This document shows positions 1 to 64,000 of a stretch of DNA of 64,000 bases, piece by piece. The first letter of the stretch is position 1. Each line of letters begins with the position of its first letter. The DNA is from Bacillota bacterium (GTDB lineage Bacteria; Bacillota; Negativicutes; CTSoil-072). Location of the stretch: NCBI GenBank assembly GCA_017889545.1, contig JAGFZV010000013.1, forward strand, positions 1 to 64,000. Direction: 5' to 3'. Under the pieces are notes generated by a model. It was not told where the DNA came from. It saw only the letters and a list, made by a program, of their open reading frames with translations, and did no database searches. The position numbers and the translations under genes are program-made.

Positions 1-19
1 CTAATGTAGTCTTATCCAT
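1..19 (-). CDS. Start of a leftward gene, possibly SelA (partial)
   Basis: Only six codons are inside the window, reading M-D-K-T-T-L. The start is supported by a strong ribosome site (GGGAGGT) six bases upstream. It lies just downstream of the tRNA-Sec gene on the same strand, and many bacteria keep selA and selB next to selC. Known SelA proteins of Firmicutes often begin with a short acidic/basic start followed by Leu-Arg, which this fragment could match, but six residues cannot prove it. Identity as L-seryl-tRNA(Sec) selenium transferase is inference. Confidence 0.3.
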
Positions 20-24
20 TGGAT

Positions 25-80
25 ACCTCCCATGTTTTCTGATTTTGGCGGCTAACCGATTTCAGTATAACATGGGAGGT
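25..80 (-). promoter_or_regulatory. Hairpin that would mask the ribosome site of the leftward gene
   Basis: A perfect 12-bp inverted repeat pairs 25-36 with 69-80. In the leftward transcript the 3' arm (AACATGGGAGGT) contains the Shine-Dalgarno sequence of the gene starting at 19, and the 5' arm (ACCTCCCATGTT) is its complement. Inside are a possible CTGA/TCAG helix and a CGG-TTAG-CCG tip. The structure is seen in the sequence; a role in translational control is inference. Confidence 0.55.
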
Positions 81-183
81 TTTTCCTTATAGCTAAAGCT
101 TATTCCATTCCACTTGCAGAGCAAGTGGTTTATTTGTTTTACTTTGCAAGCAAGCTAAAACGCACTAAAGTGCAACAACAAAA

Positions 184-221
184 ACCATCTACTGACAAAA
201 ATCTTTTTATCAATAGATGGT
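184..221 (-). terminator. Candidate terminator of the tRNA-Sec transcript
   Basis: Arms 184-195 and 210-221 pair over 12 positions with one mismatch. On the leftward strand the stem is followed by a short T-rich run (TTTTTG). It sits nine bases beyond the 3' end of tRNA-Sec. Confidence 0.5.
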
Positions 222-229
222 AGATTATT

Positions 230-327
230 TGGCGGGAGCGTGTAGGAATCGAACCCACCCAGGACGTAGTTAGCGCCCCGCAAACGGTTTTGAAGACCGC
301 AGAAGCCACCAGGCCCCATCCACCCCC
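230..327 (-). tRNA. selC: tRNA-Sec (anticodon UCA)
   Basis: The leftward strand holds a 98-nt tRNA with an encoded CCA end, a T-loop GGTTCGATTCC, an anticodon loop CTTCAAA giving anticodon UCA, and a long extra arm between the anticodon and T arms. The extended length and UCA anticodon are diagnostic of selenocysteine tRNA. The acceptor stem GGGGGTG pairs with CGCTCCC using wobble pairs. It implies that the organism decodes UGA as selenocysteine, so selA, selB, selD and selenoprotein genes should exist elsewhere; no selenoprotein is evident in this window. Confidence 0.93.
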
Positions 328-332
328 ATGAA

Positions 333-383
333 ATATGCTGCGAATAATTTTCCCCTATTCACAGCATATACTAGTCTATTATA
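333..383 (-). promoter_or_regulatory. Promoter -10 and leader hairpin of tRNA-Sec
   Basis: An extended -10 (TGTATAAT; TATAAT at 378-383) points at tRNA-Sec. The -35 is poor. Between it and the tRNA, arms 333-346 and 356-369 form a 14-bp stem (one G-U), so almost all of the 5' leader is a hairpin that ends five bases before the mature 5' end. Confidence 0.45.
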
Positions 384-480
384 CACTAAAACAGAAGCTG
401 GGGCGACTGAACCGATAAACATATTTTCTACACACAAAAATGTCTTTACGGCTGATTCTTTAGCATACTACTGCTAAATA

Positions 481-942
481 TTACTTTCCGGCAGTCAACT
501 TCATTACATCATCGGTTATATCTTGTCCGCCATAAACAGCACTGTTTTTATCTAACACTACCGTTAATCCTTTGGCTTCAGCAACCGACTTCACCGCTGC
601 CATAACTTTGTCATTAATAGGTACCAGCAGATCTTGATTTTTCTGTTGGAGTTCTTGCTGAAGCTGCTGATAATACGCTTGTTTTTCCTGGTCGCTCATG
701 TTGACGCTTTTGGCATCAAAATCACTTTTTGCCTGCGCAACTGCAGCATTCATCGTTTGTTCTGCCGCTGCCGTATCAGGATGCTGCGAAACTAAAAGCT
801 GGTAATTCACAATACCTACCGCAGAAGAGGTTACAGCGGCAGCATGCGAAGTGCCAGTATTAAACCCAATTATACCGACTACCCCCATAACAAATAATAC
901 TGCCACCACAAAGAATTTGCCTTGCTGTTTAAAATGAATCAT
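481..942 (-). CDS. OmpH/Skp-family periplasmic protein
   Basis: A 153-residue protein with a hydrophobic signal segment near residues 8-30 ending in SHA-AA, followed by a helical, glutamine- and alanine-rich middle (about 55-105) with coiled-coil character and a C-terminal segment with the family's VVLDKN...DIT pattern. Skp/OmpH proteins are periplasmic chaperones for outer-membrane proteins, which fits a diderm Negativicute. The start at 942 is chosen over a reading frame that is open 36 bases further because GGAAGG lies at the right distance and it places the signal peptide at the N terminus. It appears to be a single gene. Confidence 0.8.
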   Translation of the reverse strand: MIHFKQQGKFFVVAVLFVMGVVGIIGFNTGTSHAAAVTSSAVGIVNYQLLVSQHPDTAAAEQTMNAAVAQAKSDFDAKSVNMSDQEKQAYYQQLQQELQQKNQDLLVPINDKVMAAVKSVAEAKGLTVVLDKNSAVYGGQDITDDVMKLTAGK

Positions 943-1068
943 TTTTTTGACCTTCCTTCCTGCCGTTGGGCAATTCAATATGTATTATACTACCAGATAA
1001 ATGTGACAAAAGTATGGCATTTTTACATCATTTGAAAATTTAATAGTTCACAACGCTTATCCGCTTTA

Positions 1069-1557
1069 TTAATCGAACCATTGATACATTACATAAGCAT
1101 CCACGAAACCTTTTTCTTTATGATTGTAAGCATTGTGCAATGTTCCTGCAATACTAAAACCACATTTTTCCCAAAGATCGATAGCCAACTTATTCGTAGA
1201 AACAACAAAATTATACTGCATTCCTTTAAATCCAAATGATTTTGCCTCTTTGAGGGAATGTTCACACATGATTTTTCCTATGCCTTCTCCGCGAGCATCT
1301 TTTCGAACAACATATCCAGCGTTACAAATATGTGATCCTAAGCCCGGCTGATTTTGTTTTATGAAATAAGTCCCAACAATCCGGTCTTCTTTTATTGCAA
1401 CATAGGTCGCCAAAGGAGTCTCCATCCATATACGCCGACCTTCCTCTTTTGACATATCCGGCGAAAACGCATATGTGTCCCCTGTTAGAAAAGTTTCATG
1501 CAGAATCGGCCAAATTTCGTCAAAGTCCCGGTTGGTCGCTTGCTTTATTATAACCAT
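1069..1557 (-). CDS. GNAT-family N-acetyltransferase
   Basis: 162 residues of the GCN5-related acetyltransferase fold. The acetyl-CoA binding motif A is visible around residues 85-100 (V-x-K-D-A-R-G-E-G-I-G), followed by the motif-B-like region with TNKLAIDLWEKCGF near 120-135. These enzymes move an acetyl group from acetyl-CoA to an amine; the substrate cannot be told from the sequence. The ATG at 1557 has GGAGG eight bases upstream. It follows the DUF523 gene on the same strand with a 53-bp gap, so co-transcription is possible. Confidence 0.85.
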   Translation of the reverse strand: MVIIKQATNRDFDEIWPILHETFLTGDTYAFSPDMSKEEGRRIWMETPLATYVAIKEDRIVGTYFIKQNQPGLGSHICNAGYVVRKDARGEGIGKIMCEHSLKEAKSFGFKGMQYNFVVSTNKLAIDLWEKCGFSIAGTLHNAYNHKEKGFVDAYVMYQWFD

Positions 1558-1610
1558 TTATACAGCCTCCATTTCCTGTGCAGTTTAATTGGTTTTCTTG
1601 ATTTCTTTAA

Positions 1611-2057
1611 TTATTCTTTTCTCGTCTCACAACCGCAATCTGCCATTATTTCCTCTTCCGTACAGGTTTTTATCCCGGATTCCTTAAGTAGTTTGCAAAA
1701 AATCCCATCGCCTGAAACAAGTTGTCCAGAAAAGCTTCCATCATAGATCATTCCACAGCCGCATGAAGGAGATCGCGATTTCAAGATCGCCTCTTTACAG
1801 CCGATCAGAAGAGCGATTTGCAAGCTAATTTGGGCACCGGTTACAAATTCTGTTGTAAATTCCTGGCCATCCGCCGAAAACACTCGCCCTTTGCGCTGCT
1901 CCGCCGGCGGTCGTTTGGTCGGCATTCCGCCCAACACCTCCGGACAAATCGGCAGAGCCAACCCTCTTTTAACCATTTCGATTACTGCGGGAATCGGAAA
2001 TTCCTGTCCGTTATACCTGCATTCCACTCCTGCCAAACAAGCACTGACGATGATCAC
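1611..2057 (-). CDS. DUF523-family protein
   Basis: 148 residues matching the DUF523 (YbbK-type) family: an N-terminal VSACLAGVxCRYNG motif, CPEVLGGMPTKRPPAE, and a SRSPSCGCG-like cysteine cluster near residues 94-101. The conserved cysteines suggest metal or sulfur chemistry, but the function of the family is not established. Translation starts with GTG at 2057 behind TGAGGTGG; this start gives the family's usual N terminus. Confidence 0.82.
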   Translation of the reverse strand: MIIVSACLAGVECRYNGQEFPIPAVIEMVKRGLALPICPEVLGGMPTKRPPAEQRKGRVFSADGQEFTTEFVTGAQISLQIALLIGCKEAILKSRSPSCGCGMIYDGSFSGQLVSGDGIFCKLLKESGIKTCTEEEIMADCGCETRKE

Positions 2058-2162
2058 CGTACCACCTCATTTGATCCAATTATTCTTCCTAATTTCCGTC
2101 CACTAGTTGCATTCCATTATATGGGCAAATTCTTTACATTTCAATATAACGCAAGCATAAAA

Positions 2163-2200
2163 AATAATTACCCTCCGTTCCAACAACGTGAGTAATCATT
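2163..2200 (-). terminator. Terminator of the NSS transporter gene
   Basis: Imperfect stem between 2163-2173 and 2190-2200 with additional inner pairing, followed on the leftward strand by a T-rich tail (TTATTTTTTATG). It lies 45 bases after the stop of the transporter gene. Confidence 0.6.
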
Positions 2201-2245
2201 TTTTATAGTACCCTTAACTTGCATTTTTCCGCTCAATCTAGCCGA

Positions 2246-3619
2246 CTAAAATTTAAAAACACCGATTGCGTTAAGAAACACAACAATCAGCAGAAAAGGG
2301 GATACATAGCGAATAATGAAATAGAACAAAGGCATTATTACTTTTATATTAAGAGCGCCATGGTTGGAAAACTCCAGTTCCAAGTCTTTCCTCTTAATAC
2401 AGTAGCCAATAAGCAAGGAAGTCAATAGGCCGTTGATCGGCAGCAAAATGTTGGACGAAATATAATCAAACCAATCAAAAAAGCCCCTGCCAAAAAAAGT
2501 ATACCCGCCAAGGATACTGTTCTTATCAACCGATAATGTAGCCAATATCCCGATCATCGCAATGCCAACAGCGCTGCCAATAGCCGCTTTCTTGCGTGAC
2601 ATGCCCCATTCCTCGGAAAAATAAGCTACCGGGACTTCCACCAAAGACAGCATGGCCGTGGTAGCTGCAATCGAAGTTAAGAAGAAAAAGGCAACTAATA
2701 AAATATTGCCCAGCGGCATTTGCGAAAACACCAGCGGGATTGTCATAAACAGCAGCCCCGGACCGGCACCCGGTTCCATGCCGAACGAAAACACCGTAGG
2801 AAAAATGGCAATGCCGGCCAGAAGCGATACAACCGTGTCCGATAGAGCCACCTTGGCTCCGGTCGCAAACAAATTATTGTCTTCTGTAAAATAGCTGCTA
2901 TAGGTCATCATCGTCCCCACTCCCAGGGAGAGTTTGAAAAATGCCAGACCCAAAGCCGTCAAAATAGCCGCAGCCGACAGTTTGGAAAAATCAACCTGAA
3001 ACAAGAAGTTCAATCCTTCTCCGGCCCCCGGCAATGTCAAAGCCCTGATATCACAAATAATGATTAAAACAAACAATAGCGGCATTAATGTTTTTGTCAT
3101 TTTTTCGATTCCATGTTTCACTCCGGCCGCCAAAACGACGGCAACCACCGTCATGACAATAACCTGCCAAAGAATTGGCGAAAGAGGCCCGATAATCGCA
3201 TCGCCAAACTGGCTTTTGGCCGTTTCCATTGTAATGCCGGCAAAATCACCTAGCAGCGCCTTGAATAAATAGAAATACACCCAACCTGCTACGCAGCTGT
3301 AGAAGAACATAATCAAATACGATGCGGCTACACCCATCGTACCGATATATTTCCACGCACTGCCTGGTTTCAGCTGGCTTAGCGCGCCAATTGCATTTTT
3401 CCTGGTTTTGCGTCCGATATAAAATTCGCCGAACATAATCGGTAAGCCCACAAACAGAATACATACGAGGTATACCAGCAAAAAAGCCCCGCCGCCGTAC
3501 TCGCCCGTTAAATAAGGAAATTTCCATATGTTCCCCAACCCTACGGCAGAACCAAGGGTAGCAAAAAACACGGCCAGCCCGGAAGAAAATCCTTCTCTTT
3601 TTTTTGGTTCTATCCCCAC
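2246..3619 (-). CDS. Neurotransmitter:sodium symporter (NSS/SNF) family transporter
   Basis: 457 residues with about eleven to twelve membrane helices. The N-terminal signature SAVGLGNIWKFPYLTGEYGGGAF (quoted in part: GLGNIWKFPYL) is the classic NSS helix-1 motif that lines the sodium and substrate sites. Bacterial members (LeuT, TnaT, MhsT) import amino acids with sodium; the substrate here is unknown. Start is a GTG at 3619 with GAGGGGG seven bases upstream. It forms its own transcription unit between a terminator at 2163-2200 and an AT-rich upstream region. Confidence 0.93.
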   Translation of the reverse strand: MGIEPKKREGFSSGLAVFFATLGSAVGLGNIWKFPYLTGEYGGGAFLLVYLVCILFVGLPIMFGEFYIGRKTRKNAIGALSQLKPGSAWKYIGTMGVAASYLIMFFYSCVAGWVYFYLFKALLGDFAGITMETAKSQFGDAIIGPLSPILWQVIVMTVVAVVLAAGVKHGIEKMTKTLMPLLFVLIIICDIRALTLPGAGEGLNFLFQVDFSKLSAAAILTALGLAFFKLSLGVGTMMTYSSYFTEDNNLFATGAKVALSDTVVSLLAGIAIFPTVFSFGMEPGAGPGLLFMTIPLVFSQMPLGNILLVAFFFLTSIAATTAMLSLVEVPVAYFSEEWGMSRKKAAIGSAVGIAMIGILATLSVDKNSILGGYTFFGRGFFDWFDYISSNILLPINGLLTSLLIGYCIKRKDLELEFSNHGALNIKVIMPLFYFIIRYVSPFLLIVVFLNAIGVFKF

Positions 3620-3733
3620 TTTGCCCCCTCCTCATGATATCAACAGATCAGTCAGAGCCATCATACCAGTGATAAACTAATCTTGAAACCGAACCTAAAA
3701 CTGGGGCAAAACAATACATATAATTATTTTGTT

Positions 3734-4240
3734 TTAATCTAATAAAATCATTTCTTCAGCAGAAAAAGATTTCAATCCTTGTTTTGCAAGATAATGCGAT
3801 GCTATATTCGAAACTTCTCTTTTAGAAACCTCCGTTAATAAATGTTTGGACACAATCCCTCTTACTATGCTTGCGCCACATTCAATCAACCCATTGTCTT
3901 TTGCATGTTTGATAATCGTATCTCTGATATATTGCTTGTCTTCTGCAGTTAGTTCACGTGCGTTCTTTGAAAGGATTTCGTTATGCAGCAAATCTGCTGT
4001 AATTCCTGCGACAACCTGGTCATAAAACACCACATTTCTAAGCGTCAGCGGGCGAAAATTAACTGCTTTATCAAGATTAAATCGGTTACGGTAATAATGC
4101 AGCAAAAAGATCGAATTGATTATTGATACGATTGCCAATAGCCATGTATATATAAATTTGTCAGCAGGCATATAATATATAATCTCTCCAATAACAAAAA
4201 ATGGGACAACAAGTCCTGCGAATATAAATGCCTTTGTCAT
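3734..4240 (-). CDS. Hypothetical membrane-anchored protein
   Basis: 168 residues. Two hydrophobic helices (about residues 5-20 and 28-48) are followed by a charged soluble domain of about 110 residues rich in helix-forming residues. I do not recognise a family. The ATG at 4240 is preferred to one 60 bases upstream because GAGGGGG lies just ahead of it and it starts at the first membrane helix. The neighbours give no clue to its role. Confidence 0.6.
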   Translation of the reverse strand: MTKAFIFAGLVVPFFVIGEIIYYMPADKFIYTWLLAIVSIINSIFLLHYYRNRFNLDKAVNFRPLTLRNVVFYDQVVAGITADLLHNEILSKNARELTAEDKQYIRDTIIKHAKDNGLIECGASIVRGIVSKHLLTEVSKREVSNIASHYLAKQGLKSFSAEEMILLD

Positions 4241-4562
4241 TACACAACCCCCCTCTTTAAATTTATAAAATTTTATGCTATTTTTTACAATATTACTCAT
4301 TTCATATCGAATATCGTCTTCTCATACTGGATTATCTAATTATATTTTATCAGAAAATTCCATTTCATATTGATATTTTTAAATATTTTTGCGTGTATAG
4401 AATAGACTATATCCCGTTTACAGAGAGTAAGAATTTTCACAATTGGTATCGCCAGAAAAGATGTCTGATAATTCAAATACCTATTTCGCAAAACCACTTC
4501 ACGGGATATATAATTATAACATATTCGGATTATCAAAAAATTCAAACAAAGGAGTGGTCATT
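4241..4562. other. Intergenic region without a recognisable gene
   Basis: AT-rich spacer between the divergent genes at 3734-4240 and 4563-4763. Open frames here have no ribosome site and low-complexity composition. I see no convincing promoter pair or structured RNA. Confidence 0.5.
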
Positions 4563-4763
4563 GTGAACTGGTTAACCAAAGCAATTCTATCTTGGGGTAA
4601 CACGATTAATACAAGTCTCGGGTATGAAATTTATACGGAGCCGGTTGACCTTATCCTTTGCGAAGATTGTTATTTACCAGAAAAATCCAAAGATATGTTT
4701 AGCACGCAATTCATAGCGGATGTTGTTTGCAACGGTTGCAGATGCTCATTGTCGCCAAAATAA
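4563..4763 (+). CDS. Small CxxC protein, 66 residues
   Basis: The GTG at 4563 has AAAGGAG seven bases upstream and opens a 66-residue frame. The C-terminal half carries CEDC and CNGCRC, spaced about 22 residues apart, the layout of a small zinc- or iron-binding knuckle. The N terminus is hydrophobic and could be amphipathic. No family is recognised. An in-frame upstream start lacks a ribosome site. Its AT-rich sequence resembles the flanking spacer more than the coding neighbours. Confidence 0.5.
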   Translation: MNWLTKAILSWGNTINTSLGYEIYTEPVDLILCEDCYLPEKSKDMFSTQFIADVVCNGCRCSLSPK

Positions 4764-4807
4764 AAAAATCTATCTTCCGCAATAAACAAAAAATCAGTTG
4801 AGTAAAA

Positions 4808-4837
4808 AAGGGTTTGTGGCTAAAGCCACAAACCCTT
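4808..4837 (-). terminator. Terminator of tRNA-Val
   Basis: Perfect 13-bp stem (4808-4820 with 4825-4837, loop TAAA). On the leftward strand it is followed by TTTTTT, so it terminates the tRNA transcript; it could also stop rightward transcription from the small gene upstream. Confidence 0.85.
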
Positions 4838-4845
4838 GAATTATC

Positions 4846-4920
4846 TGGTGGGGCATGCTGGTTTCGAACCAGCGACCTCTTGAATGTGAATCAAGCGCTC
4901 TCCCGCTGAGCTAATACCCC
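4846..4920 (-). tRNA. tRNA-Val (anticodon CAC)
   Basis: A 75-nt cloverleaf with encoded CCA. The acceptor stem GGGGTAT pairs with ATGCCCC (one wobble pair), the D arm is GCTC/GAGC, the anticodon stem CTTGA/TCAAG encloses loop TTCACAT with anticodon CAC, and the T arm is CTGGTTCGAAACCAG. CAC reads GUG valine codons. Confidence 0.92.
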
Positions 4921-5047
4921 TTTCAATAAACTTTATTCTTTTTTCTGCAAACACACTGTGCAATGTCCTCTTATGAGATACATTATATAACAAAACTGCA
5001 AAATAATCTACCGTGTTTCATTTCTTACACAAAAGACCATAAATTGT

Positions 5048-6268
5048 CTATTGTACTTGCAGTTGAGCCTTTAAGTTCACTTTATTCCCATAACAGTCTA
5101 ATCGAGTGATTTCCTGCCCTTTATCCAGAACGACAACGGAGGGCGCTTTTTCAATTCCGTATTGTTGGGCTAAGCTTTTTTTGGTAGCCATATCAACCTT
5201 TACTATTTTGTAACTTTCAGACAGTTCCGTATTTGTTTCTTCTAATTGGGTGCAAAACTCCAAACTCTCATTGTTTAACGCATTGAAGAATGTTAATAAA
5301 ACCTTCTTATTACTTTGCAAAACGTTTGTATTAAATGCATTCATCTCTTCAATGTAGCGTTCGGCAGCTACCGCCGCAGTTGCTCCATCACCGGCGGCAG
5401 AAACAACCTGTCTTAAATATTTTACCCTGTTATCACCAGCGGAATAAACACCTTCAAGATTTGTTTCCATAAGGTCATTTACAGGAATATACCCCTTTTG
5501 GTCCATTTTCACTCCACTATTTTTTAGGAAATTAGTCGCTGGGATCATGCCAACAAATAAAAATACTCCCTGGCAATTTAATTCTGAAGAACTCCCAGTT
5601 TTTAGATTCTTGATTCTCACTCTTTCAACATTGTCTTCACCCATAATTTCTTCAATCGTTGAATTCCAAATAAATTCGATTTTTTCGTTATTCAATGCTC
5701 GTTCCGCGCTTACTTTATTACAATCAAGGATCCCTTCATCATGGAGCACAACGACGCTTACTTTGCGAGCAAACTTAGTGATAAACATTCCTTCTTCGAT
5801 TGCTTGATCACCACTGCCGACGACAACGACATCTTCTCCTTCAAAGAATTCTGCATCACAAGTCGCACAATACGCAACACCATTACCGCGAAGTCTTTTT
5901 TCACCCGGAATATTTAAAAGTCTCGGTTCGCTTCCACACGCAATAATAACAGCTTTTGCCGTGATTTCCTTGTTTTTTTTTGTTCTTATAATTTTTTCAT
6001 TTTGTGAAAAATCAACATTTACGACTTCATCTTTTAAACATTCAACACCGAAAGACTCCGCATGCTTTTTGAAATCTTTCATTAGATCCGGCCCGCTAAT
6101 ATTGACATAACCAGGATAGTTGACGATTTCCCTTGTAGTATTTGGCATCCCGCCAATGGTCCCCTTATTGATAACTAGAGTCTTCAGTCTGGCTCTCCCA
6201 CCGTAAATGGAGGCAGAAAGTCCAGCCGGTCCGCCACCAATTATGATCAAATCATAATTATCTGTCAT
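5048..6268 (-). CDS. Thioredoxin-reductase-like flavoprotein fused to a thioredoxin-like domain
   Basis: 406 residues. The N-terminal 305 residues are a low-molecular-weight thioredoxin reductase: FAD site GGGPAG (11-16), catalytic CATC (134-137), a GSGDQAIEE dinucleotide motif (151-159) and the FAD AGD motif near 277. The NADPH-contacting HRRxxxR motif is absent; the position reads LHDEGILDC (about 175-183), which raises the possibility of a ferredoxin- or NADH-linked enzyme. Residues 315-406 form a thioredoxin-like fold with no CxxC. It is the last gene of an operon with a thioredoxin and an arylsulfotransferase, 45 bases after the thioredoxin gene, so it probably reduces that thioredoxin. 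Confidence 0.85.
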   Translation of the reverse strand: MTDNYDLIIIGGGPAGLSASIYGGRARLKTLVINKGTIGGMPNTTREIVNYPGYVNISGPDLMKDFKKHAESFGVECLKDEVVNVDFSQNEKIIRTKKNKEITAKAVIIACGSEPRLLNIPGEKRLRGNGVAYCATCDAEFFEGEDVVVVGSGDQAIEEGMFITKFARKVSVVVLHDEGILDCNKVSAERALNNEKIEFIWNSTIEEIMGEDNVERVRIKNLKTGSSSELNCQGVFLFVGMIPATNFLKNSGVKMDQKGYIPVNDLMETNLEGVYSAGDNRVKYLRQVVSAAGDGATAAVAAERYIEEMNAFNTNVLQSNKKVLLTFFNALNNESLEFCTQLEETNTELSESYKIVKVDMATKKSLAQQYGIEKAPSVVVLDKGQEITRLDCYGNKVNLKAQLQVQ

Positions 6269-6313
6269 TCATTTCCACCCTACCCTTTCTAAATATTAGT
6301 GTCCCTGCAAAAG

Positions 6314-6640
6314 TCAGGCGTTAAGCACCTCTTCAATTTTTTCTTCGACCTGTTCTTCTTCAACCGGGCCGGAGAGCTTCCCATTATATACACCCTCATT
6401 AAAAAACAGAATTTGAGGGACTCCTTTTAAAGAGAATTTTTGCAACAAAACCTTATCTTCCTCAACGTCAACATAATAGAAGCCAAACTTACCTTCGTAT
6501 TTCGGTTGCAGTTCTTCCAAAAGCGGAACGATTTCTTTGCAGACATGGCAGGTTTTTCTTGAGAAAATCACCAAACAAGGAGCTTCATCTTCGTAGATAA
6601 TTTGTTCAAACGTTGCATCCTTTAATTGAGCTAAAGACAT
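6314..6640 (-). CDS. Thioredoxin-family protein (CHVC active site)
   Basis: 108 residues with a thioredoxin fold: active site CHVC at 31-34 in place of the usual CGPC, and the conserved cis-proline in GVPQ (Pro75). No signal peptide, so cytoplasmic. The ATG at 6640 has TTGGAG nine bases upstream; an in-frame ATG 42 bases further upstream lacks a ribosome site. The gene lies 96 bases after the arylsulfotransferase gene and 45 before the reductase-like gene, suggesting one redox module. The active-site change may alter redox potential or partner choice. Confidence 0.87.
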   Translation of the reverse strand: MSLAQLKDATFEQIIYEDEAPCLVIFSRKTCHVCKEIVPLLEELQPKYEGKFGFYYVDVEEDKVLLQKFSLKGVPQILFFNEGVYNGKLSGPVEEEQVEEKIEEVLNA

Positions 6641-6736
6641 ATTGATCACTCCAAAACATTGTAAATTTTCGTAATCGTGCAATACTCTTAAAGAGCAGGG
6701 TCCAAAAGCTACAAAAAAGTTATTTCAATGCAGCCA

Positions 6737-8608
6737 CTAGGCATGAATAGTTACGCCCGTGTCGTATAGCTTTCCTTCTAAAAGCAGTTTTACTTCATAG
6801 TTGCCGGATAATCCCTCTTTACTAATCATAACCGACGAATCAGCCGAACCATGTTGGAAAGTTCCGACGCATAAAGCCAACTCATCTTTCTCAGTTGTAG
6901 GTACCAAATATTTATGCGTGGAATTGTCCTCCCCAAAAAGAACTGCGACTACATAGGATCCTTCTGCAAAATGTCCAGTAATTTTCAGGCGGTCTTCTTC
7001 ATCGTAAATACTGACCTTGATTTCTTCAGGCAGCATACCCCGCGAAGTTTTTGGAAGTTTCATTCCAACCTCGCTTGTTACACCCAGCGTACCGAGTAGC
7101 TCTCCCTTGCCAAAAGTTAAAACATCGTCTTCACAATAAAGTTTCAGCTTTTCCGCACGATAATAAGCACCCGGTACTTTCATTTCGTACATCACCTGAT
7201 CATCCTTAACCTCAACGGTTATCGCATAATAAATCAAGTCTTTTTCTTCCGGTTTCCCCAAGTAAAAAACAGGCGGTTTGACGCACGGGACACCTTTAAT
7301 ATTACCAATGTCTCCGGAATGAACCATATAATGGCCTTCTGCGTAATATTCGACATTAGAGATGTGAGGGGCAAAAAATTCACTGCCGCGCTCTTTACCA
7401 TACTGCCATACCTGCGTCACTTTTCTGGTCTGTTTATCAATTCGGTAACGAACCCCCCGCGAAAACTTTTGTTCGGCAGGGATATCCTGATCTGCATATT
7501 TGCTTCTCCACGCTCCATTATCAAAAACAAAAACATCTCCGTCCGGGAGCAGCATGCCGGAATGCTGTGCATAAAACCAATCAAATTCTTTTTCACTATC
7601 CGGTGAGAAAAAGTACTTTTCGACGAATTCCTGCGGCCACTTGTTAGGGTCCCCAAGAAGCCAATTAATTTCGTCAGTGTCAAAATCAAAATTTGCAAGG
7701 ATATCTAAGTTGCGTCCTGAAATAGTAAGGCTGTTCGTCGCCTTATCATACCAAACAGAATTGGTATGTAACCAGTCATGGCTGCTGGACCGTGGTCCTC
7801 CTCCAGCATCACGGGGTAATATCGCTCTTAGATCCCAGGTTTTGATGATATTGCCTGTTTTGCGTTCAAGCATGACGCACATATCTTCGACAGTATCCCT
7901 GTCCATTTCTTCACTTAAGCAAACGAAATTCCCATCTTCCAATTCGATGGCATCATGGTGAATACCGCCAGGCATACGGTACTCGTTATAGATTTTGCCA
8001 ATCATCCCCATCTCATAGAGCCCCGTCATGACATAAGGCAATTTCAGCAATCGCTCCGTTCCGACAAGCAATCGTCCATTACGCAGGCGCTTGATATCAA
8101 AGATCAGATTGATTGTGGTGTACCAGCGCACGTCCCCATTTAGATCGTATGCAACAACCTTCCCTCCGGCAGAAGGGCTGAGAATCATAACATGATCTCC
8201 GAAGTATTCAGGAGTAGTTTCCATCTTTGAGGGGGTCTCTATTCCTTTTACAAGCGGATCCGTTTTTATCTGAATGATTTTTTGCCCACCACTGCCGAGC
8301 GTCAGCACAATCGTATTTAAATAATCCGCGTATAGGCCATAAACCGGGATTTGATGCTCAGTTGCAGCAGAAAAGCGAAACTTCATATCGCCGGTTTCAT
8401 CTTTTCCCTTAACGCAAATGCTCACGGTTTCTTCTTTATCCGTTTTAAATAGGATTAAAGCGGTTAATGGAGCAATGAGATAAGGATTTAAAACTACATA
8501 AGGATTCTCAAAGGTAAATGAAGCCGAATGATACTGAGACAAAAACTTACCTTCGGCTTCATGTTGTTTATTAATATAATGGGAATCGAACTGATAATCA
8601 ATTGACAT
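6737..8608 (-). CDS. Arylsulfate sulfotransferase family protein without signal peptide
   Basis: 623 residues matching the bacterial AssT architecture: an N-terminal beta domain (about 30-115, NPYxxAPLTA and QIPVYGLYADYLN) then a six-bladed propeller. Family enzymes move sulfate from one phenol to another through a sulfo-histidine. Candidate catalytic residues are His217/218 (GGIHHD), His277 and His281 (SSSHDWLHT), Arg299 (SGRN) and His349 (AQHSG). Enterobacterial AssT is periplasmic; here no signal peptide is present, and the frame upstream of the ATG runs to a stop without another ATG, GTG or TTG. RBS is AGGGGGG. First gene of an operon with a thioredoxin and its reductase. Confidence 0.87.
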   Translation of the reverse strand: MSIDYQFDSHYINKQHEAEGKFLSQYHSASFTFENPYVVLNPYLIAPLTALILFKTDKEETVSICVKGKDETGDMKFRFSAATEHQIPVYGLYADYLNTIVLTLGSGGQKIIQIKTDPLVKGIETPSKMETTPEYFGDHVMILSPSAGGKVVAYDLNGDVRWYTTINLIFDIKRLRNGRLLVGTERLLKLPYVMTGLYEMGMIGKIYNEYRMPGGIHHDAIELEDGNFVCLSEEMDRDTVEDMCVMLERKTGNIIKTWDLRAILPRDAGGGPRSSSHDWLHTNSVWYDKATNSLTISGRNLDILANFDFDTDEINWLLGDPNKWPQEFVEKYFFSPDSEKEFDWFYAQHSGMLLPDGDVFVFDNGAWRSKYADQDIPAEQKFSRGVRYRIDKQTRKVTQVWQYGKERGSEFFAPHISNVEYYAEGHYMVHSGDIGNIKGVPCVKPPVFYLGKPEEKDLIYYAITVEVKDDQVMYEMKVPGAYYRAEKLKLYCEDDVLTFGKGELLGTLGVTSEVGMKLPKTSRGMLPEEIKVSIYDEEDRLKITGHFAEGSYVVAVLFGEDNSTHKYLVPTTEKDELALCVGTFQHGSADSSVMISKEGLSGNYEVKLLLEGKLYDTGVTIHA

Positions 8609-8872
8609 AAGAAATAGCCCCCCTTGTTTATTGTAAAAGTATTTTTTCAGTCCTTCTGGGTTCCTTTGATAAGTCTTTCTCCATTAACTGAAATCCTAAA
8701 GCCCCACAGTTCACATCTTCTATGTATCTCGATTAAAATACAGATAAACAATTCCAGAAAATCTTAACAAAATAAATATATTTCCTAGTCTCAAAGTCAG
8801 CAATGCCTCTTTCGTAGCATTTAGTTGAAAAAGATACCGGAAAGCACCTGTAAACTTTTTATTCGCAGTAAC
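8609..8872. other. Intergenic region upstream of the arylsulfotransferase operon
   Basis: AT-rich spacer between the arylsulfotransferase start and the porin terminator candidate. It must hold the leftward promoter of the operon but I cannot pick a clear -35/-10 pair. No open frame with a ribosome site is visible. Confidence 0.4.
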
Positions 8873-8919
8873 CGGCGCTTAAAGCAAATATGTATACAAA
8901 CGGACTGCTTTAAGCGCCG
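8873..8919 (-). terminator. Stem-loop downstream of the porin gene
   Basis: Perfect 14-bp inverted repeat (8873-8886 with 8906-8919) with a 19-nt loop, starting 14 bases after the porin stop. There is no clear T-run, so it may stabilise the 3' end of the mRNA rather than act as a classic intrinsic terminator. Confidence 0.5.
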
Positions 8920-8932
8920 TCCATCACCGGAT

Positions 8933-10345
8933 TTAGTAGAAGAACTCAAACTTCGTCATAAACGTTTTGTTTAAACCATCACTAGTCAAATTAGTCAATC
9001 CTCTGTCCTTAATTTTAAAATCCTGATATTCAAGAGACATCACTGTGTTTTTTGCCAATACCTTTTGGTAAGCAAGATACCATACATTCACATTGTCTGT
9101 TCCATGCGTGAAAATATTGTAACTCTGGTTATTATACGCAACGGCTGTAGTATCAAATCCGCCAGCGCCATTCGGAATTGCTCCCGCATCTACACTGCGA
9201 TAAGAAACCATCCAGGCATCACTACCCACTTTTGCCGGATTAACTAACAGAGCTGCTGAAAAATATGTGGTCGTTTGTTTGGTATTACTCAGCTGCACCG
9301 ACCAGCCTTTCGGATGATTGGGCAATCCGGATGCTCCATTTAAACTACTGGATATAAAGTCGGCCAGCAGAGTATACCCGCCAATTTTGTAATTCGCGGC
9401 AGCAGACCAGCCTTTTGAGCTATCAAACGCGCCTACATTGGTGTTCAATGTTCCTAACCCTGCTGCGGTACTGGTCCCAGGGATATCGGCATAATAGTAT
9501 CCCGCTTTAATTCCCAATTTCTTGTTGATTTGGTACCCTAACTCTGCTGTGCTAAGTTGCTGCGAATTCCAAGCATCTGCAGTAGATCCATTTTTAAATG
9601 TCTTAATATTGCCCGTCCAGCCTGTAAATTGGAACTTGCCCATCTTCTCTTTAATCAAAACACCATCAACATCCATGGGTTTCCCAATTAAACCATTTCC
9701 GAAAAAATCCAACGCAGAACGACCAGCGCGTATGCTGTCAATACCGGCAAAATTCTTATACGTGATGTTCGCTATATCAACATATACTGTTGACCCAGGG
9801 CCGGCATCCGTGTAACCAAACTTATTTCCGCCCGCGGTTACCATACGTCCCGTAAAAGAAGCATTTTCATTAATGTCTCCCCATACTTTGAAGCGTTGGC
9901 GAAATTCGAAACGATCTGCACCATCCAATGCTTTTACATTGGATGGGCCTGGATTATCCGTAACATAGCGCATGCGAGTGTCTCCGCCAAACCAGACTTT
10001 CGTTTTGTTTTCCACCTTGGCAACGCGAGTTGCAATTTTATTCATTTCCAAGGCAAATTCCATCGCCAATTTGTCAATCAGTGCTTTTTGCACTGGCGAT
10101 ACTTTGGCCTGACTATTCAATGCTTTTTCTACGATTTGTGCCATTTCATACCGGGTCATGGTTTTATCGCCCATGAATTTTCCGTCTTCATAGCCATCAA
10201 CAATCCCAAGTCGAACTAATTCTTTCACAGCCGGATAAGCCCAATGATCTTTCGGGACATCATCTCCTGCCGGTGCAGCCAATACCGTTCCGCATAATGA
10301 TAATACGAACATTAAAATAACGATGATGCTCAACTTTTTTCTCAT
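8933..10345 (-). CDS. SLH-domain outer-membrane porin
   Basis: 470 residues. A signal peptide (1-23, ending VLA-APAG) is followed by an S-layer homology domain (about 28-75: DVPKDHWAYPAVKELVRLGIVDGYEDGKF..MTRYEMAQ), a short coiled-coil linker (about 80-110) and a long beta-rich region of alternating residues ending in an aromatic, EFFY. This is the architecture of the major outer-membrane protein of Negativicutes (Mep45/Omp-alpha type), in which the SLH domain binds modified peptidoglycan and the barrel forms the pore. The ATG at 10345 has GGAGGGG upstream. The gene stands alone between a stem-loop and the MFS gene. Confidence 0.92.
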   Translation of the reverse strand: MRKKLSIIVILMFVLSLCGTVLAAPAGDDVPKDHWAYPAVKELVRLGIVDGYEDGKFMGDKTMTRYEMAQIVEKALNSQAKVSPVQKALIDKLAMEFALEMNKIATRVAKVENKTKVWFGGDTRMRYVTDNPGPSNVKALDGADRFEFRQRFKVWGDINENASFTGRMVTAGGNKFGYTDAGPGSTVYVDIANITYKNFAGIDSIRAGRSALDFFGNGLIGKPMDVDGVLIKEKMGKFQFTGWTGNIKTFKNGSTADAWNSQQLSTAELGYQINKKLGIKAGYYYADIPGTSTAAGLGTLNTNVGAFDSSKGWSAAANYKIGGYTLLADFISSSLNGASGLPNHPKGWSVQLSNTKQTTTYFSAALLVNPAKVGSDAWMVSYRSVDAGAIPNGAGGFDTTAVAYNNQSYNIFTHGTDNVNVWYLAYQKVLAKNTVMSLEYQDFKIKDRGLTNLTSDGLNKTFMTKFEFFY

Positions 10346-10476
10346 TCTTTCCCCTCCAAATTCATTTCAACCAACTCATTACGCCAGCCAGCAGTCCCAT
10401 TATTCCCCCTTCATTTTTTTCTCGTGACCTTTGGTAGATTATCCAGCAATTTCAGTATGTTTTTCTAGTATAATAC

Positions 10477-11817
10477 TCATTCTTTACTTGACTTAAGGGT
10501 AAAGGTTCCCATAGCCCGCATCTTTTCCAAGTCCCGATTGAAATAAGCGTGCATAATAAACAGCGCGATCAACATCACGACCGTGCTTCCGATGCCGACA
10601 TACATGAGCGCCAATTTTAAGCCAATTTTATCGGAAAGGATCCCTGAAAGAAGCGGTCCAATGGAGCTGCCTATTAAATGATTGCATACAGCGATGAGAC
10701 TGAAGACGCTCGCTCGCATAAAAACGGGAGATAAATCCTGGCAAGTAGCGGCATTATTGACAACAATACCCGCCATCATGGCCCATGCAAGGCTCCAGAA
10801 AACGCATACAATCATAAATTCCTTACTATTCAATGCCGTAATTAATGCGACGCACATCAATATAGCCAACGTAACATTGGTGATAATCCGTCCTCGGGGA
10901 TGTTTTTTGAGAAAATAATCGCCTAAATAGCCAAAGAGTATCGGTCCAATCGCCGCACAAAGACCCATAACCGCAACTACTGCACCTGCTTCTTTCACGT
11001 TCATTCCAAAGGTCCGGGCAAAGTAGGAAGGAGCCCAACTTACGATACTCATCTGCACGCAATACTGCGCACTGCCAAGCAGGTAAACGGCTAATAGCGC
11101 CTTTGAACTCACTACGTACTTAATCACATCCAATACTTTTACCTTGGGTGCTTTAGGCTGGCCATCATCAACTTTAGCGGCCTTATAATCCGGCATAAAC
11201 CAAAATAAAAGTGCTAATATAATGCCGGGGATTGTCAAGACTCCAAACACGCTCTTCCATCCATGGTTGTATGCCAAATACCCGACAAAGGCAATTCCGG
11301 CGCTATTTCCGAAAACAATCGCGGTAGTAAAGAGACCATTCATCCGTCCGCGTAATGTTTTGGGAAACCAAGTACTGATAAAAGCTGCCGATGCCGGACC
11401 GTAACCCGCTTCACCTACACCAACAACAGCCCGGGCCGTCAGCAATTGACCATAATTTTTACACATTCCTGTAACCCACGTTGCCAAACTCCAGACAAAA
11501 ACCATGACCGCAATCAATTTACCTCGGCCCCATTTGTCCATTAATAACGCGATGGGGAAGACAAAAATACCCAGTGAAACCGTCAATGCCGACATAAGTC
11601 CCCCACCTTGAGCATCCGTCAACATAAATTCCTTTTTAAGAATAGGCAGTAAAGCAGCTACCGCTTGTCGATCAGCATAATCAAGGGCCATGGTCAGCCA
11701 GATAATACCAAACCAAAAATAAGCTTTCCAGCGTGAAACCTGAAATTCCGCTTGTGAATCCGTACTCACTTTATCCTGTTCACCCTTAGTTGTAGGTTTT
11801 GTTGTTTCCTGACTCAT
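10477..11817 (-). CDS. MFS transporter (anion:cation symporter / spinster-like)
   Basis: 446 residues with twelve predicted membrane helices. The MFS loop motif between helices 2 and 3 reads DKWGRGKLI, and the ALDYADRQAV segment in helix 1 plus AVVGVGEAGYGPA in helix 4 resemble organic-anion symporters of the ACS/spinster type. The substrate is unknown. The ATG at 11817 has AAGGAGG nine bases upstream. It is divergent from a ROK-family repressor 545 bp away, the usual arrangement for a sugar- or acid-controlled transporter, and shares its strand with two tiny open frames in its leader. Confidence 0.87.
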   Translation of the reverse strand: MSQETTKPTTKGEQDKVSTDSQAEFQVSRWKAYFWFGIIWLTMALDYADRQAVAALLPILKKEFMLTDAQGGGLMSALTVSLGIFVFPIALLMDKWGRGKLIAVMVFVWSLATWVTGMCKNYGQLLTARAVVGVGEAGYGPASAAFISTWFPKTLRGRMNGLFTTAIVFGNSAGIAFVGYLAYNHGWKSVFGVLTIPGIILALLFWFMPDYKAAKVDDGQPKAPKVKVLDVIKYVVSSKALLAVYLLGSAQYCVQMSIVSWAPSYFARTFGMNVKEAGAVVAVMGLCAAIGPILFGYLGDYFLKKHPRGRIITNVTLAILMCVALITALNSKEFMIVCVFWSLAWAMMAGIVVNNAATCQDLSPVFMRASVFSLIAVCNHLIGSSIGPLLSGILSDKIGLKLALMYVGIGSTVVMLIALFIMHAYFNRDLEKMRAMGTFTLKSSKE

Positions 11818-11912
11818 ACGTTGCCTCCTTCTTTTTCGGCACTCAACAAGATGTATCTTTATGAACTGCCAAACTACTCTGTTATTTCACAACAAATTCC
11901 CGTTATTCCAAT

Positions 11913-11966
11913 CTAAGAAAGGACTTCTTTTATCAATTCCATCATTTTCTCGATGAGTTCACACAT
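11913..11966 (-). CDS. Tiny leader open frame, 17 residues
   Basis: Reads MCELIEKMMELIKEVLS, a strongly amphipathic helix. GAAAGGGG lies seven bases ahead of its ATG. It ends 96 bases before the MFS start, on the same strand. Whether it is translated is unknown; it could be a regulatory leader peptide or a small membrane-active protein. Confidence 0.35.
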   Translation of the reverse strand: MCELIEKMMELIKEVLS

Positions 11967-12018
11967 TATTTACCCCTTTCCACCGATTATATCTTTTCCA
12001 TAATGAGCGTGTACAATT

Positions 12019-12084
12019 TTACTCTCGTTCTTCAAATACTGGCATTTTGCCCATGCCTATAATGATCCGACCATACATTGACAT
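12019..12084 (-). CDS. Tiny leader open frame, 21 residues
   Basis: Reads MSMYGRIIIGMGKMPVFEERE behind a strong GAGGAGG ribosome site eight bases upstream. It precedes the 17-residue frame by 52 bases on the same strand as the MFS gene. No family is recognised. Confidence 0.38.
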   Translation of the reverse strand: MSMYGRIIIGMGKMPVFEERE

Positions 12085-12109
12085 TACCTGCCTCCTCATA
12101 TTATTATAT

Positions 12110-12137
12110 GTTATGTTATGTCGTATCGCAACATAAC
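12110..12137. promoter_or_regulatory. Inverted repeat, candidate ROK-repressor operator
   Basis: GTTATGTT (12110-12117) and AACATAAC (12130-12137) form a perfect 8-bp inverted repeat with a 12-bp spacer. It lies in the divergent region between the MFS gene and the ROK regulator, upstream of the two tiny frames. Assignment to the ROK protein is inference. Confidence 0.4.
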
Positions 12138-12362
12138 TTTGTTACTTATTTCGCTATCTTTTTATAAAATCCTTTAAAACATTTCATTCTTTTAAATATT
12201 TTATAAATTTTTTAAGTTTTCATTCCCGTACATTCTTTCAGCACTTAGCTATTCGGGTGCACAGATTACTAAAAGGAGTTTCTTGTTTCTTGACGAACAA
12301 ATACAGTTGATCCTATTTCTATTAAATTCTTATATTTTATTAGAATGATTTATGAGGTACTA

Positions 12363-13694
12363 ATGAAAAAACCGAGTTTAAAACACCATGATTTAAAGAA
12401 TACCAACCGCTCTGTTGTCTTAAACCTTATTTTAAAAAATCAACCGATTAGCAGAATTCATCTTTCAAGTCTAGCCGGTCTAACCCATGGCACAGTTGGA
12501 AAATTGGTCAACGAACTGATCAACTGTGGTTTAGTCGCAGAAATCGGGAGCGATACGACTACAAAACGGTTGGGCGGTCCGAATCCCATTCTGCTTAACA
12601 TAACTAACGGCCCCCTCTGTGTAGCAGCAATACATATCGGAGTGACCTTCTTATCTGTAGGGTTGGTTAGTTTAAATGCCAAAATGCTTGACTATGAGAC
12701 TTGTGACCTTGATCGCAAATGGGATGTTGAAACACTCCTTGCAAAAACGATAGATACATTGCAACGTATTGTTCTCAGACAAAATTTAAATTTTCCCGCC
12801 GATATTCTCGGCATCGGGGTATGCGTAGGGGGGATTGTTGACTCTGAAACAGGTACGGTTTGCTGGCATGATATTCCGTTCATGAGAAACATGCCTTTAA
12901 GAAAATTATTGGAAGAAAAAACAAATAAACCTATTTTTGTCGATAATGTTATTAACGCTCAAGCTTTGACTGAGTCAATATTTGGCTGCGGACAATCATC
13001 AGATAGTTTCGTCTTTATCCTTATCGCAGGTATTGTCGGATGCGCAACCATCATCAACGGTCAGATAATTCAAGGACATCGGCATAGCGCCGGACAAATC
13101 GGGCATATTGTTGTTGATCCCAATGGACTGCTCTGCTCCTGCGGCCAACACGGGTGTTTGCAAACTGTTACTACTCATCGTTCCGTCTTAAGCCGGGCAA
13201 GAGAACTTTTCGAAACAAATACATCTCCGTACCTTAAAAAATTAGTTTCCTCCTCCGCTGAGATTACGAAGCAAACAATAATTACGGCTGCCAAAATGGG
13301 AGATGCAGAATGCACAAAGATACTTGAACTTAGAGGACAATACATCGGACAAAGCATTGCACAAATTGTGAACTTAATTGATCCAGCGGCTATCTTTTTA
13401 GGCATCTATGTCCCGAACCCGAAATATTTTCCATCAAGCCCTAGCAACAAAAACTATATTGAAGAACCATCCGTAAACGAAGCGGATTACATTCTTTCTG
13501 ATATAGAAATGAATTCTTTAATGATTAATTATACAAACTCTGCTTACTTTAAAGCTAACTTGATCCAGCCCGAATTTATTGTTTTAGGACATGAAAGCAC
13601 GATTATTGCCAGCGCAACTATTGCAATTAATAAAATTTTTTCAGATGATTTTAATTCTGCCTCGTTATTTTCCTCCGATATTACAAATGAATAA
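12363..13694 (+). CDS. ROK-family transcriptional regulator (NagC/XylR type)
   Basis: 443 residues. An N-terminal winged helix (about 20-75, SRIHLSSLAGLTHGTVGKLV) is joined to a ROK sugar-kinase-like domain. The zinc motif CSCGQHGCLQT is intact near residue 260. The ATP-binding DxGxT is degenerate (HIGVT), as in DNA-binding ROK proteins without kinase activity. The ATG at 12363 is preferred because GAGG lies five bases ahead of it. Such proteins usually repress a nearby transporter operon until a sugar binds; the divergent MFS gene is the obvious target. The last 70 residues are longer than in many relatives and carry no known domain. Confidence 0.86.
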   Translation: MKKPSLKHHDLKNTNRSVVLNLILKNQPISRIHLSSLAGLTHGTVGKLVNELINCGLVAEIGSDTTTKRLGGPNPILLNITNGPLCVAAIHIGVTFLSVGLVSLNAKMLDYETCDLDRKWDVETLLAKTIDTLQRIVLRQNLNFPADILGIGVCVGGIVDSETGTVCWHDIPFMRNMPLRKLLEEKTNKPIFVDNVINAQALTESIFGCGQSSDSFVFILIAGIVGCATIINGQIIQGHRHSAGQIGHIVVDPNGLLCSCGQHGCLQTVTTHRSVLSRARELFETNTSPYLKKLVSSSAEITKQTIITAAKMGDAECTKILELRGQYIGQSIAQIVNLIDPAAIFLGIYVPNPKYFPSSPSNKNYIEEPSVNEADYILSDIEMNSLMINYTNSAYFKANLIQPEFIVLGHESTIIASATIAINKIFSDDFNSASLFSSDITNE

Positions 13695-13808
13695 TTGTGG
13701 TATGTTTTGAGATCCCCCATTCAATCTCATACGAAAAAAGTTACTTCGACTATGCGCTCCCTTATATTTCAAAAACGTATATAATAACTGAAAATAAAAT
13801 TCTAAATT

Positions 13809-13858
13809 AAAGTGGGGTTGTGACAAACTTTATTTCAAGTTTGTCACAACCCCACTTT
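13809..13858. terminator. Bidirectional terminator between ROK and ECF genes
   Basis: Perfect 22-bp stem (13809-13830 with 13837-13858, loop TATTTC), A-rich on one side and T-rich on the other. It lies between the convergent ROK gene and ECF operon and can serve both. Confidence 0.85.
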
Positions 13859-13876
13859 GGTTCAATTCTGAATTAA

Positions 13877-14560
13877 TTACCACCCATACACAATCCGGCC
13901 AGCTGTAAAGCCAGCCGTTAACGCTATCATTCCCAGTAACGTACAATAATCACGAAACTTTAGCCCCACATCCGTGGAAAAACTGCGCCGTCCGGCGCCG
14001 AAACCACGCAATTCCAAACTAAGAGCCATTGTTTCCGAACGGCTTACAGCCCGCAAAACCAAAGGTCCAACCAGTGCCAAATAGGAAGTAAAGCGCCGGA
14101 CTATTCCGCCCTTTCCCGTATAGCCGCGACAAGCCTGCGCCTCGCGCACCGCCTTGCTTTCTGCCAAAAAATCCGGAATGAAGCGCAGAGCGGTCGTAAA
14201 CATAAAGGCATACTCTTGCGGCACGCGGCATTGACTGACCAATGCCGTGGTCAGACTTTGCATTTTGGTCGTAGCTAAGAGAATAACAAAAACGGTTGCC
14301 ATATCGATCATTCGCAATCCGCCCGCAATTGCTGCTTCCAGTTCGCTTCCCAGTGCATATTGCACGAGGATAAGAACAACAGCAAATCCGGTCAAACTTA
14401 AAATGCCTTTATAGGTCCGGCCAAGAAGTCCGCACACCGCTAAGGTCACAACCTGCGCGACCGCTAAAAGACCTAAGCCGGGTAACGATGTCAACAACAT
14501 GGCCCAAATCGAAACCGCAACTGTAAACACCAATTTTGTGAGTGGCGCTAATTGCTTCAT
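13877..14560 (-). CDS. ECF transporter transmembrane component (EcfT)
   Basis: 227 residues with about five to six hydrophobic helices and a cytoplasmic coupling region (about 140-165) holding the ARACRGY-like motif, here REAQACRGYTG, that contacts the ATPases. EcfT joins the substrate-binding S component to the ATPase pair. The ATG overlaps the stop of the upstream ATPase gene (TAATG), which indicates translational coupling. It is the last gene of the S-A-A-T operon, ending just before a strong terminator. Confidence 0.88.
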   Translation of the reverse strand: MKQLAPLTKLVFTVAVSIWAMLLTSLPGLGLLAVAQVVTLAVCGLLGRTYKGILSLTGFAVVLILVQYALGSELEAAIAGGLRMIDMATVFVILLATTKMQSLTTALVSQCRVPQEYAFMFTTALRFIPDFLAESKAVREAQACRGYTGKGGIVRRFTSYLALVGPLVLRAVSRSETMALSLELRGFGAGRRSFSTDVGLKFRDYCTLLGMIALTAGFTAGRIVYGW

Positions 14561-15381
14561 TACATTCTTCCTCTCTGCACTCGTTCAGCAATCTGTTGGC
14601 TGAGTTCCGTTGCTGTCAAAACCGGAAATACTCCATATTTCGATAATTTGCGAGAAATATTCATTATGGCCGGCGCCCGCAAGCCCCATTTCCGTATATC
14701 ATTGCCTTGTGCGAAAAGTTCCGCAACCGGTCCGTCAAACACTTTGGCCCCCGAAGCCATAACCACAACCCGTTTCGCATAGCGGGCTAATATGTCCATG
14801 TCATGCGTCACTAAAATAATCGTTTTTCCTTGTTCATTCAACTCGGTGAGTATGCGCAGAAGACTTTCTTTTTCTTTGGCGTCCTGGCCGCTGGTCGGTT
14901 CATCCAAAATCAAGATGTCTGGCTTCATCGCCAGTGCAGAGGCAATGGTTACCCGTTGCTTCTGGCCGCGCGACAGGCTGCGGGGATAGACATCCGCCAA
15001 AGCAGTCAACCCGGTTTTTTCCAATGCCTCCGCGACCGATGAAGCAATTTCCGGCGCGGAAAACCCGAGTTGTTCCGGTCCATAGGCAACTTCCGACGCA
15101 ACCGTATCGCGAAAAATCTGGCTGTCCGGATTTTGAAAGACATAGCCGACATGACGGGCAATATCACCCGGAGATTGACTCGAAGTGTTTACTCCGTTCA
15201 GGACAATTTGGCCGTTCGCCGGTTTGATCAGTGACATCACCAAACGCGTCAATGTTGTTTTTCCGCTGCCATTCCGTCCGGCAATCGCTGCAAATTCGCC
15301 CGCCCTTATGCATAAAGATACATTGTCAACTGCCGGTTTCCCCGGCTGATAGTGATAGCTTACACCTGTCATTTCAAGCAC
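14560..15381 (-). CDS. ECF transporter ATPase (EcfA)
   Basis: 273 residues of an ABC ATPase: Walker A GRNGSGKTT (36-44), Q-loop VFQNPDSQIF (about 80-89), signature LSRGQKQR (about 135-142), Walker B ILILDEPTSG and the switch histidine in VTHD. The VFQNPDxQ form is typical of ECF ATPases. Translation starts with GTG at 15381 behind GAGGTGAG and overlaps the preceding ATPase gene by eight bases. A C-terminal extension of about 60 residues follows the ATPase core, also usual for EcfA. Confidence 0.9.
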   Translation of the reverse strand: MLEMTGVSYHYQPGKPAVDNVSLCIRAGEFAAIAGRNGSGKTTLTRLVMSLIKPANGQIVLNGVNTSSQSPGDIARHVGYVFQNPDSQIFRDTVASEVAYGPEQLGFSAPEIASSVAEALEKTGLTALADVYPRSLSRGQKQRVTIASALAMKPDILILDEPTSGQDAKEKESLLRILTELNEQGKTIILVTHDMDILARYAKRVVVMASGAKVFDGPVAELFAQGNDIRKWGLRAPAIMNISRKLSKYGVFPVLTATELSQQIAERVQRGRM

Positions 15382-16237
15382 TGCGGCTCACCTCGCCTGC
15401 CTCTTGCAATACGGCAGACAGTTCGCGAACCGCATCCGCCTCACACCGCCATGCACCAAACCGGCAGCCGTGCTTCTCGAGAAGAAAGCGCAGTTCCTGC
15501 AGCGGCGGAATCACTTCCTGAAATAAACTTTCCTCACTCATTTTTCGCAAGGCCGCTTCCGGCTGACCGGCAACAGCAATGCGTCCTTCCATGAGCAAGA
15601 CAAGTTGATCGATATAAGGCAATACTTGAGCAATATCATGCTCAACGACCAGAATGGTCATTCCCTGTTCATTCAACTTGCCAAGCAAACTGTATAACTC
15701 TTCCGTCCCTGCCGGATCAAGCGCCGATGCTGGCTCGTCCAGAATTAATATATCCGGTTTTGTGACTAACGCACCGGCTAATGCCAACCGCTGCTTCTGT
15801 CCCCCGGATAGCCCTCCGACTTCACACTGTTCCCGGCCGGACAAGCCCACCAATTGAAGAGTCTCCCGAACCATTTGCGGAATAAGCTTTCGATCAACGC
15901 CGGCATTTTCCAACCCAAATGCAACCTCATCCTCCACCGTCATCGCGACCAGCTGGCTTTCATAGTCTTCCAAAACCAAAGCGACGTCTTTCGCCAACTC
16001 TCCCATCGTGCTATCCATGGTCTGAATGCCCTGAACCACTACCGTTCCGCCGGTACGGCCACCGAAATAGTGCGGTACTACTCCTGCAGCAGCCAGACAA
16101 AATGTCGTTTTTCCTGCTCCGCTGGGACCAACAATTGCGGTAAAAGATCCTTGTTCTACTTCGAAGCAAAGTTTCTCCAACACAACTCCACTTTTAGGAT
16201 ATGCATACGAAAAGTTTTCAAAAGAAATTGCTTTCAC
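15374..16237 (-). CDS. ECF transporter ATPase (EcfA')
   Basis: 287 residues, the second ABC ATPase of the module. Walker A is GPSGAGKTT (38-46), the Q-loop reads VLEDYESQLV (the usual VFQxPExQ is altered), signature LSGGQKQR, Walker B ILILDEPASALD, switch VEHD. ECF transporters use a heterodimer of two such ATPases. GTG start at 16237 overlaps the TAG stop of the S-component gene by one base. Having its own A, A' and T genes marks this as a dedicated (group I) ECF transporter. Confidence 0.9.
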   Translation of the reverse strand: MKAISFENFSYAYPKSGVVLEKLCFEVEQGSFTAIVGPSGAGKTTFCLAAAGVVPHYFGGRTGGTVVVQGIQTMDSTMGELAKDVALVLEDYESQLVAMTVEDEVAFGLENAGVDRKLIPQMVRETLQLVGLSGREQCEVGGLSGGQKQRLALAGALVTKPDILILDEPASALDPAGTEELYSLLGKLNEQGMTILVVEHDIAQVLPYIDQLVLLMEGRIAVAGQPEAALRKMSEESLFQEVIPPLQELRFLLEKHGCRFGAWRCEADAVRELSAVLQEAGEVSRSA

Positions 16238-16800
16238 TATTTTTCCTCCCTGCCGGTAAATAATTTTTGCGCCGGGAAATACAGAATTTGCGTGATAACC
16301 GTATTAATTGCCGCAACACCGAATACCACCGGCAGCATTCCATAGAGATACACATTCATCGGCAATGACATCACTACTTTTAAAATGGTTACGAACGTCA
16401 ACCCGCTGGCAACAGTGCTTAACGCTGCACAGACACCCGGACGAATATTCAAACGGCCAATCACCATATTAAATGACATATTGACAATTGTCGCACAGAC
16501 AATCGCACCTACCAGTTCAGCGGCCAAATTGCCGTAAGGAAATGCTGATTTGGAAGTCGGGACTTCTACCGCGCCCGCCACCAAACCAATCCCCATTGCC
16601 TGCCCCATGGTCGGCTTAGTCAAATTAATGGCAATACAGTACATCGCAATCATCCAGTTTGGGGTAATCCCATCAATGCTTGGTGCAACCAAGCGCAGAA
16701 TGGCTCCGATCGCCAGCAGCAAAGCCGTAACCGTTAACCAGCGGTATTTGCCCCCTTGCGCAACCGTAACCCTTGTCAATTCCTGTTCATTGTTCATCAT
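16237..16800 (-). CDS. ECF S component, probably tryptophan transporter
   Basis: 187 residues with about six hydrophobic segments and the N-terminal LTVTALLLAIGAILRL pattern of S components. It resembles the TrpP-like group of predicted tryptophan transporters. The stronger argument is regulatory: the gene is directly downstream of a T-box leader whose specifier appears to be UGG. The ATG at 16800 (or the adjacent second ATG) has GGGGGAG upstream. First gene of the operon with two ATPases and EcfT. Substrate assignment is inference from the leader plus family resemblance. Confidence 0.82.
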   Translation of the reverse strand: MMNNEQELTRVTVAQGGKYRWLTVTALLLAIGAILRLVAPSIDGITPNWMIAMYCIAINLTKPTMGQAMGIGLVAGAVEVPTSKSAFPYGNLAAELVGAIVCATIVNMSFNMVIGRLNIRPGVCAALSTVASGLTFVTILKVVMSLPMNVYLYGMLPVVFGVAAINTVITQILYFPAQKLFTGREEK

Positions 16801-16830
16801 ACTGTACTCCCCCTTCTCAATTTTTACAAA

Positions 16831-17138
16831 ACAAAAAACCCCTCATCCTAATAAATAGGGACGAGGGGTTAACCCGCGGTGCCACCCTGATTGATTGTGC
16901 AAGCACAATCCGGCTCATACCAAATACGGGAAACAAGCAAATGTTCCGATATCGGCTTCCTGGTAACGGCGGAAGATCCCCGACAGTGCCTACCCCGCAC
17001 ACAGCGGCTCAGACTGTATCTCCCAGGCCCATTCGACATATCGAGCAGTGCCGGCCTTCCACTATCGCCAGCTCGCTGAAACCCTCTTGCTATGTGTACT
17101 CTTCCTGGTCATTGATGATTGCAATATAGTGTGATTTG
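16831..17138 (-). promoter_or_regulatory. T-box leader, probably tryptophan-responsive
   Basis: The leftward transcript contains the T-box antiterminator core GGGTGGCACCGCGG (about 16873-16886), directly followed by a terminator stem (16837-16870) with a T-tail. Upstream lies a long stem I region with a GAA-TGG-GCC sequence at 17026-17034 in the expected specifier position; UGG at 17029-17031 would pair with tRNA-Trp. Uncharged tRNA would stabilise the antiterminator and switch on the ECF operon. Confidence 0.88.
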
Positions 17139-17144
17139 TTATTT

Positions 17145-17174
17145 ACTATATCAGTTTTGGAAAGGGACTGTCAA
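17145..17174 (-). promoter_or_regulatory. Promoter of the T-box / ECF operon
   Basis: TTGACA (17169-17174) and TATAGT (17145-17150) on the leftward strand are separated by 18 bases and point at the start of the T-box RNA. Confidence 0.7.
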
Positions 17175-17211
17175 TACCCTGCATAAATTTTTTTAGCTGC
17201 CGAAATATGTC

Positions 17212-18000
17212 TTAACCAGTAACCGGCTTGCGATAGAAAAACGGCAGATAACTTTCAAAACCCATTTCCCTAAAATTCAGTATGGCTTCTGTTCCGCCCA
17301 CAAACAGTACGCCGCCTGGACGCAGCGCCTTAAAAAAACGCCGGTAAAGAGCATTTTTTGCTTCTTCCGTAAAATAAATCACCACATTGCGGCACAAAAT
17401 AAGATCGAACCCATCTTCAAACGCATCCAACAGCAGATTATGGCGGTTCAACTCTACGCGTGACCGGATCGTTTCCTGCACGAGATAAGATTCATTCTGT
17501 ACGGAAAAATAGCGTTTCAAGCGTTCCACTGTCACATTTTTCAATTCATTGGCCGTATACAAACCTTGTTTTGCTTTGTTTAACATCTCAACATCCAGAT
17601 CCGTTCCCAAAATGCGATGGCGTACCGAAGGTGTCAAATGGTCTAAGGCCATGGCCAAAGAATATGGTTCTGCACCAATGGAACAACCGGCACTCCAAAT
17701 ATTCAGGCGCTGCCTTTTCGTCAATAAATGGGGGAGTACAACAGACTCCAGTTCATTAAACTTCTCCGGCGTACGGAAAAATTCAGTGACATTGATGGTT
17801 AAGTAATCGATGAAGGTTTTGTATAGTTTCGCATCTTTGTCGATTTTTTGGAAAAAATCCAGGTACCCTTCCGCATGATTCCGGTGTGAAAAATTGGTAA
17901 TCCGGCGCTGCATTTGTGCCGGCTTATAATCATTTAAGTTAATTGATGATTTTGCAAATAGCTTTTGTTTAAAAAGTTCCCATTCTTGCAATTCAGTCAC
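17212..18000 (-). CDS. cheR: CheR-type protein-glutamate methyltransferase
   Basis: 262 residues. An N-terminal helical domain (about 5-65, with the QRRITNF segment) precedes the SAM-binding domain with the motif WSAGCSIGAEPYSLAM near residues 100-115 and the LCRNVVIYF motif near 205. CheR methylates glutamates of chemoreceptors using S-adenosylmethionine. GTG start at 18000 behind GGAGG. It follows a motB-like gene by 30 bases on the same strand, without other chemotaxis genes nearby. Confidence 0.9.
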   Translation of the reverse strand: MTELQEWELFKQKLFAKSSINLNDYKPAQMQRRITNFSHRNHAEGYLDFFQKIDKDAKLYKTFIDYLTINVTEFFRTPEKFNELESVVLPHLLTKRQRLNIWSAGCSIGAEPYSLAMALDHLTPSVRHRILGTDLDVEMLNKAKQGLYTANELKNVTVERLKRYFSVQNESYLVQETIRSRVELNRHNLLLDAFEDGFDLILCRNVVIYFTEEAKNALYRRFFKALRPGGVLFVGGTEAILNFREMGFESYLPFFYRKPVTG

Positions 18001-18030
18001 AAAAGATCCTCCATCATTCCGTTCATTTCT

Positions 18031-18798
18031 TCATTGTATTCTTTTTGGTTCTGAAATGGCGCCGGCTACTTCACCGCCAGCCCGTTCACTGCGCAGAATA
18101 ACAATATCGACCCGCCGGTTTTTCGCGCGGTTCTCCTCTGTGCTGTTCGGATACAGCGGATGATATTCGCCATAGCCAAGAGAAGATAAACGATGCGGAT
18201 CCAAGTTATGTTTCTGGATTAAATAGCGCGTCACAGCAATGGACCGTGCGGACGAAAGCTCCCAATTCGACGGAAATTGCATGGTGTTGATCGGCAGATT
18301 ATCGGCATGGCCCTCCACGCGGGTAAAATGATTGGAACTTTTTAAAACAGCGCCTACCGTATCAAGCAACGGCAAAGCATCCCGCCGCAGATCGCCGCTC
18401 CCCAAATCGAAAAGTACGCTATCCAAAAAACGGATTGTCAATCCCCGTTCATCAATAAAAATAGCCACATCTTTCGGATCAGTGATATTGGCCTGCAATT
18501 TCTGGATAATATCGCGAAATTCCGTCATTTCGTCCTTGGCTTGATCAAGCGGTATCGGCTTGCTGATCGGCCGGTCGCCCGAATACTCCATAATCAGATT
18601 CGTTCCGGCTCCGTCCGTTTTCAATGCGCTTTGCAATGACGATTTCAATGCATTAAATTTTCTGGTGTCCGACGAACTCATGGCATACATTACGACAAAA
18701 AAAACCATCAAGAGCGTAATCAAATCAGAATAAGTCAATAGCCAGCGTTCGTGACTGCCATTCCCATGGCTATTCCCCCGGCCTCTTCTTGGCGCCAT
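18031..18798 (-). CDS. motB: MotB-like flagellar stator / OmpA-domain protein
   Basis: 255 residues: a short basic N terminus, one membrane helix (about 26-42) containing the proton-binding aspartate Asp25 in TYSDLITLLMVFFVVMYAMS, a linker, and a C-terminal OmpA-like peptidoglycan-binding domain (about 120-245, with VEGHADNLP and NRRVDIVI). MotB with MotA forms the stator of the flagellar motor. No motA is adjacent: the upstream neighbour is alanine dehydrogenase behind a terminator. The ATG at 18798 has GGAGGGGG upstream. It forms a two-gene unit with cheR. Confidence 0.88.
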   Translation of the reverse strand: MAPRRGRGNSHGNGSHERWLLTYSDLITLLMVFFVVMYAMSSSDTRKFNALKSSLQSALKTDGAGTNLIMEYSGDRPISKPIPLDQAKDEMTEFRDIIQKLQANITDPKDVAIFIDERGLTIRFLDSVLFDLGSGDLRRDALPLLDTVGAVLKSSNHFTRVEGHADNLPINTMQFPSNWELSSARSIAVTRYLIQKHNLDPHRLSSLGYGEYHPLYPNSTEENRAKNRRVDIVILRSERAGGEVAGAISEPKRIQ

Positions 18799-18893
18799 CC
18801 CTAAGTCCCCCTCCGTTTTCTACGGACTTCCATGCTTATATTAATATATATCGCACTTTTTCGCCAGAAACATAACCCTTTTCAGCAAAAAAA

Positions 18894-18921
18894 TTCGCCG
18901 GCCTGTAAATAGGCCGGCGAA
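18894..18921 (-). terminator. Terminator of alanine dehydrogenase
   Basis: Perfect 10-bp GC-rich stem (18894-18903 with 18912-18921) followed on the leftward strand by TTTTTTT. It lies nine bases after the ald stop and separates ald from motB. Confidence 0.88.
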
Positions 18922-18929
18922 AAATGAAT

Positions 18930-20048
18930 TTACTTAAGAACAGCTTCAACAGGTGTATACTGCATGCCCAAGGCATCGGCAACCGCCTGATACGTCACTT
19001 TCCCGTTAATCACATTGAGCCCTGCAGCTAATCCAGGGTTATCCAGCAGTGCTTGACGGTAGCCCTTATTTGCGATTTGCAATGCATACTCCAACGTAGA
19101 ATTCGTCAATGCAAAAGTGGATGTACGAGCAACCGCGCCCGGGATATTGGCAACCGCATAATGCACCACGCCATATTTGGTATACGTAGGATTGCTATGC
19201 GTGCTCACATGGTCACAGGTTTCTACCGACCCCCCCTGATCAATCGCCACATCAACAATAACGGAACCAGGTTCCATTGTTTTTACCATATCCGCAGTAA
19301 CCAGTTTCGGAGCTTTGGCGCCCGGCACTAATACTGCCCCAATAAGCAAGTCGGCTTTTTTAACCCACGAGGCGATATTGTAACTGTTTGACATGACGGT
19401 AACAATCCTGCCGCCAAATAGATCATCGAGATACTGCAGGCGCGCTGCGGAACGGTCGATGACCGCCACCTGTGCTCCCATCCCCACCGCTACCTTGATC
19501 GCGTTCGTGCCAACAATTCCGCCGCCAATAATCACGACCTGCGCTGGTTCAACGCCAGGCACACCGCCCAGCAGCACTCCTTTTCCGCCATATGGTTTTT
19601 CCAGCAGCTGCGCCCCAATCTGGACTGCCATTCTTCCAGCAACCTCACTCATCGGCGACAGCAGTGGCAATGTATGATCCGTGCCGGTAATTGTTTCATA
19701 CGCAATACCAATTACTTTGTGATTGAGCAATGCCTTGGCCAACTCAGGTTCCGGCGCCAAATGCAAATAAGTGAATAAAATTTGCCCTTCATGAAAAAGA
19801 TCATATTCAGCCGGCAACGGTTCTTTGACTTTCATAATCATTTCCGCACGGGAAAAGATTTCCGCCTTATCCGACAAAATTTGCGCTCCGGCTTTTAAAT
19901 AACTTTCATCAGTAAAGCCGCTGCCAATTCCGGCATTACGTTCCAACAAAATCGTATGCCCCGCCTTATGCAGTACTTCAGCTCCGGCAGGAGTCAATGC
20001 CACGCGGTTCTCATTATCTTTGATTTCTTTTGCTACTCCAATAATCAC
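18930..20048 (-). CDS. ald: Alanine dehydrogenase
   Basis: 372 residues, the usual length. It interconverts L-alanine and pyruvate with NAD and ammonia. Visible features are the N-terminal [18 protein letters not shown], the substrate lysine region VKVKEPLP, the catalytic-histidine region FTYLHLAP, and the Rossmann motif [10 protein letters not shown] near 175. The GTG at 20048 is chosen because GGGGGG lies seven bases ahead and the family N terminus begins there; upstream in-frame ATGs add unrelated residues. Monocistronic, with its own terminator. Confidence 0.93.
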
Positions 20049-20164
20049 AAAAAATCCCCCCATCCAATATCTTTCGTCTCTCATACCATTTGATAGCAGC
20101 AATATTTTTTAATGAATATACATAATAAATATGCATAAAGCATGCCAATCGCTTTTTAAAAAAA

Positions 20165-20302
20165 TTGCATTCCTTCCTGTATGCGAGTTTTGAATTAGAA
20201 AGAAGTAGAAAACCAGCTAACGCAAGTCATTTATGTGATATTTCATTGATTGCAGAGAAAAATCGCGAAGCAGCATATAGAGTGCTAAAAGAAAAATTGT
20301 AA
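20165..20302 (+). pseudogene. Possible gene remnant, 45 codons
   Basis: A rightward frame with protein-like composition ending ISLIAEKNREAAYRVLKEKL (20 residues) and a stop at 20300-20302. It has no ribosome site and no ATG or GTG, only a TTG, and sits in the 334-bp space between ald and hypB. It may be the 3' end of a decayed gene or chance. Confidence 0.2.
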
Positions 20303-20341
20303 CGAAAAGTTTCCACCGTTTGGAAATTATTCGTTACAATT
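20295..20341 (-). terminator. Terminator of the folD-like/hypA/hypB operon
   Basis: A 12-bp perfect stem (20295-20306 with 20330-20341) encloses a second short helix (TTTCCA/TGGAAA). On the leftward strand the stem is followed by TTTTTCTTTT. It lies 42 bases beyond the hypB stop. Confidence 0.75.
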
Positions 20342-20382
20342 GGAATGATATGTTTCCATAAAAACAGCTATTCCGGCAGTAA

Positions 20383-21066
20383 TTATTTGCAGGCAGCGTT
20401 CACCGCTTTGAGCTGTTTTTTAGCGGCTACCTGTTCTTTTAACCAGTCATACCAAACAGTTAAACCTTCACCGGTACGACAAGACACCGGCAATAAGGTA
20501 ACGTGCGGGTTCAAACTGGTAATATCTTCAACAGCCGCTTGCATGTTAAACGAAGTGTAAGGCAATAAATCGGTTTTATTTAATACAACCGCACTGGCCT
20601 GTTTGAAAATCAGCGGGTACTTCAGTGGTTTGTCTTCGCCTTCCGTAATGCTCAAGACAGTCACTTTAACGTCTTCGCCGATATTGAACTCGGCCGGACA
20701 CACCAGGTTTCCCACATTTTCAATGACGATAAGATCCAGCTTATCCAAATCAAGACGATCGAGAACGCTCTGCACCATATCGGCATCCAAGTGACAGCCA
20801 CCGCCGGTATTGATCTGGATAACCGGCACTCCGTGGCCTTCAATCCTCTCAGCATCTTTGGATGTAAATAAGTCACCCTCAATGACGGCAATGTGGATCT
20901 CTTCTTTCAGCGCGGCAATCGTCTGTTCCAGCAAAGATGTCTTTCCCGAACCCGGAGATCCCATTAAATTCAACACAAAGATGCCCTGGCCGGATAGCCG
21001 GTGATGGACATGGTTCGCAATTTGATCGTTTTTATCCAGAATGTTGGCCATTACTTTAATTTCCAT
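20383..21066 (-). CDS. hypB: Hydrogenase nickel-insertion GTPase HypB
   Basis: 227 residues. P-loop GSPGSGKTS (36-44) and the metal-binding motif GGGCHLDADM (88-97, Cys91 and His92) of the GTPase domain are present, with NKTDLLPY as the guanine-specificity motif. It lacks both the N-terminal CxxCGC site and the histidine-rich stretch found in some HypB proteins. HypB works with HypA to load nickel into NiFe hydrogenase (and sometimes urease). The ATG directly follows the hypA stop. No hydrogenase structural gene is in the window. Confidence 0.94.
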   Translation of the reverse strand: MEIKVMANILDKNDQIANHVHHRLSGQGIFVLNLMGSPGSGKTSLLEQTIAALKEEIHIAVIEGDLFTSKDAERIEGHGVPVIQINTGGGCHLDADMVQSVLDRLDLDKLDLIVIENVGNLVCPAEFNIGEDVKVTVLSITEGEDKPLKYPLIFKQASAVVLNKTDLLPYTSFNMQAAVEDITSLNPHVTLLPVSCRTGEGLTVWYDWLKEQVAAKKQLKAVNAACK

Positions 21067-21408
21067 CTATTCAACCTCCAGGTGTTCTACTTTTAATTCC
21101 CGTCCCGACAGAATTTCAACTGCGGCCGAATTGCATTCCGGACAATAAAAGCGATAATGATCAATCGCAAATTCTCCGCCGCAATCCCGGCAGCGACCTG
21201 TCAAAGGTACGACAGTCACTTCCAACTCTGCCCCGGCCGCCGGCGTATCGGCCGCTAATGCCGTAAAGCAAAATCGCAGTGATGCCGGTTCTATTTCTGT
21301 CAGTTGTCCAACCAGCAAAGAAACCCGAAGGATTTTCGTTGCATCATTCTGGGCGGCAGTATTTAATGCTATATCAAGGATCCCCTGTGCAATCGCCATT
21401 TCGTGCAG
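21067..21408 (-). CDS. hypA: Hydrogenase nickel-insertion protein HypA
   Basis: 113 residues. The C-terminal zinc site CRDCGG...CPEC is intact. In HypA the N terminus is Met-His-Glu and His2 binds nickel. Here the only codon that gives that N terminus is a CTG at 21408, with AGGGGG eight bases upstream. A GTG at 21417 in the same frame would add three residues and sits almost on top of the ribosome site; the next ATG would lose His2. The CTG start is therefore preferred. The gene lies between a FolD-like gene and hypB, tightly packed. Confidence 0.88.
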   Translation of the reverse strand: MHEMAIAQGILDIALNTAAQNDATKILRVSLLVGQLTEIEPASLRFCFTALAADTPAAGAELEVTVVPLTGRCRDCGGEFAIDHYRFYCPECNSAAVEILSGRELKVEHLEVE

Positions 21409-21440
21409 AAATGCCACCCCCTATCGTATCTTACGTCTCT

Positions 21441-22286
21441 TCATTTGTGCAAAACCTCAAAGTCGCGTAATACAGCCTGCATTACCATAATCGTACTTAC
21501 AGCCCCGACTCCGCCCGGTACCGGTGTGATTGCCCCTGCCACTTTTACGACTTCATCGTAGTCTACGTCACCGACAATCCCGCTTTCGACTTCATTGATG
21601 CCGACATCGACCACCACAGCGCCAGGCTTTACCATCTCCGCTTTAACCAGCCGCGGATACCCCACAGCGGCAACAATAACATCCGCCTGACGGACAATGT
21701 CCGCTAGATTGACGGTTTTGGAATGGCATACCGTAACCGTAGCATTGCGGGAGAGCAGCAGATGAGTCATCGGTTTTCCAACGACATTGCTCCGCCCAAT
21801 GACTACCGCATGACGTCCGGATAATTCAATTCCATAAAAATCAAGAATTGCCATTACCGCACGCGGTGTGCTCGCGGCCCAAACGCTTTTCCCGGAAGCA
21901 AACAACCCCACATTATAAGGATGGATGGCATCTACATCTTTCTGCGCCAAAATCCCTTCACCGATAATATCCGCATTAATGTGCGCCGGCATCGGCATCA
22001 TTGGGATAATTCCATCAATATCCGGATCCGCATTTAACTTGTCAATCAACGCCAGCACTTCCTCTTGCGGCGTATCGGCTGGCAAATGGTATGGATGGGA
22101 AGCCATCCCGATAGATTTTGCCAATTTATCCAACCGGTTCATATAAATCCGCGATGCCGGATTATCGCCAACCATGATAATTGCCAAGCCACACGTAAAC
22201 CCTTTATCTTTCAATGCGGCAACTTTCGCTATTAGGTCCCCTTTTTCGGCTGCAGCTACTTGTTTGCCATCTAAAATAAGCGCCAT
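21441..22286 (-). CDS. folD: FolD-like methylene-THF dehydrogenase with altered cyclohydrolase residues
   Basis: 281 residues, full length for FolD. The dehydrogenase half is well kept: GRSNVVGKPM for dinucleotide binding and PVPGGVGAVST at the C terminus. Aligned by eye with E. coli FolD, Tyr50 is conserved (Tyr48 here) and Asp121 is kept in KDVDAIHP, but catalytic Lys54 is Leu52 and Gln98 of VQLPLP is Met96 (PMMPMP). PCTP is also changed to ASTP. In E. coli, Lys54 and Gln98 are important for cyclohydrolase activity, so this may be dehydrogenase-only. The ATG at 22286 has AGGAGG upstream. It leads the operon with hypA and hypB. Confidence 0.85.
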   Translation of the reverse strand: MALILDGKQVAAAEKGDLIAKVAALKDKGFTCGLAIIMVGDNPASRIYMNRLDKLAKSIGMASHPYHLPADTPQEEVLALIDKLNADPDIDGIIPMMPMPAHINADIIGEGILAQKDVDAIHPYNVGLFASGKSVWAASTPRAVMAILDFYGIELSGRHAVVIGRSNVVGKPMTHLLLSRNATVTVCHSKTVNLADIVRQADVIVAAVGYPRLVKAEMVKPGAVVVDVGINEVESGIVGDVDYDEVVKVAGAITPVPGGVGAVSTIMVMQAVLRDFEVLHK

Positions 22287-22453
22287 ACGATTTCCTCCTA
22301 GTATATTAATATTCGACAACCCAATATAAACTGTTCACTGCATCGGCACGCAACATCCACTGGTATTTTCAATATTAATTCGCTAGTTTTTATCAATTTC
22401 CTCCCCTCCAATTTTTTGCCCTGATAGCGGTATGGTTCACTCTAAACGAACCA

Positions 22454-22483
22454 GGGGCAATGCCGACGTTTCGGCATTGCCCC
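22454..22483 (-). terminator. Stem-loop after the GntP permease gene
   Basis: Perfect 13-bp stem (22454-22466 with 22471-22483, loop of four). It lies 33 bases after the permease stop. No T-run follows, so termination efficiency is uncertain. Confidence 0.55.
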
Positions 22484-22516
22484 CGTTGCTATTCTTTAAA
22501 AATGATCTAATTAGAT

Positions 22517-23911
22517 TTACACGATCCCAAAGACCAGGTATAGAACTACTGCTAAAAAAGCCATCGTTGTTTTGATGCACGTCATTGCAAAAATATCGGG
22601 ATACGATTCCTTATGAGTCAGACCGCAAACAGCCAACAATGTAATGATAGCGCCATTATGCGGCATTGTGTCTAAACCGCCAGAGGCCATGGAAGCAATC
22701 CGGTGCAATACATCTAATGGGACGTTTGTTGCGGCAGCCCATGCCATCCATTGCTTGGACATCAAATCCAAAGCAATTGCCATCCCGCCTGATGCCGATC
22801 CCGTGATCCCGGCAAGAGTTGTCACTGTAACCGCTTCGGAAAACAGAGGACCGTTTCCAATATGAAGACCAAGCATAGCGCCGGCGATCGCTTTAAAACC
22901 AGGCAAGGATGCAATAACATTGCCATAGCCAACCTCTGAAGCGGTATTCATAATCGCAAGCAATGAACCGATCGTTCCCACGTTGATAGCCTTTGCCACG
23001 CCACCTTTCGGCATGCGCTTTACACCGATTGCAACGGCAAGCGAAATACCACATACTAACCCGATAATCAAGGCCCATATGCTGACAACATTTTTAACTG
23101 CAGGAACCATCAACGGCAGCTTCATCCCTAAAAGCGGTGTAAGGAGGTCGGGGTTCCAGGTCATCGTATTGCCAATGTAGTTGACTACGAGTACCGTTAA
23201 TAAAGGCAGTACTGATAACTGCCAGGACGGAAGGTTCGTATCATCTCTTAACTCCGGCTCATTAATCTTGTGAACGCCATATCCCTCATTTCGGGCCAAG
23301 GCTCCTCCCACACGGCGTTTCAACCAGATCATACCAACGATAAAAATAACCGTTCCGGATATAATTCCCAAAAAAGGAGCTGCGTAAACGCTGGTTCCTA
23401 AGAAGTTGGTTGGGATAATATTTTGGATTTGAGGGGTTCCCGGCAAACAGTCCATTGTGAATGTAAAACCGCCAAGAACGATACACGCAGGGATAAAACG
23501 CTTTGGAATACCAGCTTCTTTAAATAAAGCCGCTGCAAACGGATAAACTGCAAAAACCACAACGAAAAGGCTGACTCCGCCGTACGTCAATATTGCGCAG
23601 GATAATACGGTAGAAAGAATAGCATGTTTTGGTCCAAGACTCTCAATGATCGAATGGGCAATGGATTTCGCCATTCCGCTGTCTTCCATAATTTTCCCAA
23701 AAACTGCACCCAGCATAAAAACGGGGAAGAAGGACTTCACGTATGTTACAGCTTTAGCCATAAACAGTTCGGTGTATGTAGGCATAATCGGCAAGCCTTG
23801 CGATACGGCTGCCAACAGGGCAAATATGGGAGCAAAAAATATTACTGAAAACCCTCTGTACGCAAAAAACATCAATAAGAACAAGCTAAGAAGAATACCA
23901 AATACTTCCAT
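22517..23911 (-). CDS. GntP-family permease
   Basis: 464 residues with about twelve to fourteen hydrophobic helices. It belongs to the GntP group of proton-coupled carriers for gluconate, hydroxybutyrate and similar hydroxy acids; SAGSASGGMAIAL-like and LDTMPHNGAII segments near the C terminus are typical of the family. The ATG at 23911 has GAGGAGG upstream. A MarR gene 740 bp away reads in the opposite direction, and several inverted repeats occupy the gap, so regulation by MarR is likely but inferred. The true substrate is unknown. Confidence 0.87.
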   Translation of the reverse strand: MEVFGILLSLFLLMFFAYRGFSVIFFAPIFALLAAVSQGLPIMPTYTELFMAKAVTYVKSFFPVFMLGAVFGKIMEDSGMAKSIAHSIIESLGPKHAILSTVLSCAILTYGGVSLFVVVFAVYPFAAALFKEAGIPKRFIPACIVLGGFTFTMDCLPGTPQIQNIIPTNFLGTSVYAAPFLGIISGTVIFIVGMIWLKRRVGGALARNEGYGVHKINEPELRDDTNLPSWQLSVLPLLTVLVVNYIGNTMTWNPDLLTPLLGMKLPLMVPAVKNVVSIWALIIGLVCGISLAVAIGVKRMPKGGVAKAINVGTIGSLLAIMNTASEVGYGNVIASLPGFKAIAGAMLGLHIGNGPLFSEAVTVTTLAGITGSASGGMAIALDLMSKQWMAWAAATNVPLDVLHRIASMASGGLDTMPHNGAIITLLAVCGLTHKESYPDIFAMTCIKTTMAFLAVVLYLVFGIV

Positions 23912-24190
23912 TATAAATGTTACCTCCTCAGTATTTTTTTACGTTATCCTACTGTGCACCCGAACATATTTGTCGCGAACCACCGCCTTACGTTTTCTTT
24001 TTCGCCCAATTAATAACAGCAGAGCGCCATCGATGATAACCCAGGCAAGCTATTGATCACTTGCCACTGTCCGACTCAGCGTCTTACTGGGACCGCCGAT
24101 GCAAATCTAATCTTATTCACCGTGATTATGCCATTCTATTGATCCATCCATGCATCGTGCAGAAAAGCTTTTGCTGTATATTCAGCCTGA
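23912..24190. other. Intergenic region upstream of the GntP permease
   Basis: Part of the 738-bp gap between the permease and marR. No gene is seen. The permease promoter should lie here but no clear pair stands out. Confidence 0.4.
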
Positions 24191-24229
24191 AGATACTTTG
24201 CATGCAGACGTTTTGTGTGCAAAGTATCT
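24191..24229. promoter_or_regulatory. Inverted repeat 1, MarR operator candidate
   Basis: AGATACTTTGCA (24191-24202) and TGCAAAGTATCT (24218-24229) form a perfect 12-bp inverted repeat with a 15-bp spacer. The inner halves share ACTTTGCAT-GC with the other two repeats in this gap. Confidence 0.55.
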
Positions 24230-24350
24230 AATCAGACGAATCTTTCTGCAGCTGCGTTCCGCCCGATCATGTATACCTGCAGCTACTATTCGTTTCTATA
24301 TTAACAGCCAGTTAATTTTTTTACGTAAAAACATTTAGCCGTTATTTATA

Positions 24351-24405
24351 TTTTAGCAATTTACTTTGCATACCCATTTTTTGTATGCAAAGTAAATTGC
24401 TAAAA
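24351..24405. promoter_or_regulatory. Inverted repeat 2, 23-bp arms
   Basis: A perfect 23-bp inverted repeat (24351-24373 with 24383-24405) with a nine-base spacer, containing TTTACTTTGCATAC. It is followed on the + strand by ATTTTTT, so it could also act as a terminator, but no rightward gene precedes it. Its core repeats the ACTTTGCAT motif of the flanking repeats. Confidence 0.55.
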
Positions 24406-24557
24406 TTTTTTAAGTTCAAAAAATCACTTTCCACAAGTGATTTAATATTATTATATTTTTCTCTAAATTGCAAGTATTTTGTCTTCTCCTTAAAAACATT
24501 TTCAGAGCCGTAGATTGCAACAGCAGATGCAGCACTCATTCACGCTCATACTGTCGG

Positions 24558-24613
24558 TTGACAATATCTGATAATAGTATAAAATTAATTTGCATGCATA
24601 ATTTTCGCATGCA
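24558..24613 (+). promoter_or_regulatory. marR promoter with overlapping operator
   Basis: TTGACA (24558-24563) and TAAAAT (24580-24585), 16 bases apart, point at marR. Just downstream, over the expected start point, TGCATGC (24591-24597) and GCATGCA (24607-24613) form an inverted repeat with a nine-base spacer. This arrangement fits autorepression. Confidence 0.65.
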
Positions 24614-24649
24614 CAATATACCCAAATCATCGACAAAGGGGAAAACAGA

Positions 24650-25099
24650 ATGCTTACTATTTTTGACAGCACCTGTGTACTTTTAGCAAAAGCCGAACAA
24701 AAACATTTTTTATATACAAAAAAAATGCTTGAAAAAGAAGGTTTAGAAGTATCGCCCGGCCAGCTTGTCGTTCTTTATGCGCTTTACAAAAAGGATAACA
24801 TATCGATATCCGAACTTAGCAAAGAAGTCTTTCTTGACAACTCCACGCTTACTGGTCTGATCGACCGGCTGGGACGTGCCGATCTAGTGATGCGCGTCGA
24901 AGCGCCTAATGATCGTCGGTCCTATCAAATTGTTTTAACCAAAAAAGCGAAACGCCTAAAGGAAAAAACATTGAAAGTGATGAAGGAGATCGAAAGCAAA
25001 ATGTTGGAAGAATTTAGCGAGTCCGAAATTCTTCTTTTTCGTACCATCTTAGAGCGTATTTACTGCACTCTCGATTCCTGTTCGATAGCCGACAATTAA
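24650..25099 (+). CDS. MarR-family transcriptional regulator
   Basis: 149 residues with the MarR winged-helix dimer fold: an N-terminal dimer helix, a recognition helix region (ISISELSKEVFLDNSTLTGLI, about 52-72), and the wing with DRRSYQIVLT near 92-101. MarR proteins bind palindromes as dimers and release them on binding small aromatic or acidic ligands. AAAGGGG precedes the ATG at 24650. Likely targets are its own promoter and the divergent permease gene. Confidence 0.9.
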   Translation: MLTIFDSTCVLLAKAEQKHFLYTKKMLEKEGLEVSPGQLVVLYALYKKDNISISELSKEVFLDNSTLTGLIDRLGRADLVMRVEAPNDRRSYQIVLTKKAKRLKEKTLKVMKEIESKMLEEFSESEILLFRTILERIYCTLDSCSIADN

Positions 25100-25130
25100 A
25101 ATTGTTGCAAGATGATCCCAATGATTTTTA

Positions 25131-25175
25131 TAAAACCAGAGGATAGGGCTTCACGTCACCTATCCTCTGGTTTTA
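25131..25175. terminator. Bidirectional terminator between marR and spoVD
   Basis: Perfect 17-bp stem (25131-25147 with 25159-25175), T-rich on the rightward side (GGTTTTATTTTT) and A-rich on the other. It separates the convergent marR and spoVD genes. Confidence 0.85.
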
Positions 25176-25215
25176 TTTTTCTCCAAAACAAGTTCCCCTT
25201 CTTAGCAAGCCCCAC

Positions 25216-27198
25216 TCATCTAGGGCGTGCTTCAAAGTATACAACGATCTCACTGTCTGCATCGACCAGGCTATATGCACTGACACTCTGTTTGACAGCG
25301 ATGCCGCTCCCCTCAGGAACAAATGCCAGCCCTTGACTATTGAGCAGCTCACCCGCTTCTTTCATTGTTTTACCGATCACATGCGGCACCACTTTTTTCC
25401 CAGCCGGTACATTGCCTTTATACACGCTCTGGCTGGAAGAAGGCTTACTTGCCGCAACCGGCAGAGACCATTGAGCGCCCGCATTTACGGACCCTTGGGG
25501 CGGGAGATTTAAATACCTCACAACCTGGGTCATTATTTCACTGAAAACTGGCGCGGCAATTTGACCGCCGTAATAAACGCCGGACGGATCGTCAATGACG
25601 ACTAGCGCGACAACCTGCGGATCCTCAACGGGACCAAAGCCAACAAAGGAAGCAATATAATGCCCTGATTCATAGCCCCCGCCATCCTGCCGCAATTTTT
25701 CAGCGGTTCCGGTTTTGCCGGCAAAATGATAGCCTTTCACAATCGCCTTTTGCCCGCCGCCTTCTGATACTACCTTCTCCAACATTCCGACCAATTCTTT
25801 TGCGATTTCCGGACTGATTACCTGGCGCACCGGTTCAACATTGGCCATCCGCTCCACCGTACCATCATCCGTTCGGACTTCACGTACAATGTGCGGCTTA
25901 AGAAGCAAACCATTATTGGCGATTGCCGATACAGCAGTCACTAATTGAAGCGGGGTTACCGCTACGCCTTGCCCGATGGACATCGTTGCCACATCAGAAG
26001 CGCTCATGTTGCGAGCACTAAATAACAATCCTTCTTCTTCGCCCGGCAGTTCAACTCCCGTTACTTGTCCAAACCCAAACGCCCGGATATATTCATTCAA
26101 TTTCGCGGCGCCTACTTTTAATCCAACCTGAACAAAGCCGGTATTCACCGAATTTTTAATAATATCAATGAAGGAAAGCGCTCCGCTGCCACCGCCATCC
26201 CAGTTCCGAATCACCCTCCCGGAAACATCCACGTAGCCTTTGTCCACGAAAATATCATTCGGCCGAACTGTTTTTTCCTGTAAAGCTACTGCCGCGATAA
26301 TGGACTTGAAAGTAGAACCCGGTTCATAAAGGTCCGATACTGCACGGTTCTTCCATTCTTTCTGACCAAACCGATAAAAATAATTCGGATCATAACTCGG
26401 CCGGTTAGCCATTGCAAGAATTTCACCGGTCTTCGGATTCATGATAATCACCGTCGCCGCTCGCGCGTGCGTTCTGGCCATCGCAGCATCCAAACTTTTT
26501 TCGGCAATAAACTGGATCGTGCTATCTAATGTTAAGTATACGTTCTTCCCTTGACTATGAGAGGTATACGAAAAAATCGATTTAAATATGGGTATTCCGT
26601 GACTATCTGTTTCAAATATCTTTTTTATCCGTTCCCCTTTAATCGTTTTGTCCATCGACATCTCTATGCCATCCAGACCAACATCATCTGTGCCGACGAA
26701 ACCAAGCACTTGAGCCGCCAATACATCATTCGGATAATAGCGTCTGCTTTCTTCTTCAAAATGAAATCCCGTTAACTTGCGCTCCTTAATAAGGGCGATC
26801 ACTGCCTTCGATTTATCTGGTTCCAAAGTACGTTTCAACCAGACGAAATTACTTTGGCGGGTCAGCCGTTCTTTAATGTCCTCGGGCTTCATTTCGAGTA
26901 TCGGCGCCAGTAAATTTGCTGCCTCATCCGGATCAATGTTCAACACCGCCGGATTGACATACAGCGATTTCGTCATAGCGCTGACTGCCAATTTTCGGCC
27001 ATTACGGTCATAAATCGCACCACGGGGCGATTGCAGCGAACGGCTTTCCTGCAATTGCTGGGCAGCCTTTTCGGTTAACTTTTTCCCATCAACAAATTGA
27101 ACCCAGGCAATCCGTCCAACTAGAATCAGTAGTAGAAAAAATATAAATGCAAAAAAAATTGCTATGCGCTTGCGTTGAGCGGTTGTAATTTTTGCCAT
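25216..27198 (-). CDS. spoVD: SpoVD/PBP2-type penicillin-binding protein with PASTA domain
   Basis: 660 residues: an N-terminal membrane anchor (about 12-33), a dimerisation domain starting at SPRGAIYDRNGR (57-68), a transpeptidase domain with SxxK STFK (295-298), SVN and KTGTAEK motifs, and one C-terminal PASTA domain (about 600-660). Class B enzymes of this type crosslink septal or spore-cortex peptidoglycan; the single PASTA tail is typical of SpoVD. The ATG at 27198 gives a correct membrane anchor; the ribosome site is weak, and the frame is open upstream without family residues. It is alone here, not in the usual mra/fts cluster. Confidence 0.88.
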   Translation of the reverse strand: MAKITTAQRKRIAIFFAFIFFLLLILVGRIAWVQFVDGKKLTEKAAQQLQESRSLQSPRGAIYDRNGRKLAVSAMTKSLYVNPAVLNIDPDEAANLLAPILEMKPEDIKERLTRQSNFVWLKRTLEPDKSKAVIALIKERKLTGFHFEEESRRYYPNDVLAAQVLGFVGTDDVGLDGIEMSMDKTIKGERIKKIFETDSHGIPIFKSIFSYTSHSQGKNVYLTLDSTIQFIAEKSLDAAMARTHARAATVIIMNPKTGEILAMANRPSYDPNYFYRFGQKEWKNRAVSDLYEPGSTFKSIIAAVALQEKTVRPNDIFVDKGYVDVSGRVIRNWDGGGSGALSFIDIIKNSVNTGFVQVGLKVGAAKLNEYIRAFGFGQVTGVELPGEEEGLLFSARNMSASDVATMSIGQGVAVTPLQLVTAVSAIANNGLLLKPHIVREVRTDDGTVERMANVEPVRQVISPEIAKELVGMLEKVVSEGGGQKAIVKGYHFAGKTGTAEKLRQDGGGYESGHYIASFVGFGPVEDPQVVALVVIDDPSGVYYGGQIAAPVFSEIMTQVVRYLNLPPQGSVNAGAQWSLPVAASKPSSSQSVYKGNVPAGKKVVPHVIGKTMKEAGELLNSQGLAFVPEGSGIAVKQSVSAYSLVDADSEIVVYFEARPR

Positions 27199-27230
27199 GG
27201 GCGCTTGACCGTCCTTCCTGCCATTGAAAC

Positions 27231-27273
27231 AAATTGGCCGTTGTGCATATATTATATGCACAACGGCCAATTT
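27231..27273. repeat. Perfect 21-bp inverted repeat upstream of spoVD
   Basis: Arms 27231-27251 and 27253-27273 are perfectly complementary around a single central base, so the site can form a cruciform or, in RNA, a long hairpin. It sits 33 bp ahead of the spoVD start in the divergent spacer. No T-run follows on either side. Confidence 0.7.
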
Positions 27274-27337
27274 CCTGCCAAACAGCAAATCTTCACCATT
27301 CCCCATCGTGCAAAACGATTTTTTGCGATTGATCACT

Positions 27338-27366
27338 TTGCATCCAGCGCTGACATGTTCTATAAT
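27338..27366 (+). promoter_or_regulatory. Promoter of the fumarylacetoacetase-family gene
   Basis: TTGCAT (27338-27343) and a perfect TATAAT (27361-27366) are spaced by 17 bases and lie 50 bp ahead of the ATG at 27416. The -35 overlaps CACTTTGCATCC, which resembles half of the repeats near marR. Confidence 0.65.
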
Positions 27367-27415
27367 GAGTAGAGGAAAGTTATGCTTGCGATTCCACAGA
27401 GTAAAGGAGAACAAA

Positions 27416-28297
27416 ATGCGAATAGCAACGGTTAAAACGAACCAAGGGGAAGAAACAGCCATTCGGACAGCCTCAGGCTTTATTCCCGTCTCGGCAATTA
27501 ATACGCAGCACAATAAAAACTGGGCTACGGATCTGTGGTCTATCCTTCAACTGGAACAACTGCCAAAAATCAATACCTGGTATCGTGCCGGAGGAAAAGA
27601 ACTTTTGGAAACAGCCATAGAAGGGGTTATTAGCAACGAAAATGCCCATTTTGGCCCGTTGTACCGTCACCCAAGCAAAATTTGGGGGATCGGTCTCAAC
27701 TATGTAGAGCATGCTGGGGACTTGTCAGAAAAAGCGCCCACCCTTGCTCCTGCCAGCTTCGCTAAATTCGATACTACTCTCATCGGTCCCGGAGATGAGA
27801 TTTGCATCCCCCTGCAATCAGAAAGAACGACCGCGGAAGCGGAACTGGGAATTGTTTTTGGTAAAAAATGCAAAAATATTGAAGAAGCCAACTGGCTGGA
27901 TGTTGTGGCTGGTTTTACCACCTTGCTGGATATGACGGCAGAAGATCTTCTTGCACCAAACCCCCGTTACTTAACCCGCTCCAAAAATTTCGATACATTT
28001 TTCTCTTTTGGGCCGGAATTGGTAACGCCGGATGAAATCGACGATGTATTGAAACTGAACGTAGCCACAGTGCTGAATGGCGCTATTCACGCCCAGAATA
28101 CGGTATCCAACATGACCTTTCCGCCGCCTTTCCTCGTCTCTTTCCATACGAAAGTAGCCACCATGCTGCCCGGCGACATTATTTGCACCGGAACGCCCCG
28201 CGCAGCAAAAATCAGTGATGGCGACATCGCCGAATGTAGAATTGACGGGTTCATGCCCTTAATCAATCCGGTTATTGATCTCAAAATAAACAAATAG
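27416..28297 (+). CDS. Fumarylacetoacetate hydrolase family protein
   Basis: 293 residues. The C-terminal two thirds carry the FAH fold: IWGIGLNYVEHA near residue 85, metal ligands in AEAELGIVFGK (Glu residues) and DMTAEDL, and the closing LLPGDIICTGTP motif (MLPGDIICTGTPR). Members cleave or decarboxylate 2-oxo acids and acylpyruvates with a divalent metal. AAAGGAG lies eight bases ahead of the ATG at 27416; an upstream ATG in the same frame lies before the promoter. It is followed 65 bp later by an aminotransferase, so a joint role in amino-acid or aromatic acid breakdown is plausible. Confidence 0.87.
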   Translation: MRIATVKTNQGEETAIRTASGFIPVSAINTQHNKNWATDLWSILQLEQLPKINTWYRAGGKELLETAIEGVISNENAHFGPLYRHPSKIWGIGLNYVEHAGDLSEKAPTLAPASFAKFDTTLIGPGDEICIPLQSERTTAEAELGIVFGKKCKNIEEANWLDVVAGFTTLLDMTAEDLLAPNPRYLTRSKNFDTFFSFGPELVTPDEIDDVLKLNVATVLNGAIHAQNTVSNMTFPPPFLVSFHTKVATMLPGDIICTGTPRAAKISDGDIAECRIDGFMPLINPVIDLKINK

Positions 28298-28362
28298 CGC
28301 TTGCTATTGGCAATAGATAACCCCAAATATTTATTTTGTATACGAAAGGATGAAAAATAACC

Positions 28363-29601
28363 ATGAATATGGCTGCTTCTCATGCACGGGGCAAAGTTCC
28401 CGCCGATAAAATTTTTGGCGCCAACGCGAAAGCCGTAGAAGCGATCGGCAAGTATGGCAAAGACAAAGTAACCAACGGAACGCAAGGGGTTTTGCTGGAC
28501 GATACGGGAACGCTGGTTTGCCTGCCAACGGTTGAGAAAGTTCTGCGCAATGTTTCCACTCCGGATTTAATTGGATACGCGCCCATCCGGGGTTTGGCCG
28601 ATTTTCTAACCAATGTCATTGATTTTACGCTGGGAGATTATCGACCCGATGCCTACATACAGTCGATTGCCACGGCGGGAGGCTGCGGAGCCCTGCACCA
28701 TGCTATATGGAACTACTCTGAAATCGGCGATACCGTTTTGACTACCGACTGGTTTTGGTCCCCTTACCGGGTCTTGTGCAAAGATGCCTTACGGCAGCTG
28801 GATGTTTTCGCCCTTTTTGATGAAAACAACAATTTTAACCTGCAAAACTTCAGCAGCAAAACTGCAGCAGTCTTGCAAAAACAGGAAAGCGTATTGATTA
28901 TTTTAAACACTCCGGCCCACAATCCGACCGGCTACAGCCTTTCTGATTCTGACTGGGATGCCGTAATCGATGACTGCCGATCTCATGCCAAAACAGGAAA
29001 GCGTATTACGTTAGTGGTCGACGTGGCTTATCTCGATTTCACAGGGAATGCGGACAGCCGGAAATTTTTCCAAAAATTTTCCAACCTCCCTCCCAACATT
29101 TTCGTAATCATGGCTGCCAGCATGTCAAAAAGTTTTACAATGTATGGTCAACGCACCGGCGCAATGATCGGCATCTCTTCCGACCAGGAAGCAATCACCG
29201 AATTCGTCAACGTAAATGAATATACAAGCCGGGCTACTTGGTCCAATATTAATCGCGGGGCTATGAAAACCTTAGCTACGATTTGTCAGGACAAGCCGCT
29301 ATTGGCCCAGGTTCAAAAAGAACGAAATGAATTTTTACAATTGATCCAGGGACGGGCAGCAATCTTCACTTCTGAAGCCCAACAAATCGGATTGAATATT
29401 CTTCCTTACATTGCGGGCTTCTTCCTAACGGTTCCTTCGGATCGTCCAGAAGAAATCTGCAATAAACTTCACGATGCCAATGTCTTTCTGGTACCTTTGG
29501 ATAAAGGAGTCCGCATGGCTGTTTGCGCCATGCCGACAAATAAATTCCCCGGATTGGCCAAAACGATCAAAGAGGCGATCCAGGCGGTTGAAAAGCAATA
29601 A
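28363..29601 (+). CDS. PLP-dependent aminotransferase, class I/II
   Basis: 412 residues with fold type I features: the substrate/PLP segment NTPAHNPTGYSLSD (about 183-196), the DVAYLDF motif, and the Schiff-base lysine in AASMSKSFTMYGQRTG (about residue 250). It resembles aspartate/aromatic aminotransferases but diverges at the N terminus (GTQGVLLDDTG). Substrate unknown. It shares a transcript with the preceding fumarylacetoacetase-family gene and ends at a strong terminator. Confidence 0.88.
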   Translation: MNMAASHARGKVPADKIFGANAKAVEAIGKYGKDKVTNGTQGVLLDDTGTLVCLPTVEKVLRNVSTPDLIGYAPIRGLADFLTNVIDFTLGDYRPDAYIQSIATAGGCGALHHAIWNYSEIGDTVLTTDWFWSPYRVLCKDALRQLDVFALFDENNNFNLQNFSSKTAAVLQKQESVLIILNTPAHNPTGYSLSDSDWDAVIDDCRSHAKTGKRITLVVDVAYLDFTGNADSRKFFQKFSNLPPNIFVIMAASMSKSFTMYGQRTGAMIGISSDQEAITEFVNVNEYTSRATWSNINRGAMKTLATICQDKPLLAQVQKERNEFLQLIQGRAAIFTSEAQQIGLNILPYIAGFFLTVPSDRPEEICNKLHDANVFLVPLDKGVRMAVCAMPTNKFPGLAKTIKEAIQAVEKQ

Positions 29602-29612
29602 AATGAAAGCAT

Positions 29613-29663
29613 GCAAAAACGGTCTGACAGGCAGCACTGCTGCCTGTCAGACCGTTTTTTTGC
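29613..29663. terminator. Bidirectional terminator
   Basis: A stem of more than 20 bp centred near 29636 (GGTCTGACAGGCAG with its complement), flanked by AAAAA and TTTTTTT, between the convergent aminotransferase and SGNH hydrolase genes. Confidence 0.92.
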
Positions 29664-29667
29664 AAAA

Positions 29668-31005
29668 TCAACGTGTAACCCGCTTCCAGTTGGCATTAAT
29701 AAGATTGCCCATGATCCTTTTGGCTGCCGCATCGGGATGCAGCCCATCAACACCGTAAACAACAGGCAGCATGCGTTGCTCGTCGCTCAAATACGGTTCA
29801 ATGTCAATAAAATATTGCTGTTGGCGAATAAATGCATTGACCTCATCAAACGCCTGACGCCATTCGTCTACCGTTCCTTCACCAAATATTTTTTGAATGG
29901 AAGCCGGATTAATAGGCGGTAAAGTGATGAAGATGGGGCGAATGCCGTTTTCAAGACATTTATCGCGAATACCTGCCAGGTCAGAAATCACCTGCTCGGG
30001 CGGAGTTCCGCCCCTCAGGCTGTTGCTGGCGCCTAAGATGATTAAATACCGGGGATGAAAAGGGAGTACGTCTTCGTCAAAACGCGCCAGCATCGTTTCT
30101 GACGTATCGCCACTGCGGCCAAGATTGACCGTTGGAAACTTTAGATACGTTTGATAGCTGAACTCCCAACTGCAGGGCGGATAGGAAACACCCCCGCCGC
30201 CATGAGTTATACTATCGCCAAACGTTGCCGAGTAAGCGCCTTTTCGCCAATCTACTGTAAATTTACCGGCATCAGAGTAAACGCCAACCGGTTCCCCATT
30301 TTCATCAATACCGCGAACCCGCCAATAATAAATACCAGGATCCAATCGAGGCAAATCATCGTAACAGTCAAAGGAGCTATCGACCTGTTTAGTCCAGATT
30401 CGATAACGGGACGGCTCCGTGCCATTCGGGTTTTCCGGTAAATTCCGGGTCAGTTCGACTTCATGTTTCGCCGCACCGTTCACGCCAATCCAGGCATAAG
30501 CCGGATAGAGGGGCGTTGCCATTTCATTTGCGTTAAACACGGTATTCAGCAACGGTTTTAGTTGCATCCGCAGGGAAGGATCTACATATACCGCAGCTAC
30601 ATCAGAATATACTCCCAAGGGATTGCGATCATAATCTAAGGCCCGCACCCGCCAATAAATCCTTGTTCCGGCGAAAGCGGAAAGATCTGCATTATAGCCG
30701 TTCGTATAACTTCTGGCCGCAAAAAGCCGTTTTTCCGAAGGTTCTGTTCCCCTGGGGTTTTCCGGCAAATCGCGCAAAAATTCGATTTCATAACTTACAG
30801 CCCAAGGAACAACAGTCCAAGTTAACATTGGTTTGACTGCCACACGCGATAATGAGAACGAAGCGGAAGTAATCTGCGGACGTACGGTCTTCGCTTTTGC
30901 GGCCAACGCATGGCTGTTAGGCCAACCGGCAAACAGCAAAGGGATTCCTATCGCAACGATGAAAGCAATGGATAATCTTTTTTTCAGTTTTTCTACCATG
31001 AACAC
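29668..31005 (-). CDS. Secreted SGNH/GDSL hydrolase with two repeated N-terminal modules
   Basis: 445 residues. A signal peptide (about 1-35) precedes two tandem modules of about 100 residues, each with a PENP-GTEPS loop and a YWRVR...GVYSD strand pattern resembling fibronectin-type folds (about 45-145 and 150-245). The SGNH domain follows: catalytic serine in FGDSITHG (about 257), Gly in NLGRSGDT, Asn in LGASNSL, and the Asp-His pair in DGLHPD near 420. It is probably an esterase or deacetylase acting on cell-envelope polysaccharide. GTG start at 31005 has GAGG at proper distance; an ATG six bases later is an alternative. Confidence 0.85.
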   Translation of the reverse strand: MFMVEKLKKRLSIAFIVAIGIPLLFAGWPNSHALAAKAKTVRPQITSASFSLSRVAVKPMLTWTVVPWAVSYEIEFLRDLPENPRGTEPSEKRLFAARSYTNGYNADLSAFAGTRIYWRVRALDYDRNPLGVYSDVAAVYVDPSLRMQLKPLLNTVFNANEMATPLYPAYAWIGVNGAAKHEVELTRNLPENPNGTEPSRYRIWTKQVDSSFDCYDDLPRLDPGIYYWRVRGIDENGEPVGVYSDAGKFTVDWRKGAYSATFGDSITHGGGGVSYPPCSWEFSYQTYLKFPTVNLGRSGDTSETMLARFDEDVLPFHPRYLIILGASNSLRGGTPPEQVISDLAGIRDKCLENGIRPIFITLPPINPASIQKIFGEGTVDEWRQAFDEVNAFIRQQQYFIDIEPYLSDEQRMLPVVYGVDGLHPDAAAKRIMGNLINANWKRVTR

Positions 31006-31099
31006 ATGAATCGCCTCACAAATATATTTATATCATAGCAAAAGAGCTTGTCTCTGCTATAATGAAATCAAATACTCTTTTTTAAAAGGAGGCCGCAAA

Positions 31100-33097
31100 A
31101 TGACAACCTTTCCTTCCGTCTGCCCATACGATTGTCCGGATGCCTGCGGATTGCTGGTTACAACTGACGGCAAGCAGGTAACGGAGGTTCATGGCGATCC
31201 CAGCCATCCTTTCACGCAAGGGAAATTATGCGCAAAAATGAACCATTATGAACGTACCGTTCATTCACCTAAACGATTAACAACGCCACTGTTGCGTTCC
31301 GGTCCAAAGGGAACAAATGCATTTACGCCGATATCCTGGGAAGAGGCACTTGACCGCATTGCAGAGCGGTGGCAAACCATCATCGCCGAAGATGGTCCGG
31401 AAGCCATCCTTCCCTGTTCTTATGCCGGAACGATGGGTCTCATCCAGCGTAATGCCGGACACGCGTTTTTTTATCGGCTCGGTGCCGCACGCCTGGAACG
31501 AACGATCTGTTCGCCTGCCAAAGGATATGGCTGGAAAGCAATTATGGGTTCTACTTTAGCACCGCATCCGCAAGAAGTCAAATCCAGCGATTTAATTATC
31601 TTGTGGGGAAGCAACGCGGCTGCAACCAATATTCATTTTTTGCACTATGTCCTGGAAGCAAAAAAAAGCGGGGCTGTTGTCTGGCTAATTGATACATATG
31701 AAACGCCAACGGCTGCAATTGCGGACGAGGTCTTTCTGGTTCGTCCCAGCAGCGATGGTGCGTTGGCTTTGGGGATCATGCAGGTCTTGGCAAATAAGGC
31801 GCTGATCGACGAAGATTTCCTCACAGCTCACGTTCAGGGCTACGAAAAATTGCTGCAGGAAATCCTGCCCCAATGGACACTGGAAGCTGCTGCCGAAATT
31901 ACTGGGCTGCCGGCTGCCGTAATAGAAAAAATGGCCTGCGCTTATGGGCGGGCGCGAGCGCCCTTCATCAGCATCGGCAGCGGTTTGTCGCGCTATGGAA
32001 ATGGCGCCATGACCGTGCGAACCATTCTTTGTCTGCCGGCTTTAACCGGCGCCTGGACCAAAACGGGCGGAGGTGCAACTACCGGCATCCCCGGCAGCAG
32101 TGCATTGCCGATGGCGCAAATCACCCGGGAAGATTTGATCAGCACGCCTACCCGGATCATCAACATCAATCAATTGGGCAATGCATTAACAAGCAGCCAT
32201 CCGCCGATCAAAAGCCTGTTCGTTTATCACTGCAATCCCGCTGCCGTTTGTCCGGATCAAAACCGGGTGATGGAAGGACTGGAACGGGAAGATCTATTTA
32301 CTGTCGTTCACGAACGATTTCTCACCGATACAGCCCTGTACGCAGATATCATTTTGCCAGCCACTTCTTCCTTGGAGCACAGCGATATTTATTCAGCTTA
32401 CGGCCACTACTGCCTTCGCCGCGTTCAGCCGGCTATTGAACCAATCGGACAATCCCGCTCCAACTGGGAAGTGTTCCAGTTGTTAGCTCAAAAAATGGGT
32501 TTTGAAGACTCCTTCTTTTCTCGCAGTGCCGATGAACTGATCGACTCGCTGATTGCCAGCTCTTCCGGCTGGTTGGATAATCCGGCAAAAGAACGTCTTG
32601 CACAGGGAGCTTTAGTAGAATTGCCTTTGCCAATGGACTATAAAACAAAATTCAAAACACCTTCTGGACAAATCGAGATTTTCAACCCCCTTGAAACTGA
32701 ACCGTTGCCAAAATACCTTCTCCCCCATGGAGGCGAATTGCCTCTGTGGCTGATGACCGCGCCAAGTGTCTATGGCCTGAACTCATCTTTTCTGGAACGG
32801 GAAGACTTAATCGATAAGCGTCAAACGATGAACCTGTTCATGAATCCAAAAGATGCCTCAGCACGCAAACTCAATGACCGGCAAACAGTCATCGCACATA
32901 ATTCGCATGGTGAAGTGGGATTCTTGCTGGCTGTAACCCCAAAAGTTCCCTCCGGCGTAGTTGTCGCTGAAGGGGTATGGGATTTCAATCATTCTCTGAA
33001 CGGCAGAACCGTTAATTCGCTTGTTTCCCCCAGATTGACTGACAAAGCCGCTGGCAGCACCTTCTATGACACCAAAGTCGAAGTACGCTCCAATTAA
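31100..33097 (+). CDS. Molybdopterin-dependent oxidoreductase, DMSO-reductase family
   Basis: 665 residues. The N-terminal iron-sulfur site is Cys8, Cys12, Cys16 and Cys44 (CX3CX3CX27C). Domains for molybdopterin binding follow (VKSSDLIILWGSNAAATN; GSGLSRYGNG), and a C-terminal dinucleotide-binding domain ends the chain (MNPKDASARKLNDRQTV). No twin-arginine signal, so cytoplasmic. The probable metal ligand is the cysteine in ERTICSPAKGYGW, not selenocysteine. It resembles YyaE-like oxidoreductases of unknown substrate. AAAGGAGG precedes the ATG. Its stop overlaps the stop of the convergent CCA gene by four bases. Confidence 0.88.
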   Translation: MTTFPSVCPYDCPDACGLLVTTDGKQVTEVHGDPSHPFTQGKLCAKMNHYERTVHSPKRLTTPLLRSGPKGTNAFTPISWEEALDRIAERWQTIIAEDGPEAILPCSYAGTMGLIQRNAGHAFFYRLGAARLERTICSPAKGYGWKAIMGSTLAPHPQEVKSSDLIILWGSNAAATNIHFLHYVLEAKKSGAVVWLIDTYETPTAAIADEVFLVRPSSDGALALGIMQVLANKALIDEDFLTAHVQGYEKLLQEILPQWTLEAAAEITGLPAAVIEKMACAYGRARAPFISIGSGLSRYGNGAMTVRTILCLPALTGAWTKTGGGATTGIPGSSALPMAQITREDLISTPTRIININQLGNALTSSHPPIKSLFVYHCNPAAVCPDQNRVMEGLEREDLFTVVHERFLTDTALYADIILPATSSLEHSDIYSAYGHYCLRRVQPAIEPIGQSRSNWEVFQLLAQKMGFEDSFFSRSADELIDSLIASSSGWLDNPAKERLAQGALVELPLPMDYKTKFKTPSGQIEIFNPLETEPLPKYLLPHGGELPLWLMTAPSVYGLNSSFLEREDLIDKRQTMNLFMNPKDASARKLNDRQTVIAHNSHGEVGFLLAVTPKVPSGVVVAEGVWDFNHSLNGRTVNSLVSPRLTDKAAGSTFYDTKVEVRSN

Positions 33098-34569
33098 TCC
33101 ATCTTTTGCAATTTTCGACTGATCCATTTTTTTGCAGCTGCATAAATGGCTTCTTTATCATTCCTCAACTCGCCATCCTGCAGACGGTGCAGCGCCGTTT
33201 GCAAAAACGGTCCGATCATCTGCCGGTCGCCGAGAATGGATAGCAATTCTTCCGCTTCATAGCGAATATCGCGGGTATGGATCGGCGTATCACAAACCAA
33301 TTTTCGCAGATAAGCTCCAAATTCAACGATTGCCTGTGCATTTTGAACAGCTTGGTCAGCAGCGCCGGAGGCAAGGCAATCCGCCGTACACAAGTCCGTT
33401 AACTGCTCGAATGCTTCCAGCATGGATTTACAGTCACGGAACGATTTGGAACGGGCTTCTTGGCGTATCCAATGAGAAGCTGCCTGAGGATTGCGATACA
33501 AGCAAAAATAAAATCTCATATGGCGGGAAACCAGCCATACGATGCGATCACGCATCTCTTTCGGCATATGCAAACGCTCGAGAATTTCCTGTGCTAATTG
33601 TGCTCCTGCAACTTCATGACCATGGTCGAAGACCGCCCCCGCATCGTCTATCCCACGCACACCGGGCAGCCCTTTGCCAATATCGTGCAACAGGGCGGCC
33701 CAACGGATCATTCGATCCGGTTTTGCGGACCGCATCGCCGCCAATGTATGTTTCCATGCATCCAGGCGATGATATTTAGCCTCCTGCGGCAAATTGGCAA
33801 GGTGCTGCAATTCGGGAAGGATAGGAATCTGCCGGTACATCCCCTTCTCCCGTATCCGGCACTGGGCATTCAAGAGACCGGTCTCCAGCATTGCGCCCAG
33901 ACCCTGATCGCAATAATCAGCGATCAGGGTCTTTTCCAATTCATCGCGCACTCGTTCCAGAGATAAGCCGGCAGCACGTCCCAATTGTGCAGGAATCGCG
34001 TTTAAGATCGTCTCATCAATCCGAAAGCCAAGCTGTGCCGCAAACCGGCAAGCTCTGAACATGCGCAGCGCATCTTCGCTGAACCGAACTCGCGCATCGC
34101 CCACTGCCCGAATAACACCATCTGCCAAATCCTGTTGTCCGCCGAATGGATCGATTAAATCGCCGTTGCAACCTACTGCCATGGCGTTGATTGTAAAATC
34201 CCGTCTGGCAAGATCACTGATGATCTCGTGCGAATACCATACTTCGGTGGGTCGATGGCTGTCCTCGCCATACTGTTCACCACGAAACGTAGCCACTTCA
34301 ATGGGCATGCCTTCCACAACGACAAGAACCACCCCAAAATTTTGGCCTAATTGATCAATAACCCTCCAGCCAGCCCGACCCGCAACACAAATCACTTCTT
34401 CCGGCCAGGCATCCGTTGAGACATCATAATCACTGACCGGCCGGCCACCCAACAAATCGCGGACTGCCCCCCCCACCACATACGCCAGATAGCCTTCTTT
34501 TTCCAAAGTTTCGATCACCAACCGGATCGGAGGCGGCATTTGACTGATCATATTCCACATCCTACTCAT
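33094..34569 (-). CDS. cca: CCA tRNA nucleotidyltransferase
   Basis: 491 residues. The class II nucleotidyltransferase head has GGAVRDLLGG and the catalytic DYD (SDYDVSTDA, about 40-50), then RRDFTINAMA and the ARFSEDALRMFRACRFAAQLGF-type region (quoted in part: SEDALRMFRACRFA) for tRNA and nucleotide recognition, and an HD domain in LLHDIGKG. It adds or repairs the CCA end of tRNAs. Several ATGs cluster at the start; 34569 is the first, and one at 34560 has GAGGG at better distance. Confidence 0.9.
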   Translation of the reverse strand: MSRMWNMISQMPPPIRLVIETLEKEGYLAYVVGGAVRDLLGGRPVSDYDVSTDAWPEEVICVAGRAGWRVIDQLGQNFGVVLVVVEGMPIEVATFRGEQYGEDSHRPTEVWYSHEIISDLARRDFTINAMAVGCNGDLIDPFGGQQDLADGVIRAVGDARVRFSEDALRMFRACRFAAQLGFRIDETILNAIPAQLGRAAGLSLERVRDELEKTLIADYCDQGLGAMLETGLLNAQCRIREKGMYRQIPILPELQHLANLPQEAKYHRLDAWKHTLAAMRSAKPDRMIRWAALLHDIGKGLPGVRGIDDAGAVFDHGHEVAGAQLAQEILERLHMPKEMRDRIVWLVSRHMRFYFCLYRNPQAASHWIRQEARSKSFRDCKSMLEAFEQLTDLCTADCLASGAADQAVQNAQAIVEFGAYLRKLVCDTPIHTRDIRYEAEELLSILGDRQMIGPFLQTALHRLQDGELRNDKEAIYAAAKKWISRKLQKMD

Positions 34570-34659
34570 CCCTCGTTACTCATATTAATATAATCATTCC
34601 TGTTTTTTAACCAAAATCCTGCGCAAACGCAGATTACCACGCACTGCTATTTAGAGCTA

Positions 34660-34688
34660 TTGACTTTTCCACATAATCAATTTATACT
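34660..34688 (+). promoter_or_regulatory. Promoter of the ArsB/NhaD-family gene
   Basis: TTGACT (34660-34665) and TATACT (34683-34688) with a 17-base spacer. The start point would leave a leader of about 90 nt before the ATG at 34785. Confidence 0.7.
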
Positions 34689-34733
34689 TAATCTCAATAT
34701 CATAGGATTGAATTTCGGGCGGAGTCTGTCAAC

Positions 34734-34755
34734 AACGGGCTTCGTCTGTTTTTTT
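34734..34755 (+). terminator. Weak hairpin and T-run in the leader of the permease gene
   Basis: AACGGG pairs with TCTGTT (two G-U pairs) around a CTTCG loop, followed by seven T residues. It lies inside the leader, so it could be an attenuator, but the stem is weak and no alternative pairing is obvious. Confidence 0.3.
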
Positions 34756-34784
34756 GCGCCTATTAAAAAAGGAGATGATTATTA

Positions 34785-36065
34785 ATGCAGGATTTCGCTT
34801 TTTTTGGCTCTATTTTCATTTTCATCGTTACCTATGCCATGATTATTTGGGAAAAATTCCATCGAATGATTGTTGCCATGACCGGCGGAATTTTGATGGT
34901 GCTGTTTGGTTTTCTGACGCAGGAAACAGCAGTCAAAGATGACATCGATTTCAATACCTTAGGCCTGCTCATCGGAATGATGATCTTAGTTACGATTACC
35001 CGGCGGTCCGGGGTCTTTGAAGCCATGGCCATATGGGCCGCCCGCATTACCCAAGGGCAGCCGGTAAAATTATTAGGCCTGTTATCGCTCATTACTGCTC
35101 TGGCCTCCGCTTTATTGGACAACGTAACCACTGTATTATTGATCGTGCCTATCACTTTGACTTTAACGGATAAGCTGGAAGTGAATCCAATTCCTTTTTT
35201 GATTTCTGAAATCTTGGCTTCGAATATCGGCGGCGCCGCCACGCTCATTGGCGACCCCCCGAATATTATGATCGGCAGCGCGGTCGGCTTAAGCTTCAAT
35301 CAATTTATTTATCATCTAGCCCCGGTTTGTGCGATGATCATGTTAGTCACAATCGGGTTGCTCATGCTTTTATATCGAAAAGAGCTCCAAGTGAGTGATG
35401 AATGCAGACAAAGTCTTACGGTGTTAACACCTCGCGACGAAATTCATGACTGGCGATTATTGAAACAGTCCCTGACTATTTTGGGATTGACAATTATTGG
35501 CTTTGCTTTCCATACCTCATTACATTTGGAATCAGCGACTATCGCACTGGCCGGAGCCATGCTGTTAATGATCATCAGCAAAGAGGAGCCTGAAGAAATC
35601 CTCCTGAATATTGAATGGCCGACGATATTTTTCTTTGCCGGACTGTTTATCCTTGTAGGAGGATTGAAGTCAACCGGAGTAATCTCTCATCTGGCCCAAT
35701 TGGGTCTGGATTTTACCAAAGGTCAAATCATGGAAACTTCATTCTTAATTCTTTGGTTATCCGCCATTGCGTCGGCGTTTATCGACAATATCCCTTTCGT
35801 TGCCACGATGATCCCTATGTTGCAGGAAATGGGCCGTATCTCGGGATTGAACCTGGAACCGGCATGGTGGTCTTTGGCCTTAGGCGCTTGTCTAGGCGGC
35901 AATGGCACCATTATTGGCGCTTCAGCAAATGTGATCGTTATCGGCATCGCCGAAAAAAACGGAATACTGATCACCTTCCGAAAATTTTTCATGATCGCCT
36001 TCCCTTTCATGCTTCTGTCGATCTTAATTTCCCATATATATATATATCTTCGCTATTTTCAGTGA
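34785..36065 (+). CDS. ArsB/NhaD-family ion permease
   Basis: 426 residues with about eleven to twelve helices of the ion-transporter superfamily. Two conserved loops, SALLDNVTTVLLIVPI and SAFIDNIPFVATMIP, and the GGAATLIGDPPNIMIGSA segment are the hallmarks shared by ArsB arsenite pumps and NhaD sodium/proton antiporters. Which ion it moves cannot be read from the sequence; no ars gene is adjacent. AAAGGAGATGA precedes the ATG at 34785. Confidence 0.88.
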   Translation: MQDFAFFGSIFIFIVTYAMIIWEKFHRMIVAMTGGILMVLFGFLTQETAVKDDIDFNTLGLLIGMMILVTITRRSGVFEAMAIWAARITQGQPVKLLGLLSLITALASALLDNVTTVLLIVPITLTLTDKLEVNPIPFLISEILASNIGGAATLIGDPPNIMIGSAVGLSFNQFIYHLAPVCAMIMLVTIGLLMLLYRKELQVSDECRQSLTVLTPRDEIHDWRLLKQSLTILGLTIIGFAFHTSLHLESATIALAGAMLLMIISKEEPEEILLNIEWPTIFFFAGLFILVGGLKSTGVISHLAQLGLDFTKGQIMETSFLILWLSAIASAFIDNIPFVATMIPMLQEMGRISGLNLEPAWWSLALGACLGGNGTIIGASANVIVIGIAEKNGILITFRKFFMIAFPFMLLSILISHIYIYLRYFQ

Positions 36066-36224
36066 AATCTACTTCTTTTAAAAGTAAAGTCATATTTTGG
36101 CATCCGTTTTGTTGATAGAGCAGGATTTATCAGTGCATATGAAGAATTTTCCTTAATCATAGATGCCATTACAATTCGCAGTCTTGGTTCAACAAATTCA
36201 TGCAATCCATAAGGAGGGACGATT

Positions 36225-36551
36225 ATGCAACGCATACCCTGTACAGAATATCCGGTCATTGGCCAATTGATCTCAAAAGCCTTAACAGACAACCAGAAAA
36301 TACATCGTACCACCGTTCTCGCGAGCAAAAAAGGACGACTGAACGTTTATTACCTGAATGGCACCTTCTTATTGGAAGCCGATACGGATGGCGATCACAA
36401 TCCAAACGATTACTACTTCTTCAAAGAAGCGGAAGATGCCCAAATTAAGACGTTGGTCGCAAAGCTGTCTGAATTCATCGGCGGACCAACCGACGTAACT
36501 GCATTGGAACAAACTGTGAATCATACCTTGACGTTTCTCCGCAGTTATTAA
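36225..36551 (+). CDS. Hypothetical protein, 108 residues
   Basis: AAGGAGGGACG lies eight bases upstream of the ATG. The protein is soluble, with a beta-rich first half (YYLNGTFLLEADTDGDHNPNDYYF, a possible acidic metal-binding turn DTDGDHNPND) and a helical C terminus. No family is recognised. It stands alone between the permease gene and a terminator. Confidence 0.65.
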   Translation: MQRIPCTEYPVIGQLISKALTDNQKIHRTTVLASKKGRLNVYYLNGTFLLEADTDGDHNPNDYYFFKEAEDAQIKTLVAKLSEFIGGPTDVTALEQTVNHTLTFLRSY

Positions 36552-36633
36552 GAAGTACTTCCTGTTTGGACCCATATTGAAATACATTTTGGTGAGCATT
36601 AGAAAAGGCAGCCCTCGAATAGACTAAACAACA

Positions 36634-36680
36634 AAAAGAACGGTTGGCGATTATAAATAATCAGCAGCCGTTCTTTTTTT
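36634..36680. terminator. Bidirectional terminator between the hypothetical gene and the propionate operon
   Basis: AAAAAGAACGG pairs with CCGTTCTTTTT around an inner CGATTAT/ATAATC helix, flanked by A and T runs. It ends both the rightward hypothetical gene and the leftward decarboxylase operon. Confidence 0.85.
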
Positions 36681-36712
36681 GCCATTTTTTCTTGCAGCAA
36701 CTAAGCCTGCAG

Positions 36713-37921
36713 CTATTTCACAAGTCCTACTGTCGAAATAAACACTCCAGCTGTAATCGCGCTTACAATAACGCCACTGATATTCGCGCCCAGCGCCAAC
36801 GGCAAAATCATCGCGTAGGGGTTTGCTTCTTTCGCTGCATACTGAGCCAGCTTAGCGGTAGTGGGCATACAAGAAACACCAGCAATGCCAATCACCGGAT
36901 TGTAGTTTTTGCTAAACAAATATACCACCCAACCGCCGATGATACCACCGATGGCAGAAACCAACAGAGCCAAACAGCCTAAAATTACCAACAGACCGAC
37001 TTGGGGGTTCATCAAGGTCTGCGCATCACAAAGAACGCCGAGCAGCAATCCCAAGAACAGAGTAGATCCATAAAGAATCGTGCTTTCCAGCAATTTTTGA
37101 TACTCTTCAATTTGCGCTTCTCTAATCGCAACACCTAAAAAGAAGGACATGATCAGCGGAGCAGCAACGGGAAGAAGGAGGCACAAAACAAAGCACATCA
37201 GAACAGTAAAAATGAATTTTTGTTTTTTCGGCACATCCACATGTTTGATTTCCACTACTAAACCACGATATTTTTTTGGCACTAACAATTTGATCAAATA
37301 TGGGTATCCGGCATATGTCAGACTCAAATATAAATAAGCAATGATAGAAATCGGAACGAACAGTTTCGGCGCCAACATCAAGGATGTGAAAAGCACCATT
37401 GGGCCATCCGCGCCTCCAATAGTACCAACTGCCGCCGCCTCACCAATTGGCAGTCCCAGCTTGTAGCCAATAACCAGGGTGACAAACGATCCGAGTTCAG
37501 CAAATACCGCCACCGTCATACTGGCCCAGGGCCGGGCAAGCAAAAAACCGATTTCACTCATGGCCCCAATTCCAAAAAATACAAAACAGGCAATCAGTCC
37601 ATTACTAAACGTAAGATTATAGATTGGTTGAAGAAAATTGATCTGCATGATATTCATCAAAGCAGCCGGATCGGATACCAAAGGGTCAAGAAAAATATTT
37701 CCGATCCCGCCGCCTTGCATAAAGAGCACACCTGAATTGATCGCTATCATCCCAATTCCCATCGGGACCATAATAAGTGGCTCAAGTGTCCGGTTGTAAC
37801 CGAGGTATGCAAGCAAAAACCCAAACAAAATAAGAAAAATTCTCGCATATACAATTGCTGAATCCTGAACAAAAAAAGAAAAAATGCCCGGAAACAGATT
37901 TTGAGCAACGTCATAATACAT
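36713..37921 (-). CDS. mmdB: Sodium-pumping decarboxylase beta subunit (MmdB/OadB family)
   Basis: 402 residues with about nine to eleven membrane helices. Sodium-site regions GGADGPMVLFTSLMLAP (about 200-216) and GVSCMPTTAKLAQYAA with GANISGVIVSAITAGV near the C terminus are the family signatures. This subunit decarboxylates carboxybiotin and exports sodium. ATG at 37921 is preferred because the family N terminus starts there; its GGGAG site is somewhat distant. Last gene of the propionate operon, so the substrate is most likely methylmalonyl-CoA rather than oxaloacetate. Confidence 0.9.
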   Translation of the reverse strand: MYYDVAQNLFPGIFSFFVQDSAIVYARIFLILFGFLLAYLGYNRTLEPLIMVPMGIGMIAINSGVLFMQGGGIGNIFLDPLVSDPAALMNIMQINFLQPIYNLTFSNGLIACFVFFGIGAMSEIGFLLARPWASMTVAVFAELGSFVTLVIGYKLGLPIGEAAAVGTIGGADGPMVLFTSLMLAPKLFVPISIIAYLYLSLTYAGYPYLIKLLVPKKYRGLVVEIKHVDVPKKQKFIFTVLMCFVLCLLLPVAAPLIMSFFLGVAIREAQIEEYQKLLESTILYGSTLFLGLLLGVLCDAQTLMNPQVGLLVILGCLALLVSAIGGIIGGWVVYLFSKNYNPVIGIAGVSCMPTTAKLAQYAAKEANPYAMILPLALGANISGVIVSAITAGVFISTVGLVK

Positions 37922-37946
37922 TGATGGTTCAACTCCCGCACATAGT

Positions 37947-38072
37947 TTACTTGCTGAGCGACCTTTCAAATGCCTGCATTATTTTATTCGCAAATAAGAT
38001 AATCAAAACCGTAGAAAACGCAATTATCGCTGTCAGACCGTAGGAAAAAAAGAAATAGGTATAAATATCCAT
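37947..38072 (-). CDS. Small single-span membrane subunit, OadG N-terminus-like
   Basis: 41 residues: one membrane helix (about 10-30, YGLTAIIAFSTVLIILFANK) and a short basic tail. The ATG at 38072 has AAGGGGG seven bases upstream. It resembles the membrane anchor at the N terminus of OadG-type gamma/delta subunits, or the small epsilon subunit of Veillonella methylmalonyl-CoA decarboxylase. It lies between the biotin carrier and the beta subunit, consistent with a role in assembling the membrane complex. Confidence 0.65.
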   Translation of the reverse strand: MDIYTYFFFSYGLTAIIAFSTVLIILFANKIMQAFERSLSK

Positions 38073-38118
38073 TGAGATATCCCCCTTCTGGGCTAATACT
38101 ATTTCACCACAGGCAACA

Positions 38119-38532
38119 TTAGCTGAAAGTGACCAGGGGCTCGCCGCTCCGTACTGTTTGCCCGGCATGAACGCGAACATCGACAACTTGTCCATCTTCC
38201 GGGGCCAGAATTTCGTTCTGCATTTTCATTGCCTCAAGAACCAGAACTACTTCACCTTTTTTGACAAAGGCGCCCATAGTAAAATTCACCGCAACCACCT
38301 TGCCCGGCATCGGGGCTGCCAATGTTTTTGCGCCAGCTGATACTGAAGCGGAAGGCGTCTGCATCGCCGCAGCTGCGGGCGCCGACGCCGGAGCTGCAAT
38401 GCCGGTACGCGGTGATGGCATTACAGCAGCATTTGCAGCAGGTGCAGCAGGCTGGGCGGCAGCTGTGTTGCTAAGCCTTTCCACTTCGACTTCATAGGAC
38501 TGTCCGTTTAAAGTAATTCGAAATTTCTCCAT
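38119..38532 (-). CDS. mmdC: Biotin carboxyl carrier subunit (MmdC type)
   Basis: 137 residues: a short N-terminal domain (1-22), an alanine/proline-rich flexible linker (about 24-65) and a biotinyl domain (68-137) with EAMKM, biotin lysine Lys103. It carries CO2 as carboxybiotin from the carboxyltransferase to the beta subunit. AGGAGG precedes the ATG. Placed between the two OadG-like fragments. Confidence 0.92.
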   Translation of the reverse strand: MEKFRITLNGQSYEVEVERLSNTAAAQPAAPAANAAVMPSPRTGIAAPASAPAAAAMQTPSASVSAGAKTLAAPMPGKVVAVNFTMGAFVKKGEVVLVLEAMKMQNEILAPEDGQVVDVRVHAGQTVRSGEPLVTFS

Positions 38533-38564
38533 TATTTCGTTCCTCCTTTGCTGTTTTTTCTGTT

Positions 38565-38816
38565 TTAAAACATCTGCCGGCGATGATGCACGCTCTCATA
38601 ACGCCCCGCTTGCACCCAGGCTCTGCCGCCAATCGGCCGAATAACAGCAATTTCTGCAGGACTAACCCCGTATGCTGCAAGTGCTGCGGCAATCAGCACA
38701 AAAACACGAATGCTTTCTTCCTCCGATGCCGGCGCAGGTACGGAAGCCTCCTTGCCGCCCTCAGTCTGTTCCGTTTCTGAGGGTTTATGGCCAAATAAGT
38801 TTTTGAAGTTCCACAT
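38565..38816 (-). CDS. Decarboxylase delta-like subunit, soluble C-terminal domain only
   Basis: 83 residues. An acidic N-terminal stretch is followed by RVFVLIAAALAAYGVSPAEI and WVQAGRYESV, the C-terminal pattern of OadG/MmdD proteins that binds the carboxyltransferase. The usual N-terminal membrane helix is absent. GAGGTG lies seven bases before the ATG at 38816; a GTG nine bases earlier sits within the ribosome site. Family members also end with GRxxxM-like residues, here GRYESVHHRRQMF. Confidence 0.72.
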   Translation of the reverse strand: MWNFKNLFGHKPSETEQTEGGKEASVPAPASEEESIRVFVLIAAALAAYGVSPAEIAVIRPIGGRAWVQAGRYESVHHRRQMF

Positions 38817-38875
38817 GGACTTCACCTCATTTCAATTTGCGAAACAAAACGATGTAAGTGCTAGACGGAACGGAT

Positions 38876-39283
38876 CTATTTTCGTTCGGATAATTCCAGC
38901 AAGATGCCTCCAGTTGCTTTGGGATGAACAAACGCAATACTTGCCGCTCCGGCGCCATAGCGCGGCTCCTCATCAATCAAGCGGATCCCTTTCGCTTTTA
39001 AATCAGCCAGCGCAGCTTCAATATTGTCGACTCGCAGCGCAATGTGCTGGACCCCTTCCCCATTTTTTTCGATAAATTTGGCAATCGGGCCGTCCGGTGA
39101 AGTCGATTCCAATAATTCGATTTCGCTGTCCCCGCTCGGAATAAAACAAACTTTTACCTTTTGCTGTTCCACCACTTCTTCGCCTTGGACTGCCATGCCC
39201 AAAACTTCTGTATAAAATTTCTTGGCAGCTTCCATATCTTTCACAGCAATACCGATATGATCAATTTTTAAAACGTTGAACAT
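38876..39283 (-). CDS. mce: Methylmalonyl-CoA epimerase
   Basis: 135 residues of the vicinal oxygen chelate fold with two beta-alpha-beta-beta-beta modules. Metal ligands are visible as His in KIDHIGIAV (His9), the histidine in GVQHIALRV and the late glutamate in GGILLELSE. It interconverts (R)- and (S)-methylmalonyl-CoA, linking the mutase and decarboxylase steps. AAGGAGG precedes the ATG. Lies in the propionate operon between meaB and the delta-like gene. Confidence 0.94.
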
Positions 39284-39317
39284 GCGACAACCTCCTTGTT
39301 TTTTTGCAAAACCATCG

Positions 39318-40256
39318 TTAAATCAGATAAGCATCCAGTAAAGCAGCAACAACCGAGTAAGGATCCTGCCTGCGTTGTTCAATACTCGCAACCAAAAAAT
39401 CAAGCTCTCCGGAGGCTCTCATCTTCTCTGTTACCCGGCGGCTGATCTGTTCCTCAAGAAGCGCCAGCAGTTCATCCCGCGTCCGTTGGGTTCGCCGCAG
39501 CGCCAGTTCGCCGGATTCTTGCAGATATGTCCGGTGTTCCTCGATTTTTTCCATTAGTTCATCGATACCGACTCCCCTGCTGGCAATGGTCCGATTAACC
39601 GCCGGGCGCCATTTTACTTTGTTTTGATTTAAATCGAGCATCATTTCCAGTTCCGTATTCAATCGTTCCACACCATCACGGTCCGCTTTATTGATGACGA
39701 ACAGATCGCCGATCTCCAAAATCCCCGCTTTGATCGCTTGAATGTCGTCGCCTAAGCCGGGAACCAGTACGACAATCGTAGTATCCGCCGCTTTGACTAT
39801 ATCCACTTCCGATTGGCCTACGCCAACGGTTTCAATAAAGATGATCTCTTTGCCGGCCGCATCCATAATTTTGGCGGCGTCGGAAGTCTTCAGCGACAAC
39901 CCGCCAAGGCTTCCTCGTGTTCCCATGCTGCGAATAAACACACCGGGATCCATGGTCAATTCGTTCATCCGAATGCGATCGCCCAATATGGCGCCGCCGG
40001 AAAACGGGCTTGTCGGATCGACCGCGATAATCCCAACCGTCTTTCCGTTCTCCCGGTATTTTTTCGCCAATTTATCGGTTAGTGTGCTTTTCCCCGCCCC
40101 AGGCGGGCCGGTGATGCCGATAACATGAGCTTTTCCGGTATGAGGATAAAGTTTTTGCATGATCGAAAAAGCTTCTTCATATTCATTTTCGATCGCCGTT
40201 ATCGCTCGCGAAAGCGCCCGTGGCGAACCTGCCAACAATTCCTGGACAATATCCAC
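39318..40256 (-). CDS. meaB: Methylmalonyl-CoA mutase-associated GTPase MeaB
   Basis: 312 residues. P-loop GPPGAGKST (50-58), switch [21 protein letters not shown] and the NKAD guanine motif mark the MeaB/ArgK G3E GTPase family. It gates cobalamin loading and protects the mutase from inactivation. GTG start at 40256 behind GAGGTGG. Located immediately downstream of the two mutase genes. Confidence 0.94.
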
Positions 40257-40326
40257 TCAATCGCACCACCTCTATGAACTGCTGATTTTCCCAAACCAGC
40301 ACCGTGCCTTAATTTTATGCCGTTCG

Positions 40327-40719
40327 TTACTTTACATTTGCCTTGATAAACTCAATAATGTCCGATGTGGGTGTTCCGGGGGTGAAAACTTCTGCTACAC
40401 CCGCTGCTTTTAACCCCGGAATGTCTGCATCCGGAATGACTCCCCCGCCGATTAACAAAACATCATCCATTTTTTTTGCTTTCATCAATTCCAATACCTT
40501 CGGGAAAATGGTATTATGCGCACCGGACAGCAAGCTCAGCGCAATCACGTTGACGTCCTCCTGCAGAGCCGCTTCCGTGATCAGTTCCGGCGTTTGGCGC
40601 AAGCCGGTATAAATGACTTCAAAGCCGGCATCCCGAAGAGCGCGGGCGACAACTTTCGCGCCGCGGTCATGTCCGTCAAGACCCGGTTTGGCTACGAGTA
40701 CCCGAATTCGTTTTTCCAT
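40327..40719 (-). CDS. Methylmalonyl-CoA mutase small (cobalamin-binding) subunit
   Basis: 130 residues of a B12-binding Rossmann domain with the DGHDRGAK motif (DxHxxG; His is the lower cobalt ligand), a middle [10 protein letters not shown] (SxL) and C-terminal [10 protein letters not shown] (GG) motif. It completes the mutase whose catalytic barrel is encoded by the adjacent upstream gene. Split mutases of this kind occur in archaea and some anaerobes. GGAGG precedes the ATG. Confidence 0.93.
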
Positions 40720-40743
40720 CGTTATTCCTCCGATCTATTTCGT

Positions 40744-42390
40744 TTACAAGCTGATATGCGCTTCGTACTCACCGAATACCTTACGCAGTACGCCGCAAAT
40801 TTCACCCAGTGTTCCGTACGCTTTTACCGCTTCCAGAATAAAGGGCATGAGATTGATTTGTTCATCTTTTGCCGCTTCTTCCAGCGCAGACAGTTTTTGT
40901 GCCAGTGCGGCATTATCCCGTGTAGCGCGTAAGTTGGCTAATTTTGCTTTTTGCAGTTCGCCGACCGACGCGTCAATCCGCAAAAGACCTTCCGGCGGCT
41001 GTTCTTCCACTTGGAATTGATTGACGCCGACGATAATTCGCTGTTTTGTTTCGACTTCCATTTGCCATTTATAAGCGCTGTCCTGAATTTCCCGTTGAAT
41101 ATAGCCTTTTTCGATAGCGACGACTGCGCCGCCAAGTTCGTCAATCTTATGAATATATTCCCAGCATTCTTGTTCGATTTGGTTGGTCAAAGCTTCAATA
41201 TAGTACGAACCGGCGAGCGGATCGACAACATCGGCCAGGCCGCTTTCATAAGCGACAATCTGCTGGGTTCTGAGCGCCACGCGCACAGCATCTTCCGTTG
41301 GCAGCGCCAACGCTTCGTCTTTCGAGTTTGTATGCAGTGACTGCGTTCCGCCAAGAACAGCAGCCACAGTTTGCAAGGTAACCCGCACAATATTATTCTC
41401 CGGCTGCTGAGCGGTGAGCATGGACCCTGCTGTTTGCGTATGAACGCGCAGCATCCAGGATTTAGGATTTTGTGCGCCAAACCGTTCTTTCATGACTTTC
41501 GCCCAGACTCTGCGCGAGGCACGGAACTTGCAGACTTCTTCCAGGACATTATTATGCGCATTCCAGAAGAAAGACAGCCTTCCCGCAAAATCATCCACGT
41601 TGAGACCGGCTTTGATCGCTGCATCGACATACGCAATGCCATCGGCGATGGTAAAAGCGATTTCCTGTGAAGCAGTGGAACCGGCTTCGCGGATGTGATA
41701 ACCGGAAATGGAGATCGTATTCCATTGCGGGACATTCTGCGAGCAATATTCAAAGATATTGGTAATCAAACGCATAGAGGGCTTGGGAGGAAAAATATAG
41801 GTGCCCCGCGCCGCGTATTCTTTGAGAATGTCGTTTTGGATGGTGCCGTTCAATTTATCCGGCGAAACGCCTTGCTTTTCCGCTACGGCGATGTACATGG
41901 CCAGCAGAACCGAAGCCGGTGCATTGATGGTCATGGAGGTGGAAACTTTGCCGAGGTCAATTCCGTCGAACAGAATCTCCATATCCGCCAACGAATCAAT
42001 CGCTACGCCTACTTTTCCAACTTCACCTTCCGAAATCGGCTCATCCGAGTCGTAGCCGATTTGGGTCGGCAGGTCAAATGCACACGATAATCCGGTTTGT
42101 CCTTGTTCCAATAAATATTTATAGCGTTGATTGGATTCTTCGGCGCTGGCAAAACCGGCGTATTGACGCATGGTCCAGAAACGGCCACGGTACATGGTCG
42201 GCTGAACACCGCGCGTGAAAGGATATTCACCGGGAAATCCTAAATCAGTTTCATAATCCAGTTCTTCAATGTCCAAGGGTGTATATAGTCGATCATGCGC
42301 AAGATTTTTCCGTTCCGGCCGTTTCGCCAGTGATTTATCCACCTGGGCATCATAGGCCTGTTTTTTTGTTTTTAGTGTTTCATTAGCCAA
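40744..42390 (-). CDS. Methylmalonyl-CoA mutase large (catalytic) subunit
   Basis: 548 residues, the TIM-barrel part only. The substrate-binding [20 protein letters not shown] (about 61-80) and HNNVLEEVC / [19 protein letters not shown] regions are well kept. It isomerises succinyl-CoA and methylmalonyl-CoA by an adenosylcobalamin radical. The cobalamin domain is a separate protein encoded 24 bases downstream. In this operon the direction is probably succinyl-CoA to methylmalonyl-CoA during propionate formation. Confidence 0.93.
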
Positions 42391-42509
42391 TTTGCTTCCC
42401 CCTTTTACTTTTGCATATGATTAGCCGTCTATTTGTAAAACCAAATCGAAAAGCCGATATTTAAACCTTTTCACCATGAAGCTCTTCGTTAAGTTAATAA
42501 CAAACTCCT

Positions 42510-44021
42510 TCATTTCTTACATTTCATCGATTTCGTTTCCAAAAAACGAGTGTGCCAGGAAAGAGCTTCTGCCAGCAAATGCGGAGTATGGGCAAAATTG
42601 GTTGCCTTTTCCGCTCTTTGCAAGTAATCCATTAACATGGGCTGATAGTCGGGATGAGCGCATTTGTGAATAATCACGCGCGCCCGTTCCTTGGGGCTCA
42701 AACCGCGGACATCCGCAACGCCGCGCTCAGTAATGAATACGTCCACATCATGCTCCGTATGATCAAAATGCGAGCACATCGGTACAATCGAAGAAATATC
42801 GCCGTTCTTTGCAATCGAGTTACTGAAAAAAATACTCAAATAACCGTTGCGGGCAAAATCGCCTGACCCGCCGATCCCATTCATCATTTTCGTTCCCATG
42901 ATGTGGCTGGAGTTGACATGACCATAGATGTCGAATTCAATGGCTGTATTCATTGCGATGATCCCCAGCCGTCTCGCCACTTCCGGGCTATTGGCAATTT
43001 CCTGCGGCCTGAGTACAATTTTTGAACGGTATTCGTTCAAATGAGCATAAAGCCGCTTCAATCCTTCCGGCGAAGGAGTAAGGGAAGTCCCCGAGGCAAA
43101 GTCCAGCTTGCCTGCATCAATCAAGTCAAACATCCCATCTTGAATAACTTCTGTGAAAACTCGAAGATTTTGATAGGGGGAATGCACCATCCCTGCCATA
43201 ACCGCATTCGCCACCGATCCTACGCCGGATTGCAGCGGCAATAAGTTCTTCGGCAACCGTCCATGCTTGATCTCGAAGTTAAAAAAATCGATCAAATTTC
43301 CGCTGATCGCCTTTGCTGCATCATCAATTGCCGCCAATGGACGCACTGCATCCAGAATATCACAGGGCACGATATAAGTAATTTTATCTGCTCCGGCCGG
43401 AATATAGGGAGTGCCGATGCGGTCATCCACCTTGACAATCGGAATCGGCTGGCGATGGGGAGGATCCGCAGGAACATAAACGTCATGCATCCCTTCTAAC
43501 GCAAGCGGCTGGGCAGTATTGACCTCAACAATGACAATATCAGCATTCTGCACAAACGAGGCGGAGTTGCCCACGGAAGTGGTAGGAACAATATGTCCTT
43601 CTTCCGTGATTGCGCAAGCTTCAACAATGGCAACGTCAATCTTCCCGCCTAAATATCCATAGCGGGCCATTTGCGCCACATGGCTAAGATGCAAATCCAA
43701 ATACTGCACGCTGCCATTATTAATCAATTTGCGCAGCGAATCGTTGGTTTGATAAGGAAGCCGTTTATGGATCCCGTCCGCTTCCGCCAACGCTCCATCC
43801 AATTCTTTGCCTACCGACGCGCCGGTCCATAAATTGATTTGAAACTGTTCCTGTTTCATTCTTTCGGCTAATGCCAGCGGTACCGCTTTGGGATATCCGG
43901 CTGGAGTAAAACCGCTTGTCCCGATATTCATCCCCGGTTTGATGATTGCCGCCGCTTCTTTGGCATCGACAATCTTGGCATGCAGGTCTTTGTTGCGTAC
44001 ACGATCCTTAATGTCAATCAT
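42510..44021 (-). CDS. Acetyl-CoA hydrolase/transferase family CoA-transferase
   Basis: 503 residues of the Cat1/ScpC type. The C-terminal half has the catalytic-glutamate region AIEFDIYGHVNSSHIMG and GIGGSGDFARNG. Such enzymes swap CoA between propionyl-CoA or acetyl-CoA and succinate. At the head of the methylmalonyl-CoA operon the likely role is propionyl-CoA:succinate CoA transfer, saving the thioester for the next round. The ATG at 44021 is eight bases after AGGAG; a GTG six bases earlier is too close. Confidence 0.88.
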   Translation of the reverse strand: MIDIKDRVRNKDLHAKIVDAKEAAAIIKPGMNIGTSGFTPAGYPKAVPLALAERMKQEQFQINLWTGASVGKELDGALAEADGIHKRLPYQTNDSLRKLINNGSVQYLDLHLSHVAQMARYGYLGGKIDVAIVEACAITEEGHIVPTTSVGNSASFVQNADIVIVEVNTAQPLALEGMHDVYVPADPPHRQPIPIVKVDDRIGTPYIPAGADKITYIVPCDILDAVRPLAAIDDAAKAISGNLIDFFNFEIKHGRLPKNLLPLQSGVGSVANAVMAGMVHSPYQNLRVFTEVIQDGMFDLIDAGKLDFASGTSLTPSPEGLKRLYAHLNEYRSKIVLRPQEIANSPEVARRLGIIAMNTAIEFDIYGHVNSSHIMGTKMMNGIGGSGDFARNGYLSIFFSNSIAKNGDISSIVPMCSHFDHTEHDVDVFITERGVADVRGLSPKERARVIIHKCAHPDYQPMLMDYLQRAEKATNFAHTPHLLAEALSWHTRFLETKSMKCKK

Positions 44022-44118
44022 CAACACTTCTCCTATTCATAAAAAGCGCTCTTTCTTAAATTTCAGCCTAAATAGTTAAAGATGTACCAACTTACAATGG
44101 CACATCCTTCGTTTCCAA

Positions 44119-44199
44119 TCAATTTCCGCTATATAATTCACCTAAACAATCTTTGCATACACGGCTTGTTTCACATATTACATGCTCCTGTTCCGGCAT
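44119..44199 (-). CDS. Tiny cysteine-containing protein, 26 residues
   Basis: Behind a very strong AAGGAGG at eight bases, an ATG opens a 26-residue frame with three cysteines in the order C-x5-C-x2-C (MPEQEHVICETSRVCKDCLG...). It lies between the HAD gene and the CoA-transferase gene on the same strand. A small zinc-finger-like peptide is possible; no family is recognised. Confidence 0.45.
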   Translation of the reverse strand: MPEQEHVICETSRVCKDCLGELYSGN

Positions 44200-44229
44200 T
44201 TTCAGTTCCTCCTTATCAACGCTCTATCC

Positions 44230-44916
44230 TTATCGCTCTTCTAATTTCGATTGGAACTCATCAGGCTGAGGCAGTTCCTCAACCGACCACCAAGGAGAAT
44301 GTTCCCGTAACTGGCTAACTGAAAACGTTCCGGTTGCCACTGCAATCGTGTAGGCGCCGATCGCCTGGCCACACTGGATATCATGCGGAGTATCGCCGAT
44401 AACGAACAGATTGGGTGATTTTTCCCCGGGAAATAGCTCATCAATCGCCGTCAACGCAGACCGGGCAATTTCCGTCCGGCTGGAACGATGATCGCAAAAA
44501 GCACTGTAAGCGAAATCAAAATACGACGCCAACCCTAAATGCCGTAGCTTGATTTCCGCTCCTTTTCGGCTATTACCGGTTAACAACAAAGTCTTATAAT
44601 TTTCTTGATGCTGAAGATGGTTCAAAATCTCAAGAATAGATGGCAAAACTCTGCAAGTTCGCTGTGCCAGGTGGCTTAGAAGCAGTTCTTCATACCGGTC
44701 CGTCAAGGCAATAATTTCTTCTTCCCTCGGCTCTCGCCCTGATGCCGCCTGTACAATCTGAGCAGCGATCGAATGATCTGTCATGCCTGCCGACCGAATG
44801 CCGGAAAAATCAATGGACCGGTTCCATAATTGAATAGCAGCTTCATCGAACGCATACAAACCTGCTTTTGATGTCCTGACAAGCGTTCCATCAATATCCC
44901 AAAAAAGAATGTTCAA
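44230..44916 (-). CDS. HAD-family hydrolase (phosphoglycolate phosphatase-like)
   Basis: 228 residues. Motif I WDIDGTLV (nucleophile Asp), motif II LLTGNS, the lysine in RKGAEIK and motif IV VIGDTPHDI are all present, with a helical cap in between, so it is a phosphatase of the HAD superfamily with unknown substrate. The TTG at 44916 is chosen because AAGGGG lies eight bases upstream and it yields MNILFWDIDG; in-frame ATGs upstream have no suitable site. It begins 39 bases after the stop of the HD-GYP gene and may be co-transcribed with it. Confidence 0.85.
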   Translation of the reverse strand: MNILFWDIDGTLVRTSKAGLYAFDEAAIQLWNRSIDFSGIRSAGMTDHSIAAQIVQAASGREPREEEIIALTDRYEELLLSHLAQRTCRVLPSILEILNHLQHQENYKTLLLTGNSRKGAEIKLRHLGLASYFDFAYSAFCDHRSSRTEIARSALTAIDELFPGEKSPNLFVIGDTPHDIQCGQAIGAYTIAVATGTFSVSQLREHSPWWSVEELPQPDEFQSKLEER

Positions 44917-44955
44917 AACGGTTTCCCCTTCCATATATGCCTGCGCAGGATCCAA

Positions 44956-46071
44956 TTAACTTCCCGCTTGTTTAACCGGTCGATACCCCAGAGCAAAAAT
45001 TTCGTCTTCCGGCACAACACGGGAAATTGCCGTCGTCAGATGGGTCGCTAAATCGAATTGAACGTCACCCTGATATAGTTTTCCCTGTTTATCCGCGATC
45101 AACCGTAAAACCGGACGCCATTGAAGGCCGGATCGAACGTCAATAACTACGCCGTAATCCCCGGTGTTTAACTCTACGACACAGCCGATCGGATATACAG
45201 CTAAATTACGCAAAAACAAGATTAGGATTTCGCCGTCCAAATGGTTATCGACCAAAGCCATTAATATTTCGTACGCCTCATGTGGAAGCATTCCTGCCCG
45301 GTAAGGGCGATCGGAAACAAGTGCGTCATAGACGTCGGCGATTGCCACGATGCGGGCATATTCGTGAATGTCTCTTTTTTTCAAGCCGCGCGGATATCCA
45401 CTTCCATCAAATTTTTCATGATGCTGAAAAGCAACGTGCATTGCCAGAAGTGACAGTGTCGGATGCCGTTGCCGTAAAAATTCGAACCCCTTTTCCGGGT
45501 GCAGGCGAATAACATCGATCTCTTCCGGATCCAGTTTCCCCGGTTTATTTAAAATTTCCTGCGGGATCATCATCTTTCCTACGTCATGCAGTAAAGCGCC
45601 CAAAGCAAGTTCCATCAATTTGGCATTGGGATATCCCATTACAGTTCCAATCAGGACAGAGATCGCGCAAACCTGAACGGAATGGACAAATGTATAATCA
45701 TCGTGCGTTCGTATTTCAGTCATATGCAGCATCACTTTTGAATTGGATAGAACTTCAGCAACAATCTGCCGGGCAGTATTTTGCAATTTATCTGCATTAA
45801 GCTGATGGGTAATACGGAAATCCCGAAATACCTGCTGAACCTTTGCGACAGCCTTAACACGGACTTCTTCACGCATGACTTCAGGAATGACAACATCTTC
45901 AAAATACGGATTGCGGACGTAAATAGACAGGATCCCTATTCGTTCCAATAAACGAATCCTGTTCTGGGTTAACTCCATTCCTTCTGCAAGCATTAGCTTG
46001 CCATCCGCTCCAAAAATGTTTCGTGCAACCACCATCCCTGGGGCAGCATGAGAAATTGACACTCTTTGCAC
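44956..46071 (-). CDS. HD-GYP domain protein (putative c-di-GMP phosphodiesterase)
   Basis: 371 residues. A small N-terminal region (about 1-110) of DUF3391-like or unknown fold precedes the HD-GYP domain with HDVGKMMIP, the second-half HHEKFDGSGYPRGL (GYP) and the ADVYDALVSDRPYR signature. HD-GYP proteins hydrolyse cyclic di-GMP with two or three metals. A C-terminal beta segment of about 60 residues follows. GTG start at 46071 behind AAGAGG. Confidence 0.9.
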   Translation of the reverse strand: MQRVSISHAAPGMVVARNIFGADGKLMLAEGMELTQNRIRLLERIGILSIYVRNPYFEDVVIPEVMREEVRVKAVAKVQQVFRDFRITHQLNADKLQNTARQIVAEVLSNSKVMLHMTEIRTHDDYTFVHSVQVCAISVLIGTVMGYPNAKLMELALGALLHDVGKMMIPQEILNKPGKLDPEEIDVIRLHPEKGFEFLRQRHPTLSLLAMHVAFQHHEKFDGSGYPRGLKKRDIHEYARIVAIADVYDALVSDRPYRAGMLPHEAYEILMALVDNHLDGEILILFLRNLAVYPIGCVVELNTGDYGVVIDVRSGLQWRPVLRLIADKQGKLYQGDVQFDLATHLTTAISRVVPEDEIFALGYRPVKQAGS

Positions 46072-46120
46072 GTTTTCAACCTCTTATTATGTCTATTGAT
46101 TTAAGTCTAATTGATATGCA

Positions 46121-47311
46121 CTACTGTTTTCCCAGCCTATTTCGCGACAGTAGACGTAATTTACGTTGTTGAGGCAAATCATCTTTCACCACTGCCACAG
46201 AATCTTTTTCGGTTTGTGTTTGCTGTTGCTTGCCTACACTCACTAATAAGCCGATTGCTGCCATATTGATAAGCAGCGATGTGCCGCCATAACTAATAAA
46301 CGGCAATGGAACTCCCGTAACCGGAATCAAGCCTGACACCATTGCAATATTGCCAATCGCTTGTCCAATAATCAAAACTGTCATTCCGCTGGCCAGCATA
46401 GAGCCAAATCCATCCGTCGCCCCAAGCGCGATCCGCATGCCATGCCACGCCAGTCCTCCCATAAGCAGCAAAACTAAACCTGCGCCCAGAAAACCAAGTT
46501 CCTGGCATAAAACTGCAAAGGCAAAGTCGGTATGCGCTTCCGGCAAATAATAAAACTTACTGGCACCCTTGCCGAGACCGGTTCCCCAAAATCCCCCGGA
46601 TCCAATTGCCAGTAAAGATTGCACTGTCTGGTACCCTGTCGTCAACTGATAATCCCAAGGATTCAGCCAAGCCGAAATACGTTCCGCCCGATAAGCAGCA
46701 GACGTCGCAAAATACACTACCAAGGTGACTGCCCCGCCTATTATCACAAAGGTTTCCCGGTTTGGCAATCCCGCCAGCCAATATAGTACCAAGCATAGTG
46801 CGACAATTAACGCAGCGGTTCCCATATCAGGCTGTTTCAAGACTAAGGCAGCCATACCTAGAGTAATCAAGACCGGACCGGAAAGAATTGTTATCGTACG
46901 CCGCTTTTCCATTCGCGGTCCCAAGTATGCCGCTGTTAGAATAATTGCCGCCATCTTGGCCAATTCGGACGGCTGAAATGTGATGCCAATTTTCAGCCAT
47001 CGTCTGGCCCCATTCGCCTCAATTCCGACAACGTACACGGCGATCAGCAAAGCAACTACGCCAATCACGATGAATGGAGTCCACCTCTGCAAACGGCGGT
47101 AATTCATTTTGGCCGCCACTATCAAAGCAAAAAAACCCAAGACCAAAGCTGCCAAATGCCGCTTTAAAAAATAAAAGGCATCTCCCCAAAGCTGGCCAGC
47201 CGATACAAAACTAGCACTAAAGACATTGATAATGCCGATAAGGATCAAAAGCAGTGTGATCGTTAAAATAGCTTCTGACGAATTCGTCCATGGAACCGGC
47301 AGTTTGCGCAT
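46121..47311 (-). CDS. FtsW/RodA/SpoVE-family SEDS protein
   Basis: 396 residues, ten or so membrane helices. The SEDS signature PEAHTDFAFAVLCQELGFLG (20 residues) lies near 255-275 and the C-terminal GxPLPFISYGGTSLL is complete. These proteins polymerise lipid-linked peptidoglycan precursors at the septum (FtsW, SpoVE) or sidewall (RodA). It sits outside the mur/fts cluster, so SpoVE or a second FtsW is plausible. GGAGG precedes the ATG. Confidence 0.9.
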   Translation of the reverse strand: MRKLPVPWTNSSEAILTITLLLILIGIINVFSASFVSAGQLWGDAFYFLKRHLAALVLGFFALIVAAKMNYRRLQRWTPFIVIGVVALLIAVYVVGIEANGARRWLKIGITFQPSELAKMAAIILTAAYLGPRMEKRRTITILSGPVLITLGMAALVLKQPDMGTAALIVALCLVLYWLAGLPNRETFVIIGGAVTLVVYFATSAAYRAERISAWLNPWDYQLTTGYQTVQSLLAIGSGGFWGTGLGKGASKFYYLPEAHTDFAFAVLCQELGFLGAGLVLLLMGGLAWHGMRIALGATDGFGSMLASGMTVLIIGQAIGNIAMVSGLIPVTGVPLPFISYGGTSLLINMAAIGLLVSVGKQQQTQTEKDSVAVVKDDLPQQRKLRLLSRNRLGKQ

Positions 47312-47382
47312 AGACTATTTCCTCCCTTTTTACCGGCGCCTTTGTCAAACTCTGCGGCCCGATAAAACGCGACGAGCATGCA

Positions 47383-48030
47383 TTAGACAGGAAGGTAGGC
47401 TTCACAACGGTAAATCTTCATTCCTTGCGCACTAAACTTCTTTTCATATTCGGTCATCACATTATCAACCTGCTGACCATAGTGATGAAGATCAAGCGAA
47501 ACATTCGCCAACACAAATCCATTGGCCGCAAATTGGTTCAATGAATATTCAAAAAGACGTTCATTGTCTGTTTTGAAAAAAATTGCTCCGCCTTTTGTTA
47601 AAACCGTCTTGTATTTTTCCAAAAAGCGGGAATCTGTCAATCTGCGCTTGGCATGGCGTTTTTTGGGCCATGGATCGCAAAAATTAATATACAGACGGGC
47701 AATCTCGTTTGGCGCAAATAGTTCGTCGATATGATTGCTATCAAATGGTAATAGTCGTATATTCGTCAGACTTTGTTCACGAACCTTCTTTGCCGCGAAA
47801 TATAAAATTTCTTCCTCATATTCTATTCCGATAAAATGATTTGCAGGCCAACGCTTCGCCATCCCTGTTATAAAATCGCCTTTACCGGTACCAAGTTCCA
47901 CATGGATCGGCCGTTCCGACCCAAAACATTCCCACCAGTGTCCAGGCTTTACTTCATCCGATGAGAAAATCACAATATCATCATATTCACGGATCGCTTC
48001 TGCAATCCATGGTTTTTTACGCAACCGCAA
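47383..48030 (-). CDS. trmB: tRNA (guanine-N7-)-methyltransferase TrmB
   Basis: 215 residues. The N-terminal RLRKKPW and the SAM site VELGTGKGDFITGMA (about 42-56) plus NFCDPWPKKRHAKRRLT (about 111-127) are family signatures. It methylates G46 in the tRNA variable loop. The start is a TTG at 48030 giving the family's MRLRKKPW N terminus; the ribosome site GAGGCTGGA is a little distant. It begins 12 bases after the stop of the regulator gene. Confidence 0.92.
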   Translation of the reverse strand: MRLRKKPWIAEAIREYDDIVIFSSDEVKPGHWWECFGSERPIHVELGTGKGDFITGMAKRWPANHFIGIEYEEEILYFAAKKVREQSLTNIRLLPFDSNHIDELFAPNEIARLYINFCDPWPKKRHAKRRLTDSRFLEKYKTVLTKGGAIFFKTDNERLFEYSLNQFAANGFVLANVSLDLHHYGQQVDNVMTEYEKKFSAQGMKIYRCEAYLPV

Positions 48031-48042
48031 TCATTTCCAGCC

Positions 48043-49941
48043 TCACTTTTCCAACCCATATTTTCGCAAATACCGGTATAATGTTACCCGGCTTACTGCC
48101 AGCATATTTGCCATACGGCTTATATTGCCGCGCGCCGCCTTCCATATCTCCAAAAAAACGCCGCGGTCTTCTTTCCACGCCATGCCAATACGTCCTCTGC
48201 CCGGCAAATGAATGTCACTGGGCAAAATCACGTCGCCGATGGTATGAAAGAAAGCATATTCAATGACACCCTGCAACTGCTTCACATTGTCCGGCCATTC
48301 ATATGACAGCAAGGCATCGGCGGTCTCCTTGGCAATCGTTTTCGTCGGCATATGATGTTGTTCTGCCAATTCTGTAACGATATGGGCAGCCAACAAGGGG
48401 ATGTCTTCCCGGCGGCTGCGCAGAGGCGGAATTCGGATCAGCGTTCTGCTAATCATGTCAAAAAGTTCTGCTGAAAACTGCTGTTTTTCCACCAGCCGCT
48501 TCAAATCGCCATCGCAAGCCGCAATAATCCGGATATCAAGCGGCCGGCAGGTGTGATCACCTGGGAAACAGATTTGTTTTGCATGTAACACCCGCGCCAG
48601 CCGCGCCGCCAATTCCAATGGAATTTTTTCGACTTCATCCAAAAACAACGTGCCGCCATTGGCCAATTCCAATTTGCCGATCGGACTGTCGCCTGTGGCA
48701 TCAGCGGCTCCGAAGAATTCCGTCTCCAGCAATTCGGATGGAAAATCCCCGCACTTTACAGCAATTAACGGCCCCGCCGCTCTTGGCCCAGCCTGGTGAA
48801 TACCGTGAGCTAAACGCTGTTTGCCGGTTCCAGATTCTCCTTGCAGGAGAATATTGTGAACACTATGAGCAGCACGTCCTGCCTTATTCATCATGCTGGT
48901 AAATACCGACGTTTTGCCTACCATGCTTGACAGGCTGTAACGAGCCTTATACCCGGAAGCATGCGCTACCAGCATGCGCAGCTCTTCAATCGGCATTGAA
49001 ACGGCAACAACGCTGCTGACTTCCTGTTCCGTATACAAAGGCACCACAGTCGTAATATCTTCGTACGTTTTTCGAGTTGTAATCCAAGTAACTTCCTTGT
49101 TTTGCGCAGGAATTCCTGTAAATCCTTTAAAAATAGGTGTATGTTGGTAATTCAGCACAATCTCGCTCAAATTGGCTTTATGGTTCATCGCGCTTGCGCC
49201 GCTTGTAATCAACCGGCTTTGGCCTGAACGATTTGCATATGCTACTTCTCCATTCGGCATAATTTGATAAGCAGCAACCGGGGTTGAGTCCAGCAAAGCT
49301 TCCCTTGCTTCAAGATCAGCTGCCAATGCAAGATGTTTTTCCATTGCATATTTCATGGATAGCATCAGTGATACAAAAGCCGTATACGGCAATTCTTCCT
49401 GGTGCACCGATACCAGCGTCAAGACATACTTAATTTGCCCGTTTACCATGATAGGCGCTGAACAAGCATCTCCGGAATGGCATTCTGCGATCCACATCTC
49501 CGGACCAAACAATAAGAACGGTACTCCGTGTTCCACCGATAAAGAAATGCTCGATGTACCGATATCCGCTTCTGAAAGCCGGGTTCCATCCATTGCGCCT
49601 GGAGCTTTCTGGAAAAATGGCAACGCGTAGCTTTTCAAACAATAATACTCATGATCGACTAAAATCATGCTTAGATTATAGACATTAAAATGTTCCCGGA
49701 TTTCTTGGAACAACCCGTCCAAATAATCGATCGCTTTCTTATGGCGCATTTGCCGGTCAATCAATTCCTGACGGTTTAGCATTTCCGGCATGCGCATAAT
49801 ATCACTTGAAACCTTTCGTTGGCGGCTGCGTTGCCAGGATTCCGCCACCCAAGGATGCACATTGGGATCAAGAACTCCCTCGTCCACAAATTTGTGATAG
49901 TACTGCAGCAATTTTTCTTTATTACGGCGCTCACGGATCAT
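48043..49941 (-). CDS. AcoR-like AAA+ transcriptional regulator lacking the GAFTGA loop
   Basis: 632 residues: a GAF-like sensor region (about 60-220), a PAS-like segment (about 225-320), an AAA+ domain with Walker A GESGTGKQR and Walker B GGTLFLDE, and a FIS-type helix-turn-helix at the C terminus (ISRMANMLAVSRVTLYRYL). In enhancer-binding proteins the loop GAFTGA contacts sigma-54; here the sequence between FFG and GKLELA is AADATGDSPI and the motif is missing. It therefore may not activate sigma-54 promoters. The ATG at 49941 has GGAGG upstream. Target genes and ligand unknown. Confidence 0.87.
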   Translation of the reverse strand: MIRERRNKEKLLQYYHKFVDEGVLDPNVHPWVAESWQRSRQRKVSSDIMRMPEMLNRQELIDRQMRHKKAIDYLDGLFQEIREHFNVYNLSMILVDHEYYCLKSYALPFFQKAPGAMDGTRLSEADIGTSSISLSVEHGVPFLLFGPEMWIAECHSGDACSAPIMVNGQIKYVLTLVSVHQEELPYTAFVSLMLSMKYAMEKHLALAADLEAREALLDSTPVAAYQIMPNGEVAYANRSGQSRLITSGASAMNHKANLSEIVLNYQHTPIFKGFTGIPAQNKEVTWITTRKTYEDITTVVPLYTEQEVSSVVAVSMPIEELRMLVAHASGYKARYSLSSMVGKTSVFTSMMNKAGRAAHSVHNILLQGESGTGKQRLAHGIHQAGPRAAGPLIAVKCGDFPSELLETEFFGAADATGDSPIGKLELANGGTLFLDEVEKIPLELAARLARVLHAKQICFPGDHTCRPLDIRIIAACDGDLKRLVEKQQFSAELFDMISRTLIRIPPLRSRREDIPLLAAHIVTELAEQHHMPTKTIAKETADALLSYEWPDNVKQLQGVIEYAFFHTIGDVILPSDIHLPGRGRIGMAWKEDRGVFLEIWKAARGNISRMANMLAVSRVTLYRYLRKYGLEK

Positions 49942-50022
49942 GAAAAATCCTCCATCCATGTCGAGATCGATTTCTTAAGTAATATTCCTCACAAAACTGA
50001 GAAATCCTTGCAACCTTTTATT

Positions 50023-50451
50023 CTATTTTACAATCAGAACCGGTACTGGAGAGTGTTGAGAAACAGCTGCACTCACACTGCCTAGAAAGATTTCAGCAAT
50101 CCCGCTTAATCCTCGACAGCCAATCACAACTGCATCAAATTGACGTTCGCGCACCACAAAAAGGATCCGTCCGGCAGGATTGCCAAATTCGAGAATCGTT
50201 TCGATTTTGCCGGGATATCCGGCCAAACGATCCCGCGCCATTTGCAGCAAACTTTTTCCAATCCCTTCAAGTTCAGCGATATTCTGCGGCACATAAGGAA
50301 CATCGCCATTCATCGAAATGGTTTGCACGGGTTTCACTACATGCATTACCGTTAACGTTCCCCCGAACTTTTCGCCCAGCGTTTTGGCATATTCAAGAGC
50401 ATTCCAAGCTGTTTCCGAACCATCGACAGGAACTAAAATAGAATGAAACAT
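50023..50451 (-). CDS. Universal stress protein (UspA family)
   Basis: 142 residues. ILVPVDGSE at the N terminus and the ATP-binding GCRGLSG-x-x-x-x-x-LGSVS motif near the C terminus mark an ATP-binding Usp. Role in stress physiology is not specified by sequence. The ATG at 50451 gives the family N terminus; an in-frame ATG 18 bases upstream contains the ribosome-site bases in its own codons. Confidence 0.88.
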   Translation of the reverse strand: MFHSILVPVDGSETAWNALEYAKTLGEKFGGTLTVMHVVKPVQTISMNGDVPYVPQNIAELEGIGKSLLQMARDRLAGYPGKIETILEFGNPAGRILFVVRERQFDAVVIGCRGLSGIAEIFLGSVSAAVSQHSPVPVLIVK

Positions 50452-50495
50452 GGTCCTCAGCACCTCCATTACATCATTTCCTCCGGCATCATCTT

Positions 50496-50957
50496 TTAAA
50501 GCTTTACTTTTACCACAACCTTGTGAACCGCTATTCCGGGAACACTCCTACAACTGGGCCGATGAACATCCCATGGGAAAAATACGGCATACATCCCATC
50601 TGACAGAGTTAAATCAATTTCATTGCTGATTTTTTTGTAAAAAAGCAAGTCTTTTTCCGCCAACCAGTCTTGCGCAATCTCAAACTGATCCGATAAGTTT
50701 GTATACCCAATGATTTCTTCCCCGGAAATAATATATTGTATGTCCACATATTTTCCGTGTGATTCCGGGTGCCGTACTTCTTTCGGCTCCGGCTGATATT
50801 TTGAAATGATGGCAAATACATTTTCGCCATCAATATCCATTTTCCCCTCTGGGAGATTTGTAAAATCTGTCTTTCGCAAAAAATCAAACCCTTTTTGCAG
50901 TCGGGATGAAAAAAAGTTCTTTTCCATAGCAAAATTCTTAAGATGACCTAAAATCAT
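50496..50957 (-). CDS. YhcH/YjgK/YiaL-family protein
   Basis: 153 residues of the cupin-like YhcH family (DUF386). Conserved histidines are visible in HGKYVDIQYIISGEE and FFPWDVHRPSC, with a closing HKVVVKV. Members have been linked to sugar acid or sialic acid use, but this one has no sugar genes beside it. GGAGGTG lies eight bases before the ATG. Separate from the nif operon by a terminator. Confidence 0.87.
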   Translation of the reverse strand: MILGHLKNFAMEKNFFSSRLQKGFDFLRKTDFTNLPEGKMDIDGENVFAIISKYQPEPKEVRHPESHGKYVDIQYIISGEEIIGYTNLSDQFEIAQDWLAEKDLLFYKKISNEIDLTLSDGMYAVFFPWDVHRPSCRSVPGIAVHKVVVKVKL

Positions 50958-51078
50958 CGCTGCACCTCCAACGCAATCAAACCTACCGGGATTCTCACTG
51001 AAACTGTATCAAAAAACTTGCGGCCGTTCCTCTTCTTTTTATTTAACATCCATTGCCATTATTCCTGTTAAAAAAAGC

Positions 51079-51106
51079 CATAATCCTAATAAAATGTAGG
51101 ATTATG
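51079..51106 (-). terminator. Terminator of the nitrogenase operon
   Basis: Perfect 10-bp stem (51079-51088 with 51097-51106, loop of eight) followed on the leftward strand by GGCTTTTTTT. It lies 37 bases after the last nif gene. Confidence 0.85.
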
Positions 51107-51142
51107 ACCGCATACGCTCCAACTACTCCTTTGCCGGTCTGA

Positions 51143-52000
51143 CTAAAATAACATTCGTTGGCCGGTAACCGGCTTATATGCATAACTCGTTTTTCCGCTG
51201 CTATTTTCAACTAATGTGCAAAGAGTTCCCAAAGAGGAAAGATCAACGCCAGCGGAACAGCCGTAGAGATTGGAAAGGGCTGCTGCGACTTCTTCCAAAG
51301 GCGCGTTTCCCGCCCGCTCACCAATTCCGTTTATGGTGGCACTCACAAGACGAATTCCGGCCCGGACAGCCGCCAATGTGTTCGCCGTCGCCAGGCCGAA
51401 ATCATTATGGGCATGAAATTCGACCGGCAATGGACAATGCTCTCGCAAATAACACATTGTGCGATATGTTTGAAAAGGCGTCAGACAGCCTATTGTGTCA
51501 GCATAACGGATTCGTACGGCCCCCATTTGGGCGGCCACATCCGCTACCCGCAAAAAGAATTCAATATCAGCGCGGGAAGCATCTTCCGCCCCGACAGATA
51601 CAACGCAGCCATAATGATTTGCCAAGTCAATACATTCTTGCAGCCTGCCAATAACCCATTCTTGACTTTGTTGAAACTTTACAGAAATGTGCAATTGAGA
51701 AACAGGCACCGAAATATGAACATGCGAAAAACCACAGTGGATCGACATTAGAATGTCCTGCCTGACGGCTCTATTCCACGAAACAACCGCAGCTTTCAAA
51801 TCAGAGCGCAGGATATTCCGGAGCGCTTGAAACTCGCTTCCACCCATGGCCGGCACCCCTGCTTCTATATAAGGAATGCCCGCCTGATCCAGTGTTTTTG
51901 CAATCAATAGCTTTTCGGCCGGCGAAAAGGCGATACCAGCTGTCTGTTCGCCGTCGCGCAACGTAGTATCGACAAATTGTACCGTCTCGGGAATCAACAT
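51143..52000 (-). CDS. nifV: Homocitrate synthase, NifV alpha-type (N-terminal half) subunit
   Basis: 285 residues with the catalytic barrel of the homocitrate/isopropylmalate synthase family: DTTLRDGEQTAGI near residue 13, EAGVPAMG, and HAHNDFGLATANTL with GIGERAGNAPLEEV for metal and acetyl-CoA handling. It lacks the C-terminal GIH..GKHSG region, which is in the preceding gene. Together they resemble the split NifV of Clostridium pasteurianum, with the same order (C-terminal part first). Homocitrate is a ligand of the iron-molybdenum cofactor. The ATG at 52000 follows the upstream stop by two bases. Last gene of the nif operon. Confidence 0.86.
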   Translation of the reverse strand: MLIPETVQFVDTTLRDGEQTAGIAFSPAEKLLIAKTLDQAGIPYIEAGVPAMGGSEFQALRNILRSDLKAAVVSWNRAVRQDILMSIHCGFSHVHISVPVSQLHISVKFQQSQEWVIGRLQECIDLANHYGCVVSVGAEDASRADIEFFLRVADVAAQMGAVRIRYADTIGCLTPFQTYRTMCYLREHCPLPVEFHAHNDFGLATANTLAAVRAGIRLVSATINGIGERAGNAPLEEVAAALSNLYGCSAGVDLSSLGTLCTLVENSSGKTSYAYKPVTGQRMLF

Positions 52001-52002
52001 CG

Positions 52003-53082
52003 TCAAAATCCCTCCGCCTGTTTCATCACACAATCCTGATAGAGTTTTTTCAATTGCCCATCAGTCAGCGGTGATTTTTGTTCTACCGCTACCTGCCGAA
52101 CCTTGGCCAGCAATCGTTCAGACTGAATTGCATCCAGAACCATATTTTCCTGTTTCAATTTTTCTTCAAGAGAAGTCTTGCCTGAATGTTTGCCGATAAC
52201 CAGACGGCGGGACAAACCAACTTCTTCCGGTGAAAACGCTTCATATAATTCCGGTCGTTTCAGAACCCCGGCAGTATGAATTCCGGATTCATGCGCAAAT
52301 ATATCCACTCCGATAATCGCTTTCGTCAATGGCGTTTTTATTCCGATGCAGTCCAAAATAGCATGACAGGGTTCCGCCAGTTTCGGCATTCGCGCAAACG
52401 ATGACGGAACAGCCCGCCGCGTCGCCATCACAATTTCTTCATGAGCGGCATGTCCACCGATCCCAATGCCGGCAACGGAGGCATTGACAATTTTTACACC
52501 GGCCTGAATAGCGGCAAGACAATTGGCCGTCGCTAAACCATACTGGTTATGAGCGTGAAATTCCAACGGCCAATCCACCGACTGCAGCAACTTCTCGAAT
52601 ACAGCGCTGGTAATGAAAGGGTCCAAGTTGCCATCTGCATCACAATAGATAAAGGATTGCACTTCAAAAGCGGCAAGTGATGCAAATAGATCGAGGAGTT
52701 CCGGCAAAGACAATGCCGACGCATTCCGAATCTCTACCGCTGTCTTCAATTTCAGGTTGTTGGCTGTGCGTAAAGCACGTACCAAATTTTCAGTCAAGCC
52801 AGTGTTTACGTGTTGCTCATACACTACGGAAATTTTTCTAAAGCCGGCCTTGTGGGCTGATTCCACTTGTTCAGAACAAGGACGGATCCGACCCCGCAAG
52901 GCATGAAAGTCTTGCGGAATTACTTTCTGTCCATAGTAAAGCCAATCATCCAGCCAAAGATCATAACCAGCAAAGGACATTTGCTCGAGTATTTCAAATG
53001 CCTTCACCAATTGCTTCCATGGAATACGCAGGTGCGCCGCTTCAGATAGTGTTTGGTCCCGCAATAAAATAGCATCCGCCAT
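52003..53082 (-). CDS. nifV: Homocitrate synthase, NifV omega-type (C-terminal features) subunit
   Basis: 359 residues. The N terminus keeps only a degenerate LLRDQTLSEA in place of DTTLRDGEQ, but HAHNQYGLATANCL and the C-terminal VDIFAHESGIHTAGVLK and GKHSGKTSLEEKL are intact; the latter are missing in the partner protein. This is the pattern of NifV omega in clostridia. The two chains probably form one enzyme making homocitrate from acetyl-CoA and 2-oxoglutarate. GGAGGGAG precedes the ATG at 53082. Confidence 0.84.
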   Translation of the reverse strand: MADAILLRDQTLSEAAHLRIPWKQLVKAFEILEQMSFAGYDLWLDDWLYYGQKVIPQDFHALRGRIRPCSEQVESAHKAGFRKISVVYEQHVNTGLTENLVRALRTANNLKLKTAVEIRNASALSLPELLDLFASLAAFEVQSFIYCDADGNLDPFITSAVFEKLLQSVDWPLEFHAHNQYGLATANCLAAIQAGVKIVNASVAGIGIGGHAAHEEIVMATRRAVPSSFARMPKLAEPCHAILDCIGIKTPLTKAIIGVDIFAHESGIHTAGVLKRPELYEAFSPEEVGLSRRLVIGKHSGKTSLEEKLKQENMVLDAIQSERLLAKVRQVAVEQKSPLTDGQLKKLYQDCVMKQAEGF

Positions 53083-53107
53083 GCGTCTCCCTCCAATTTC
53101 CCAATAC

Positions 53108-53749
53108 TTATAACTTTCCCACTCCGAATGCAGGATTATAAATAGTCACTACTGTTTCATTCGGACCCCGTTTTTCAATTTTACCCTGCAAACTCCCGCT
53201 GGTTAGTTCGCATTCAATCCATGGCGGAACATGGGTGCAGTCAATTTCCAACTCGCTAAATTCACGTCGGCGTAAAACGGGCATTAATACTTGTTTGGAG
53301 GTAATCCCAGTCCCGCTTGCCTGAATTTCCTTAACGGAAATTTGATAGCGCCCGTTGCCAAGAGAGGTGAGTTCGGGAAGAACCGGCTCGATCTGTTCTT
53401 CCCTTGACTGCCGTTGATTTTCTTCTTCCTGCCGCAATACTTCATCGATAAAATCGGCTGGCTGACCTGACATCTCCCAGACACTGCATTTCGCTTTTTC
53501 CAGTTCATAGTATAAAATTCCAGTAACAGCTCGGCCAACAAAAATCCGGCAATCACCCAAAAAATCGATCATCGCGCGAATGGATTGACGAAGCCCTTTC
53601 ACGCCCTGTGCATTGTTAATCGCGATCGTTATGCTTCTAACTTCCCGCCATTGACCGATATTCTTCTGAACGATACTGAGGCGGCATTCTCCTTCCAAGG
53701 ATGCCGTCATCCCATCTTTTCCAACCAGCATGCCAATCTGCAAACTCAT
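53108..53749 (-). CDS. anfO: AnfO-like nitrogenase accessory protein
   Basis: 213 residues. The first 120 match the AnfO family of Fe-only nitrogenase accessory proteins: LGDCRIFVGRAVTGILYYEL, an LEKAKCSVWEMSGQPADF stretch and a following acidic helix (FIDEVLRQEEE). The C-terminal 90 residues form a second, beta-rich part without a known motif. AnfO is found beside anfHDGK; here the operon encodes a Mo-type nitrogenase. ATG at 53749 preferred to one 27 bases upstream because it matches the family start. Its function is not established. Confidence 0.72.
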   Translation of the reverse strand: MSLQIGMLVGKDGMTASLEGECRLSIVQKNIGQWREVRSITIAINNAQGVKGLRQSIRAMIDFLGDCRIFVGRAVTGILYYELEKAKCSVWEMSGQPADFIDEVLRQEEENQRQSREEQIEPVLPELTSLGNGRYQISVKEIQASGTGITSKQVLMPVLRRREFSELEIDCTHVPPWIECELTSGSLQGKIEKRGPNETVVTIYNPAFGVGKL

Positions 53750-53776
53750 GGTCGTGCCACCCCTTCCTAACAACAA

Positions 53777-54088
53777 TTACATCGCCAACCGGGAAACCAC
53801 CTGTCCGCCTTCTATGTGCTGTTCCATGATCTCTTCCACATCCTCTGGTGATACTTGCCCATACCATACATTTTCCGGGTATACTACCACGACAGGTCCT
53901 TTTTCACAGATGCCAAAGCAACCGGTGTTGGAAATCATCACGCGATCGCCCAATCCCCGTTCTTCAATTTCCTCCCGAAAACAGTTGACGATGTCCCCCC
54001 CCTGTTTCGAATAGCAGTATCCTTTCTGCTGGCCATTGCTGCGCGAACTGGTGCATACAAAAATATGATATTCCGGTTTATTCATCAT
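53777..54088 (-). CDS. [2Fe-2S] ferredoxin, Clostridium pasteurianum type
   Basis: 103 residues of the thioredoxin-like 2Fe-2S ferredoxin family. The N terminus KPEYHIFVCTSSRSNGQQKG and the CFGICEKGPVVVVYPE region are very close to the clostridial protein. Likely cluster ligands are Cys12, Cys25, Cys57 and Cys61; the non-ligand cysteine of the clostridial CTSC is serine here. It probably interacts with nitrogenase proteins. The ATG overlaps the nifB stop (ATGA); a second ATG follows directly. Confidence 0.92.
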   Translation of the reverse strand: MMNKPEYHIFVCTSSRSNGQQKGYCYSKQGGDIVNCFREEIEERGLGDRVMISNTGCFGICEKGPVVVVYPENVWYGQVSPEDVEEIMEQHIEGGQVVSRLAM

Positions 54089-55359
54089 ATCGCTTCCTTC
54101 CTCTGTTTTGCTTCTTTCAGCGCAAGCTGATCCATTGCGTTGAGCAGCCCGGATTCGATCGTATAGCAATATTCAACGCTTTCAATCCCAGCAGCGGCCA
54201 ACCGGTTTTTCGCACTCTCGCCAATTCGCATGGTTAACACTGCATCACAATCACTGATTGATTCAATAATCCCATCCCGCCGTTCTTGCTCCGTGTCACA
54301 TTGCGCCATACCCAGGCAGTATTTTTGTACGCTGCGGCTTTCGGCAAAACCAACTTTTCGCCCATCCACCGTATATACCAAGAACCGTTCTGCATGTCCG
54401 AAATGTTGATCCACGAGTTTCCCATATTTCGACGTTACGGCAATTTTGTATTGCTTGGCAAAATTCGGTTTCGCCGGCGGTTCACAGTTTTTCTGGACGC
54501 ACATGCGAAAATCTTGTGAGACATCATCGCCTAATAAGCCAATCGCATCCGCCCGGCATTGCTTGCAATGCCGCATTTGCTGCATGTCAATTTCGCAGGC
54601 ATTCCGCATTTCATTAATTTCTTTCATACTGGTTTGGGGGGAATTTTCAAAGACGCTGCCCGGCGCCGGGATCAGCGGCATAATATTGGTAATAAACGCC
54701 CCCAATTCCTTCGCTTTTTTTACCACATCCGGTATTTGCCTGTCATTAACCCCTCGAACCATCACGATATTCACCTTCACCAGGATGCCAGCGGATGTGA
54801 GCATCTTGATCCCTTCAAGCTGATTGGAAAGTAAAATTTGCGCTCCCTGGATGCCTTCGTATTTTTTCCCTTTATAATAAACGTGCTTGTAAATTTGCGC
54901 TCCAACGGCCGGATCAATACAATTCATGGTAACTGTTACATGGCGGACGCCCAATTCGATCATTTCCGCCGCATACTCTGGCAGCATCAGTCCATTGGTC
55001 GATAAGCAAAAAATAATCTCTGAATCGGCCGCTCGAATCAATTGGATCGATCGTTTCGTCTGTTCCCAATTGGCTAACGCATCCCCAGGCCCGGCAATGC
55101 CAATGACGCTCAAATTATCCAGTTTTCCCTTTACCCATTCGTATTTTTGTTTGGCCATATCCGGCGTCAATACTTCACTGGTCACGCCCGGCCGGCTTTC
55201 ATTTACACAGTCAAATTTTCGATTGCAATAGTTGCAGCTGACATTGCAGTGAGGCGCAACCGGCAAATGCATCCGCGCATGCTTGTGATGAGCCTCGAAG
55301 GAATAGCAAGGATGTTTTTTCGTCTTTTCCAATAACTCTGCAGAAAACGAATGGCCCAT
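54085..55359 (-). CDS. nifB: Nitrogenase cofactor biosynthesis protein NifB
   Basis: 424 residues. A radical-SAM domain with CNVSCNYC (Cys38, Cys42, Cys45) and the N-terminal HPCYSFEAHH, then a C-terminal NifX-like domain (about 305-410: KIAVTSKYGKLVDQHFGHAE). NifB fuses two 4Fe-4S clusters with a carbide to make the 8Fe-9S-C core of FeMo-co. The ATG at 55359 has GGAGG seven bases upstream. Unlike in C. pasteurianum, nifN and nifB are separate genes here. Confidence 0.95.
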   Translation of the reverse strand: MGHSFSAELLEKTKKHPCYSFEAHHKHARMHLPVAPHCNVSCNYCNRKFDCVNESRPGVTSEVLTPDMAKQKYEWVKGKLDNLSVIGIAGPGDALANWEQTKRSIQLIRAADSEIIFCLSTNGLMLPEYAAEMIELGVRHVTVTMNCIDPAVGAQIYKHVYYKGKKYEGIQGAQILLSNQLEGIKMLTSAGILVKVNIVMVRGVNDRQIPDVVKKAKELGAFITNIMPLIPAPGSVFENSPQTSMKEINEMRNACEIDMQQMRHCKQCRADAIGLLGDDVSQDFRMCVQKNCEPPAKPNFAKQYKIAVTSKYGKLVDQHFGHAERFLVYTVDGRKVGFAESRSVQKYCLGMAQCDTEQERRDGIIESISDCDAVLTMRIGESAKNRLAAAGIESVEYCYTIESGLLNAMDQLALKEAKQRKEAI

Positions 55360-55375
55360 GTTGTTCACCTCCATT

Positions 55376-56752
55376 TTAATTTGCTGCCTGGTAAAATTGC
55401 TCAAACATTTTTTTCCGGTAAGACTTATGCTTGTTTTCCAGCAGAGTATTGGTAATCCGATCGAGCAATAGCATGGTTCCGGTATAACCTACAGATAATA
55501 ATCGCTGCCCGCCCACCCGGTCATGGATGGGAAACCCAACCCGCACAAGGGGGATGCCGGCCCGCTCTTCGAGATATCGTCCGCCGGAATGTCCGATCGC
55601 AATATTCGCCCCGGCTTCTTCACCATAATTTTTGATATGACAAAAATCTGTTTCCGATAAAATATGTATTTTTTCACCGCCATCAGCAATGGAAGGCTGC
55701 AATAATTCACCGAGGCGGGCATTTCTGCTGCCGGTGGCCGCCACCACAGGATGAAGTCCATTCTCCAAACAAGTTTTGGTTATTGAATAAACTAATTCCG
55801 GTTCACCGAAAATCATTCCGCGGCCTTGGAAATTATATTTATGGGAATCAATCATGCCATCCAGTAACCGGCCTCGTTCTTGCGCTAAACTCGCCGGCAT
55901 CGGCTGACCGGTAATTTCTTGTAACGTTTCCATAAATTGATCCGTACCCGCCATCCCGATTGGCAGCGGAACACGATACAATGGCACCCCAAAAGTGTCT
56001 TTTAGATATTTGCCCGGCGAAAAACTGTCTTCGACCGTCACTCCCATCTGGATGGTGGCTGCCGCGCCTGACATTGTTTTGATGTCCGCGAGTGCGGTAC
56101 CATTCGAAGTCATCTTCGTATAGGGTCGTTCATGGGGCCGGTCTAAGGTATCGGAAATATCAGGAAACAGCGTGTATTCGATATTCATCAAACCCAATAT
56201 GCGTTTGATTTCCCTGATATCGGCCGGACTGATATGCGGAATGACAATGTTGAGTCTGTCATGCTTCGGAGCCGTTTCGGTTAAACAAACCAAAATCCGC
56301 TTCGCTGTAAACCAATAACCTTCGTCATGGCTTTGCCCGTAGCCAGGAGTCGGCGCCGTTACCAGGGGAAAATCCTGCAAACCGTTTTTTTGTTTATATT
56401 CGTCGGCAAAGCGTTCCACATCTTCGCCGATCGTTTCCGCCAAGCAGGTCGTCAATATGCCAATGACGTGCGGATTATATACTCTGCGCACATTATCCAG
56501 GGCCTGTTCCAGGTTCTTTGCACCGCCATAAATTGTCCCTTTCTCATTCAGTGACGAAGATCCCACGTCGACAGGCTCATTAAAATGTTCCGCAATATGC
56601 CTCCGCATATAGGTGCTGCAGCCCTGGGACCCATGCAGGACAACCATCGATCCGGCAATCCCTTTCAACGCAATAATACCGCCCATGGGCATACACATAT
56701 TGCAGGGGTTTTCATTCACATTACGGCAAGACTTCATTTCGTTTTCCATCAT
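55376..56752 (-). CDS. nifN: Nitrogenase cofactor scaffold subunit NifN
   Basis: 458 residues, homologous to NifK. The N-terminal CNMCMPMGGIIALKGIAGSM and VLHGSQGCSTYMRRHIAEHF are NifN-type; the downstream TTCLAETIGED matches the nitrogenase fold. NifEN is the scaffold on which NifB-co is matured to FeMo-co. The ATG overlaps the stop of nifE (TGATG), so translation is coupled. No NifX or NifB fusion is present at the C terminus. Confidence 0.93.
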   Translation of the reverse strand: MMENEMKSCRNVNENPCNMCMPMGGIIALKGIAGSMVVLHGSQGCSTYMRRHIAEHFNEPVDVGSSSLNEKGTIYGGAKNLEQALDNVRRVYNPHVIGILTTCLAETIGEDVERFADEYKQKNGLQDFPLVTAPTPGYGQSHDEGYWFTAKRILVCLTETAPKHDRLNIVIPHISPADIREIKRILGLMNIEYTLFPDISDTLDRPHERPYTKMTSNGTALADIKTMSGAAATIQMGVTVEDSFSPGKYLKDTFGVPLYRVPLPIGMAGTDQFMETLQEITGQPMPASLAQERGRLLDGMIDSHKYNFQGRGMIFGEPELVYSITKTCLENGLHPVVAATGSRNARLGELLQPSIADGGEKIHILSETDFCHIKNYGEEAGANIAIGHSGGRYLEERAGIPLVRVGFPIHDRVGGQRLLSVGYTGTMLLLDRITNTLLENKHKSYRKKMFEQFYQAAN

Positions 56753-58107
56753 CAATCGTCCCCCTTGCGGATGCTGTTCCATACAGGTGAACAGAGCGTA
56801 GAATATACCTCTTCGGCAAAATTAATCGCCCCAACATAACCGCTCAAGGGATGTTTCCGGTCATGGTTGTGGTCAATAAACGCAATCCCCAATTTATACG
56901 CCAGAGGCCGTTCCTTCACCCCGCCTACCAATAGGTTAGCCCCTTTCGACACCATGAACCGTTCCAGTTCCGCCGGGTTCGCATCGTCCAGGATAACCGT
57001 TCCCTCGTCAACCAGTTCATTGATCGTATCGTATTCTTCCTGCCGTCCGGTCTGTGTTCCGACCATGACAACTTCGACGCCGATCTCGCGAAATTGTTTG
57101 ATCAAGGAAATCGCTTTAAATCCGCCGCCGACATAAATCGCCGCTTTTTTACCGGCAAATTTGCCGCGATACCAATCAATAACCGGCTTTGTTTTCGCTA
57201 TTTCCCGGGAAATAAGCAGTTCCGCTTTTGCGGCTGCACTGACATTATCCAGCGCTGCAGCAATCCGGCGCAGCGAATCCGCCGTATCTTCCAAACCCAA
57301 AAACGATACGCGGATATAGGGAATTTCATATAACTCTTCCATTTTTGTCGCCAAATAATTCATGGAACCGGCACACTGCATAATATTCAAAGAAGCTTGA
57401 GGAGCCGTCTTAATCTTGGCGTACGTGGAGTCGCCGGTAAATACAACATTTAATTCAATGCCGATTTCCCGCAAGTATTCTTCAATAATCCATGCTTCAC
57501 CAGCCAAGTTAAAATCGCCCAAATAATTAATACTCCCAGCCTTTTTACTCCATATTTGTTTTGTCGGTTCAATCAACTGCAGCAAAGTATCACAGGCCGC
57601 CCGGTAGCCGGCAGCCTTATTGCCGATGAAACCGCTGGATTGGACCGGCAGAACCTCAACCCCATGGCGGGAGGTCGCCGACTTGCATATGGCGTCCAGA
57701 TCATCGCCGATGACGCCGACAATGCAAGTCGAGTATACGAATAGTAATGACGGACTATATTTCGCCACCAGTTCATCAATAGCGGCAGTTAACTTTTTCC
57801 CTCCGCCAAAAATAACATCCTGTTCTTTCAAATCGGTACAAAAGCTATTCCGGTACAGCTCGGATCCGCTGCTTAAGCTACCGCGAATATCCCAGGTGTA
57901 ACTGGCGCAGCCAATCGGCCCGTGCACTAAATGAATAGCGTCCGTAACCGGATTGAGCACCACTCTTGCACCGCAATAAACGCAGGCTCGCTGGCTTACA
58001 CAGCCGGCAATGCTGTCTGCATCGCATTTAATTTGGTTTTTCTGCTTGCCTTTTGTGGCAATGAAATCCTGCCTGGATTCCAGCATTTCAACGGCGCCCA
58101 CATTCAT
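56752..58107 (-). CDS. nifE: Nitrogenase cofactor scaffold subunit NifE
   Basis: 451 residues, homologous to NifD. RACVYCGARVVLNPVTDAIH, VHGPIGCASYTWDIRG and STCIVGVIGDD keep the cysteines that hold the NifEN clusters; NIMQCAGSMNYL corresponds to the cofactor-binding cysteine region of NifD. The FeMo-co histidine of NifD (LHSYDYSGP) is replaced by a different sequence near the C terminus, as usual for NifE. ATG at 58107 is chosen because AAGGATG lies just upstream. Confidence 0.93.
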   Translation of the reverse strand: MNVGAVEMLESRQDFIATKGKQKNQIKCDADSIAGCVSQRACVYCGARVVLNPVTDAIHLVHGPIGCASYTWDIRGSLSSGSELYRNSFCTDLKEQDVIFGGGKKLTAAIDELVAKYSPSLLFVYSTCIVGVIGDDLDAICKSATSRHGVEVLPVQSSGFIGNKAAGYRAACDTLLQLIEPTKQIWSKKAGSINYLGDFNLAGEAWIIEEYLREIGIELNVVFTGDSTYAKIKTAPQASLNIMQCAGSMNYLATKMEELYEIPYIRVSFLGLEDTADSLRRIAAALDNVSAAAKAELLISREIAKTKPVIDWYRGKFAGKKAAIYVGGGFKAISLIKQFREIGVEVVMVGTQTGRQEEYDTINELVDEGTVILDDANPAELERFMVSKGANLLVGGVKERPLAYKLGIAFIDHNHDRKHPLSGYVGAINFAEEVYSTLCSPVWNSIRKGDD

Positions 58108-58144
58108 CACATCCTTCCAGGCCGATTGGCGGCCACACAATGTC

Positions 58145-59533
58145 TTACATGACTAATTCGAAATCTTCATCCGCAGCATCACGATCGGCACGGTCAAGCA
58201 ACGCTCCGCTAATCATTTCAATTAACCGCATTGCTCCCCGGTAACCAACAAGCGGCATATACGAATGAACGCTGCGATCAAGAACCGGGAAGCCGGCCCG
58301 GACAAACGGAATATCTTCCGCCCGGGCAATGTACTTTCCATAAGTAGTGCCAATGAGTAAGTCAACCGGCTGATTTTTAATCCATTGATGAAGAGTAAAC
58401 AAGTCTCCTCCGGCTTTCACGTTCGCCGTCAAATTGGCTTCAAGCAACATTCCATTGATATCCTCTTCAAAACTGCCTACGGCCGAACCAATTGCGCCCC
58501 CCGGCGTGCCCGTCAGAATATGTACCGGCGCCATGCCCAAACTCAACACAAATTCCGTCAAGCCGGTGACAATATCCGGATCACCAAAAATCGCTACCCG
58601 TTTTCCATGGAAATGAAAATGTGTATCGGTCATAATATCAACCAGTTGCCCGCGTTCTTCCTCAATCTCAGCAGGAACCTCCTGAGCAAAACTGCCGCGC
58701 AGCGCCATCAGAAATGCATCTGACGCTTTGATCCCAATGGGGGTCTTTAATGCAAGGGCGGGAACTTTACATTTTGAAGACAATAATTCCGCCGCATCGC
58801 TGGAAGCAAAACGCCCCAATGCGATCGTTAATTTTGAATTTCCGGTATCCTTCAATTGTTCGATTGTCGTTCCACCTGCCGGATACATATTGAACTCGCC
58901 GGTCATCGGTGAATCGACTACTCCTGAAGTATCCGGAAAGAGAATGGATTCGATGTTCATGGCTTTCAGCAGCCGCTTGATCTCCCGCATATCGCCGGGA
59001 TTAACGAATCCGGGGATGATATTCACCTGATCTTTTTTAACCGTTGTTGAAGCTTGTGCCAAATATTTGACCATGGACTTGGTCATATTGGAAAAACCGG
59101 TAATATGGGAGCCTTGATAACTCGGCGTATTGGTATGAATAACCAACTTGCCTTCCGGTATTTCTGCACTCTGAATAAGGCTGGGAATATCATCACCGAT
59201 CGTTTCCGACAAACAAGTGGTATGAATTGCGATCACATCCGGGCTATAAACTTGAAAGATATTTTTTATTGCCGTTTTCAAGTTGGCGCCACCGCCAAAA
59301 ACTGATGACCCTTCCGTAAAACTACTGGTAGTAGCCATCACCGGATCACGAAAATGACGAGTCAAATGCATACGATGGTACGAACAGCACCCTTGTGAAC
59401 CATGACTGTGCGGCAAACAACGGTGAATTCCAAGCGCGGCATACATCGCGCCAATCGGTTGACAGGTTTTGGCAGGATTAATCAGGCCGCCGCTCAACCG
59501 CGGCTTCATTTCTTTTGGTGTGCAATCTAACAT
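58145..59533 (-). CDS. nifK: Nitrogenase MoFe protein beta chain NifK
   Basis: 462 residues. P-cluster cysteines are Cys24 (AKTCQPIGAMYA), Cys49 (HGSQGCC) and Cys107 (TTCLSETIGDD). The chain lacks the N-terminal extension of about 50-60 residues present in proteobacterial NifK, the clostridial form. It pairs with NifD in the alpha2-beta2 dinitrogenase. Start ATG one base after the nifD stop with GAAGGAGTG upstream. Confidence 0.95.
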   Translation of the reverse strand: MLDCTPKEMKPRLSGGLINPAKTCQPIGAMYAALGIHRCLPHSHGSQGCCSYHRMHLTRHFRDPVMATTSSFTEGSSVFGGGANLKTAIKNIFQVYSPDVIAIHTTCLSETIGDDIPSLIQSAEIPEGKLVIHTNTPSYQGSHITGFSNMTKSMVKYLAQASTTVKKDQVNIIPGFVNPGDMREIKRLLKAMNIESILFPDTSGVVDSPMTGEFNMYPAGGTTIEQLKDTGNSKLTIALGRFASSDAAELLSSKCKVPALALKTPIGIKASDAFLMALRGSFAQEVPAEIEEERGQLVDIMTDTHFHFHGKRVAIFGDPDIVTGLTEFVLSLGMAPVHILTGTPGGAIGSAVGSFEEDINGMLLEANLTANVKAGGDLFTLHQWIKNQPVDLLIGTTYGKYIARAEDIPFVRAGFPVLDRSVHSYMPLVGYRGAMRLIEMISGALLDRADRDAADEDFELVM

Positions 59534-59534
59534 G

Positions 59535-61148
59535 TTACGCCACTCCTTCCTCAGTAACCGTTCCAATTAGCAGCGGTTGATTTTTCCAGGGGGGAACAAT
59601 ATAGTTCCAGGTTGGCGAGGAGAAGCCCATGCTGACATCCCTGGCAAAATTGACAGCGCCGTTAAAACCGGCATATGGGCCGCTATAATCATAGGAATGC
59701 AGCTGTTTGGCAGGAATGCCCATTTTTTGCACAACATACTTGTCTTTTATGCCGGAGGCGAAAATGTCCGGTTTCAAGAGTTTGATCAATTCATCCGTTT
59801 CGTATTGATTAATGTCGTCAACGATGATTTTCCCTTCCGCCATATCAATGTTCATACCAGCGTAATTACTCAATGGGATTTCTTTTTTCAATGCTTCAAG
59901 CCGCTCTGGAGACATCTTTAGGCGAAAACGGCCTTCATCCGCCTCTACATGTAATTCCGGGATATTCTTACTATCCGCATCCGGTTTGATATCCGGCAGA
60001 ACCTGACGGCCTTCATAGTCATCCCTGTGGGCAAATTCATAGCCTGCCAGCACGGTGTCGATTCCCAATTCAGCAAATAAACCTTGATAATGATGTCCGC
60101 GTGATCCGCCAACGAAACAAAATGCGGTTTTTCCGTTGCAAACTTTTTTGTATTGCTCAATTACCGGTTCAATTCTGGCCAGCTCCCGGGCAATGACCTC
60201 TTCCGTTTTTTTCGTCAACGCTTCATCATTGAAATAAATAGCCATATTGCGCAGTGTCTCAATCATGGATTGAATGCCAATAAAGTTTACTTTGAGCCAT
60301 GGTGTACCATATTTTATTTCCAGCATTTCCGCAATATAGTTGATGGACCGGTGGCACTGCACCAAATTCAATTCGGCAACATGGGCGTTTTTCAGTTCCT
60401 CGTAAGAGCCGTCCCCAGTCATCACGGTGACAATATGGTAGCCGATCTCTTCGAGAGTCCTTTTGATTTCCCAGCCATCGCCACCGATATTATATTCGCC
60501 CAAAATATTAATTGCGAATTTCGCCGGAGCAGCCTCTTGCTCGCCTGCTCCAATTACCTTATCCAGCAAAATATTGTTTGCGATGTGGTGGCCTGCTGAT
60601 TGGCTCACTCCCTTGTAGCCTTCGCAATTAAACGCCAATATGGGAATGCCATGCCGTTTCTGCGCCGCTCTTGCTACCGCGTTGATATCATCGCCAATCA
60701 ATCCTACCGGGCAAGTAGCAGAGATACTGATCGCATTGGGATGAAAGGTCTCAACAACTTCATCAATTACTTTGGCCAGTTTTTTTTCACCGCCGAACAC
60801 AATGTCGCTTTCCTGCATATCGGTTGACACACAATAATTAAGAAAATTTTTGGTTGGATCTTCCGATTTTGCTTTATTGCGGCGGGTTCCCCAAGCATAG
60901 TAGCCACAACCTACCGGACCATGCACGATGTGGATCATGTCTTTCAGCGGTCCGACGACAACCCCTTTGCAGCCGGCGTAAGCGCATCCACGGTTTGTCA
61001 TAATGCCGGGAACAGTTCGTGTATTTGCCTCAATAATCTGTGATTCTTGACTTGCATCTTTAATTAAAATATGTTTTTTACGGCTTTTTGCGACTTTTGC
61101 CGGATATTTTTCCAGTATCGCATCTAATTGTTCTTTTGTGATAGCCAT
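59535..61148 (-). CDS. nifD: Nitrogenase MoFe protein alpha chain NifD
   Basis: 537 residues. P-cluster ligands Cys55, Cys81 and Cys146, FeMo-co ligands Cys265 (NLVQCHRS) and His484 (KQLHSYDYSG), and the catalytic-pocket Gln183 and His187 (SQSAGHH) are all in place, so an active Mo nitrogenase is expected. Compared with proteobacterial NifD it has a long insertion at about residues 370-445, the C. pasteurianum-type feature. AGGGGAGGG precedes the ATG at 61148. Confidence 0.96.
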   Translation of the reverse strand: MAITKEQLDAILEKYPAKVAKSRKKHILIKDASQESQIIEANTRTVPGIMTNRGCAYAGCKGVVVGPLKDMIHIVHGPVGCGYYAWGTRRNKAKSEDPTKNFLNYCVSTDMQESDIVFGGEKKLAKVIDEVVETFHPNAISISATCPVGLIGDDINAVARAAQKRHGIPILAFNCEGYKGVSQSAGHHIANNILLDKVIGAGEQEAAPAKFAINILGEYNIGGDGWEIKRTLEEIGYHIVTVMTGDGSYEELKNAHVAELNLVQCHRSINYIAEMLEIKYGTPWLKVNFIGIQSMIETLRNMAIYFNDEALTKKTEEVIARELARIEPVIEQYKKVCNGKTAFCFVGGSRGHHYQGLFAELGIDTVLAGYEFAHRDDYEGRQVLPDIKPDADSKNIPELHVEADEGRFRLKMSPERLEALKKEIPLSNYAGMNIDMAEGKIIVDDINQYETDELIKLLKPDIFASGIKDKYVVQKMGIPAKQLHSYDYSGPYAGFNGAVNFARDVSMGFSSPTWNYIVPPWKNQPLLIGTVTEEGVA

Positions 61149-61194
61149 GCCATTTTACCCTCCCCTATTGCTCTGATCCATGACAAAACGTTTT

Positions 61195-61605
61195 TTAAAT
61201 TGCGTATTCGCCGCTTTCTCCGGTTCGGACCCGAACAATATCCATTGTCGGCAAAACGAAAATTTTCCCATCCCCCACATTGTTGTCGGTCTGGTTTGCT
61301 TTAATGATTGCATGAATAATCCGCTCTACATCATCATCGTGGGCAAATACGGTAAACATGCGACGCGGAAACAACCGCGAACCGTCCAAAAAACTATCAA
61401 TCAACGCTTCCGTTTCTTTATCGTCTTCTGCCTTGGCCAATTCCATTAAATTGGCCCGGCGTGTGGCGATCCGTTCTTTTTCTTCCACCAATTTACCGCG
61501 GCCCATGACTTTCTCTGCGGTAAACCCGGCAGCTCCTACATCTACCAGAGCTTTCTTGGTAGCGCTGGTTTTATTCATGCGCACTACGGCAATAATTTCT
61601 TTCAT
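61195..61605 (-). CDS. nifI2: Nitrogenase-regulating PII protein NifI2
   Basis: 136 residues of the PII fold with VVRMNKTSATKKALVDVGAAGFT at the N terminus (quoted in part) and GDGKIFVLPTMDIVRVRTGE at the C terminus. It is longer than GlnB in the T-loop region (about 40-85), as NifI2 proteins are. With NifI1 it inhibits dinitrogenase directly when nitrogen is plentiful, relieved by 2-oxoglutarate. AGGAGGG precedes the ATG. Placed between nifH and nifD as in methanogens and clostridia. Confidence 0.93.
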   Translation of the reverse strand: MKEIIAVVRMNKTSATKKALVDVGAAGFTAEKVMGRGKLVEEKERIATRRANLMELAKAEDDKETEALIDSFLDGSRLFPRRMFTVFAHDDDVERIIHAIIKANQTDNNVGDGKIFVLPTMDIVRVRTGESGEYAI

Positions 61606-61617
61606 CGCTTCGCCCTC

Positions 61618-61944
61618 CTAAAGTCCGGCGGCGGCAGTAGAGACAGTGTAAACCTCATCAACCGCACTGACAAAAATTTTACCATCTCCATAAGCTCCCT
61701 TGGCGCTTGTTTTTGCGGTCCGCAATATTACACTGATCACATCCTCTTTATCCTCATCGCGCACGACCAGCATAATGAGAGCCTTGGGGATTTCATCATA
61801 GACGATCCCGCCAATTTTTATCCCCTTTTGCTTGCCGCGTCCGACAACGTCAATGACTGTCGCCGCATGAAATCCGGCTGTTGATAACTCGTATAACACT
61901 TCATCCTTCTTTTCCGGTCTGACAATAGCTCGTATTAGCAACAT
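61618..61944 (-). CDS. nifI1: Nitrogenase-regulating PII protein NifI1
   Basis: 108 residues with LLIRAIVRPEKKDEVLYEL, the VVGRGKQKGIKIGG T-loop and GDGKIFVSAVDEVYTV. Partner of NifI2, 12 bases downstream. Presence of both genes predicts ammonia switch-off of nitrogenase without ADP-ribosylation. Confidence 0.93.
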   Translation of the reverse strand: MLLIRAIVRPEKKDEVLYELSTAGFHAATVIDVVGRGKQKGIKIGGIVYDEIPKALIMLVVRDEDKEDVISVILRTAKTSAKGAYGDGKIFVSAVDEVYTVSTAAAGL

Positions 61945-61988
61945 AACTCCACACTCCTCAATTGTTATCGGTTCATATTGTTTTGAAA

Positions 61989-63057
<1,069 letters not shown>

Positions 63058-63059
63058 CA

Positions 63060-63093
63060 GGGGCTCACAAATGCTATTGCATTCGTAAGCCCC
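63060..63093 (-). repeat. nifH-leader hairpin B
   Basis: Arms 63060-63074 and 63079-63093 form a 15-bp stem with one non-Watson-Crick position. On the leftward strand it is followed by TGTGTTTTTT, so it may be a terminator or attenuator within the leader. It is a near-copy of the hairpin at 63148-63181. Confidence 0.65.
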
Positions 63094-63147
63094 ATTGCTA
63101 TACCGTAACCTTATCGTTTACAGTGCTATGTAATTTTTAAACAGTCA

Positions 63148-63181
63148 GGGGCTTACAAACGCTGCTGCGTTTATAAGCCCC
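63148..63181 (-). repeat. nifH-leader hairpin A
   Basis: Arms 63148-63162 and 63167-63181 form a 15-bp stem with one G-U pair. Sequence differences from hairpin B keep the pairing or turn it into wobble pairs, so the fold rather than the sequence appears conserved. Confidence 0.65.
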
Positions 63182-63208
63182 ATCGCTTTAGAAAATGTGA
63201 TTTCCTTG

Positions 63209-63237
63209 AGTATAGCACAGCAATTCGCGTTGAGCAA
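63209..63237 (-). promoter_or_regulatory. Promoter of the nitrogenase operon
   Basis: On the leftward strand TTGCTC (63232-63237) and TATACT (63209-63214) are 17 bases apart. This predicts a sigma-A-type promoter and a leader of about 385 nt before nifH. No sigma-54 (GG-N10-GC) element was seen. Confidence 0.55.
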
Positions 63238-63293
63238 TACCCTGTATTATTTTCGCAATATTCACTTCAAACGGATTTCTTCCCAAATCTAAA

Positions 63294-64000
63294 TTACTTT
63301 ACCGTTTGTTTATAAACCTGTTTCCCGTCTTTCAGCTCGATAATGACTACACCGCGTACAGCATCATGCGTAGCATTCAACTTCATTTCGCCGCTTACAC
63401 TGACAAAATTCTGCGTTGCGGCCAATGCTTCTCGTATTTTATTCGCCTCAGTGCTGTTGGCCCGTTTAATGGCATCCACCAGTAATTTGGCGGCATCATA
63501 ACCCATTGCAGCCATGGAATCCGGTATTTGACCGTATTCTTTTTTATACGCTTCAACAAACGCATTGGATGTTGGATTTTTATCTTCTACCGAATAAAAA
63601 TTAGTAAAATATGTATTGTTTAAAGCTTGCGGACCGCCCAGTTCAACCAAAGTAGGCGAATCCCAAGCGTCAGCTCCTAAAATAGGCGCCGTAATACCCA
63701 GTTCACGCGCCTGCTTAATGATTTTCCCGACATCCTCATAATAACCAGGAATGTACAGCAGATCCGGATTTTGTGCTTTGATCTTAGTCAGGATCGATTT
63801 GTAATCCTGATCTTTCTGGAGATACGCTTCTTCAATTGCAATTTGTCCGCCGCCCGCAGTGAAGGCATCCTTGAATATTTTCGTTAACCCTTTGCTGTAA
63901 TCACTGGCGCTATCCGTCATGATCGCCGCTTTTTTGACCTTAAGACCATTTAACGCAAAGTTAGCGCCTACAACGCCCTGAAACGAATCGATGAAACAAG
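63294..64000 (-). CDS. Branched-chain amino-acid ABC transporter substrate-binding protein (partial)
   Basis: The frame stays open to the right edge, so the N terminus lies outside the window; 235 C-terminal residues are visible. KKAAIMTDSASDYSKGLTKI, the ILGADAWDS region and YDAAKLLVDAIKRANS are typical of LivJ-type type I periplasmic binding proteins. It would be a lipoprotein or periplasmic protein feeding a LivFGHM transporter. The ATG at 63920 is internal, because family residues (FQGVVGANFA) continue upstream of it. It lies upstream of the nif promoter on the same strand. Confidence 0.88.
   Translation of the reverse strand, partial: CFIDSFQGVVGANFALNGLKVKKAAIMTDSASDYSKGLTKIFKDAFTAGGGQIAIEEAYLQKDQDYKSILTKIKAQNPDLLYIPGYYEDVGKIIKQARELGITAPILGADAWDSPTLVELGGPQALNNTYFTNFYSVEDKNPTSNAFVEAYKKEYGQIPDSMAAMGYDAAKLLVDAIKRANSTEANKIREALAATQNFVSVSGEMKLNATHDAVRGVVIIELKDGKQVYKQTVK

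Follow-up and report, generated by a model that had tools for sequence, protein, structure and literature searches.

We analysed a 64,000-nucleotide stretch of DNA (the window) from a genome of the class Negativicutes, in which a folD-like gene (21441..22286, minus strand) is followed by hypA (21067..21417, minus strand), encoding a nickel metallochaperone (TIGR00100 above the NCBIfam cut-off, PF01155), and by hypB (20383..21066, minus strand), encoding the GTPase of nickel insertion (TIGR00073 above the NCBIfam cut-off, PF02492). The folD-like stop codon lies 23 nt from hypA, and 0 nt separate hypA from hypB. A strong hairpin of 15 pairs 3' of the upstream permease gene (22452..22485, minus strand; fold z −6.7) is a likely terminator and likely separates the three genes from those upstream. 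The likely terminator of the unit itself is a second hairpin, after hypB, whose tail is rich in T (approximately 20290..20345, minus strand; fold of 20270–20390, z −4.2). Since hairpins stand on both flanks, folD-hypA-hypB is likely to be one transcription unit, with co-transcription predicted from these features, in agreement with the operon proposed in an earlier note on this DNA. The upstream gene encodes a GntP-like permease (22517..23911, minus strand; PF02447) and, judged by synteny, sits in the slot where relatives carry fhs (often also polX). Downstream lies an alanine dehydrogenase gene (18930..20102, minus strand; TIGR00518 above cut-off), a neighbour that synteny shows to be common to several relatives.

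Elsewhere the window holds a nif cluster (51143–62816, minus strand) with nifH (61989–62816), nifD (59535–61148; its 537 aa exceed the 466-position model), nifK (58145–59566), nifE (56752–58140), a nifN-like gene whose best model is nifK (55376–56782), nifB (54085–55404) and two genes (51143–52033 and 52003–53082) that together encode a split homocitrate synthase. Propionate-type genes occupy 36713–44027 and include those for a Na+-transporting decarboxylase beta subunit (36713–37969), methylmalonyl-CoA mutase (40744–42390) and an acetyl-CoA hydrolase/transferase (42510–44027). There is also a gene for a 623-aa protein of the arylsulfotransferase (ASST) family (6737–8608, minus strand) and a tRNA-Sec gene with anticodon TCA (230–327, minus strand); the organism therefore probably makes selenoproteins.

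The folD-like gene starts with ATG behind an AGGAGG and encodes 281 aa. Both FolD domains score above the Pfam cut-offs (PF00763, E 1.2e-31, 109.8 bits; PF02882, E 2.1e-60, 203.1 bits), and an AlphaFold2 model (pLDDT 95.6) shows the usual fold of FolD, with a Foldseek TM of about 0.95 to the solved FolD 3P2O (3p2o_B), placing the protein in the FolD superfamily. Standard profile libraries label it 'bifunctional FolD'. An alignment of FolDs from many phyla bears out the residue reading of the earlier note. In E. coli numbering, Tyr50 and Asp121 are kept (Tyr48 and Asp119 of the protein) and the dinucleotide motifs GRSNVVGKP and CHSKT are intact, but Leu52 stands at the Lys54 site and Met96 at the Gln98 site. 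The residues of the dehydrogenase are thus retained and those of the cyclohydrolase lost, the combination expected of a dehydrogenase-only enzyme. Lys54 has been assigned as the general acid/base in cyclohydrolase catalysis, with Gln98 positioning it (PMC3338484). In E. coli FolD, the K54N form has undetectable cyclohydrolase and about 19% of the dehydrogenase activity, and Q98H keeps about 8% of dehydrogenase and about 1% of cyclohydrolase (PMC5688156). As both Lys54 and Gln98 are gone, no cyclohydrolase is predicted for the window protein. From Pfam, alignment and model we therefore assign it to a Lys54-less and Gln98-less subfamily (hereafter Lys-less) of predicted cyclohydrolase-free methylenetetrahydrofolate dehydrogenases. 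The dehydrogenase part of this prediction is open to one objection from the same mutants, which lose some dehydrogenase activity along with the cyclohydrolase: the protein might instead be a non-catalytic paralogue with a binding or regulatory role, or a pseudo-enzyme in the course of being lost. Its intact dehydrogenase residues and cofactor motifs argue against this, as do two observations on relatives given below.

The earlier note asked whether there is a second, canonical folD in the genome, and one is indeed present (G000:C38:193083-193895). Its product carries YVGRK (the YxxxK motif), VQLPLP and DKDVDGFH and is about 50% identical to the window FolD. This enzyme could cover both reactions, which favours a non-catalytic window protein. 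The window copy did not arise from it by recent duplication, and an origin from the genome's own canonical folD was rejected since the two copies fall on opposite sides of a split with support 100/99 in the tree described below.

Family- and order-level searches for relatives returned the window genome itself as the sole match, and a class-wide search found the motif YxxRLxK together with GILPMMP in many genera. A separate scan of named genomes, in which canonical FolDs dominated the matches listed, gave at least three Lys-less relatives, from Veillonella, Megasphaera and an uncultured Selenomonadales bacterium. Residues were counted in 172 distinct FolDs, 100 Lys-type and 72 Lys-less, sampled to cover almost all genera on the Lys-less side of the class, plus a canonical-side set. 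The proteins were sorted by the presence or absence of Lys, so that the information lies in the Gln loss that accompanies its absence and in the retention of the other residues. Gln occupies the Gln98 site in 99/100 Lys-type but 2/72 Lys-less FolDs, and this joint loss across the 172 argues that the residue change is not due to chance. The Lys54 site of the Lys-less proteins holds Leu (53), Met (12) or, in the others, Ala, Ile, Val or another residue, and their Gln98 site mostly Met (48), Leu (16) or Phe (5). All 72 retain Tyr50 and 71 retain Asp121, and Lys56, Thr140, the Pro-Gly-Gly loop and the dinucleotide motifs are kept almost without exception.

Conservation at two of these positions might suggest that the window FolD is still bifunctional, another residue having taken over the cyclohydrolase chemistry: the Lys56 equivalent is Lys in 71/72 and Arg142 is present in 62/72 Lys-less FolDs. 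However, the Lys56 site is mostly Lys or Arg in canonical FolDs as well, so that no replacement is apparent there, and E. coli K54N keeps Lys56 and yet has no detectable cyclohydrolase (PMC5688156). Together with the distribution of FchA given below, this leaves a bifunctional window enzyme improbable in our view.

For the tree we removed the two motif regions and left out one long-branch sequence (G295). The Lys-less FolDs, with the FolD of G290, split from the canonical FolDs, both those of this class and those from other phyla, with support of 100/99, and the window FolD falls in a subclade with those of G288, G292, G293, G306, G307, G313 and G317 (98/92). An earlier quick tree that included the motif columns also set Lys-less and Lys-bearing proteins apart, with weaker support. 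Lys-less FolD is a separate, well-supported subfamily found throughout the class Negativicutes. The FolD of G290 (L267:8288-9193) keeps Lys54, has Glu for Gln98 and is encoded directly next to fchA; given its grouping with the Lys-less side, it may be an intermediate. The omitted G295 protein (L213 / L268) is very divergent: it retains Gln98 but has Gln in place of Lys54 and Glu in place of Asp121, and its genome has three FchA copies.

In the one pair of relatives with unsaturated dS, dN was 0.043 and dS 0.26 (dN/dS about 0.16); in two other pairs dS was saturated and dN was 0.06–0.08. Lys-less folD is under purifying selection and is therefore not decaying. Recent decay of a duplicate was rejected, the substitutions being old and fixed across many genera and dN/dS low. 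This selection is the first observation against a non-catalytic protein. The second is that the Lys-less enzyme is the only FolD in 22 of the 24 genomes first examined, where it should be an active dehydrogenase unless a non-homologous enzyme has replaced it. Taken with the intact active site, these make a non-catalytic role for the window protein quite unlikely, even with a canonical FolD at hand.

If the Lys-less enzyme lacks the cyclohydrolase, another protein would be expected to supply that step, and a pairing of a dehydrogenase-only FolD with FchA calls for an FchA-family protein in the same genome. The window genome encodes one (G000:C7:54058-54600; PF04961, E 6.8e-58), for which cyclohydrolase and cyclodeaminase are both possible, and its presence, like the E. 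coli mutant data, fits the dehydrogenase-only prediction of the earlier note. An FTCD_C/FchA protein was present in 24/24 of the genomes first examined that have a Lys-less FolD. Across the class, a hand tally gave 145 genomes with Lys-less FolD only, 232 with canonical FolD only and 3 with both; for almost every Lys-less genus the assignment rests on residues read in one genome or more, and for the remaining genomes on family. By the same hand tally FchA was found at E < 1e-40 in 139/145 Lys-less-only versus 21/232 canonical-only genomes (34/232 of the latter at E < 1e-20). Five of the six Lys-less-only genomes without FchA are 60–82% complete; the sixth, G037, is an exception, at 92% completeness. 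That nearly all genomes with a Lys-less FolD have FchA argues further against a bifunctional enzyme. The correlation itself traces back to one or two evolutionary events, and an independent-pairs test has 1–2 pairs and no power; since FolD type changed only once or twice, the association with FchA is statistically inseparable from shared ancestry.

Gene order points in the same direction. At 18 of 20 loci (the window and 19 relatives), the gene immediately upstream of the Lys-less folD is fhs. The only fhs of the window genome is elsewhere (C41). In other genomes, including G001, G085, G313, G317, G352, G353, G363 and G373, fhs adjoins fchA, which fits a formate-to-methenyl-THF branch. Proteins of the FTCD_C family also include formiminotetrahydrofolate cyclodeaminases. 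The FTCD_C genes of G313 and G317 adjoin formiminotransferase genes, and a cyclodeaminase role is therefore possible there. We looked for a histidine-degradation cluster around the FchA-family gene of the window genome and found none; FakA, DegV and Tex genes flank it and are uninformative on its role.

The earlier note also saw in the unit with hypA and hypB a hint of a link between one-carbon metabolism and hydrogenase maturation. We find hypA-hypB after the Lys-less folD at 5 of the 20 loci, those of the window, G306, G307, G313 and G288. These five genomes span four families, and all encode genuine NiFe hydrogenase large subunits. In G306 and G307 a gene for a hycI-family hydrogenase maturation protease stands between folD and hypA, giving the order fhs-folD-hycI-hypA-hypB. 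The HycI-family genes of this arrangement in two relatives (L030:7410-7874 and L031:8632-9096) overlap the Lys-less folD by a few bases. The recurrence of folD-hypAB in hydrogenase-bearing genomes and the terminator-bounded unit of the window favour a role dedicated to the maturation of hydrogenase, such as directing one-carbon units toward the NiFe CO ligand in an anaerobe; so does the open question of the anoxic CO source (PMC12134894). However, the adjacency is confined to the one subclade (98/92) and is missing from two hydrogenase-bearing genomes, G293 and G317, and most other relatives match the NiFe hydrogenase family only weakly, over its first ~67 positions, or not at all. Co-occurrence with NiFe hydrogenase and a conserved hyp adjacency, the marks of a hydrogenase-maturation accessory gene, are thus not what the subfamily displays. 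Moreover, CO synthesis is described as needing HypX under oxic conditions (PMC12134894), HypA and HypB insert nickel, not CO, and Fhs and the canonical FolD already provide for 10-formyl-THF. With adjacency in a single subclade and many relatives without a clear NiFe hydrogenase, the position of hypAB therefore appears to be local gene order and not a functional link, and as a general explanation the hydrogenase link was rejected because the subfamily is common without a clear NiFe hydrogenase. The proposed link thus found little backing, fhs being by far the more frequent neighbour, and we regard a dedicated maturation role as very improbable. The same slight probability attaches to a narrower version, in which fhs-folD was captured beside hycI, hypA and hypB in the hydrogenase-bearing subclade because maturation depends on a folate one-carbon unit, which could, for instance, be the anoxic CO source.

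Residues, predicted fold, co-occurrence, gene order and purifying selection together make it highly probable, in our judgement, that the window FolD is a dehydrogenase-only enzyme, probably working with NADP(H), and that FchA carries out the cyclohydrolase step. The enzyme would interconvert 5,10-methylene-THF and 5,10-methenyl-THF and would be barred from the cyclohydrolase step by the replacement of Lys54 and Gln98 with Leu and Met. FchA, encoded elsewhere in the genome, would interconvert methenyl-THF and 10-formyl-THF, and Fhs would make 10-formyl-THF from formate. In the window genome the protein would be a second dehydrogenase beside the bifunctional canonical FolD, probably the partner of the Fhs/FchA formate branch, with hypAB as putatively co-transcribed neighbours sharing no mechanism with it. 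The earlier note would have dropped this reading for a sole folD with cyclohydrolase activity; that overlooks the case common in relatives, where the Lys-less enzyme is the only FolD and FchA supplies the cyclohydrolase. If this assignment is right, 'bifunctional FolD' is the wrong name in many genera of Negativicutes, including Veillonella, Megasphaera and Sporomusa, whose proteins standard profile libraries would label 'bifunctional' too, and metabolic models should give the cyclohydrolase step to FchA. The Lys-less FolDs also provide a natural sequence set in which the cyclohydrolase residues are gone and the dehydrogenase residues fixed. Such a division of labour between FolD and FchA is of a known kind; the extent of cyclohydrolase-residue loss in the class, under the 'bifunctional' name, seems not to be spelled out in the literature searched.

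Several known systems can be set beside the window FolD. It shares the fold and the dehydrogenase and dinucleotide residues of the canonical bifunctional enzymes (E. coli 1B0A, Campylobacter 3P2O and human MTHFD1), but these need Lys54 and Gln98 for the cyclohydrolase, and both are replaced in the window protein. The yeast enzyme MTD1 (1EDZ) is a monofunctional NAD-dependent dehydrogenase without cyclohydrolase. The comparison with it drawn in the earlier note holds for the predicted function and not for descent: the match is partial in length, with E 5e-6, and the two are likely of independent origin. The FolD of Clostridium perfringens, as Aluri et al. reportedly found in 2016, is a dehydrogenase only and needs FchA. 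With its separate FchA and its Fhs that system is functionally like the one proposed here, but the window genome has a canonical FolD in addition. In Sporomusa-type genomes fchA adjoins a Lys-less folD, which in G303 encodes the only FolD and lacks both Lys54 and Gln98. In Sporomusa ovata fchA (SOV_14190) likewise adjoins folD (SOV_14200) (PMC12780646), and we infer that its FolD resembles the Sporomusa-type Lys-less protein. The cytoplasmic fraction of S. ovata has an NADP-dependent methylene-THF dehydrogenase activity of 33 U/mg (PMC7483475), an activity of the cell extract that matches the dehydrogenase predicted for the window enzyme. The fchA-folD pair of Sporomusa, part of a Wood-Ljungdahl cluster, and the window gene lie on the same side of the large subfamily split and have both lost Lys54. 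They differ in that the Sporomusa FolD belongs to a separate subclade, with Ala and Phe where the window protein has Leu and Met, and in that folD adjoins fchA in Sporomusa and hypAB in the window.
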